Program-made: the position numbers and the translations under genes
Source of the DNA: Acrocarpospora phusangensis
GTDB taxonomy: Bacteria > Actinomycetota > Actinomycetes > Streptosporangiales > Streptosporangiaceae
NCBI RefSeq assembly: GCF_016862995.1
Contig: NZ_BOOA01000083.1
Location: forward strand, 1-35,130
Reading direction: 5' to 3'
DNA: 35,130 nucleotides
In this document: positions 1 to 35,130 of the stretch, piece after piece
How the letters are laid out: the number at the start of each line of letters is the position of its first letter
How positions within the stretch are numbered: position 1 is the first letter of the stretch
Notes under the pieces: generated by a model
What the model was told of the DNA's origin: nothing
Seen by the model: only the letters and a program-made list of their open reading frames with translations
The model's database searches: none

Positions 1-279
1 CAGAGACCCGTGATCCTTCTCTTCGCGTTGAAAGCCTACGGTCTCTTCCCGTGCAGCCTCTGGCGCTGGAGACGCCTGCCCACTGCTCGATCTCTGTTGC
101 CGGGGCAGAGAAACAGAAGAAGAGGCTTCGCCTCTGGCGTCTGCCGCATGAGACAGGCGGAGTATCGAAGGTGGTATGAGCGGAATGCAACCGATTCCCA
201 AGACTTCGGCCCCTAGCCACTGGATCCAGCTTGGACGATGTGGAACGTCTCGCGGAGGTCTGCCGCTTCGGGAAGATAG

Positions 280-1266
280 CGGGCTCCACCTCTCCGCCCT
301 GAGCCGGGAAGCCGTCACGTACGCGTTGCTGTCGATGGTGCCCGCGCTGGTCAAGGACATCCCGAACCGTCCGGGGGACGATGAACTAAGAGCTGCCCTC
401 CGCACTTACGCCCTGCTCCCGGAGGGGGGCCGACCCCGTAGGCCAGAGCTGCCCAAGCAGCTGGAGAAAGCGCTTGGCTGGCTTGAGGAGGCGTCGCTTC
501 CGCCGGCTGACTTGGCTGAGCCGCGCGTTATCCGGCTGGCGCTGGACTCGATCGCGCTTACGTTCGCGGGCAAGCCTGCGGCCACCACGACGGTATGGCG
601 TAAGCGGGCGATCTTGCACCACATGATGGAGTCAGTCGTTGAGCTGACGTTGCTGCCGTCCAACCCCCTCCACGCCGTGAAGTGGAAGCGGCCGGTAGCC
701 TCCGCTGCCGTAGACCCTGGGACCGTGGTCAACCCAGCTCAGGCGCGCCCTGCTCGACGCGGTCAAGCAGGTGGGCCGAACGTGGGCGTCGGATGGTCGC
801 CATGTTCGGGTGCACGTGTTACGCGGCTCTGCGCTTGGAAGAGGTCGCCGCGCTTCGACGCCAGAACTGCCACCTCCGGAGGAGGGATGAGGCTCGATCA
901 CCCTCGAACGCGCTCGTCCGCAAGCGAACATTGCACGCATATTGATGAATACGGCACAGCGGCCGACGGCGGGCTGTTCCGTACCGGGAAGGGAAGCCGC
1001 TACTCCGCCTCGGCCTGCTCGCAGATCTGACAGGAAGCGCGTCGACTCGCCCTCACCCCCGAGCAACTCGTCTCACGTTTGGCGGCTCGTCCCTACGACC
1101 TTCGACACGCGGCGGTCTCGCTATGGCTGAACGCGGGCGTCCCGGCGCCCGAGGTAGCCAAACGGGCGGGGCACAGCGTTGATGTCTTACTCAAGGTCTA
1201 CGCGAAGTGCGTGGACGGTGAGCAGTCCCGCGCGAACGGTCAGATTGGCCGGGCCTCGACGAATGA
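280..1266 (+). pseudogene. Decayed AICE tyrosine integrase (second copy)
   Basis: This stretch aligns almost base for base with the intact integrase at 22612-23979, from the segment reading HLSALSREAV to the common stop TGA at 1264-1266. It is clearly broken. The first 95 or so codons are missing, and unrelated DNA precedes position 277. Two 2-base deletions near 750 and 785 shift the frame, about 105 bases are lost near 930, and a TGG codon has become TGA at 1027. The active-site segments (LRHAA, AGHS and the VYAK tyrosine) are still readable in pieces, so the decay looks fairly recent. I infer an older or tandemly inserted related element of which only the integrase end remains. Confidence 0.9.
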
Positions 1267-1302
1267 TCCACGACCCCCGGAACGGCCTCGGATTATGCGA
1301 AG

Positions 1303-1410
1303 GCCTTCGGCTCCGGCGTAGGCCTTCAGTGCACCGGAGTCGGCGAGGCGGGTGCGGTCGTCGCCGACCTCGGCCAACATGCGTGCACCGGTCGGCTCGC
1401 CCAGGCCCGG
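1303..1410 (-). mobile_element. Fragment of an IS110-family transposase
   Basis: The minus strand reads PGLGEPTGARMLAEVGDD followed by RTRLADSGALKAYAGAE. This matches my memory of the C-terminal conserved block of IS110/IS117-type transposases (the usual form is close to LAEIGDDRSRFADARALKAYAG). Only about 36 codons remain, with no start, no catalytic DEDD domain and no visible ends. It directly abuts the decayed integrase and replaces the terminator and attachment-site sequence found after the intact copy. It is a relic and not a working element. Confidence 0.6.
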
Positions 1411-1726
1411 GTGATATGGGCTGGGGGAGTGTGATCGTGTAAGCCGATGTTGCTGTACGCGGCACTGCACGCCCCGCCGGATGTGGCCGGGTTGACCATT
1501 CGTGCGGGTGCGGGATGAGGCTCGGACAACAACGCGGATGGAAAGTGCGGTCGGGGATGCAACAACTGTGCTTTCCAGCCGCCCTTTCTATATGGAAGCA
1601 CCAGACAAAGGTCCTGGCCCAAAAGGCAAGGATGAGCTACGGTTAGCTTAACAACTTCATACACTCCGTTACCTGCGACCGCGTCCCACCCACGGGGGGC
1701 CGCAGTCAGACTCCAGGAGATCCCCC
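1411..1726. other. Gene-free stretch before the GHKL/GIY-YIG unit
   Basis: No convincing coding sequence is seen on either strand. The final 100 bases are more AT-rich and presumably hold the promoter of the 1727 gene, but I cannot pick a pair of hexamers with confidence. A good ribosome binding site (AGGAGA, 1715-1720) ends the stretch. No copy of the tRNA 3' end, which would mark an attachment site, is present. Confidence 0.5.
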
Positions 1727-2197
1727 ATGCTCACTGAGCAGGCGCATGACGCCCTCTCGGCCCTGTACGCGCGGGCCCGCAAGACCAGCGACAACTACGA
1801 GCTTGAGCGGATTGAGCGCGCACTCGATGAGATCATCCGGCTCAATGATGCTGCCCCTGCCGCCTTCCAGATCCGTAGCGCGCTGGCGCACGCCGGTCAG
1901 GTCCTGCGCGAGCGCCGTGGCCTTGCCTCGTTCGCTCCGCTCGATGACATCGAGCCTCACCAGGAGCCGGGACGGTGTGACGTCCGATTCGCGGTTGTGG
2001 ACCTCACAGTTTGGCTGCAGACGACCCCGGCGCTGACGGAGGGGCAGCGGCACCTCATGAATCAGCTCCTTGCCGAGGAGGACGGCACCGTTCTCGCGGC
2101 GACTCACGGTCTTGTCCCTGCGCGGTTGCGGGAGCGGATCTCCCGCATCCGCCGGATCGCGCGCACCGCATACGCCAGCGAGGTGGCGGCGGCGTGA
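1727..2197 (+). CDS. Unrecognised 156-aa protein, first gene of the GHKL unit
   Basis: I do not recognise this family. The start is supported by AGGAGA six bases before ATG. The protein is mostly helical by composition. It has an acidic-basic N-terminal half (EQAHDALSALYARARKTSD) and a C-terminal segment around residues 105-150 (LTEGQRHLMNQLLAEEDG, then VPARLRERISRIRRI) whose spacing recalls a sigma region 4 or HTH segment, though the match is weak. Its stop overlaps the GTG of the GIY-YIG gene (GTGA at 2194-2197), so the two are probably translationally coupled. By position it could be a regulator or DNA-binding partner for the nuclease and ATPase. That is inference from context only. Confidence 0.75.
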   Translation: MLTEQAHDALSALYARARKTSDNYELERIERALDEIIRLNDAAPAAFQIRSALAHAGQVLRERRGLASFAPLDDIEPHQEPGRCDVRFAVVDLTVWLQTTPALTEGQRHLMNQLLAEEDGTVLAATHGLVPARLRERISRIRRIARTAYASEVAAA

Positions 2198-2562
2198 GCA
2201 GGCCTCGGCTTATGCGGCTTGCGCGCTGGGTCATCCGTGCTGTTATCCCCGTTGGGCTAATCGGGACCTATATTCTGCACCGCGGCAGCTCTCCGGTCTA
2301 CGTCGGTCGCAGCGACACGGACCTGCGGCGGCGGCTGCTCGAGCACAGCGCCCGCGCGCGGGGAGAGTACTTCTCCTACGACGTGCACTACACGTCCGAG
2401 CAAGCTTTCGAAGTCGAGTGCAGCCTGTTCCACGCCCTGCGCCCCGCGCTCACGAACGTACTGCATCCCGACCGGCCCAACCACCTGACCTCCCCGTGCC
2501 CGTTCTGCCTCGACACCCTCGGTGACGTGCTGGGCAACCGCCTGCGTACCCCGAACCTCTAA
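2194..2562 (+). CDS. GIY-YIG nuclease domain protein
   Basis: This is a small single-domain protein of 122 residues. The two signature strands are visible: GTYIL at residues 24-28 stands for GIY, and YVG at residues 36-38 stands for YIG. An arginine-rich helix follows (RSDTDLRRRLLEHS), with a downstream helix carrying the expected glutamate (FEVECSLFHALRP). A CPFC pair near the C-terminus may bind metal. GIY-YIG domains cut DNA in repair enzymes, homing endonucleases and some restriction enzymes. I chose GTG at 2194 because it overlaps the preceding stop; ATG at 2212 is the alternative. Its position between a small helical protein and a GHKL ATPase suggests it is the nuclease of that unit. 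The basic, hydrophobic N-terminus is odd for a soluble nuclease. Confidence 0.8.
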   Translation: MSRPRLMRLARWVIRAVIPVGLIGTYILHRGSSPVYVGRSDTDLRRRLLEHSARARGEYFSYDVHYTSEQAFEVECSLFHALRPALTNVLHPDRPNHLTSPCPFCLDTLGDVLGNRLRTPNL

Positions 2563-2574
2563 GTCCCCTTCTCC

Positions 2575-2595
2575 GAGACGGAGACCACCCGTCTC
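2575..2595 (+). promoter_or_regulatory. Hairpin in the leader of the GHKL gene
   Basis: Perfect 7-bp arms GAGACGG (2575-2581) and CCGTCTC (2589-2595) with a 7-base loop lie in the 54-base gap before the ribosome binding site AAAGG (2606-2610). There is no T-run, so it is more likely an attenuator or RNA-processing/stability element than a terminator. Confidence 0.4.
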
Positions 2596-2616
2596 AGAGA
2601 TCACGAAAGGACGACC

Positions 2617-4371
2617 ATGAACAACAACCCGATCTTTCAGGAGCCGACTCCGGCTCAGCCGCAGCCTGGGGGTAAGCCCCGTGCGGACATCATCCAGATC
2701 GACACCGCTCTGGAATCCATGCGCGATTCTGGATTCGACCTCACCGCCGCCGCCGGCGAACCGATCGACAACTCGGTGGAGGCAGGAGCCACCCGCATCC
2801 AAGTGCTGACCAAGTTCGGAGAGAAGGGACGCTCTATCAATGAGATCACCTTCATCGACGACGGCCGCGGTATCAAAGCAGATATCCTCGCCCACGTGCT
2901 GTCCATGGGCTTCAGTACCCGCTACGGAAAGCGCGGCAGCCTGGGCCGCTTCGGTGTCGGTCTCAAACTCGCCGGTCTCAGCCTCGGTCGGCGCATCGAC
3001 GTTTACACCAAGCAGGCGGGAGACCCCACCATCCGGCACGCCTACATCGACCTTCAGGAGATCGCTGACAAGAAGCAGACCCATATCGAGGCCCATGACG
3101 TCGAGGGCTGGCCACGCGAGTACGAAGACGCCATACGCAGCTTGGATGGAGAACCGCTCGACTCCGGCACCCTGGTGATCTACAGCAAGATCGACCGTCT
3201 CACCGCAGGGGGTCACTACGGCACCAGTCTGGACGAGAAGCTCAGTGAACTGCGCAGCTTCATCGCTCGTGCCTACCGCAAGTTCCTCGATCAGGGGCTG
3301 GTCATCGAACTCAACGGCGCGAAGATCACCCTGCTGGACCCGCTCTTCCTCATGGACAACCCACGGATCATGAGTCGATATGCCCCGGAAGACCCACGGG
3401 GAACTATCATCGACCAGGAGGACATCGAGATCGTCGACGGTCACCACATCCACGTCACGGTCACCCTTACCCCGGTCCAGTTCCGCTGGGAGGAGGGTGT
3501 GGGCGGAAACAAGGACCACAACGGTCGCGACATTCGCGAATACCAGATTGTCGAGCGCGCTGGCAAGATCAGCGTGGTTCGTAACGGTCGCGAGATCAAC
3601 TATGACATCGTTCCGCGGCTGCTCCCGTCCGGGGTCGATAAGGTTGACCGCTACATCGGCATCGAGGTCACTTTCCCGGCCGAACTGGATGAGTTCTTCC
3701 AGGTCCGCAACGTCAAGCGCGGCGCGGTTCCCGTGGACAAGCTGCGTCAGGAACTTCGCAAATGGCTTGAGCGCCCGGTGAAGGCAGCACGGGGCGAGAT
3801 CCGGAGACACTGGGGCGAAGTCAAGACGCAGCAGCAGGCGGCTGCCCAAGAGCACCAGGACTCCATGGATGCTGCCGCGCGCGCCGAAAGGACGGCACCC
3901 ATGGGACAAGCCGGTAAGCAGCTCACGGAGGAGCAGAGCGAGCAGCTGCTTCAGGAGCTGTTCAATGATCTTGGTATCAAAGAGGACAAGGAGCAGACGG
4001 AACAGGTTCGTGAGCAAGTTGAATCGAAGCCATTCACCTTGGTCGATGCAAGCTGGCCGGGCAAGGAAATCTTCGAGATCACTCACCTCAACGGCAAGGC
4101 CATCGTCAGGCTGAACCACCGTCACCCGTTCATCCGCGATATCTATGATCCACTCAAGGCCGTTGCCAAGAACGGCACCAACGGCGTCGACATTGAGGAG
4201 CTTGTGAGCCTCGCACGCAAGACGGGGCAGGCTCTCGATGTCCTCTTCCTCGCCTACGGCAAAGCCGAGAACATGCACCGCGATCCCGAACAGTTCGACG
4301 ACCTGCGCAGCTACTGGGGCCAGTTCACCCAGGCCTACCTCCGTGAGCTCGCCCGCGGAGAAGAGGGCTAG
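2617..4371 (+). CDS. GHKL (MutL/MORC/Hsp90-type) ATPase
   Basis: The N-terminal ATPase carries all the hallmarks of the GHKL fold. The N-box EPIDNSVEAGA begins at residue 48 with its asparagine at 52. The first glycine motif DDGRGI starts at 81, and the second, GRFGVGLK, at 110-117. A transducer-like region follows, then a glutamine- and glutamate-rich stretch near residues 400-470 that probably forms a coiled coil, and an unrecognised C-terminal domain (NHRHPFIRDIYDPL). Relatives act as ATP-driven clamps on DNA, and comparative genomics has tied bacterial MutL/MORC-like ATPases to restriction-modification operons. Here it follows a GIY-YIG nuclease, which fits an ATP-gated nuclease pair. The start is backed by AAAGG six bases upstream. 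It lacks a histidine-kinase phosphoacceptor domain. Confidence 0.88.
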   Translation: MNNNPIFQEPTPAQPQPGGKPRADIIQIDTALESMRDSGFDLTAAAGEPIDNSVEAGATRIQVLTKFGEKGRSINEITFIDDGRGIKADILAHVLSMGFSTRYGKRGSLGRFGVGLKLAGLSLGRRIDVYTKQAGDPTIRHAYIDLQEIADKKQTHIEAHDVEGWPREYEDAIRSLDGEPLDSGTLVIYSKIDRLTAGGHYGTSLDEKLSELRSFIARAYRKFLDQGLVIELNGAKITLLDPLFLMDNPRIMSRYAPEDPRGTIIDQEDIEIVDGHHIHVTVTLTPVQFRWEEGVGGNKDHNGRDIREYQIVERAGKISVVRNGREINYDIVPRLLPSGVDKVDRYIGIEVTFPAELDEFFQVRNVKRGAVPVDKLRQELRKWLERPVKAARGEIRRHWGEVKTQQQAAAQEHQDSMDAAARAERTAPMGQAGKQLTEEQSEQLLQELFNDLGIKEDKEQTEQVREQVESKPFTLVDASWPGKEIFEITHLNGKAIVRLNHRHPFIRDIYDPLKAVAKNGTNGVDIEELVSLARKTGQALDVLFLAYGKAENMHRDPEQFDDLRSYWGQFTQAYLRELARGEEG

Positions 4372-4398
4372 TACAGCGACGACCATGTGATGTCCAAC

Positions 4399-4431
4399 CC
4401 TGGTCCCAAGCGGTCTCCGCTTGGGACCAGG
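4399..4431 (+). terminator. Terminator of the GHKL unit
   Basis: A perfect 15-bp stem (4399-4413 with 4417-4431) and a 3-base loop begins 27 bases after the ATPase stop codon. There is no long T-run, which is common for high-GC actinomycete terminators. From here to the IS3 element (4432-4631) I see no gene. Confidence 0.8.
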
Positions 4432-4701
4432 TTGCGCGATCATCGTGTCCCCAAGGTTAGCTTCCGGCTTCGCGACGAATTTCGCCGGACTTGATCGTTT
4501 ACAGAGATAAGTGCCCTTGCTGATCTTGATGCATAGAGCTACGGCGTTCTGGTCCGAGAACGACCAAGTCGGTATTGCCCGTTCCGTGTCGGGACGATGC
4601 AGGACCCCTCTATCAGGTCCGGATCGTTCGTTGATGTTCCCCGGCTTCCGTGGAGTCGCTTTGCTTGACTTGTGCCATGGACCCCTTAAGAAGAGGTCGG
4701 C

Positions 4702-5007
4702 ATGTCACGCAAGGGCTACCCGTCGGAGTTTCGCCGCAAGGTGCTGGATCTAGTCGAGGCCGGACGGCCTGTGAGGGACATCGCCCGCGATCTGGGGATC
4801 AGCGAACAGACGATCTACGTCTGGCGCAAACAGGACCTGATCGACAAGGGTCGGTTACCCGGTGCCACCACGACCGAGCAGGTTGAGCTGCTGGCCGCCC
4901 GCAAACGGATCCGGGAACTGGAGACCGAACTGGCCGTCACCCAGCGGGCGATCGAACTGGTGCGAGAGGTGGTGCCCCCAAAAGACGGTTCGAAGCGATC
5001 GCGGTGA
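4702..5007 (+). CDS. IS3 transposase OrfA (HTH subunit)
   Basis: This is a 101-residue protein with the standard HTH of IS3/IS911 OrfA (YPSEFRRKVLDLVEAG, then DIARDLGISEQTIYVWRKQ). A leucine-zipper-like C-terminal helix follows (LLAARKRIRELETELAV). It binds the terminal repeats and normally fuses to OrfB by a programmed -1 frameshift near its 3' end. It appears complete, but its partner is broken. Confidence 0.9.
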   Translation: MSRKGYPSEFRRKVLDLVEAGRPVRDIARDLGISEQTIYVWRKQDLIDKGRLPGATTTEQVELLAARKRIRELETELAVTQRAIELVREVVPPKDGSKRSR

Positions 5008-5853
5008 TGGCCGGCGAGGCCTGCCGGTCCAGGTCGCCTGCAGGGTCCTGAACGTCTCCGAATCGGGCTACTTCGCCTGGCGGAACCGCCCGCCCTCGCC
5101 CAGGTCGCTGCGGCACGCGTGGCTGAGTGAGCGCATCCGGCAGATCCACGCCGCCTCCCGCGGCACCTACGGCTCGCGGCACGTCCACGCCGAGCTCAAA
5201 CTGGGCAGCGGCCTGATCGTCGCCTACCACACGATCGAGATGCTGATGCAGCGCCAAGGCATCCGCGGCCTGCCCGGCAACCCGCGAGGGCGCCGGCCGG
5301 CCCAGCAGGCCCCTGCCGCCGCCGACCTGGTCGACCGGGACTTCCACCGGGACGCACCCAACACGTTATGGGTCACCGACATCACCGAGCACCCACCCGC
5401 GAAGGCAAGGTCTACTGCTGCGTCGTCCTGGACGTCTACTCCCGCCGCGTCGTGGGCTGGTCCATCGACAGCACCCAAACATCGGCGCTGGTCACCAACG
5501 CGCTCGGAATGGCCATCCACAACCGCACACCGCAGCCGGGCGGGCTGATCCACTCCGACCACGGGACGCAATTCACCTCCGGGGCGTTCACCCGCCGCGC
5601 CCGCGAATCCGGGCTCGTCCCCTCCATGGGCTCCATCGGTGACTGTTTCGACAACGCCGTCATTGAGTCCTTCTGGGGCCGCATGCAGGTCGAACTACTC
5701 AACCGGCAACGCTGGAGAACCCGCATCGAACTCGCCAACGCGATCTTCGAGTACCTCGAGATCTTCCACAACCGGCAACGCCGCCACAGCGCCCTGGGAA
5801 TGCGCACACCCGTCGAATACGAGATGCTCTACCCAACCCGTCAACCGGCATGA
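5007..5853 (+). pseudogene. IS3 transposase OrfB, two frameshifts
   Basis: The DDE catalytic subunit is readable only across three frames. The expected EAIAVMAGEG...LPVQVACRVLNVSESGY is interrupted by a 1-base loss near 5020. A second 1-base loss near 5394 separates WVTDITEHP (first catalytic Asp) from the continuation REGKVYCCVVLDVYSRRVVG. Downstream the second Asp (HSDHGTQF) and the Glu (VIESFWGRMQ) are intact. The programmed IS3 frameshift lies upstream of both sites, so these are true lesions or assembly errors. All three catalytic residues survive, so the decay looks recent. Confidence 0.85.
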
Positions 5854-5892
5854 AGTCCAGCCAGACGGCTCCACCCAACACGGGGAACATCA

Positions 5893-7006
5893 CCCCAGGC
5901 CTCGATGACTGAGCCCTTGGGGTGTGAGTCGTTTCGCGTGGGTGAACTGCCGGGCGCGCGATGTGGGGCCCGTTTGGATGGGCATGGCGGTGCGGGGTTG
6001 AAGCGCGGTTGTGGACCTAGCGCTTCTGCGCTCCGCCACGCGTAAAGCGATTCTGGGGCAATGCGTCCCCGGTGTTCCAGCCCACGAAATTCGTCGCGCT
6101 GGGGCTGAGGAACGAGGTCACAGCGCTCCGATCGCCCCAACCCTGTACCGCGAGTGCCGAAGTGAGCGATCGTCATAGCGCCAGCCACTCCACCTTCTGC
6201 GTGGCGGTTTCAAGACCGTTAGAAGCTATCAGAACTTCCGCCCATGACCTGGGCATATGGCCATATGATCAGCATCCGAGCAAAGATCATCGCGTAGATA
6301 CCCCGCAACCTGTGTACAGCCACTCGACAGCCGCACTCACCTGCACTTATGCACGCGCACGACATCAAGCCAAGGAAACCACGGCCCGTGGTGTGCTGAT
6401 CGTGTAGCTGAACCGGGCAGGTAAGGCGTAAACCGGTTATGAGCAAGTTGATCATTTCGCTTATACTCCGGATCTTGTGCTGCTTGCTCTATACCCCATC
6501 TGGCGTTAAGGGCGGCATCCCACTGAAGGCCAGCGCGATGCCTGCAGCTGACCATCCCTGTCATCCGCCCGGTGGTCTTCTGCGCCCCTCTTGAGCCCAG
6601 AGGTGATCGACTTGATTGACTCGTTGGCAGCTGACCGCATGCGCAGGGTTGCCAAGCCTGCGCCTCGCTGCCCATGTGGCCTACTGTCTGGCGGCAGCTT
6701 CACCGGTACGAAGATCCGTAATCACTCCTCGTCTTCGTTTCCCACCTCCACGACGAGTCAGGACGCGAAAGAGGACACTCTGAGCTGCAGGTTGACCTGA
6801 TCCATGTCCTGCATCGAGACTGCACGACCGGGCATGCGGGACCGCAGGACCACTGCGAGGAAGCGGGCTAGGTCAATTCCGTCTGCGAGGCCTCGTATTC
6901 TGCAGGGATGGCACCTGGGAGGCGGCCATTTGGCAACATCGAGCCGGTCGGCCCCAACAGGGCACCGACGCAGGGGATGGAGATCATCGACCAACTGGAA
7001 CGGAAA
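5893..7006. other. About 1.1 kb without a convincing gene
   Basis: I find no ORF with family similarity or a credible start here. On the minus strand near 5880-6060 a frame reads PESLYAWRSAEALGPQPRF. I have an impression of having seen this peptide as a spurious ORF around actinomycete mobile elements, so I do not call a gene. Bases 6242-6309 resemble the segment between the integrase and the tRNA at the right end of the island (see findings). Composition becomes more AT-rich towards the methyltransferase cassette. Confidence 0.45.
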
Positions 7007-7035
7007 TCGAGATACGAACGAGTTCATTCTATGAT
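7007..7035 (+). promoter_or_regulatory. Candidate promoter of the methyltransferase cassette
   Basis: TATGAT at 7030-7035 is a near-perfect -10 box, with a weak -35 (TCGAGA, 7007-7012) 17 bases upstream. Transcription would start around 7042, just after the ATG at 7039. This favours the downstream TTG at 7099 as the real start of the methyltransferase. Confidence 0.35.
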
Positions 7036-7098
7036 TAAATGACGAAAAAAGTGTTTCACGCTGATCCAGCCAGGTCATTTTCAAAGAGGGGGATAACG

Positions 7099-9108
7099 TT
7101 GAGCAATGAAAAATTGCCCAAGGGAATTGCGACCGATGCCAAGTCCGCAGTAATGCGACCGTCGCTGTTGGAATCAGCTTTCCCATATGCGGATGTATCG
7201 CGGCTGGTCGCAGCTGATCGGAGAAGCCGAGACGGTGCTTATAGCGCCCATCGCTGGTTTGCCAGACGGCCAGCAGCCCTGCTGCGGTCACTCTTGTTGG
7301 CAGCCGCCTTGCCTGCTGAAGCGTCGATTGAGGAGTTGTGGAGCACATACAGGCAGCCGGTCGAATGGCTGCGGGGCAAGAAAGTCCATGATCCATTTTT
7401 GGGAGGAGGAACAACACTAATCGAGGCAAGCAGACTTGGGGCCGATTGCATTGGGGGCGACATTGACCCACTTGCAGTACTAATGGCTCGCCATGCCAGC
7501 AACCCACCGACCAGGTCGGAATTCAGAGAGTCTGCCGACGCCTTAATAGATCATTTGAAAGCACAGATTGGGCATCTGTACCCCTACCGCGAGGCAACCT
7601 TACCTCTCCATACCTTCTCGATCGCATTGGTGACCTGCAATACATGTGAGCTTGAAGCGCCCCTATACCGCAACCCAATTATCAGTCGGGGTGTGGACAA
7701 GCAGGGCTCGGTTGCCCGCCCTCTCGGCTCGACCGTTTTCTGCCCGCAATGCTTCCAAGTTCATGAGCTGCCAGTTTCGGCAGACGACTTTGCTTGCTGC
7801 GGGTCAGTCTGGCGACTCGATGAAGGAACATTCGCAGGCGCGTTCTTTGTCTGCCCTGGTTGTGGGGCGAAGAGTACGCACCGCGATCTGAAGACAGGGA
7901 TAGCGCCGCGAGTTCGAGTGGCAGTGGAAGAGACTGGACCTCAAGGCCGTCGCTTCCGCTCGGCCGATCATCGCGAGATAGACATGGAGGCAGAAGCGCG
8001 GGCATTCTTGCTAGCAAACTGGCGCAAGATGGACCTACCGAATGCGGAGTTTCCTTCAGATCGCACGGATGCTCGACCGGTAACCTTTGGCATATTGAGC
8101 TACAGGCAGCTCTTTAGTGATCGACAGCTCGCGCTCTTCGGAGTTGCATTCAATTGGATTCAGAATCAGAATCTCAATGCTTCAACCGATAGGGCGTTGA
8201 GATTGGCTGTCAGTAATGCATTGGCAACGAACAACCGACTCTGTGGTTATGCCCATGAGTACGGTCGCCTAGCGGCGCTATTTAGCGTCAGAGGCTATTC
8301 ATTGCCCACGCTGGCGGTCGAGCTCAACGCACTTCATCCAACAGCAGGAAGAGGAACGATTCCGCGTGTCGTAGAAAGAATTATGGCTTCTCTTAGTCGG
8401 GAAACTCGGCGTTACGTTTTTGAAGAGAATCCGCACATATTCGGCAGTGAGCGAATCGCAAAGATGGCAACACTAGAGTTCCCTCGATCCCAAAATGTGT
8501 CAGTTGACGTTGTATCGGCAGACTCGGATGCAAGACGAGAACCCGATTACGGGGATGTGGATCTGATCCTGACTGATCCGCCCTATTTCGACTATATCGC
8601 CTATGATGAACTATCCGCCTTCTACCGAGCCTGGCTGGTCAATTCCGATCTTGCTGCGAAGCCACTACACCCGCCTGCAACAGGAGATCGGGTCAAGGAA
8701 TTTGGAACTCGTCTCGGTAGAGCGCTCTGGATTGCGGCAAGCCGGCTGAAGCCTACGGGGCTGCTGGCTTTCACTTATCATTCTTCCAATCCCGATGCTT
8801 GGAGTGCCGTAGGTATCGCACTCGACGAGGCCGCTTTGCGAGTTACCGCTTTGTGGCCTGTACTCACGGATCCACATATGGGACATCACGGCAAAAAGGG
8901 ATCATGCGAGCATGATCTCGTCGTAGTGGCGAGACCTTCGCTTATTGCACATTCCGGACCCGCGCCTTTCGAGGGTACGGACGACCCTGCGGAAGCGTGG
9001 GTAGCCGATGCTGCCCGTGTGCTCCAGCTGGGAGAAGCAGATCGCATGAATCTGCGATTGGCATATGAGACTTGCTCACCTCGATGGGGCGTGCTCGATG
9101 TGCCATAG
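7099..9108 (+). CDS. Adenine-type DNA methyltransferase with zinc ribbon (COG1743/DUF1156-like)
   Basis: The protein has the N-terminal signature of this family (RPSLLESAFPYADVSRLVAA, then AHRWFARRPAALLRSLL). The SAM-binding motif DPFLGGGTT starts at residue 98 and the catalytic motif DPPYF at residue 493. The order, with motif I first, is that of amino-methyltransferases making N6-methyladenine or N4-methylcytosine. Residues 180-255 form a cysteine-rich insert (four cysteine pairs, CNTC to CPGC) typical of the zinc-ribbon methylases. TTG at 7099 is preferred because AGAGGGGG lies six bases upstream and a -10 box sits at 7030; ATG at 7039 has no ribosome site. It heads a four-gene cassette and probably marks self DNA for it. 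Its base composition is clearly less GC-rich than the chromosomal genes, consistent with transfer. Confidence 0.88.
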   Translation: MSNEKLPKGIATDAKSAVMRPSLLESAFPYADVSRLVAADRRSRDGAYSAHRWFARRPAALLRSLLLAAALPAEASIEELWSTYRQPVEWLRGKKVHDPFLGGGTTLIEASRLGADCIGGDIDPLAVLMARHASNPPTRSEFRESADALIDHLKAQIGHLYPYREATLPLHTFSIALVTCNTCELEAPLYRNPIISRGVDKQGSVARPLGSTVFCPQCFQVHELPVSADDFACCGSVWRLDEGTFAGAFFVCPGCGAKSTHRDLKTGIAPRVRVAVEETGPQGRRFRSADHREIDMEAEARAFLLANWRKMDLPNAEFPSDRTDARPVTFGILSYRQLFSDRQLALFGVAFNWIQNQNLNASTDRALRLAVSNALATNNRLCGYAHEYGRLAALFSVRGYSLPTLAVELNALHPTAGRGTIPRVVERIMASLSRETRRYVFEENPHIFGSERIAKMATLEFPRSQNVSVDVVSADSDARREPDYGDVDLILTDPPYFDYIAYDELSAFYRAWLVNSDLAAKPLHPPATGDRVKEFGTRLGRALWIAASRLKPTGLLAFTYHSSNPDAWSAVGIALDEAALRVTALWPVLTDPHMGHHGKKGSCEHDLVVVARPSLIAHSGPAPFEGTDDPAEAWVADAARVLQLGEADRMNLRLAYETCSPRWGVLDVP

Positions 9109-9184
9109 TACGTTCGTAGACAGGACGGTACGTGTCTAGGATGATGCCGGGGGGGGGTCTAGGCACCAACTGCGAAGGGCGGAA

Positions 9185-10546
9185 ATGAACCGCAGCGAGC
9201 GGATACATGACGTGGAGACTCGTAAGAAGGCTGCCTTTCGTGATGGCCACAGACGAACACATGATCTCTGGTGTAATGGCGAGTGGAAGAAATTTGAAGT
9301 GTGGCGCGTTCCCGTTGACGCGCTAACTCTGAATGTAGACAACAAGCGCTTTGGCGCAACGCGCACATTGGTAGAGCAGGGACTGGGCAGAACATTAGAT
9401 CCCGAGAACGATCCGGTCGATGAACTCTCGATCATATCAATCTTGCTCGATCAAAGCCTGAAGATTGATATGGAAGGCGTGTCCGGAACCGCCAGTAAGG
9501 ACTACCTCGCCCTACGTGAAGACTGGCATGCGCGTCAGCAGGCCGAGCCTTTATGGATTCGCCCTGACGGAACCGTACGTAACGGCAACAGGCGTCTCGC
9601 CATGATAAAGAGGGAACGCGCCCTCCACGGTGCGGCGAGTATAAATGAGTGGGTCGAGGTAATCATAATCGACCCTGCCCATGTCGACGAAAAAGAACTG
9701 TTCCGTATGGAGCAGAATGAGCAGTTGGCAGAGAATTTCAAAAAGCGATACGACCGGATCGATAGGCTGCTTGCTCTCAGGGAAGCGGCAGAATTGGAAG
9801 GAATCGACTGGGCGGATCCTGCCAGCTTGGATCGTGTAGCAGGGATCCTGAAGCACTTCGCCGGGAAGGACGATAAGCGGTATGCGATCACTCAGCTGAG
9901 AGCAATCCGTGCCATTGATGCTTATCTCGACTACTTGGGGCAACCAGGTCAATATCACTATGTAATGCAGGAGCGCCAAGTCGAGGTCTTTAGAGAAGTA
10001 GGTCGCATTCTACAATTAGGAGACGAATACGCAGATGATATATCCGACTTGACGCTGACAGCCTTCGCTGCTGTGCAAGCAGGCGCGACTTATAATGATA
10101 TTCGGTCTATGCGTAAGCTATTCACTGAAGACCGAGAAGAATTCCTACGAGTAGCAGGCCAGATTGGCAACGAGGAAGAACGCGCAGGGTGGCCGCCAGA
10201 TTCGGATACAGAGACCGAAATCGCTGTAGTCGATCCTGAGGTCCTTACGGCGGAAGAAAACGAAGAAGATCCGCCGGTGCCGCCCGCCACGGCCCTAAAC
10301 TACCCCAAGAAGGCTGTCCTAGGGCACATTCAGCGTGCTGTTGACCGGGTCAGCACGGCAGGTCTGGATGTAGCGGCGCAACTGCAACAGGCGCGTGATC
10401 GCCTCGAAGCGGTGACTGAAGATCGGCTAAGAGAAGCCATGGCCAGCGCGGTTACAGAAGATATTTCTGAATCGCTAAGGGCCATCGTAGCTTGGGCAGC
10501 CCACATACGAGCAACGTCGCTCGGGGGAACCAGTGTCGAGGAATGA
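9185..10546 (+). CDS. ParB-fold (ParB/sulfiredoxin-like) protein of the cassette
   Basis: The N-terminal 150 residues look like a ParB-type domain. An opening strand and loop (VWRVPVDALTLNVDNKRFG) is followed by a long spacer and then the NGNRR box at residues 133-137 (RPDGTVRNGNRRLAMIKRE), which corresponds to the GxRR nucleotide-binding motif of ParB proteins. The remainder is helical and ends in an acidic linker and a helix-rich tail. ParB-like domains bind or hydrolyse CTP or ATP, and they occur in partition systems and in DndB-like and other defence proteins. There is no ParA gene nearby, so partition is unlikely. It is placed between a methyltransferase and a helicase, with its stop overlapping the helicase start (ATGA). 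A role in sequence recognition or regulation of the complex is inferred. Confidence 0.72.
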   Translation: MNRSERIHDVETRKKAAFRDGHRRTHDLWCNGEWKKFEVWRVPVDALTLNVDNKRFGATRTLVEQGLGRTLDPENDPVDELSIISILLDQSLKIDMEGVSGTASKDYLALREDWHARQQAEPLWIRPDGTVRNGNRRLAMIKRERALHGAASINEWVEVIIIDPAHVDEKELFRMEQNEQLAENFKKRYDRIDRLLALREAAELEGIDWADPASLDRVAGILKHFAGKDDKRYAITQLRAIRAIDAYLDYLGQPGQYHYVMQERQVEVFREVGRILQLGDEYADDISDLTLTAFAAVQAGATYNDIRSMRKLFTEDREEFLRVAGQIGNEEERAGWPPDSDTETEIAVVDPEVLTAEENEEDPPVPPATALNYPKKAVLGHIQRAVDRVSTAGLDVAAQLQQARDRLEAVTEDRLREAMASAVTEDISESLRAIVAWAAHIRATSLGGTSVEE

Positions 10547-12510
10547 GCGAAGCCGATTCCGTGAGCATGACTGTAAGAGTTGAGTTTGACGGAGACGCTG
10601 TACTTGTTCGAGGCAATCAGGCTCTCGTCAAAGACCGGCAGCTGCGGTTATATTTTGGCTCTCTCTTGGGGGCGCAAAGAATCTCAGACGGCTGGCGTTG
10701 TCCACGCCGCCGGCGTGAACTAGGCGAGTTGGCTCTTCAGATTGATCGGTACTTGGCGCGGCGTGGGTTCTCTGTCAGCCGCGACGAAGGCGTAGACGAT
10801 AGCGTCCGAAGAGATGAAGAAAGGCAGCGTAGTTTTGCGCGTACGCGTAAGGCCGCTCAAGATCTTCGAGAAGGTGTGACACCCTTTTCGCTGCATGAAA
10901 TTCAAGCGGAGTTAATTTCCGCAGGATGGAACAACGACGAGCGGCCTCTTCGACCCCATCAGTTGGACGCTGTTATTCACGGCTTGACAGTAGGAAATGC
11001 TGCAAACTTCAGTGTTCCAGGAGCCGGAAAGACAGCCAGTACTTTAGCCTTGGCTACGGTTCATCAGAATGCGGGGACAATCGACTGTATTGTGGTCGTA
11101 GGCCCGCTGTCCAGCTTTCGTCCATGGGAACTTGAGGCGGCAACTGCGACCCCGTGGCTTCGGCCGATTCGAATCAGGGGTAATGCTGGCAAGCGACGTA
11201 GCCTTTATGGGGATGCTGTCCCGGGTTCACTTCTGATCTTAAGTTACGCGGTAGCCGCATCGGATCAAAGACAATTGATCACCTTGTGTGAACGCCTCAA
11301 CGTAATGTTAGTTGTAGACGAGTCTCACCGAGTGAAGCGGTTTCGCGGAGGTATTTGGGCTCCGGCCCTACTAGAGGTTTCAAAGCGCGCAAGGGTTCGT
11401 ATCATTCTGAGCGGGACTCCGATGCCACAAAGCGGCCGCGATTTGTATTCTCAGCTTAATATAGTTTGGCCTGGCCGTGAGCTTACCGGCCCGCGTGATC
11501 CTTTTGCTGCCGAAGTTAAGGACCACTTCCATCGCGTCCTAGACCGCGTAACTCCTTTTATGATCAGGACTCCGAAGAGAGCACTCGGATTGCCCGAGGC
11601 GACTATTGTTCGACATGCCGTAGAATTGTCTGAACTGGAAGCGCAAATATATAACCTTGTGGTACAAAATTTGCGTCGGCGTGTCGATGCCGCAGGGTCG
11701 GTTGAGCGGGCTCGTTTAGAGGCTCTACGCCGTGGGCGGCCCTTACGTTTGATCCAAGCAGCAACTAACCCCGAGTTGCTTGGGAGGTTGGACCTGGGGA
11801 TCCCCATACCGCCTGTATCTGGCGCACCGACGCTGCTTTCACGGCTCGATACTTATGATCCACTCACGACACCCGCCGCTAAAAGTCTCAAGGCAATTGA
11901 GGTGCTCACAGGTGTCGTAGCTGAGCAGGAAAAGGCAGTCGTCTGGAGCAGCTTTATTGCTAATCTGGATCGCTTCTCGGAATTGGCAAAGGCTCGATTG
12001 CAGGTTCCAGTCTTTCAAGTCGACGGAAGAATTGCCACTGGAGATGAGGCCTATGACGATAACCTCGCCTCTCCTGCTGATGCGCCTGAGACGCGTGAGC
12101 AGGTGATCTCATCCTTTTTGTCGTGCAGGGGGCCAGCATTATTGGTAGCTAATCCTGCTTCCTGCTCGGAATCAATCTCGCTACATATGGCTTGCCAAAC
12201 TGCAGTGTACCTCGATCGCACCTATGATTGTGCCCAGTGGCTACAGTCCATCGATCGAATTCACAGGCTTGGGCTTCCTCCCACAGCCAAAGTTGTGGTT
12301 CACATTTTGCAAGCTGTGATGCAGGATAAGCCAACTGCGGACTTTCTCGTCGATTCGGCGCTTCTTCGAAAAGAAGAGGTCATGCGTCAATTGCTGGAGG
12401 GGGCTGAGCTTGGTCCGATAGGTCAGAGTGACAATGCTCTAGCTGATGCTGAGGGTGACTTTTCGGATCTCCATGAGATGTTGAAATACTTACTCGGGAT
12501 AGCCCCATAG
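10543..12510 (+). CDS. SNF2-family (SF2) helicase/translocase
   Basis: This is a 655-residue protein with a full set of SF2 motifs. Motif I PGAGKT is at residues 159-164, motif II DESH at 259-262 and motif III SGTPMP follows. The C-terminal lobe has VVWSSFIANLDRF and ends in motif VI, QSIDRIHRLG (Asp571, Arg575). The N-terminal 120 residues carry no recognised domain. The DESH box and the DRIHRLG form place it with SNF2-like translocases of the kind found in DISARM (DrmD), Type I and Type III restriction and related systems. I chose ATG at 10543, which overlaps the previous stop as ATGA. It probably translocates on unmodified foreign DNA and hands it to the nuclease-like gene downstream. Confidence 0.88.
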   Translation: MSEADSVSMTVRVEFDGDAVLVRGNQALVKDRQLRLYFGSLLGAQRISDGWRCPRRRRELGELALQIDRYLARRGFSVSRDEGVDDSVRRDEERQRSFARTRKAAQDLREGVTPFSLHEIQAELISAGWNNDERPLRPHQLDAVIHGLTVGNAANFSVPGAGKTASTLALATVHQNAGTIDCIVVVGPLSSFRPWELEAATATPWLRPIRIRGNAGKRRSLYGDAVPGSLLILSYAVAASDQRQLITLCERLNVMLVVDESHRVKRFRGGIWAPALLEVSKRARVRIILSGTPMPQSGRDLYSQLNIVWPGRELTGPRDPFAAEVKDHFHRVLDRVTPFMIRTPKRALGLPEATIVRHAVELSELEAQIYNLVVQNLRRRVDAAGSVERARLEALRRGRPLRLIQAATNPELLGRLDLGIPIPPVSGAPTLLSRLDTYDPLTTPAAKSLKAIEVLTGVVAEQEKAVVWSSFIANLDRFSELAKARLQVPVFQVDGRIATGDEAYDDNLASPADAPETREQVISSFLSCRGPALLVANPASCSESISLHMACQTAVYLDRTYDCAQWLQSIDRIHRLGLPPTAKVVVHILQAVMQDKPTADFLVDSALLRKEEVMRQLLEGAELGPIGQSDNALADAEGDFSDLHEMLKYLLGIAP

Positions 12511-12512
12511 CC

Positions 12513-13448
12513 ATGGATATACGGGGTGGGTGGTTCACGGGTGCACGCTTCGAGCGTATGGTTAGCCTTATTGCAGCACTTCCTAGCAGATCTTATTCGC
12601 GCTTTTCGACTGAAAACGTCACACGTCTACTATTTCCGATTGTTGGTGGTAGCAATGATGAGATCCGTGACTGTCTTCGGGTGTTAGAGGACATAGGTCT
12701 AATAGGAAGCGTTGGAGGCTATGCTCGTAGCCCGAGAGGTGACAAAGTTGCAAAGGACCTTAGAAAAGGTGAACGCTATTCTTTGGTAATGGCAGTCTTG
12801 CGCTCGGGTTTGATTGCGGACCAAATTCAATACTTGTTATCTGTTAGTCGATATGAAAATGGGGCTCTATATTTTGGAGTGCCTGAGGCGAGAAGAGGAT
12901 CGGCTCAGTTGCTGGGGCTTGTTTCTTGGTTGCCTGAGTATGCTACTGGATCGCCTGCGCATGTTTACGGGCAACTCTGCGAAGAGCTCACGTCGGCGTG
13001 GAACCTCAGATCTGCTGCGGTAGTTTCGGTGGGAGACGAGCGTCAGCGAGTAGGGGAACGTGCTGAGCTTTATAGCCTTCAGCTTCAGCGCCAGAACTAT
13101 CTATCGATTGGCGCTCAAATTGCATGGGTTTCTCAAGAGGCTCCGAACTTAGGCTATGATATTGAGATACGATCGCCTCGGCCTATCAAGTGTATCGAGG
13201 TCAAGGGGAGTAGGGCGCCAAGCCTTAGCTTCATCCTTAGCGATAATGAGTGGCAAGCTGCCTTGAGGCTCCAAGATGTATACGAAATCAACTTTTGGGG
13301 CGATGTTCGCCTCGATGAATCTGCACCGCAAGGTTACGCACGCCTTACGGGGTTGGGCTTCCCGATAGTAATCGAGAACCCCGCGACTGTTTTAACTCGT
13401 TCGCCGTACGTTATACAGCCGCAGGGCTGGAAAGTTCGGCTAGAATGA
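12513..13448 (+). CDS. Winged-helix plus DUF3883/PD-(D/E)XK-like nuclease
   Basis: The protein has two parts. Residues 20-85 read like a winged helix (DEIRDCLRVLEDIGLIGSVG, then YARSPRGDKVAKDL). Residues 185-290 match the DUF3883-type domain: ERAELYSLQLQRQ, GYDIEIRSP (Asp216), CIEVKGS (Glu229, Lys231) and ILSDNEWQAALRL. The D...ExK pattern is that of PD-(D/E)XK nucleases, so cleavage or DNA binding is likely, though no activity can be proven from sequence. It starts two bases after the helicase stop without a strong ribosome site of its own, so it is probably translated by coupling. It is the last gene of the cassette and the most AT-rich. Confidence 0.78.
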   Translation: MDIRGGWFTGARFERMVSLIAALPSRSYSRFSTENVTRLLFPIVGGSNDEIRDCLRVLEDIGLIGSVGGYARSPRGDKVAKDLRKGERYSLVMAVLRSGLIADQIQYLLSVSRYENGALYFGVPEARRGSAQLLGLVSWLPEYATGSPAHVYGQLCEELTSAWNLRSAAVVSVGDERQRVGERAELYSLQLQRQNYLSIGAQIAWVSQEAPNLGYDIEIRSPRPIKCIEVKGSRAPSLSFILSDNEWQAALRLQDVYEINFWGDVRLDESAPQGYARLTGLGFPIVIENPATVLTRSPYVIQPQGWKVRLE

Positions 13449-13501
13449 TATTGCTTGCTGTAGTGATGAATCGTTTCTCAGGTATGTGTGAGGGGAGCGA
13501 G

Positions 13502-13593
13502 TTCGGCCGGCAGGGCGGGGCGGGCCGCGACCGGCCGAAGAGCCGCAGCGCGGCCTGCATCCGCCCCAGCGCAGGCCCCGCAGGGCCGCGCTC
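13502..13593. terminator. GC-rich double hairpin between the cassette and AICE backbone
   Basis: Two stems sit between the convergent genes ending at 13448 and 13623. The first is a perfect 9-bp inverted repeat TTCGGCCGG/CCGGCCGAA (13502-13510 and 13531-13539). The second is an imperfect stem with arms near 13539-13557 and 13573-13593. The position suggests a bidirectional terminator. It also marks an abrupt change in base composition. Confidence 0.5.
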
Positions 13594-13622
13594 TTGATGT
13601 TGTAGAGAGAAGTTTCTTTGGA

Positions 13623-14348
13623 TCATGTTCCGGGTTCGGCGTCTGCCCAGGTGCGTTCGAAGCTGGTCAGGTAGACGTGGGCGCTGCCGTCCTGCTGGCC
13701 GGCGCTGAGGTGGATGACGGGAGCATCGGCAGCGGGGGTGCCGTAGATGTGGGCGTTGACGAGTAGCTGTTCGTCGGCGCGGTAGATGGAGTTGTAGAGC
13801 ACGGTGCGATGGAACCTGAACTCGATGCCCGCCAGGCCGCGTAAGGGCTGGTAGAGGGTGATGGCGTTGCGGATTCTCGCGGTCATGGTGTGGGGGCCGA
13901 TGTGTTCTTCGGTTCCGCGGGCGGCGACTTCGGGGCTTTCGGGGTTGCCGAGCAGGATGCGTACCCGGGTGCCGGTGGCGGCTTGGTGGGCGATCAGGCG
14001 GAGGAGTCCGGCGTCTTCGGCGAGGAACAGGCTGCTGTAGGCGAGGATGCCGATGTCCTGGCCGGCGGATTGGAACAGGTTTCGCCAGACGGTGTGGGGG
14101 ACGGCCCAGCGGTGCGGGTAGACGGCTAAGACTTCGTCGGAGATGTGCTGGTGGGGTGGGGTGATCTGGGGCCAGAGGTGGGTTTCGTCGAGGTTGAGGA
14201 GTTCGGCGATGGCCCAGCGGTGGCGGGGGTAGGGGATGCGGCCTTTGAGCCAGCGTTCGACGGTTTTGGGGTCGACGGCCAGGGCTGCCGCGAGGTCGAC
14301 GGGTTGCAGGCGGGCTCGGTTGAGGGCGTAGCGCAGGTTGTCGCTCAC
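13623..14348 (-). CDS. HTH regulator with DUF5919-like C-terminal domain, copy 1
   Basis: The 241-residue protein starts at a GTG with GGAGAGG upstream on the minus strand; the longer frame to 14651 overlaps the divergent gene and is not used. The N-terminus is an HTH that recognises DNA (PVDLAAALAVDPKTVERWLK). The C-terminal 170 residues (YPHRWAVPHTVWRNLF, FLAEDAGLLRLIA, LYNSIYRADEQLLVN) form a domain I associate with the name DUF5919. It has a fold-like resemblance to PLD proteins but no HKD motif. A clear paralogue lies at 16698-17438. It is divergent from 14509 and shares an upstream region holding a tandem GGGACGTC-type operator. It is probably a repressor of this AICE module. Confidence 0.8.
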   Translation of the reverse strand: MSDNLRYALNRARLQPVDLAAALAVDPKTVERWLKGRIPYPRHRWAIAELLNLDETHLWPQITPPHQHISDEVLAVYPHRWAVPHTVWRNLFQSAGQDIGILAYSSLFLAEDAGLLRLIAHQAATGTRVRILLGNPESPEVAARGTEEHIGPHTMTARIRNAITLYQPLRGLAGIEFRFHRTVLYNSIYRADEQLLVNAHIYGTPAADAPVIHLSAGQQDGSAHVYLTSFERTWADAEPGT

Positions 14349-14392
14349 GGGCGCCTCTCCGGGGGCGTGGGCTGTGGCTGCGACGCTAACAC

Positions 14393-14412
14393 AAGAAGTC
14401 CCTAGACGTCCC
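14393..14412 (-). promoter_or_regulatory. Tandem 10-bp operator, copy 1
   Basis: Read on the minus strand it is GGGACGTCTA followed at once by GGGACTTCTT, two half-sites repeating every 10 bases. Similar pairs occur at 15586-15605 and 17454-17473, each upstream of a regulator or hydrolase gene of the same module. The likely binder is one or both DUF5919-type HTH proteins or the triple-GntR protein. Confidence 0.5.
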
Positions 14413-14508
14413 TGAGTCGTGGTGGGAAGGTCCAAGCCGCCGTCAGAGGCTCGACCAGCACAGGGGCGTACCGGACCCCCTGGCTGATCGAAGGGGAATC
14501 CACCGCCG

Positions 14509-14853
14509 ATGAACCAGATCCTCGAACAGCAACGCGAGTACGAACGCAAGCAACTCACCGCGTTAAGCGAAGAACTGACAGCCCGAGGCATCACCACCGT
14601 CCTGCTGGTCGACCAGAACCAGCGCCTGGCCCTGGACGTCGTCGACACCAAGTTCCGTACCCGCCGGATCTACGTCCACCTGTCGTTCTGGTGGTTCTAC
14701 TGGGGCGACCAGGCCGACGAGCGGGTCTCCTGCCTGCGGCTGCGTAAAGCCGTCCTCTACGTAGAGGCGGCTGCGCAAGCCGGGTGGCGCGACGGGGAAC
14801 AGGCAGACCTGATCGTCGACCTCAGAAAGGTCGCCGATGCCTACCACTCCTGA
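14509..14853 (+). CDS. Conserved-looking 114-aa protein of unknown function
   Basis: I do not recognise a family. The protein opens with a charged helix (EQQREYERKQLTALSEEL). It continues with alternating strands (TTVLLVDQNQRLALDVVD, RIYVHLSFWWFYWGD) and ends with a helix (ADLIVDLRKVADAYH). The tryptophan-rich FWWFYWG segment may contact a ligand or partner. The gene is divergent from the HTH regulator at 13623 and overlaps the triple-GntR gene by 17 bases, so it is likely co-transcribed and coupled with it. The start has a purine-rich AAGGGGAA about 14 bases upstream. Confidence 0.65.
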   Translation: MNQILEQQREYERKQLTALSEELTARGITTVLLVDQNQRLALDVVDTKFRTRRIYVHLSFWWFYWGDQADERVSCLRLRKAVLYVEAAAQAGWRDGEQADLIVDLRKVADAYHS

Positions 14854-15586
14854 TCCGGACATGGGCGGGTCCGTGCAAGAGCAGGGCTTGATGAGCGGTT
14901 GGCGGGTCTACCCCAAGGTCGCCGCCCGACTCCGGTCCCGGATCGCATCCGGCCACTACGCCGCGGGGGAACTGCTACCCGCTGAGGGGGCATTGTGCAC
15001 AGAGTTCCGGATCTCGCGGAACACGGTGCGGCGGGCTCTCGCCAACGTCGAAGCGGAGGGCCTCGTGATCACCATTCCGTCCAAAGGGCGGATGGTCCGG
15101 GCGACCGATCAGCTGACCCGTGAGCCGTATCTGTACATGGCTTTGGCGAAAGCGCTGCGGGAAGAGATCACGACGGGCGTGCTGGCACCGGGTGCGGCGA
15201 TGCCGAGTGAGGACGCGTTGCAGCGCCGGTTCAACGTGTCACGGGCCACCACCCGTTCGGCGTTGCAGCAGTTGCAGCGTGAGGGCGTTGTCGTGGTCGG
15301 TCACGGCAAGCGGCGATTCGTCGCCGAGCGAACCGACTCCCTCCGCGATCGGCTGCCCAGCGAGCCACGCCTGTACCGGGTCGTCGCGAGCACCTTGCGG
15401 GAGGAGATCGCCGCGGGCGTGCCGGCGCGGGGTATGGCGATGCCGAGTAACGCCGCGATACAGCGCCGGTTCGGGGTCTCGTGGACGACGGCACGCTCCG
15501 CGCTGCTGACGTTGCAGCGCGAGGACCTGATCACTGCCGGAACAGATGGCCGGTGGTTCGTGCGTCAGCCTGACGTGCACAGTTAG
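14837..15586 (+). CDS. Regulator made of three tandem GntR winged helices
   Basis: This is a 249-residue protein whose whole length is three copies of the GntR DNA-binding domain, each about 65 residues. The three cores read RISRNTVRRALANVEAEGL, NVSRATTRSALQQLQREGV and GVSWTTARSALLTLQREDL. Each is preceded by the usual helix ending in IASGHYAAGELLP, ITTGVLAPGAAMP or IAAGVPARGMAMP. GntR proteins normally have one such domain and a separate effector domain. Here no effector domain is present, so it could bind an extended operator as a monomer. The start overlaps the previous gene. A tandem operator lies directly at its stop codon, upstream of the HD gene, and may be its target. Confidence 0.85.
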   Translation: MPTTPDPDMGGSVQEQGLMSGWRVYPKVAARLRSRIASGHYAAGELLPAEGALCTEFRISRNTVRRALANVEAEGLVITIPSKGRMVRATDQLTREPYLYMALAKALREEITTGVLAPGAAMPSEDALQRRFNVSRATTRSALQQLQREGVVVVGHGKRRFVAERTDSLRDRLPSEPRLYRVVASTLREEIAAGVPARGMAMPSNAAIQRRFGVSWTTARSALLTLQREDLITAGTDGRWFVRQPDVHS

Positions 15587-15605
15587 GACGTCCTGGGACG
15601 TCCAG
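15586..15605 (+). promoter_or_regulatory. Tandem 10-bp operator, copy 2
   Basis: GGACGTCCTG is followed directly by GGACGTCCAG, beginning on the last base of the triple-GntR stop codon and 49 bases before the HD gene start. It is the cleanest of three related sites in the module (others at 14393 and 17454). Confidence 0.55.
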
Positions 15606-15653
15606 GTGTTCGGTCTAGGTGGCGTGCGGGGTGGCGTGTCTATCGTGAGCGCC

Positions 15654-16226
15654 ATGGGATACCTCGTATGGGCTCGTGAGCTGGCTCAAAAGGTGTTGGA
15701 GCGGCCGTTGCCGCGACGGTGGGAGCACTCGCAGGGGGTCGGGCGGCGGGCTGAAGCGCTCGCCCCGATCCTCGGCAAGGACGCCGACATTCTGGCCGCC
15801 TCGGCGTGGCTGCACGACATCGGGTACGCGCCGGATCTGATCGACACCGGATTCCACCCGATCGACGGAGGCCGATACCTGCGGGACGTGCACGGCGCCG
15901 ACGAGCTGCTGTGCCGTCTGGTCGCCCATCACACCTGCGCCGAGATCGAAGCCGATGAACGCGGGCTGCTCGACATCCTCACCGCCGAGTTCCCGAAACA
16001 GCGCGGGGACCTGGTCGAGGCGCTGACCTTCTGCGACATGACCACCAGCCCGGACGGTCTTCCGCTGACCGTGACCGAACGGCTGGCGGAGATCCGCGCC
16101 CGGTACGGCCCTGAGGACGCGGTCACCTGGACCATCAACCGGGCTGAGCCGTGCATCCTGTCGGCGGTCCGCGCGGTGGAGTCCCGGCTGACCTCAGCCA
16201 ATGTGGGGCTGGGATGCCTGGTCTAG
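15654..16226 (+). CDS. HD-domain phosphohydrolase
   Basis: The 190-residue protein carries a complete HD metal site: the first histidine in RRWEHSQGV, the pair LHD at His54-Asp55, then FHPIDGGRYL and the second histidine pair LVAHHTC. HD hydrolases act on nucleotides, including nucleoside triphosphates and signalling nucleotides; the substrate here is unknown. ATG at 15654 is chosen. There is no ribosome site, and TATCGT (15641-15646) at -10 distance would give a leaderless transcript; GTG at 15645 is the alternative. The 3' end overlaps the convergent Nudix gene by 33 bases. The HD and Nudix pairing suggests a nucleotide-clearing or exclusion role within the AICE. Confidence 0.8.
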   Translation: MGYLVWARELAQKVLERPLPRRWEHSQGVGRRAEALAPILGKDADILAASAWLHDIGYAPDLIDTGFHPIDGGRYLRDVHGADELLCRLVAHHTCAEIEADERGLLDILTAEFPKQRGDLVEALTFCDMTTSPDGLPLTVTERLAEIRARYGPEDAVTWTINRAEPCILSAVRAVESRLTSANVGLGCLV

Positions 16227-16694
16227 GGAACGGTTCTGGTGCTGGTCGAGGTAGTGGCCGATGCGCAGGCGCATCGAACGATCCATCCTCAGCTCCCTGA
16301 CCTGGTCGCGTGGCACCCAGCGGACTTGGGTTGATTCGCTGCTGGGGGTCGGCTCGCCGGCCACGGCAACCGCGGTCACGACGATGGAGAACTCCTGCCG
16401 TGCTTCCCCGTTGCTGGTATAGAGGATCACGTGGCGTGGGTCGGTGTAGGTCCCGACCAGCCCAGTGATCTCACACTCGATACCGGTCTCCTCCAGCGTC
16501 TCCCGGACGGCTGCCGCGGGGAGTGACTCGCCGAGATCGATGGAGCCGCCGGGGACGGCCCAGTTGCCGTTGTCGCTGCGGCAGATCATCAGAATGTCGC
16601 CGGCCGTGTTGGTGACCACGACGTTCACGGAGGGGACGAGGCTGTTGGGTGCGGGCGCGTCCGGGTCGTCGTAGAAGTCGATCCGCTGGCCCAT
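16194..16694 (-). CDS. Nudix hydrolase, possible Pif-like immunity factor
   Basis: The Nudix box is perfect (GGSIDLGESLPAAAVRETLEE, followed by TGI), giving the Gx5Ex7REUxEExGU pattern. The surrounding fold is standard (VNVVVTNTAGDILMICR, WVPRDQVREL). Nudix enzymes cleave nucleoside diphosphates linked to another group. In the model AICE pSAM2, the Nudix protein Pif prevents redundant transfer between cells that already carry the element, and this gene may play the same role. It starts three bases after the stop of the HTH regulator copy 2 and is thus in its operon. It overlaps the convergent HD gene at the 3' end. Confidence 0.85.
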   Translation of the reverse strand: MGQRIDFYDDPDAPAPNSLVPSVNVVVTNTAGDILMICRSDNGNWAVPGGSIDLGESLPAAAVRETLEETGIECEITGLVGTYTDPRHVILYTSNGEARQEFSIVVTAVAVAGEPTPSSESTQVRWVPRDQVRELRMDRSMRLRIGHYLDQHQNRSLDQASQPHIG

Positions 16695-16697
16695 AGT

Positions 16698-17438
16698 TCA
16701 GGACTCTACCGGGATCGCCTGGGACCACACCCGCTCGAAGCTTTCAAGGTAGGTGGTCACCATGTCCCCGCCGACCACCCGCCGTAGATGCAAGACCGGG
16801 GCGTTGGCGGCCGGAGCCCCGTAGACGTGGGTGTTGACAAGCAACTGATCATCCGCCCGGTAGATCGAGTTGTACAGCACCGTGCTGTGCAGACGGATCT
16901 CCACCGTCTCCAGCGCGCGAATCTGCTTGAACAGCACCAGCGCGTTCTTCACCTTGGCGGCCATGCCCTCGTCGATGCCCTCATCGGCGCCTCGCCGGGC
17001 GACCTCCGGGCTGGCGGGGTCGCCGAACAGAATGCGTACCCGTACGCCCGCTTCCGCGCGTTCGCCGAGAACCCGGACCATGCCCGCGTCCTCGGCCAGG
17101 AACATGCCGCTGTAGACGAGCACTCCGATCTCGTCCTTGGCCGCCGAGAACAGACGTCCCCATATGTCCCTCGGGACGGCCCAGCGGTGCGGGTACACCG
17201 AGACGATCTCGCTCTCCGAAGCTGAGGCCACCTGCTCGCGGGTGAGGGCCTCGGGCCACAGGTAGGACTCCTCCATTCCCAGATGGGAGGAGACCGCGTA
17301 CCTGTGCTTTCGGTACGGAGCCCGGCCTTTGGTGATCCACCGCTCGACGGTCTTGGGGTCCACCTCGATGGCCGCCGCCAGGTCCGCGACGCTCACCCCG
17401 CGCTCCAGCAACGCCGCGCGCAGTCGCTCGTTCGCCAT
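16698..17438 (-). CDS. HTH regulator with DUF5919-like C-terminal domain, copy 2
   Basis: A paralogue of the gene at 13623-14348, alignable over its full 246 residues. The HTH reads SVADLAAAIEVDPKTVERWI. The C-terminal domain shares YPHRWAVPRDIWGRLF, FLAEDAGMVRVL and LYNSIYRADDQLLVN with copy 1. The start ATG (minus, 17436-17438) is preceded by AGGTGAG. It leads the Nudix gene in an operon and has a tandem operator and a perfect 9-bp inverted repeat upstream. The longer frame to 17681 runs into unrelated sequence. It probably senses a ligand through the C-terminal domain and autoregulates; this is inference. Confidence 0.82.
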   Translation of the reverse strand: MANERLRAALLERGVSVADLAAAIEVDPKTVERWITKGRAPYRKHRYAVSSHLGMEESYLWPEALTREQVASASESEIVSVYPHRWAVPRDIWGRLFSAAKDEIGVLVYSGMFLAEDAGMVRVLGERAEAGVRVRILFGDPASPEVARRGADEGIDEGMAAKVKNALVLFKQIRALETVEIRLHSTVLYNSIYRADDQLLVNTHVYGAPAANAPVLHLRRVVGGDMVTTYLESFERVWSQAIPVES

Positions 17439-17453
17439 CTCACCTGCCCGTTC

Positions 17454-17473
17454 GGGACATCCGGGGACGTGGC
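17454..17473 (+). promoter_or_regulatory. Tandem 10-bp operator, copy 3
   Basis: GGGACATCCG followed by GGGACGTGGC, 16 bases upstream of the start of the HTH regulator copy 2. It is the third member of the operator family at 14393 and 15586. Confidence 0.45.
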
Positions 17474-17481
17474 CATCGTAA

Positions 17482-17506
17482 ACCGGACGTCTTGAACACG
17501 TCCGGT
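17482..17506. promoter_or_regulatory. Perfect inverted repeat operator
   Basis: Arms ACCGGACGT (17482-17490) and ACGTCCGGT (17498-17506) with a 7-base spacer lie between the divergent regulator copy 2 and the small zinc-finger gene at 17593. The 25-bp symmetric layout is typical for a dimeric repressor site controlling both directions. Confidence 0.55.
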
Positions 17507-17592
17507 CATGCAGTGATCTCGTCCTTACTGTTCGCCGCACTCTCGATAGCGCCAACCCAAAGCAACACCGGCCGAAAGGAGAGTGAGTGATC

Positions 17593-17808
17593 ATGCCAGA
17601 CACGATCGCCCAACCCCAGGACGAATCGCCCACCTGCATCTGCGGGGCGCTCCTGGCCGACGGGCAGCAGCTGTGCCGCAAGTGCGCCGCCCGCCAGCGG
17701 TGGATCCGCCGTCAGAACGCCCGGCTACGCGCCGACCGGCGGCGCGGCGAGACCCGCCGGCCTCCGAGGAACCCGCACCGCATGAGCGCGCTGGGAGCGA
17801 CTCGATGA
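17593..17808 (+). CDS. Small CxC/CxxC zinc-finger protein
   Basis: A 71-residue protein with a probable zinc site (CICGALLADGQQLCRKCAAR) followed by a very basic tail (QRWIRRQNARLRADRRRGE) that may bind nucleic acid. ATG at 17593 has AAAGGAGAG eight bases upstream; an in-frame GTG at 17587 is less well placed. Small zinc-finger proteins of unknown function are common in the transfer regions of actinomycete elements. Its stop overlaps the tiny hydrophobic ORF that follows. Confidence 0.6.
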   Translation: MPDTIAQPQDESPTCICGALLADGQQLCRKCAARQRWIRRQNARLRADRRRGETRRPPRNPHRMSALGATR

Positions 17809-17864
17809 CCTGGCTGCCGCTGATCATCGCACTCGTCTTGGCTATCGCTGTCGCGGTCGGCTAA
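17805..17864 (+). CDS. 19-residue hydrophobic peptide
   Basis: ATG at 17805 overlaps the previous stop (ATGA) and encodes MTWLPLIIALVLAIAVAVG then TAA. It is a single membrane-spanning segment. Tiny Spd-type membrane proteins occur near transfer genes in Streptomyces plasmids, but at this size it could be chance. Confidence 0.35.
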   Translation: MTWLPLIIALVLAIAVAVG

Positions 17865-17986
17865 CGTCGTGGTCCTGGTCGGGATGCGCCAGGAGGACAA
17901 CCGCAGGCACCTGCCCACCGACGCCCCGACCGTCTCGGCCGCGTTCGCCCGGCGGGTGACCGGTTGCCACGTCCACGACGCCGGTC

Positions 17987-18343
17987 CTAGGCGCCGGCCT
18001 TCCGAGCGGCTGCGGGCAACGCCGCTTCCATCTGCTCCAGGCGTCGAGTCAAGTCCTGCACGGCACTACGCAGAGCGGTGACCTCGGCTCGCAGGTCTCC
18101 ATCCTGTGCAAGCTGGTCGTCCTCTCGGACGAAGACTCCCTTGCCCTGCTGGCCGACGACAAGGCCCTCGTTGCGCAAGATGCCCATCGCCATCTTCACC
18201 ACCGACAACGAGGCGTCGAACTGCTCGGCCAGCTGGGCGGTGGACGGCAGCGGCTCTCCGGGCGCGAGAAGGCCGCCGCGAATCCGCTCCCGCAGTTCAT
18301 CGGCGATCTGAAGGTATCCGGGCCGGCCCGTCTTCTTGACCAT
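17987..18343 (-). CDS. GntR-type repressor, KorSA-like
   Basis: The 118-residue protein has one GntR winged helix (GYLQIADELRERIRGGLLAPG, then FDASLSVVKMAMGILRNEG and GVFVRE). A short coiled coil follows (VTALRSAVQDLTRRLEQME) in place of an effector domain. This is the size and design of the KorSA/KorB-type repressors that hold transfer genes of pSAM2-like elements silent. It is transcribed away from the tra operon, and the 109-base gap holds GCCAAC repeats, its likely operator. The ribosome site GAGGGG is seen upstream on the minus strand. Confidence 0.85.
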   Translation of the reverse strand: MVKKTGRPGYLQIADELRERIRGGLLAPGEPLPSTAQLAEQFDASLSVVKMAMGILRNEGLVVGQQGKGVFVREDDQLAQDGDLRAEVTALRSAVQDLTRRLEQMEAALPAAARKAGA

Positions 18344-18374
18344 CGCCCCTCATCTCACCACGAGGAACTCAACC

Positions 18375-18428
18375 AAGCCAACCACGAGCACATTGACAGC
18401 CAAGCCAACTAGGTTAACCATGTTGGCT
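18375..18428. promoter_or_regulatory. Divergent promoter/operator of the transfer operon
   Basis: AAGCCAAC occurs at 18375-18382 and 18402-18409, and the second copy forms an inverted repeat with GTTGGCT at 18422-18428. A consensus -35 TTGACA (18393-18398) lies between the repeats, so a protein bound here would block transcription of the gene at 18453. The KorSA-like GntR protein is the obvious candidate. Confidence 0.6.
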
Positions 18429-18452
18429 ATGTGAGCAAAGGAGGTCTACGAC

Positions 18453-18794
18453 ATGCGAACCATCCCGATTCCCGTCGATGCGGCCAAGCTCGTCTTCACC
18501 TGCGTGAAGGCCCCACACCCCCGCGTCCTGAACCGCGACACCGGAGAGATCAAGCTCGACAAGACTGGCCAGGCCATCTACGAAACCGTCCTGTCGGTCG
18601 AAGACGACTTCGGCCGCATCGAACTCGTCAAGATCGGCACCTCCGGCGATCCCGGCGTCACCGCCGGATCGGAGGTAACCCCGATCGGCATGATCGGCTA
18701 CGTCTGGGAGACCTCCGGCCGGTGGGGCATCTCCTACCGAGCCGCATCCTTCCAACCCGCCTACTCGCGACCGGCGGACGGCGGACATGCCTGA
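18453..18794 (+). CDS. Conserved AICE protein preceding the translocase
   Basis: A 113-residue protein of unknown biochemical role. It begins with RTIPIPVDAAKLVFTCVK, has a beta-rich middle (VLSVEDDFGRIELVKIG) and ends with WGISYRAASFQPA. Proteins of this size and pattern commonly sit directly before the FtsK-like translocase in Streptomyces elements, and the strand pattern would suit an OB-like fold; both statements are from memory and untested. A very strong ribosome site AAAGGAGG lies eight bases before ATG. It overlaps the translocase gene by eight bases, so the two are coupled, and it is the first gene under the KorSA-type operator. Confidence 0.7.
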   Translation: MRTIPIPVDAAKLVFTCVKAPHPRVLNRDTGEIKLDKTGQAIYETVLSVEDDFGRIELVKIGTSGDPGVTAGSEVTPIGMIGYVWETSGRWGISYRAASFQPAYSRPADGGHA

Positions 18795-20100
18795 CACCCT
18801 GCCGGAGCTCCTCGCCTTACCCGGAGTCCTGGCCGCCCTGGCGGCTGGGCTCTGGGCCTGGCGCCGCTTCCACCCCGTCTCGTTCTGGTACGTCCTCGCT
18901 TACCCGCTCACCGCAGTCGGCATCCGCGCTAGCTGGCGCAAAGTCGCCCTCGGCTGCGGCCTCACCAAGAAACGCCAGCGCTTCTGGTGGACCGTCACTC
19001 CGGCCGCGATCGTCTCCACCGGCACCGTGAAAGTCCGCCGGACCTTCCGCCGCGTCGCCGTCGACACCAAACCGTGGATGTGGTTCCCCCTCCCCACCCG
19101 GTACGGCTGGCGCGTCACCATCCGCCTCCTGGAAGGCCAGATCCCCGCCGACTACTCCGAAGTCGCCGAACGCCTCGCCCACTCCTGGGGAGTCCACGCC
19201 GTCCGGGTCTCCTCCGACAAACCCGGTCGGATCCGCCTCAACGTCACCATCCATGACCCGCTCATCCGCGTCGACCAGATCCCGCCCTCGACCGACCTGC
19301 TCAAGGTCACGGTCGGACGGCTGGAAACAGGCGGCGCTTGGCTGATCGACTTCACCACCGTCCCACACTGGATCAACGCCGGAGCAACCCAGTCGGGAAA
19401 ATCGAACCTCGCCAACGCGCTGCTGGTCGGCCTCGCTCCCCAACCGGTCGCGCTGGTCGGTTTCGACCTCAAAGGCGGCGTCGAATTCACCCCGTACGCG
19501 CCGCGCCTGTCGGCGCTGGCCACTTCCCGCAGCGAATGCAGTGATCTGCTGGCCGATCTGATCGGCCGCATGGGCCGGTGCCGGACCGCCGGCGCCCGCA
19601 ACATCTGGCAGCTACCAGCAGACGATCGGCCGGTCCCCATCGTGGTCCTGGTCGACGAACTGGCCGAGCTGTACCTGATGGCCGACAAGAGCGAGAAGGA
19701 CGAGATCGCCCGCATCTCCACCGCGCTCCTGCGCATCGCCCAACTCGGCCGCGCCTTCGGCATCTACCTGTTCTGCTCCGGCCAGCGAATCAGCTCCGAA
19801 CTCGGCCCCGGCGTCACCGCCCTGCGCGCCCAGTGCTCCGGACGCATCTGCCACCGGGTCAACGATCCCGAGACCGCCACCATGACCCTCGGCGACCTCG
19901 ATCCGTCCGCCCTGGACTCCGCCCGCGCCATCCCCGCCGAAAAGCCCGGCGTCGCCATCGTCGCCCACCAAGACGGCCACTGGTACCGCGCCCGCTCCTT
20001 CCACATCCCCGAGAAGACCGCCGAACAGGCCGCACACACCTACGCCCACCTCACCCCGAACTGGGCCGACATCCGCGCCGAAGCCAAGATCCCCGCCTGA
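18787..20100 (+). CDS. traSA: FtsK/SpoIIIE-type DNA translocase (TraB/TraSA)
   Basis: The 437-residue protein has membrane-near hydrophobic segments at the N-terminus (VLAALAAGLWAWRRF, FWYVLAYPLTAVGI) and an FtsK ATPase domain. Walker A GATQSGKSN is at residues 199-207 and Walker B VVLVDEL has its acidic pair at 290-291. LGRAFGIYLFCSGQR follows. In actinomycete conjugation this single hexameric pump moves double-stranded DNA between hyphae, and it is the defining transfer gene of an AICE. The length and domain order match TraSA/TraB. The gene symbol is assigned by family and context. Confidence 0.9.
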   Translation: MPDTLPELLALPGVLAALAAGLWAWRRFHPVSFWYVLAYPLTAVGIRASWRKVALGCGLTKKRQRFWWTVTPAAIVSTGTVKVRRTFRRVAVDTKPWMWFPLPTRYGWRVTIRLLEGQIPADYSEVAERLAHSWGVHAVRVSSDKPGRIRLNVTIHDPLIRVDQIPPSTDLLKVTVGRLETGGAWLIDFTTVPHWINAGATQSGKSNLANALLVGLAPQPVALVGFDLKGGVEFTPYAPRLSALATSRSECSDLLADLIGRMGRCRTAGARNIWQLPADDRPVPIVVLVDELAELYLMADKSEKDEIARISTALLRIAQLGRAFGIYLFCSGQRISSELGPGVTALRAQCSGRICHRVNDPETATMTLGDLDPSALDSARAIPAEKPGVAIVAHQDGHWYRARSFHIPEKTAEQAAHTYAHLTPNWADIRAEAKIPA

Positions 20101-20125
20101 CGATCACGAAGGGAGGAAGCCCCTG

Positions 20126-20827
20126 ATGCGCACCGTGTCCGCCTGGCTGATCGACACCGGCCCCGTCCTGGTCCTGGCGCTCATCGCCGGTACGGGCTCC
20201 TTCACCCACATCCGCGACACCGCCACCGAACACGGCCAGGACGGCTGGATGGCCTGGGCCGTGGCCGTCTGCATCGACCTCACCTGTGTCATGGCCGCCC
20301 GCGAACGCCAACGCGACAAGAAGACCCGCCGCACGCGGCAGGGCTGGACCTCCTGGCCCACCCTCGTCCTGGTCGCCGGCATCGTCCTGTCCCTGGCCGC
20401 CAACCTCCACCAAGCCGAACCCACCACCTGGGGATGGCTCACCGCGGCCACCCCAGCGGGCGCCTTCCTGATCGCCGTCTCCATGCTCGAACGCCGCGCC
20501 ACCAACCCACACCCCGAACCGTCCACGGCATCCGAACTGATCCCGGCACCTAAGGACGTGACCGCTGAGAGCACCGGCCTATCCGTCCTCGGCCCGTCCC
20601 CGGCGCCCGTCCTCGTCCCCACCGTCCAGGACGGCCAGGACGGCCAGAACGACCGGTCGGCTCCGGCTTCATCGCTGATCGACTACGCCCGCCGCGTAGC
20701 CGACGAACACCACGCCCGACACGGCAAACCCATCACCCGCGACATGCTCCGCACCCGCCTCGGCGTGTCCAACAAACTCGCCTCCGACCTGCTGCGCGAC
20801 ATCCGCGCCCACCCAGAACCCGCATGA
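20126..20827 (+). CDS. DUF2637-type membrane protein (Spd-like)
   Basis: The 233-residue protein has about four hydrophobic segments in its first 120 residues (LIDTGPVLVLALIAGTGSF, WMAWAVAVCIDLTCVMAA, WPTLVLVAGIVLSLAANL, LTAATPAGAFLIAVSML). This is the DUF2637 pattern seen beside AICE translocases. The C-terminal 50 residues look like a small helix-turn-helix (HGKPITRDMLRTRLGVSNK), separated by a proline-rich linker. It may assist plasmid spread within the mycelium, as Spd proteins do, while its cytoplasmic tail binds DNA. The ribosome site GGGAGG is clear, 25 bases after the translocase stop. Confidence 0.8.
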   Translation: MRTVSAWLIDTGPVLVLALIAGTGSFTHIRDTATEHGQDGWMAWAVAVCIDLTCVMAARERQRDKKTRRTRQGWTSWPTLVLVAGIVLSLAANLHQAEPTTWGWLTAATPAGAFLIAVSMLERRATNPHPEPSTASELIPAPKDVTAESTGLSVLGPSPAPVLVPTVQDGQDGQNDRSAPASSLIDYARRVADEHHARHGKPITRDMLRTRLGVSNKLASDLLRDIRAHPEPA

Positions 20828-20847
20828 CCAGAGAAAGGAGGACACCC

Positions 20848-20988
20848 ATGAACAACTCAGAACCGGCCGAACTCGACGAACTCCCCGAGATCGAGCCCAA
20901 GCGCTGGCAGTGCTGCCACTGCGGCGGAACCGGCTCGGACTCCTACGGCGACACCTGCCGCCACTGTGACGGGCTCGGCAACTGCTGA
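20848..20988 (+). CDS. 46-aa zinc-finger protein
   Basis: A perfect ribosome site AAAGGAGG (20834-20841) precedes ATG at 20848. The peptide ends in two CxxC-type pairs (WQCCHCGGTGSDSYGDTC, then RHCDGLGNC), resembling a single DnaJ zinc-finger repeat. Small genes of this kind sit between spd and rep in many actinomycete elements. The 95 bases to the RepSA gene hold nothing obvious. Confidence 0.6.
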   Translation: MNNSEPAELDELPEIEPKRWQCCHCGGTGSDSYGDTCRHCDGLGNC

Positions 20989-21083
20989 CCCGTCAACGCC
21001 TCCGGCCTGGCCGCACATCCGCCAAGACACACGCCAGGTCGGAGGCCCTCCCTCACCCGAACGAGCGAAAGGAGATACCCATC

Positions 21084-22430
21084 TTGCCTCGAAACGCCAC
21101 CAACACGCATGCGATCACGGGGGTGATCAACCGCCTCAACAGTCAGGACTTCGACCGTTGGGCCGTCCAGATCCGGCGCGCCGGCGGCTGCCGTCAGCCG
21201 ATCCACCTGCGCGGCAAGGTTGAACACCGTGATAGAGCCACCGGTGCTCTGCTTCACAGGTACAGCACTCGCCTGGAACCGGGCGGCGTGCTGCGGATTC
21301 CGTGTAAGACTCGGCGAGCTTCCCGCTGTGAATCCTGCGCCGAGACGTACCGGGCCGACACCTATCAGCTCATCCGCGCGGGCCTGGCCGGCGGCAAGGG
21401 CGTGCCCGTGACGGTGATCACGCACCCGTGCCTGTTCGTCACGCTCACCGCGCCATCCTTCGGGCTCGTCCACACCCGACGCGAACGGAACGGGAAACCG
21501 GACCCGTGCCACGCACGCCGCGCCGCTGCTACCTGCCCGCATGGCGTCGTCATGTCCTGCACGGTCCGCCACTTGGTCACTGATCCCCGCCTCGGCGAAC
21601 CGCTGTGCCCCGACTGCTACGACTACACGGGCTCGGTCCTGTTCAACGCTTTGGCGCCGCTGTTGTGGAAACGATTCACCGACGCGTTACGCGGTCGCCT
21701 GGCCAAAGGCGCGGGCCTGGCCGCTAAGGCGCTTCGGGAACAGGCCGTAGTGTCCTTTGCCAAGGTCGCCGAATACCAGCGCCGCGGAGTCGTCCATCTT
21801 CACGCCGTGATCCGCCTCGACGGCCCGGACGGGCCCGTCTCCCTGCCTCCGGTCTGGGCAACGGGGGAGATCCTGACTGATGCCGTACGGCATGCTGCAA
21901 ACGTCGTCTCTGCCGTGGGCCTTGCCAGCCGCAAGCCGCTGCGCTGGGGTGATCAGCTCGACATTCGCCCGATCACTCTGAACGGCGACCTCACCGCCCA
22001 AGCCGTCGCGGCCTACGTCGGGAAGTACGCCACCAAAGCCGCAGAATGCATCGGAGTCATCGACCGTCGCATCTATCCCCTCGACGACCTGGCCGCGCTG
22101 CCCATCCGCGACCACGCCCGCCGACTGGTGGCCGAATGCTTCCGCCTTGGCGGGCTGGACGAACTGGACGGCCTCCGACTCCTCATGTGGGCTCACATGC
22201 TCGGCTTCCGGGGTCACTTCTCCACTCGATCCCGCCACTACTCGACCACCCTCGGAGCACTCCGGGCGGCCCGCACTGACCATGTCGTCGACCACAAGAT
22301 CACCACCGGACGGCTGTTACTCCTCGACGAGAACACCGTTCACGTGATCTCTGACTGGACCTATGCCGGACGTGGGCTCAGTTCGGGTGAAGCGCTTTTG
22401 GCCGACGCGATCCGGGACGGTGTGCGATGA
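21084..22430 (+). CDS. repSA: RepSA-type replication initiator
   Basis: The 448-residue protein begins at TTG with AAAGGAGAT seven bases upstream. It has a cysteine-rich N-terminal part (CKTRRASRCESC, CHARRAAATCPHG, LCPDCYDY) and a rolling-circle initiator core with the HxH strand RRGVVHLHAVIRLDG near residues 233-247 and a tyrosine helix AAYVGKYATKAAE. This is the pattern of RepSA of pSAM2, which nicks the element's origin and lets the excised circle replicate. It lies in the rep-xis-int order typical of the family, and its stop overlaps xis (ATGA). Confidence 0.88.
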   Translation: MPRNATNTHAITGVINRLNSQDFDRWAVQIRRAGGCRQPIHLRGKVEHRDRATGALLHRYSTRLEPGGVLRIPCKTRRASRCESCAETYRADTYQLIRAGLAGGKGVPVTVITHPCLFVTLTAPSFGLVHTRRERNGKPDPCHARRAAATCPHGVVMSCTVRHLVTDPRLGEPLCPDCYDYTGSVLFNALAPLLWKRFTDALRGRLAKGAGLAAKALREQAVVSFAKVAEYQRRGVVHLHAVIRLDGPDGPVSLPPVWATGEILTDAVRHAANVVSAVGLASRKPLRWGDQLDIRPITLNGDLTAQAVAAYVGKYATKAAECIGVIDRRIYPLDDLAALPIRDHARRLVAECFRLGGLDELDGLRLLMWAHMLGFRGHFSTRSRHYSTTLGALRAARTDHVVDHKITTGRLLLLDENTVHVISDWTYAGRGLSSGEALLADAIRDGVR

Positions 22431-22615
22431 CCCGCCGCGACGAGCTGATGGGCGTCTCGGAGGTCCTCAACGAGCTGGGCATCTCGCGGCGGACCTTCTA
22501 CCGCTGGCGCGAGCTCGGCCACGCGCCCAAGTGCCTCAAGCTGCCCAACGGCGAGATCCGCGTGTGGCGCAGTGACCTCACGACCTGGTTAGCGACTCTC
22601 AAGGAGGCCGCGTGA
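22427..22615 (+). CDS. xis: Excisionase (MerR-type HTH)
   Basis: The 62-residue protein is a single HTH of the excisionase class (MGVSEVLNELGISRRTFYR, then LPNGEIRVWRSDLTTWL). It bends attachment-site DNA so that the integrase runs in the excision direction. It overlaps rep by four bases and int by four bases (GTGA), so all three are likely made from one transcript. Confidence 0.88.
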   Translation: MTRRDELMGVSEVLNELGISRRTFYRWRELGHAPKCLKLPNGEIRVWRSDLTTWLATLKEAA

Positions 22616-23979
22616 ACACCTCCTATGACGTGAAGTTCTGGGAGACCCGCCGGAACAGCGCCAGCAAGACACCGTCCTACACCGTGCGTTGGACGGTCGG
22701 CGGGCTGGCGAAGTCCAAGACCTTCCGGACAAAGGCACTGGCCGACAGCTTCCTTTCTGACCTCCGACAGGCAGCGAAGAGGGGTGAGGCTTTCGACCTG
22801 AAGACTGGACTCCCTGAGTCCATGCTTGCGCCAGCCAGGAACGAAGGGCCTACCTTCCTGACCTTCTCGCAGTCCTACCTAGCGGGCCGATGGGTCCACC
22901 TTTCCGCCTTGAGCCGGGAAGCTGTCGCATACGCGCTGTTGTCGATGCTGCCCATGCTGGTCAAGGACATCCCGAACCGTCCGGAAGACGACGATCTTCG
23001 GGCTGTCCTCCGTACTTACGCCCTGCTTCCCGAGAGCCGTAGGTCAGAACTGCCAAAGCAGCTGGAGAAGGCGCTTGGCTGGCTTGAAAAGGCATCGCTT
23101 CCCCTGGCCGACCTAGCTGAGCCGCGCGTTATCCGGCTGGCGCTGGACTCGATCGCGCTTACGTTCGCGGGCAAGTCTGCGGCGGCCACCACGGTACGGC
23201 GTAAGCGGGCGATCTTGCACCACATGATGGAGTCAGCGGTTGAGCTGAGGTTGCTGCCGTCGAACCCACTCCACGCCGTGAAGTGGAAGCGGCCGGTGGC
23301 TGCGGATGCCGTCGATCCTGGGACCGTGGTCAACCCGGCTCAGGCGCGGGCCCTGCTCGACGCGGTCGGCCGGGTGGGCCGGACGCGTGGGCGTCGCATG
23401 GTCGCCATGTTCGCGTGCATGTATTACGCGGCTCTGCGTTCGGAGGAGGTCGCCGCACTTCGACGCCAAAACTGCCACCTCCCAGAGGAGGGGTGGGGCG
23501 TGATCACGCTCGAACGCGCTCGTCCGCAAGCGAACAAGCGGTGGAGCGACTCAGGCGAGTCCCACGATGAACGCGGGCTCAAGCACCGGGCCGTCAAGGA
23601 GACGAGGACGATACCCATACCGCCGGTCCTTGTCGCACTGCTGCGGGCGCATATCGACGAGTACGGCGCGGCGGCCGATGGCCGGCTGTTCCGTACAGGG
23701 CAGGGAAGCCGTTACTCCGCCTCGGCCTGTTCGCAGGTCTGGCAGGAAGCCCGTCGACTGGCCTTCACCCCCGAGCAACTCGTCTCGCGTCTGGCGGCTC
23801 GTCCGTACGACCTTCGACACGCGGCGGTCTCGCTATGGCTGAACGCGGGCGTCCCGGCGCCCGAGGTAGCTAAACGGGCGGGGCACAGCGTTGATGTCTT
23901 GCTCAAGGTCTACGCAAAGTGCATCGATGGCCATCAGTCCCGCGCGAACGGTCAGATTGACCACGCTCTCGACGAATGA
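22612..23979 (+). CDS. int: AICE tyrosine integrase
   Basis: A complete 455-residue tyrosine recombinase with a GTG start overlapping xis. Catalytic residues can be placed: Arg276 in YYAALRSEEVAALR, Arg402 and His403 in YDLRHAAVSLWL (the first histidine of the usual HxLRH is Tyr here), His425 in AGHS, and the nucleophile Tyr434 in LLKVYAKC. It lies 204 bases from a tRNA-Arg gene whose 3' end faces it, the standard arrangement for site-specific insertion. A decayed near-copy is present at 280-1266. Confidence 0.93.
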   Translation: MNTSYDVKFWETRRNSASKTPSYTVRWTVGGLAKSKTFRTKALADSFLSDLRQAAKRGEAFDLKTGLPESMLAPARNEGPTFLTFSQSYLAGRWVHLSALSREAVAYALLSMLPMLVKDIPNRPEDDDLRAVLRTYALLPESRRSELPKQLEKALGWLEKASLPLADLAEPRVIRLALDSIALTFAGKSAAATTVRRKRAILHHMMESAVELRLLPSNPLHAVKWKRPVAADAVDPGTVVNPAQARALLDAVGRVGRTRGRRMVAMFACMYYAALRSEEVAALRRQNCHLPEEGWGVITLERARPQANKRWSDSGESHDERGLKHRAVKETRTIPIPPVLVALLRAHIDEYGAAADGRLFRTGQGSRYSASACSQVWQEARRLAFTPEQLVSRLAARPYDLRHAAVSLWLNAGVPAPEVAKRAGHSVDVLLKVYAKCIDGHQSRANGQIDHALDE

Positions 23980-23994
23980 TCCATAGCTCTCCGG

Positions 23995-24020
23995 AAGGCC
24001 TCGGCTCATGCCGGGGCCTT
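23995..24020 (+). terminator. Terminator after int
   Basis: Arms AAGGCCTCGGC and GCCGGGGCCTT (10 of 11 paired) with a 4-base loop are followed by CGTGTTTT. It lies 15 bases after the integrase stop. Confidence 0.75.
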
Positions 24021-24183
24021 CGTGTTTTCGGGCCATGACCTGGCCAAACGCCGTGAAGATCATTCCGTGTATATTCCGCGACTACTGACAAACAGCCGCC
24101 TACGGCGGCATCTGGCTGCTCAGGTGGCGTGAACCTACGTCGGAGAAGGCACAGGTCACACGGCATTTCGCCTGGTCAAAGGG

Positions 24184-24230
24184 TGCCCCCGGTAGGAATC
24201 GAACCTACGACACCAGGTTTAGGAAACCTG
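24184..24230. other. Right attachment site within the tRNA 3' half
   Basis: AICEs recombine within the 3' part of a tRNA gene, and the intact tRNA here sits beside int. The exact core cannot be set because no second copy of the tRNA 3' end is found in the window. The 163 bases between the int terminator and the tRNA include a GCCGCC/GGCGGC hairpin and may hold arm-type integrase sites. Confidence 0.55.
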
Positions 24231-24256
24231 TGCTCTATCCCCTGAGCTACGGGAGC
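24184..24256 (-). tRNA. tRNA-Arg (anticodon CCT)
   Basis: Read on the minus strand it folds as a complete 73-base cloverleaf. The acceptor GCTCCCG pairs with CGGGGGC, the D arm is GCTC/GAGC, the anticodon arm is CAGGT/ACCTG around loop TTCCTAA, and the T arm is GTAGG...CCTAC. The discriminator is A and CCA is not encoded. The gene's 3' end points at the integrase and serves as the insertion site, leaving the tRNA intact. Confidence 0.95.
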
Positions 24257-24429
24257 TTGGTCTGCAGGCTAAGCCTAGCGAAAGTGCGGGGTGGTGCGCG
24301 CCAGGATAAGGCGCGCCGGGCGGGAGGACTGGTCAGTAGTGGTCTGACCTGCGGTAAAGGGCTGGCAAGGGGGGATGTTAGGGGTGGGTGGGGTGGTTAC
24401 GGTCGCTGTTCGTGATTGGACGGCGGGGG

Positions 24430-24843
24430 ATGCGGGCGAGTCGGCGGCGCAGAGGGTTGCGGCCTGCTGTGCTGGTGGTGGCGGTGCTGGCGCCTGCGGT
24501 GCTGGCGATCGGGTTGTTGGTGGCTGAGCTCACCGACTACGGGGTGAAGGGTCGGGGGGCCTTTTCGATTGTGCTGGAGCGGCAGGACGATCCTCAGATG
24601 ATGGGGCCGGTTCTGGTGCCGGCTCCGGCGCGGCCGGATCGGGTTTATGAGGGGACGGTGCCCGCGCCGCGGCGGGCGACCTCGGATGTGGGGCCGATGC
24701 CGTTGCAGGCGGCTCCGGCGCGGCAGGAGGTGCCCCGGCCTGCCCGTACGGCTTCGCCGGCGGTACAGGCGGAGTGTCCGGATGACTGGGCAGACACGTG
24801 GCTTTGGGAGCTTTGTCAGGAAGATGCGCGACAGCCCGCCTAG
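24430..24843 (+). CDS. Small single-pass membrane protein
   Basis: The product is 137 residues from ATG at 24430. It has an arginine-rich start (RASRRRRGLRP), one membrane segment (AVLVVAVLAPAVLAIGLLVA) and a proline- and alanine-rich extracytoplasmic tail ending in a possible disulphide (ECPDDWADTWLWELC). No family is recognised. An upstream in-frame GTG (24412) is also possible; the ribosome site is unclear for both. It is the first chromosomal gene beyond the tRNA and lies before the VanY gene on the same strand. Confidence 0.6.
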   Translation: MRASRRRRGLRPAVLVVAVLAPAVLAIGLLVAELTDYGVKGRGAFSIVLERQDDPQMMGPVLVPAPARPDRVYEGTVPAPRRATSDVGPMPLQAAPARQEVPRPARTASPAVQAECPDDWADTWLWELCQEDARQPA

Positions 24844-24858
24844 GGGATAACGGGAAAA

Positions 24859-24886
24859 AGAGCCGAAGTTGGTATGTAACGGCTCT
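24859..24886 (+). terminator. Hairpin after the small membrane protein
   Basis: Perfect 7-bp arms AGAGCCG and CGGCTCT with a 14-base loop lie 15 bases after the stop codon. There is no T-run, so it may be a weak terminator. Confidence 0.45.
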
Positions 24887-24971
24887 GGGGACTCGGGCCC
24901 GAACACTCGCCGGGCTGTAGTAACGTGCGTGCCTGACCGGGGTCACGAGTTCGCAAATGGAGGAGTCGATC

Positions 24972-26060
24972 GTGCCAGCTCCTCGATCAGCGGGTCTGAT
25001 CGTGGTCGTCATGGTGCTGACTTCGCTCGTGGCGGCCGAGGCTCGCGCCGAGCCTGCGAAGGTGACGACTGCCGACATGGTCGAGTCGTCCGCTGTGGAG
25101 ACGGTGAAGGCGGATCCCGGCACGCTGACGGAGTTGCGGCGTGAAGCGGAGAAGGCGACCAAGGGAATCGAGCAGGCCACGAAGGCCTTGGTAGCGAGCC
25201 AGAAGGAGTTCGACACCTCGGTACGTCAGCTCGAAGGCAAGCTGACTCAGCTGCGGACCGCTGACGCCCAGCTCGCCCTGGTCCGGCGCCCGCTCTCCGA
25301 CCTGGTCGAATACATCTACCAGGACCCTTCGTCCTCGGGCTTGGGCCCGCTTCTGACGAGTGGTAGCGGGCAGAACGCGTTGCGGACGATGAGCGACGTC
25401 AATCAGCTCGCGACGGGCCGGAACCGCGTGGTGGACGACGCCGGCAAGCTGTTCGAGGAGCGGGAGAAGCTCGCGGCGGAGTCGCAGGAACTGCGTGCGA
25501 CCAAGCTGCTTCAGGAGGCGCAGCTCTCCTTCGAGATCGACACGTTGCGGAAGCAGTCGCAGCAGACGGTGAAGTCGCTGACCACGGCGCTGGCGAAACT
25601 GGGGGTGAAGCGGGGCGGCGGGGCTTGTGACCCTACTCGGGTCGTCGAGGCGGATCAGTACGCCAACGGGTTGCTGCCGCGGAACATGCTCTGCCCGTTG
25701 CCGTTCAAGGGGGAGGAACTGCGGGCCGATGCGGCGATCGCGTTCGCCGACCTGAACCTCGCGTACAAGAAGCGCTTCGGGCAGCCGTTGTGTGTGGTCG
25801 ACAGCTACCGGAGTCTGCGCGACCAGCAGATCGTCTACTACCAGCGGCCCGGTCTGGCGGCCATTCCGGGCCGAAGCAACCATGGGCTGGGCCTCGCGGT
25901 CGACTTCTGCGGAGCCATCCGGGTGTACAAGTCGACCGAGTTCGTCTGGTTGGAGCAGAACGGTAAGCGCTTCGGATGGATTCACCCGGACTGGGCCTAC
26001 GTGAGCCCATTCGAGCCGTGGCACTGGGAATACGACCCGAAGGTCGGTTCCCTCCTCTGA
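24972..26060 (+). CDS. VanY-type D,D-carboxypeptidase with coiled coil
   Basis: GTG at 24972 is chosen because TGGAGGAG ends six bases upstream; ATG at 24957 overlaps that site. The product is 362 residues. A signal peptide (GLIVVVMVLTSLVAAEARA) is followed by a long coiled-coil region (about residues 40-205) resembling hydrolase-activating peptidoglycan proteins, then a LAS/VanY domain. Zinc and catalytic residues are visible in SNHGLGLAVDF (His304, Asp311) and PWHWEY (His351, Glu353). It should trim the D-alanine end of peptidoglycan stem peptides outside the membrane. The coiled coil may target it to the division or wall-growth machinery. Confidence 0.88.
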   Translation: MPAPRSAGLIVVVMVLTSLVAAEARAEPAKVTTADMVESSAVETVKADPGTLTELRREAEKATKGIEQATKALVASQKEFDTSVRQLEGKLTQLRTADAQLALVRRPLSDLVEYIYQDPSSSGLGPLLTSGSGQNALRTMSDVNQLATGRNRVVDDAGKLFEEREKLAAESQELRATKLLQEAQLSFEIDTLRKQSQQTVKSLTTALAKLGVKRGGGACDPTRVVEADQYANGLLPRNMLCPLPFKGEELRADAAIAFADLNLAYKKRFGQPLCVVDSYRSLRDQQIVYYQRPGLAAIPGRSNHGLGLAVDFCGAIRVYKSTEFVWLEQNGKRFGWIHPDWAYVSPFEPWHWEYDPKVGSLL

Positions 26061-26078
26061 GCGGCCCTCTGAGCCCTC

Positions 26079-26513
26079 CTAGACCTGCCCTGTACGGCTA
26101 CCGCTTCCCTGCTCCGACACGGGCGTGAGCTCCGACGTACAAGCACTGCACCGAGTGGCCGCCTTCGGCACCTCGGTAAGACATTGGGGGCACTCGCGGG
26201 TCTCCTTCGGCTCGGCGGGTGCGAATCGCGCCATGAGCAGCTCGTACGGCCGGACGATGAAGAAGTACACGACGGTGGCCACGATGAGGAACGACACCAG
26301 GGCGTTGAGGAAGTTGCCGTAGCCGATCACGGCGTCGCCGATCTGCCACTTCAGATTGCCGAAGTTCGGCGCGCCGGCGATCGCGGAGAGGGCGGGCGTC
26401 AAGACGTCCTTCACGAACGAGTTGACGATGGCGGTGAATGCCGCGCCGATGACCACCGCGACCGCGAGTTCGATGACGTTGCCGCGTAACAGGAACTTCT
26501 TGAATCCGCCCAT
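26079..26513 (-). CDS. mscL: Large-conductance mechanosensitive channel MscL
   Basis: The 144-residue protein starts with the typical GGFKKFLLRGNVIELAVAVV. It has two membrane helices, the second being ALVSFLIVATVVYFFIVRPYE. MscL opens under membrane tension and releases solutes during osmotic downshock. The C-terminus ends in a zinc-ribbon-like pair (CPQCLTEVPKAATRCSAC), as in many actinobacterial MscL proteins. ATG at 26511-26513 has GAGAGGG upstream; the longer frame is not needed. It is convergent with the VanY gene, with an 18-base gap. Confidence 0.93.
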   Translation of the reverse strand: MGGFKKFLLRGNVIELAVAVVIGAAFTAIVNSFVKDVLTPALSAIAGAPNFGNLKWQIGDAVIGYGNFLNALVSFLIVATVVYFFIVRPYELLMARFAPAEPKETRECPQCLTEVPKAATRCSACTSELTPVSEQGSGSRTGQV

Positions 26514-26549
26514 GGTTCCCTCTCGTGCCCGTGCTTGAAGTCCCAAACC

Positions 26550-27251
26550 TTAGCGCGGGTGGATGGCTATCGAGAGACGGGCGCCGGACTGTGCGGCAGC
26601 CAGTTGGGCGGCCTGCCACTGGCTTGTCGCCAGGACCAGAAGCGCGCCTTCTGATCTGTCGTCGTCGGAGGTCGCGGCGAGGACGGTGACTCGGCTGACC
26701 ACTGGGCCACCGTTCGCGATCAAGACGGTTGTGGCACCGGCGAACTCCATGTCGGCGACCACGGACTGCTCTGGCGCGCCTTGCTCACGGGCTGCTGTGG
26801 GAATCGCGCCGTCGGATGACGATAAGAAGGCTCCGCTCGGAGCTGCCAGAACGTCGATGATGTCGCCTGGTGCGACCAGTTGTGCCACGTCGGCATCGGC
26901 GATCCGGACAGGAGTTGCCACCAGTCCAGGATGCTGCCCGGCCAGGAGGCCTCCGCCCAGGAGCCGTACGTCAGTCAGCGGCTCGCCCCGGCGTATCGGG
27001 CCGGTGAGAACTCGACCGGCGACCGTGGTGCCGGGCTCCAATACCCCGTCCGGCAGAACTGCGGAAGGGATGCGAAGCACCGTCAAATCGGCCATCGAGA
27101 GCCGGCCGCCGGGCAGATCCCGGGCGGCGGCGAGCACCTCAACTCCCTCCGAGCCGCTCACCGTCAGAAGAGCACAGGCGACCGAACATCCTGCGAGAAT
27201 CGCGGCCAGCAGACGGCGGCGCCGCCCGAGGAACCTGGTGATAGCACGCAT
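26550..27251 (-). CDS. SAF-domain protein, CpaB/RcpC family
   Basis: The 233-residue protein has an N-terminal basic stretch and membrane anchor (LLAAILAGCSVACALLTV). A SAF domain follows (LAAARDLPGGRLSMADLTVL), then the CpaB-type central block (AGRVLTGPIRRGEPLTDVRLLG, VAPGDIIDVL). CpaB proteins assist Flp/Tad pilus assembly; in actinomycetes they are often found alone, as here, and their role is unclear. It lies upstream of mscL on the same strand, separated by 36 bases. ATG at 27249-27251 has GGAG about 11 bases upstream. Confidence 0.8.
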   Translation of the reverse strand: MRAITRFLGRRRRLLAAILAGCSVACALLTVSGSEGVEVLAAARDLPGGRLSMADLTVLRIPSAVLPDGVLEPGTTVAGRVLTGPIRRGEPLTDVRLLGGGLLAGQHPGLVATPVRIADADVAQLVAPGDIIDVLAAPSGAFLSSSDGAIPTAAREQGAPEQSVVADMEFAGATTVLIANGGPVVSRVTVLAATSDDDRSEGALLVLATSQWQAAQLAAAQSGARLSIAIHPR

Positions 27252-28085
27252 GATCGAACTCCGATCTGGGATGGGTTGGCTTTTCGGCACCGTGGGAGGC
27301 CATACGGCGACCGAGTACTGCCAGCCAGTGTTTGGCGCACCCAAACGCCTCCGCCGAGCGCACAGACGTTCCGGCAGCCGGCTCCCACAGGTGCACGGTC
27401 CTGCCAATACTGTTCAGCAGCGAGCGATCTTCAGCACCATCTAGCAACGTGTCGGCCTGTTTGCTGAGCCTGAGTGATCATGGAGCCGCACAACAGCCAA
27501 CCTGGCGTCTAATCTATTCGGTAGGCACTTCTAAGATCGCCTAGCAGGATGGCGCGAGGTCGTCGCTTCTTGCCGTTATCCGGTGTCGTTATCGCAGGTG
27601 GTTGCTTCGCGCCGTACCGGCGCCAAGGGTGACCGGTTTCTTCTGTCGATTTCCCTAAGAGCGCCTAACAGAATGACCCGAGGCACTGGCCTTCCGCCGT
27701 TATCCGGCGCCGTTAACGCAGGTGACGCTGCTTGCCGCACCGGCGCCAAGCATGATCGGCTTCATTCTGTTAGGGGTCCTAGGGAGCCTGCAGGAATCCA
27801 ACTTGCGGTTCGGTAGAGAGTTCGCCGAAGTGAGAGGCTTGAAAATCTTGGATTATTCCTCTGCGAGCCCTAAGCGTTGCCGCTGGCCAGCACTGTAAGG
27901 CGCGAACAACTCGGCGGGGCGCGGTGCACAGGGAAGCTCATCGGCGCCCTGGCTCCGGCTGAACCAGTGGATCAACCGAGAATCCGGCTCTCTGATTGCC
28001 CGCCAGGGCTCACCGGCCCCCACGCGTGTGAGTGCATCGTGCAGCCCGTCGAAGACGAATGGCTGTGAAATGAGAGGCGAAACAG
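27252..28085. other. Long non-coding stretch with repeats
   Basis: Apart from the repeats described separately I see no convincing gene. The minus-strand frame at 27853-28140, downstream of the MTA phosphorylase, has coding-like composition (QPFVFDGLHDALTRVGAGE) but no family match and no good start, so I leave it uncalled. The promoter of the CpaB-like gene should lie near 27260-27350. Confidence 0.45.
27539..27785. repeat. Two tandem ~124-bp structured repeat units
   Basis: Unit 1 (27539-27662) and unit 2 (27663-27785) align along their length. They share GCCGTTATCCGG, CGCAGGTG and ACCGGCGCCAAG at matching offsets, with identity of roughly 70-75 percent by eye. Unit 2 is bounded by a perfect 13-bp inverted repeat, CCTAACAGAATGA (27664-27676) and TCATTCTGTTAGG (27762-27774). 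A piece of a third unit tail may precede unit 1. The layout suggests a small palindromic mobile or structured element. Confidence 0.7.
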
Positions 28086-28892
28086 CTAGGGGAGTTCGAA
28101 GGGCAGCTTTATCCCGTCCAAGGCGTTCCCGCAGGAGCACTCGCGCTCCTCCGGCAGGGCCTGCACCACGTCCGCGACCAGCGACCGCATGCGTTTGATG
28201 TTGGCAGCGAAGAACTCAAGCACCTCGGCATGGGTGACGCCTTCCCCGGCCTCGACCCCGGCGTCGTGATCGGTCACCAGCGCCATCGTCGTGTAGCAGA
28301 GGGCCAGTTCCCGCGCGAGGACCGCCTCCGGATGCCCGGTCATTCCGATGATCGACCATCCTGCGTCCGCGAACCACCGCGACTCGGCCCGGGTGGAGAA
28401 CCGGGGACCCTCGATGACCACCAGGGTGCCGCCGTCGACAGTCTCCCAATCGGCGGCGCGAGCCGTCCCGACCGCCGCCGCCCGCCCAGCAGGACAGTAC
28501 GGATCGGCGAACGACACATGCACGGCCCCGCCCGCGTCGTAGAAGGTCTGCACCCGCCCCGACGTCCGGTCAACCAGCTGATCGGGAACCACCAGCGCGC
28601 CGGGACCGAGTTCGGCCTTCAACGAGCCGACGGCACTGGGAGCGATCACCTGCCGCACCCCGAGAGACCGTAATGCCCAGAGGTTGGCCCGGTAGGGGAT
28701 GCGGTGGGGCGGGAATCCATGGTCACGCCCGTGCCGGGGAACGAACGCGACCCCGCGCCCCCCGATCCGGCCCAGCGTCACCTTGTCGCTGGGCGGCCCG
28801 TAGGGCGTCGAGACGTCGATCTCCTCGGCGTCGTCGAGAAGGGAGTAGAACCCTGAGCCGCCAATGACCCCGATGTCCACACGATTGACCAT
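28086..28892 (-). CDS. mtnP: S-methyl-5'-thioadenosine phosphorylase
   Basis: The 268-residue protein is a member of the PNP/MTAP family. It has the N-terminal IGVIGGSGFYSL, the phosphate-site segment FVPRHGRDHGFPPHRIPYRA, IAPSAVGSLK, the VVIEGPRFSTRAESRWF block and the C-terminal ALVTDHDAGVE. It phosphorolyses methylthioadenosine from polyamine synthesis to adenine and methylthioribose-1-phosphate. It is the last in a run of four minus-strand genes. MtnP versus a related purine nucleoside phosphorylase cannot be settled by eye, but IGMTGHPEAVLARE favours MTA phosphorylase. Confidence 0.88.
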   Translation of the reverse strand: MVNRVDIGVIGGSGFYSLLDDAEEIDVSTPYGPPSDKVTLGRIGGRGVAFVPRHGRDHGFPPHRIPYRANLWALRSLGVRQVIAPSAVGSLKAELGPGALVVPDQLVDRTSGRVQTFYDAGGAVHVSFADPYCPAGRAAAVGTARAADWETVDGGTLVVIEGPRFSTRAESRWFADAGWSIIGMTGHPEAVLARELALCYTTMALVTDHDAGVEAGEGVTHAEVLEFFAANIKRMRSLVADVVQALPEERECSCGNALDGIKLPFELP

Positions 28893-28944
28893 GCCGCCGA
28901 CCCTAGCGAATCACGCCGCCGTCGTCCTGGCCCGGGTTCCAGCC

Positions 28945-28973
28945 TGTGGATAACCGCGGGACCCTGTGGACAA
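28945..28973 (-). promoter_or_regulatory. Pair of DnaA boxes
   Basis: On the minus strand 28945-28953 reads TTATCCACA (the classical DnaA box) and 28965-28973 reads TTGTCCACA (the Streptomyces-preferred form). They start 20 bases apart, about two helical turns, in the 148-base gap between the FmdB-type gene and mtnP. Confidence 0.6.
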
Positions 28974-29040
28974 CGTAATTGACGGGTGGCTCGGGCTGTG
29001 AGAATGGTTACACGCAACCCGGCGACGCGCCGGTCGGGGC

Positions 29041-29355
29041 TCAGGCGGCCGACGTCGAGGAAGAGGAGGAAGCCGTGGACGACGTCGAAGACGACGTGCT
29101 GGCAGCGGGCTTGGACTCCGTCTTGGCGGAGCCGGTCTCACTCTTGGCCGGCGTCGACGCGGCGGTGGACGAGCTCGACGAACGGTTATCCGTGCGGTAG
29201 AAGCCAGACCCCTTGAACACGATCCCCACGGCGTTGAAGACCTTGCGGAGCTGGCCCTGGCACGCCGGGCATTCAGTGAGTGCGTCATCCGTGAACTTCT
29301 GGACAACCTCGAGCTGCTCACCGCAACTGGTGCAGGCGTACTGGTAGGTGGGCAC
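29041..29355 (-). CDS. FmdB-type zinc-ribbon protein
   Basis: The 104-residue protein starts at a GTG with GAGGAGG upstream. It opens with the standard FmdB-type ribbon PTYQYACTSCGEQLEVVQKF, followed by CPACQGQLRKVFNAVGIVFKG and GFYRTD. It ends in a long serine-, threonine- and alanine-rich tail. Named after a formamidase regulator, the family is widespread in actinobacteria with no settled function; nucleic-acid binding is likely. It lies downstream of the antiporter on the same strand. Confidence 0.88.
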   Translation of the reverse strand: MPTYQYACTSCGEQLEVVQKFTDDALTECPACQGQLRKVFNAVGIVFKGSGFYRTDNRSSSSSTAASTPAKSETGSAKTESKPAASTSSSTSSTASSSSSTSAA

Positions 29356-29443
29356 CGCGCTCCTCCTCGTGAACTGGCACTCGACCGGTGCGACTGCTAA
29401 ATGATAAGCCAACTGAGAAGCTGAAACAGAACATGGCGGGTGT

Positions 29444-30949
29444 TTAGTCCCCGCTCTCGCCGTACCAGCCTGCGAGTTTGCCTCTTCTGCTGACCGCGCG
29501 CAGGCGGCGCTCGACTGTGTCGCGCTGGGCTGCCGTGGTCACGACCAGGAGTTGGTCCTCGGCGCGCAGGCGGGTGGTGCCGCCGGGGACGAAGGAGCGG
29601 CCGTCGCGGACGATCATGGTGATCGCCGCGTCCGACGGCAGGCGGAGTTCGAAGATTTCGACGCCATGCATTTTCGAGCCCGTGGGGATCCTGACCTGCA
29701 GGAGGTCGGCGTTGAGTTCTTCCAGGGGGGCCGCTTCGACGTCCAGGTCGCGGGCCTCGCCCTCTGCGGACAGGCCGAGCACCCGGGCCAGGAAGGGCAG
29801 GGTCGGGCCCTGCACCAGCGTGAAGACGATCACGATGACGAAGACCAGGTTGAACATGCTCGCTGTGCCGCTCGCCGCCCAGGGGATGGTGGCGAGCACG
29901 ATCGGGACCGCGCCGCGCAGTCCCGCCCAGGACAGGAAGACCTGCTCGCGCCATGTCACCCGGCCGATCCGCCCGAGCCGTACGAGCGCGGTGGAGCCGA
30001 CCACGGAGAGGGGGCGGGCGAGCAGGACCAGCGCCAGACCGGCCACCAGGCCGGGGACCACGGCATTAGGAAGTTCGGAAGGGCTGGCGAGCATGCCGAG
30101 CATGACGAAGAGGCCGATCTGGGCGAGCCAGGCGGCGCCCTCCGCGAAACCGCGGGTGGCCGAGCGGTGGGGGAGGCGGCTGTTGCCGATGATCAGTGCC
30201 GCCACGTACACGGCGAGGAAGCCGCTGCCGTGCGCGACCACGGCCCCGCTGTACGCGAGGAACGCGATCGCCATCACCGCGATCGGATACAGGCCGGACG
30301 CGGGGAGGGCGACCCTGCGCAGCAGATATGCGGCGGCGGGGCCGACGGCCAGGCCGACGATGGCGCCGATGGTGAGTTCGGAGACCGAGGTGAAGAGAAC
30401 GTTCCAGATGGACGGATCCGGCGCGTTGACCTGGCTCAACACGATGACGATGATCACCGTCGGGGCGTCGTTGAATCCGGATTCCGCCTCCAGGACTCCC
30501 GCGAGCCGGGGCGGCAGCGGCAGCCTGCGCAGGACCGAGAAGACCGCGGCGGCGTCGGTCGAGGCCAGGATCGCGCCGAGAAGGAGCGCGGAACGCCAGT
30601 CCATGCCGAGAAGTCCGTGCACGGCGGCGGCCAGCACCACGATGCTGATCCCCACCCCGACTGTGGCGAGCACCAGCGCGGTCGGCACGGCTTTGCGCAC
30701 GTGCTCCCAGTTCGTCGTCAGGCCACCTTCGGCCAGGATGACCGCCAGCGCGATCAAGCCCAGCTGCTTGGCCAGCATGGCGTTCTCGAAATGGATCTCA
30801 CCGATGCCGGACTCACCGAGCAGCAGGCCGAGACCGAGATATATGAGCAGGGAGGGCAGCCCGGTGCGATGGGCTATCCGGACGGACGCGATCGCCGCAA
30901 TCACGATCACCGCGGAGACGAGAAGCCAGCCGTCAAGCTCCAGCTGCAC
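29444..30949 (-). CDS. CPA1-type K+(Na+)/H+ antiporter with RCK_C domain
   Basis: The 501-residue protein has about a dozen hydrophobic helices. The core includes GLPSLLIYLGLGLLLGESGI, AVILAEGGLTTNWEHVRK and the ion-site helix AILASTDAAAVFSVLRRLPL, followed by AESGFNDAPTVIIVIVLSQ. The C-terminus carries a TrkA-C/RCK_C domain (FELRLPSDAAITMIVRDGR, LRAEDQLLVVTT), as in NhaP2/CvrA proteins. It exchanges protons for potassium or sodium across the membrane, tuned by a ligand bound to the C-terminal domain. It follows the cyclo-ligase gene after 18 bases. Confidence 0.9.
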   Translation of the reverse strand: MQLELDGWLLVSAVIVIAAIASVRIAHRTGLPSLLIYLGLGLLLGESGIGEIHFENAMLAKQLGLIALAVILAEGGLTTNWEHVRKAVPTALVLATVGVGISIVVLAAAVHGLLGMDWRSALLLGAILASTDAAAVFSVLRRLPLPPRLAGVLEAESGFNDAPTVIIVIVLSQVNAPDPSIWNVLFTSVSELTIGAIVGLAVGPAAAYLLRRVALPASGLYPIAVMAIAFLAYSGAVVAHGSGFLAVYVAALIIGNSRLPHRSATRGFAEGAAWLAQIGLFVMLGMLASPSELPNAVVPGLVAGLALVLLARPLSVVGSTALVRLGRIGRVTWREQVFLSWAGLRGAVPIVLATIPWAASGTASMFNLVFVIVIVFTLVQGPTLPFLARVLGLSAEGEARDLDVEAAPLEELNADLLQVRIPTGSKMHGVEIFELRLPSDAAITMIVRDGRSFVPGGTTRLRAEDQLLVVTTAAQRDTVERRLRAVSRRGKLAGWYGESGD

Positions 30950-30967
30950 CCGGTCCCCTTTCTCGTT

Positions 30968-31552
30968 TTACGACAATCCTGTCACACCTGTCACAAAGAG
31001 TCCCGATGGGAGCGCCGCATACCGAACGGGACGATCGTGCGCTTCGCCGGGGACGCCGTCGATCAGTTCTCCTTCGTGCAGCAGTGCCACCGTGGGCACA
31101 TTCGGGCCCACGCGGGCCAGCGCCCGGTCATACGATCCGCCGCCGCGGCCCAGCCGGATGCCCGACGATCGGTCGACGGCCAGCGCTGGGACGATCACCA
31201 GTGCCGCGGTGCGGATCGTGTCCACGCCGCGCCGGGTGTCCACCGGCTCCATGATTCCGAAAGGCCCTGGAGCGAGTGAATCAGGCCCGTCGTACACCGC
31301 CCAGTCCAAATCGCCGTCGGGCTGCAGAACGGGGAGGATGACGGTGGCCCCATGCTTCCACAGGGCGAAAACGAGGCCGTGCGTCGAGGGTTCCGAGCCG
31401 ATCGACCAGTACGCGGCGACCAGTCCGGCCATCTGGACCCAGGGCTGGTCGAGCAGCGTCTCCCTGATGATCCGCGCGCCATCACGGTGCGAATTCTCAT
31501 CAATGCGGGAACGTTCACTCAGAATTTCACGCCTGAGCTTCAACTTGTCCAA
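30968..31552 (-). CDS. 5-formyltetrahydrofolate cyclo-ligase
   Basis: The 194-residue protein converts 5-formyl-THF to 5,10-methenyl-THF using ATP. Visible family segments are the N-terminal LKLRREILSERSRI, the substrate region AAYWSIGSEPSTHGLVFALW, ILPVLQPDG and the ATP-site block IRLGRGGGSYDRALARV. I chose TTG at 31550-31552 because GGAGG lies five bases upstream on the minus strand. Longer frames with ATG at 31579 would overlap the divergent galU start. It is divergent from galU with a 25-base gap. Confidence 0.88.
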   Translation of the reverse strand: MDKLKLRREILSERSRIDENSHRDGARIIRETLLDQPWVQMAGLVAAYWSIGSEPSTHGLVFALWKHGATVILPVLQPDGDLDWAVYDGPDSLAPGPFGIMEPVDTRRGVDTIRTAALVIVPALAVDRSSGIRLGRGGGSYDRALARVGPNVPTVALLHEGELIDGVPGEAHDRPVRYAALPSGLFVTGVTGLS

Positions 31553-31577
31553 AGACGCCTCCACTAGGGTTCCAATC

Positions 31578-32486
<909 letters not shown>

Positions 32487-32490
32487 CGCC

Positions 32491-33675
32491 ATGAAGCCGG
32501 TCGAGCGACATCTCGCCGACATCCTGAGTACGGTGCGGCCCCTGGCCCCGCTTGAGGTCGATCTTGAGCGGGCTCTGGGTACCGTTCTGGCCGAAGACGT
32601 GACGGCTCCGGTGTCGTTGCCGCCGTTCGACAACTCGGCCATGGACGGTTACGCGGTGCGTGCCGGGGACATCGTGGACGTCCCTGTCAGCCTGCCGGTG
32701 ACCGAGGATGTGGCCGCCGGGGACGGAGCGCTTCGGGCGATCGGTCCTGGGCTGGTGGCGCGCATCATGACGGGTGCGCCGGTGCCGGCGGGTGCGGACG
32801 CGGTCGTTCCCGTCGAGTGGACGGACGCGGGCATCACGAAGGTCACCTTTCACCGGCCGGTCCAGCCCGGTAACGCGATCCGCCTGATCGGGGAGGACGT
32901 GCGGGCCGGGGATGTGGTGCTGCGTCAGGGTACTCGCATCGGGGCCGCGCAGCTGGGGATCCTGGCCGGGGTGGGCCGTCGGCGGGTGCGGGTACGGCCT
33001 CAGCCGCGCGTGGTGGTTCTCTCGACCGGAGCGGAACTAGCCGAACCGGGCGGGACGCTCGGGCCTGGGCAGATCTGGGAGTCCAACAGTTTCATGCTGG
33101 CCGCGGCCGTCCGTGAGGCGGGGGCCGAGGGGTTCCGCGCCGGAGCCGTCACCGACGATCCGAACCGGTTCCTCGACATCCTCGACGCGCAGCTGCTGCG
33201 TGCGGACGCCGTGATCACCAGCGGCGGGGTCTCGATGGGGGCGTACGAACCGGTGAAAGAGGCGCTCGCGCCGCTGGGAAAGGTGGCGTTCGAGAAGGTC
33301 GCCATGCAGCCGGGGATGCCGCAGGGCTTCGGCGTGGTCGGCGACGACAATGTCCCGATCTTCACGTTGCCCGGCAACCCCGTCTCGGCGTTCGTGTCGT
33401 TCATCCTGTTCGTCCGGCCCGCGTTGCGGCATATGCAGGGTTTGCCCGCCGGGCTTCCCGAGACGGTCCGCGCCACGACCACGGCGCCGCTGCACTCCCC
33501 GCTCGGGCGGCGCTCGTTCCTGCGCGCTGTCCTGACCGGCGGCACCGTCGCTCCGGTGCACGGGCAGGGTTCCCACCAACTCGCCGCGCTGGCCTCGGCC
33601 AACGCGCTCGTCATCGTGCCCGAGGACGTGACCGAACTCGCCGAGGGCTCCTCTGTGGAAGTGATCCCGCTGTGA
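32491..33675 (+). CDS. moeA: Molybdopterin molybdenumtransferase (MoeA/Glp)
   Basis: The 394-residue protein shows the gephyrin/MoeA pattern: PPFDNSAMDGYAVRAGD, RIMTGAPVPAGADAVVPVEW, GEDVRAGDVVLRQGTRI, VLSTGAELAEPG, ITSGGVSMGAYEPVKEAL and FTLPGNPVSAFVSFILFVRP. It inserts molybdate into molybdopterin-AMP. ATG at 32491 fits the family's N-terminus (KPVERHLADIL) better than the upstream ATG at 32470 inside galU. Its stop overlaps the GTG of moaC. Confidence 0.93.
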   Translation: MKPVERHLADILSTVRPLAPLEVDLERALGTVLAEDVTAPVSLPPFDNSAMDGYAVRAGDIVDVPVSLPVTEDVAAGDGALRAIGPGLVARIMTGAPVPAGADAVVPVEWTDAGITKVTFHRPVQPGNAIRLIGEDVRAGDVVLRQGTRIGAAQLGILAGVGRRRVRVRPQPRVVVLSTGAELAEPGGTLGPGQIWESNSFMLAAAVREAGAEGFRAGAVTDDPNRFLDILDAQLLRADAVITSGGVSMGAYEPVKEALAPLGKVAFEKVAMQPGMPQGFGVVGDDNVPIFTLPGNPVSAFVSFILFVRPALRHMQGLPAGLPETVRATTTAPLHSPLGRRSFLRAVLTGGTVAPVHGQGSHQLAALASANALVIVPEDVTELAEGSSVEVIPL

Positions 33676-34139
33676 ACCTCAGCCATCTGGACGAATCCGG
33701 CGCGGCCCGCATGGTCGATGTGTCGGAAAAGCCGGTCTCCGCCCGTACGGCTACCGCGTCGGGGCGGGTTCTGCTGTCCGAGGAGGCGGTAGCCGTACTG
33801 CGATCGGGGGATGTGCCCAAGGGGGATGCGCTCGGGGTGGCGCGGATCGCCGGGATCATGGGGGCGAAGCGGACTCCGGATCTTGTGCCGCTCTGTCATC
33901 CGATCGCCTTGCATGGGGTGAAGGTTGAGCTCACTGTGGTGGACAGTGGGGTCGATATCGTCGCCCGGGTTAAGACGGCGGACAAAACGGGTGTGGAGAT
34001 GGAGGCGTTGACGGCGGTGACGGTGGCCGCGCTCGGGCTCATCGACATGATCAAGGCCGTGGATCCGGCCGCGGTGATCACCGATGTCCGGGTCGAGGAG
34101 AAGACCGGCGGGAAGACCGGCGTCTGGACCCGGCCATGA
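33672..34139 (+). CDS. moaC: Cyclic pyranopterin monophosphate synthase MoaC
   Basis: The 155-residue protein begins at GTG overlapping the moeA stop. Family blocks are ARMVDVSEKPVSARTATASG, KGDALGVARIAGIMGAKRT, LVPLCHPIALHGVKVEL, VKTADKTGVEMEALTAVTVA and LIDMIKAVD. With MoaA it turns GTP into cyclic pyranopterin in molybdenum cofactor synthesis. It overlaps mogA by four bases. Confidence 0.95.
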   Translation: MNLSHLDESGAARMVDVSEKPVSARTATASGRVLLSEEAVAVLRSGDVPKGDALGVARIAGIMGAKRTPDLVPLCHPIALHGVKVELTVVDSGVDIVARVKTADKTGVEMEALTAVTVAALGLIDMIKAVDPAAVITDVRVEEKTGGKTGVWTRP

Positions 34140-34618
34140 CCTCGGTACGCGCCCTGGTGATCACGGCCTCCAACCGGGCGGCGGCGGGCGTTTATCCGGA
34201 TAAATCCGGTGTGCTGCTGGTCGAACTGCTCACCTCTGCCGGGTGTGAGGTCGACGGGCCTCGGGTCGTTCCCGACGGAGAGCCCGTCGAGGCCGCTCTG
34301 CGGGCGGGTGTCGCTGAAAGTTACGACGTCATCGTGACCACCGGGGGCACCGGGCTTACCCCGACCGATCTCACGCCTGAGATGACCCGGCGGGTCATCG
34401 ATCGGGAGATCCCCGGCATCGCGGAAGCTGTACGCCAGGTAAATCGGGATAAAGTTCCCACCTCCATCCTTTCCCGCGGGCTGGCTGGGCAGGCAGGCTC
34501 CACGCTTGTGGTCAATCTGCCTGGGTCGACTGGGGGCGTACGGGACGGTATGGCCGTGCTCGCGCCGATCCTCGCGCATGCCGTCGATCAGATCCGGGGT
34601 GGTGATCACCGTGGTTGA
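34136..34618 (+). CDS. mogA: Molybdopterin adenylyltransferase, MogA/MoaB family
   Basis: The 160-residue protein has the MogA/MoaB fold signature: ALVITASNRAAAGVYPDKSG, YDVIVTTGGTGLTPTDLTPE, SILSRGLAGQAGSTLVVNLP and GSTGGVRDGMAVLAPILAH. It adenylates molybdopterin before metal insertion by MoeA. The start overlaps the moaC stop (ATGA), closing a galU-moeA-moaC-mogA run. The 147 bases downstream hold no gene. Confidence 0.93.
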   Translation: MTSVRALVITASNRAAAGVYPDKSGVLLVELLTSAGCEVDGPRVVPDGEPVEAALRAGVAESYDVIVTTGGTGLTPTDLTPEMTRRVIDREIPGIAEAVRQVNRDKVPTSILSRGLAGQAGSTLVVNLPGSTGGVRDGMAVLAPILAHAVDQIRGGDHRG

Positions 34619-34765
34619 TCTGAGCGGGCGACGAAGCGAATGAGGGCGAAAAGTGTGACAGCGGCTGCCCGGTCGGTCGCGTCATCGACACGTATACCGG
34701 CTGACCGTGTGCTCTTCCGCACACCCGTCGTGGCGGACACACACTCTTCCGGGGATGATTGAATC

Positions 34766-35130
34766 GTGGATCGACTGCGCGGCTGGCCCGCGACCCTGGC
34801 GGAGGGGCCCGTGGGGCTCCGTCCGCTCCGGCTGCGTGACGTGCGCGCGTGGCGGGACACGCGGCTGCGCAACGCGGACTGGCTGCGGCCGTGGGAGCCC
34901 AGCAACCCGGAGACGCCGCTGTTTCGCACCGGTCTCGGGCCGTACGTCTCGATGGTCGGGACCCTCAAGCGGGAGGCGCGCCAGGGGCTGGCTCTGCCGT
35001 GGGTGGTCACGTACAACGGGGTTTTCGCCGGTCAGTTGACGGTCGGGGCGATTGTCTGGGGATCGGCGCGTTCCGCCCAGGTCGGCTACTGGGTGGACGG
35101 GGCCCTGGCCGGTCGCGGCATCATCCCGAC
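34766..35130 (+). CDS. RimJ/RimL-type N-acetyltransferase, cut by the window end
   Basis: GTG at 34766 opens a frame that stays open to the end of the window. It reads DRLRGWPATLAEGPVGLRPL, then DVRAWRDTRLRNADWLRPWE, PWVVTYNGVFAGQLTVGAI and GYWVDGALAGRG, the last being part of the acetyl-CoA binding motif of GNAT enzymes. The family acetylates N-termini of ribosomal or other proteins. A RimJ-like gene directly after mogA is a usual actinomycete arrangement. About 120 residues are visible; the C-terminal part lies outside. Confidence 0.88.
   Translation, partial: MDRLRGWPATLAEGPVGLRPLRLRDVRAWRDTRLRNADWLRPWEPSNPETPLFRTGLGPYVSMVGTLKREARQGLALPWVVTYNGVFAGQLTVGAIVWGSARSAQVGYWVDGALAGRGIIP

Follow-up and report, generated by a model that had tools for sequence, protein, structure and literature searches.

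We describe a four-gene cassette in Acrocarpospora phusangensis that probably represents an unnamed NTP-dependent restriction-modification (R-M) system built on a ParB–SNF2 dyad and carried by a conjugative element (rough probability 0.7, judged from sequence-level evidence). Gene order, catalytic motifs, predicted folds, conserved linkage, and the exchange of methyltransferases and nucleases around the dyad carry the argument. The first-pass annotation had proposed a candidate new defence system, possibly of a distinct type; the recurrent, unnamed gene set bears this out, whereas the defence role itself is inferred from R-M logic.

The window (the whole 35,130-nt stretch of DNA that was analysed) contains four open and complete reading frames between positions 7039 and 13448, all on the + strand (Table 1). 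They encode, as first described, a methyltransferase, a ParB-fold protein, an SNF2 protein, and a NOV_C/DUF3883 nuclease. Coordinates and sequence confirmed the coupling of the genes after the first, with a 76-nt gap followed by a 4-nt overlap and a 2-nt gap. The methyltransferase had been assigned a start at 7099, where an in-frame TTG does occur, but the first ATG lies earlier, at 7039; a further ATG is found at 7153. The SNF2 reading frame opens at 10492, and its likely start is the ATG at 10543–10546, where ATGA overlaps the ParB stop codon. The DPPY, NGNRR, SF2 helicase, and D...ExK signatures reported in the first reading are all present in the cassette proteins.

Table 1. Features of the cassette and its carrier element within the window.
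Feature	Position	Strand	Basis
DNA methyltransferase, predicted (COG1743/DUF1156-like)	7039..9108	+	N6_N4_Mtase, partial HmaB/DUF1156_MTase matches; start alternatives 7099, 7153
ParB-fold protein, 453 aa, DGxxxNGNRR	9185..10546	+	AlphaFold fold, invariant residues in relatives
SWI2/SNF2-type dsDNA translocase, predicted	10543..12510	+	SNF2-rel_dom; motifs PGAGKT, DESH, SGTP, QSIDRIHR
NOV_C/DUF3883 PD-(D/E)xK nuclease, predicted; N-terminal half mainly helical	12513..13448	+	NOV_C, invariant residues
FtsK/SpoIIIE-family transfer ATPase of carrier (presumably TraB-type)	18787..20100	+	PF01580 E 2.7e-20
DUF2637 protein of carrier (presumably Spd-type)	20126..20827	+	PF10935 E 1.5e-12
RepSA replication initiator, pSAM2 type	21084..22430	+	PF20199 E 1.5e-152
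Carrier integrase	22612..23979	+	PF00589 E 1.2e-7
tRNA-Arg(CCT)	24182..24256	-	ARAGORN

The methyltransferase matched N6_N4_Mtase in Pfam above the curated cut-off (E 4.7e-8) and DUF1156 below it (E 3.2e-4, 21.2 bits, cut-off 24), with partial-coverage matches to HmaB (E 1.3e-19) and DUF1156_MTase (4.1e-13) in PADLOC and 73 bits against NF042963 in NCBIfam (cut-off 1000). Motif I (DPFLGGGTT, residues 118–126) is followed by a long insert with Cys pairs and then by DPPY (residues 513–516). DPPY is kept in 16/16 relatives and DxFxGxG in 15/15 ungapped rows, and we predict an N6/N4-type DNA methyltransferase with intact motifs, as befits the modification side of an R-M system. For the predicted restriction side, the nuclease matched NOV_C above the curated cut-off (E 7.5e-11), and residues G181, E185, D216, E229, and K231 were invariant in all 61 aligned sequences (67 found, partial ones omitted). 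The PD-(D/E)xK pattern suggests that E185, D216, E229, and K231 are catalytic, so that the candidate endonuclease retains its predicted catalytic residues. Foldseek returned Hjc resolvases (probability up to 1.00, E 0.02); all matches had E >0.01, and the lower-ranked ones included transcription regulators and methyltransferases. A REBASE-based archaeal survey treats DUF3883 as presumably a group of Type II restriction endonucleases (PMC10609329).

The SNF2 protein matched SNF2-rel_dom above the curated cut-off (E 8.4e-16), its motif residues were invariant in 33/33 rows (33 chosen sequences), and the best PDB match of the profile was Sulfolobus Snf2/Rad54 (1z63, E 9e-46). Assignment of the second protein, which carries DGTVRNGNRR, is less direct: Pfam gave just three chance-level matches (E 0.06–0.08), and no family in Pfam, PADLOC, or NCBIfam was found for the window sequence. 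Its AlphaFold model (pLDDT 90.1) had pNOB8-like ParB-N structures as the top four PDB matches in Foldseek (best probability 1.00, E 0.032, none <0.001). Among relatives, G129, N135, R137, and E176 were invariant in 50/50 aligned sequences (84 found, partial ones omitted). Known profiles were recognized in few of these (TIGR00180 2/50, HTH_ParB 2/50, ddrB-ParB 1/50), with no consistent family in PADLOC, NCBIfam, or Pfam; four records annotate such relatives as ParB. Predicted fold, motif, and relatives together place the window protein in the ParB/Srx superfamily, with weak sequence statistics.

The gene set recurs well beyond this genome, in distantly related bacteria. In the SNF2 tree (quick method, no bootstrap; L008, L074, and L031 are of unsure position because of their long branches), the window clade had a support of 100 and comprised 11 distinct rows, the window included. 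ParB–SNF2–NOV occurred in 11/11 of these and a DUF1156-like methyltransferase lay upstream in 9/11, again counting the window; the exceptions were L018, with a different methyltransferase type, and L016, cut by a contig end. All four genes stood in identical order in 8/9 other clade members with room, and the possibility, raised at the outset, that they do not co-occur elsewhere was not borne out. By comparison, no cassette component occurred in control windows taken in these genomes at fixed rather than random positions (0/15). Recurrence elsewhere and these empty controls together indicate that the cassette is more than a chance arrangement. The distribution is patchy, covering 18/150 family genomes (this one included) and 1/5 in the genus, with occurrences on long contigs across many phyla; the ParB–SNF2 dyad was found in bacteria and archaea.

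Across the wider set, the core of the cassette proved smaller than the annotated four genes. When loci were collected with SNF2, 77/80 had ParB next to it, and two of the exceptions lay at contig ends. Among 83 distinct rows, counted after L011 was dropped as the same contig as L006, ParB adjoined SNF2 on the same strand in 80 (spacing ≤250 nt in 77, within about 410 nt in three) and was missing in three, two of them at contig ends; the ParB reading frames of L068, L081, and L083 were identified by profile search over all ORFs. NOV was present in 67/83 rows, always within 250 nt, and absent in 16, two being contig ends. A methyltransferase of one of four families lay between −4.3 and +4.8 kb of the SNF2 start in 69/83 rows; several of the other 14 were cut by contig ends, and two had other methyltransferases. 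A separate draw with the ParB profile alone retrieved 17 loci in the family sample and one in the phylum sample, and 17 of these 18 were testable: SNF2 was directly downstream in 17/17, NOV present in 10, and a methyltransferase in the fetched stretch in 16. NOV is a frequent but not obligatory companion of the dyad, since it is missing in 16/83 rows and 7/17 ParB-draw loci, and the methyltransferase is exchangeable, with four families and 14 changes on the SNF2 tree. The four-gene unit proposed first does recur, but what is conserved is the ParB–SNF2 pair, which NOV and a methyltransferase of exchangeable type usually accompany, and this unit is thus broader than the original four genes. Correlated divergence was seen among the core proteins within methyltransferase groups (rho 0.71–0.90 for ParB–SNF2, 0.72–0.95 for SNF2–NOV) and over all 66 rows (0.61 and 0.59), all values including shared ancestry.

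We hypothesize that the methyltransferase labels a host DNA sequence and that restriction would fall to the other three products, namely the ParB-fold protein, SNF2 motor, and NOV nuclease. The ParB-like protein may serve as a nucleotide-gated clamp on DNA, or as a loader; the SNF2 ATPase would move it along double-stranded DNA with no unwinding, and the PD-(D/E)xK nuclease would cut DNA without the methyl mark. We infer that the proteins form a complex, that translocation occurs, and that cleavage takes place and depends on the methylation being absent, and likewise that the ParB protein uses nucleotides and that phages or plasmids are restricted. A broader proposition, which we advance tentatively and at less than even odds, is that ParB–SNF2 serves as a restriction engine or licence of general use, pairing a nucleotide-gated clamp with a dsDNA motor, that could work with methyltransferases of any chemistry (m6A, m4C, m5C) and with a wide range of nucleases (NOV, NaeI-type, type III Res, perhaps motor-fused), and would amount to an unrecognized R-M class in bacteria and archaea. 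If so, a single engine would serve methyltransferases of unrelated chemistry, and some loci filed as ordinary Type II or Type III would carry an unrecognized motor–clamp pair.

Partners of the dyad elsewhere bear on the R-M reading and on an alternative that we consider rather unlikely, namely that ParB–SNF2 is an accessory or regulatory module of ordinary R-M (it might, for instance, remove bound proteins, shield the host chromosome, or control the methyltransferase) and that restriction in the window is due to NOV alone, in a Type II-like manner. The dyad directly follows an annotated type III Mod-Res in four plasmids (Lactococcus, Enterococcus, Lacticaseibacillus, and Limosilactobacillus); the Lactococcus type III system LlaFI might, as a guess, be a characterized carrier. 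At L138, one of seven loci lacking NOV that came from the family or phylum draw (the others being L128, L131, L132, L133, L135, and L144), the dyad lies beside a NaeI homologue (E 1.1e-90), found just there among the seven, with a C5 methyltransferase in the stretch. Type III Mod-Res and NaeI-type enzymes restrict without a ParB–SNF2 dyad. Where the dyad stands beside such a complete system, it cannot be the only source of restriction and may have an accessory or regulatory part. The loose divergence correlation of C5, small N6/N4, and D12 methyltransferases with the core (SNF2–methyltransferase rho 0.39–0.45) points the same way; for D12, rho was 0.11 with ParB and 0.03 with NOV, values that 50 and 97 of 300 shuffles also attained. 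Against an accessory role, divergence of the window-type methyltransferase closely follows the core (rho 0.84–0.88), and ParB and SNF2 are rarely apart while NOV is usually next to them, which suggests that the dyad is more than optional in NOV systems.

Other loci add further restriction-type nucleases, including a MutH/Sau3AI partner, BglII (2/47) and MutH (1/47) among upstream proteins, and EcoO109I (1/45), TdeIII (1/45), and Vsr (3/45) among downstream proteins. Ordinary genes turned up among these neighbours too, each a single time (peptidase, transporter, purine synthesis). What recurs beside the dyad are methyltransferases and nucleases of restriction type, and the concern that homologues might occur mostly outside defence or mobile contexts has so far not materialized.

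The predicted conjugative carrier was confirmed by RepSA, FtsK/SpoIIIE, DUF2637, integrase, GntR, and NUDIX proteins together with a tRNA-Arg. The cassette region is AT-richer than its surroundings, as first noted (GC 0.51–0.56 over 7–13 kb vs 0.60–0.69 in other 1-kb blocks), and is cargo of this pSAM2-type element. The tRNA-Arg(CCT) gene is the probable integration site because it adjoins the integrase; no exact + strand repeat of at least 14 nt of the tRNA region (24101–24300) was found within the window. As the window ParB protein gave no plasmid match in tblastn, the SNF2 protein served as plasmid query and returned 191 plasmid records with an SNF2-related match, many of them weak. The weakest plasmid and phage matches (e.g. 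Vibrio and Paenibacillus phage helicases, 22–23% identity) are probably other SNF2 helicases and were left out. A scan of viral contigs with the methyltransferase found no relatives of it. Such a carrier, the plasmid relatives, and one opened relative on a Streptococcus prophage would suit a module for element maintenance or competition, which would keep out rival conjugative elements or act through post-segregational killing by the R-M pair. We regard this as improbable as the main role, since the parts are restriction parts and long contigs from many phyla also carry such loci, and it is compatible with defence, as both can hold. Toxin–antitoxin was considered and set aside, as was plasmid partition, there being no ParA among the four genes.

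An exact match to a named system, which would have made the proposed R-M cassette a known one, was found neither in PADLOC-DB 2.0.0, NCBIfam 20, and Pfam nor in the literature searched. DISARM, BREX, and Hma were considered and set aside as its identity. DISARM follows the logic of methyltransferase, SNF2 helicase, and nuclease. The DrmA, DrmB, and DrmC partners reported missing in the first reading were not found among the four proteins: in their PADLOC scan, the only Drm entries among the matches listed were weak helicase hits, DrmD (E 0.001) and DrmA (0.0075). PglZ is absent from the locus, PF08665 reaching 22.7 bits, below the cut-off of 25, on contig C19 in this genome; it exceeded the cut-off in 1/10 genomes searched (G402, contig C126, cassette on C58). 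Type III R-M shares methylation, an ATP motor, and a nuclease with the cassette, which differs in having no Res among its four proteins and in keeping motor and nuclease on separate chains. Type III Mod proteins have the reversed motif order, DPPY before motif I, unlike the cassette methyltransferase.

The cassette gene set was not matched in the passages available from PMC6563490, PMC6098607, PMC5512222, PMC5379612, and PMC11318856. The closest system in composition, BREX-Related type 1, presumably identical to Hma judging from gene names, combines a COG1743/DUF1156 methyltransferase, a DUF499 ATPase, and an SNF2-nuclease in passages of PMC12839542 and PMC7641849, and shares with the cassette an SNF2-type motor, a nuclease, and possibly the broad methyltransferase family. 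DUF499 (PF04465), missing as first stated, was not found in the cassette's own genome and was absent from 7/9 other tier-A genomes (that of L014 lying outside the set). In the remaining two it was off the cassette contig (G402, C282 and C177 vs cassette C58; G398, C6 vs cassette C3 in G001, apparently the same assembly). Descent of the cassette from this COG1743–DUF499–SNF2 branch after loss of DUF499 is very improbable, as the HmaB and NF042963 matches in its favour are set against this DUF499 distribution, separate SNF2 and NOV genes where the system mostly has a fused helicase-nuclease, a ParB-fold subunit where those passages name none, and unrelated, exchangeable methyltransferases across the wider dyad family.

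Individual parts of the cassette have parallels in further systems. The ParB-superfamily proteins DndB and DpdB adjoin DNA modification, and PbeA is a fusion of SF2 helicase and nuclease, according to passages of PMC10853773 and PMC12839542. Like Dnd/Pbe and Dpd, the cassette places a ParB-superfamily protein beside DNA modification, but it has no phosphorothioation or deazaguanine enzyme among its four proteins and gave weak helicase matches to DpdE and PbeA; one of the 33 SNF2 relatives matched PbeA at 1.7e-65, and the window SNF2 had no match at 1e-20. Archaeal Type II R-M with a presumed DUF3883 endonuclease shares the NOV_C/DUF3883 family with the cassette; the main text of that survey contains no occurrence of ParB, SNF2, or helicase (PMC10609329). 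If the R-M reading is correct, this small transferable cassette would offer a direct test of the role of a ParB fold in defence (nickase, NTPase, clamp, or regulator). The dyad proteins are annotated in the opened records as 'DEAD/DEAH box helicase' and as 'hypothetical' or 'ParB N-terminal'.

The cassette is most likely an NTP-driven restriction-modification system. Its parts, motifs, gene linkage and exchangeable partners were observed; the protein activities are predicted. Methylation would tag self DNA, a ParB-like clamp and the SNF2 motor (together the dyad) would load onto unmarked DNA and travel along it, and the NOV_C/DUF3883 (NOV) nuclease would cleave. The first-pass annotation had proposed four same-strand genes as a candidate new defence system, AT-rich and carried on a conjugative element, and these sequence features hold: all four genes are complete and real and lie on one strand, with GC ~10 points lower than the flanks. 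The SNF2 start is probably an ATGA overlapping the ParB stop, and 2 nt separate the SNF2 end from the nuclease start. The cassette sits on a pSAM2-type actinomycete element that encodes RepSA, an FtsK-type transfer ATPase, a DUF2637 protein, an integrase, and GntR and NUDIX proteins and is adjoined by a tRNA-Arg; the element's left end was not found within the window. Just left of the cassette, overlapping frames (HTH_21, E 4.6e-12 for the first) resemble an IS3-type transposase.

Coordinates of the cassette genes and of features at related loci (L-numbers, found in other genomes, plasmids or phages)
Locus	Feature	Position	Strand
Window	Overlapping frames	4862-5853	
Window	HTH_21-matching frame	4862-5545	
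Window	Methyltransferase	7039-9108	+
Window	ParB-fold protein	9185-10546	+
Window	SNF2 motor	10543-12510	+
Window	NOV nuclease	12513-13448	+
L037	Nucleoside-phosphorylase-like gene	7478-8248	
L107	Long SNF2 ORF	4936-7491	
L108	Large gene ahead of ParB-SNF2	1825-4419	
L109	Large gene ahead of ParB-SNF2	1977-4424	
L111	Long SNF2 ORF	4852-7488	
L138	NaeI homologue	5030-5986	-

The full set recurs across phyla. Among 296 genomes of the phylum (own included), all four genes were present in one other genome, and distant ParB-SNF2 pairs in two more. A SNF2-profile scan of 84,980 species genomes yielded 524 related stretches, of which the best 80 were analyzed. Ten of these form a separate set (45–53% identity); one (L011) lies on a contig already found, which with the window gives a clade of 11 distinct rows, from Chloroflexota, Myxococcota, Actinomycetota, Pseudomonadota and Latescibacterota records. 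Co-occurrence elsewhere, proposed earlier as a check, was found: ParB, SNF2 and NOV are adjacent in 11/11 clade rows, and a DUF1156-like methyltransferase lies upstream in nine, window included (shortened by a contig end in L014). The L016 contig ends ahead of the methyltransferase position, and in L018 the methyltransferase is of the small N6/N4 type. The other rows of the best 80, from bacteria and archaea, share 26–37% identity and mostly keep the gene order.

Iterated profiles detected ParB in 77 of the best 80 of 524 loci; L060 and L088 begin at a contig end, and L042 has a different ORF. With the window and three ParB-found loci added and the duplicate L011 removed (83 distinct rows), ParB was present in 80. 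It invariably shares the strand of SNF2, and its distance from the SNF2 ORF is no more than 250 nt in 77 rows and up to ~410 nt in three (81/84 and 78 with L011 kept). NOV was found in 65 of the scan's 80 loci and in 67 of the 83 rows, never more than 250 nt from where SNF2 ends. Among the 16 rows lacking it, two (L026, L086) stop at a contig edge, ten carry a D12 methyltransferase in the NOV slot, and four (L008, L042, L069, L082) differ otherwise. Because most rows had been chosen by SNF2, the linkage test was repeated from the ParB side. The ParB profile alone matched 18/150 genomes of the window's family and 6/396 in the phylum, both counts including the own genome. From these, 18 loci were drawn, 17 from the family with the window excluded and one from the phylum. 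L134 ends at a contig edge; in the 17 testable loci SNF2 was always directly downstream, NOV was present in ten, and a methyltransferase lay within the fetched stretch in 16. A weak nineteenth locus (L145) has SNF2 between two ParB-like ORFs. None of 15 control windows (18 kb each, at preset positions away from the loci in these genomes) contained cassette genes. Within the genus, only the own genome of five encoded the motor, and the cassette is therefore accessory. The archaeal loci L031, L051 and L055 carry two tandem ParB paralogues ahead of SNF2.

Methyltransferases are exchangeable. Relative to the SNF2 start, the interval from −4.3 to +4.8 kb held one of four families in 69 of the 83 rows (most from the best 80 of 524): D12 (23 rows), C5 (18), DUF1156-like (16) or small N6/N4 (12). 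Two of the remaining 14 hold Eco57I or N6_Mtase genes, and several more are cut by contig ends. On the SNF2 tree, 14 changes of type were needed, against a possible minimum of 3 and a shuffled mean of 37; partners were therefore swapped, though non-randomly. Within methyltransferase groups, divergence was correlated between ParB and SNF2 (rho 0.71–0.90) and between SNF2 and NOV (0.72–0.95), whereas methyltransferase and SNF2 divergence were loosely related for C5, small N6/N4 and D12 (0.39–0.45) and tightly for the window's type (0.84); these correlations contain shared ancestry and do not prove contact. Where D12 occupies the NOV slot, L037 and similar Bacteroidota rows have a nucleoside-phosphorylase-like gene ahead of ParB (PNP_UDP_1, E 6.7e-22 in L037; PNP_UDP_1 in 4/47 upstream proteins), and L052 and L054 an N-terminal ParB extension (HNH_2, sub-threshold).

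Nuclease partners of the dyad also vary. In 13/13 annotated records, chosen by hand among the matching records (191 plasmid, 178 phage; many matches weak), a ParB profile match lay directly ahead of SNF2. These include the ParB-SNF2-DUF3883 order, MutH/Sau3AI with C5 methyltransferases, and a prophage where NOV and a C5 methyltransferase accompany the dyad. On Lactococcus, Enterococcus, Lacticaseibacillus and Limosilactobacillus plasmids (L099, L100, L103, L110), an annotated type III Mod-Res pair precedes ParB-SNF2 in a single gene run, which suggests that certain systems annotated as type III comprise four genes. At L138, a family locus, a NaeI homologue directly follows SNF2 (E 1.1e-90 to the solved enzyme 1ev7). 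The dyad's presence beside Mod-Res and NaeI also suggests the chief alternative to an integral restriction-modification system, in which the dyad is an accessory to enzymes that can work without it. Two SNF2 ORFs (L107, L111; 851 and 878 aa) exceed the usual length by >200 aa. Among 33 motors, PADLOC matched ZorD in 18 and PbeA, which joins a helicase to an HKD nuclease, in one (1.7e-65), which we guess to be L107. On Enterococcus plasmids L108 and L109, a large gene (~815–865 aa by coordinates) directly precedes ParB-SNF2; four methyltransferase profiles found no match in either fetched stretch.

Of the systems described so far, COG1743-DUF499-SNF2 (BREX-Related type 1; PMC12839542, PMC7641849) comes nearest. 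We did not file the cassette there because DUF499 is absent from the own genome and, in the only two of nine other clade genomes that have it, lies on contigs other than the cassette's (in G398 by inference). PglZ in the own genome is sub-threshold and unlinked. Against PADLOC, the methyltransferase scored as HmaB-like, the motor as DpdE- and ZorD-like (no match at 1e-20) and NOV weakly as TmtA; the ParB-like protein had no match, and its relatives drew scattered single ones. No NCBIfam model exceeded its cut-off for the four proteins. Within open-licence PMC full text, we found no description of a ParB-SNF2-nuclease restriction-modification set. DUF3883 is described as a novel REase domain fused to SNF2 helicase in restriction-modification operons with a HEPN-DUF499 protein (PMC3710099) and, in an archaeal survey, as a presumed Type II REase group (PMC10609329).

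Library scans placed N6_N4_Mtase, SNF2-rel_dom and NOV_C above curated cut-offs; the ParB-like protein had chance-level family matches only. Its predicted model (pLDDT 90.1) is nearest to pNOB8-like ParB-N (probability 1.00, E 0.032), and its profile aligns to the Spo0J GERR and EN..R boxes (E 0.15, chance level on its own). The SNF2 motif residues (GxGKT, DExH, TP of GTP, QSxDR..R) are invariant in 33/33 chosen rows. The closest solved relative is a Sulfolobus Snf2/Rad54 protein (E 9e-46), of a family of dsDNA translocases. NOV E185, D216, E229 and K231 are invariant in 61/61 aligned sequences. The NOV model (pLDDT 90.2, pTM 0.61) resembles Hjc resolvases (probability up to 1.00) and a SPARDA nuclease (0.97), with every E >0.01 and with transcription regulators and small-molecule methyltransferases in the same list. 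Across the window's clade, conservation is lower in the N-terminal half of NOV than in its nuclease half, and the N-terminal half may serve in target recognition. In the methyltransferase, DPPY is kept in 16/16 rows and DxFxGxG in 15/15 ungapped rows; the long insert separating the two motifs holds Cys pairs that every ungapped row conserves, apart from C238 (13/16). The best-conserved methyltransferase stretch in the clade, residues 401–440 (mean pair identity 0.75–0.80, nine rows), sits between motif I and DPPY, apart from the catalytic motifs.
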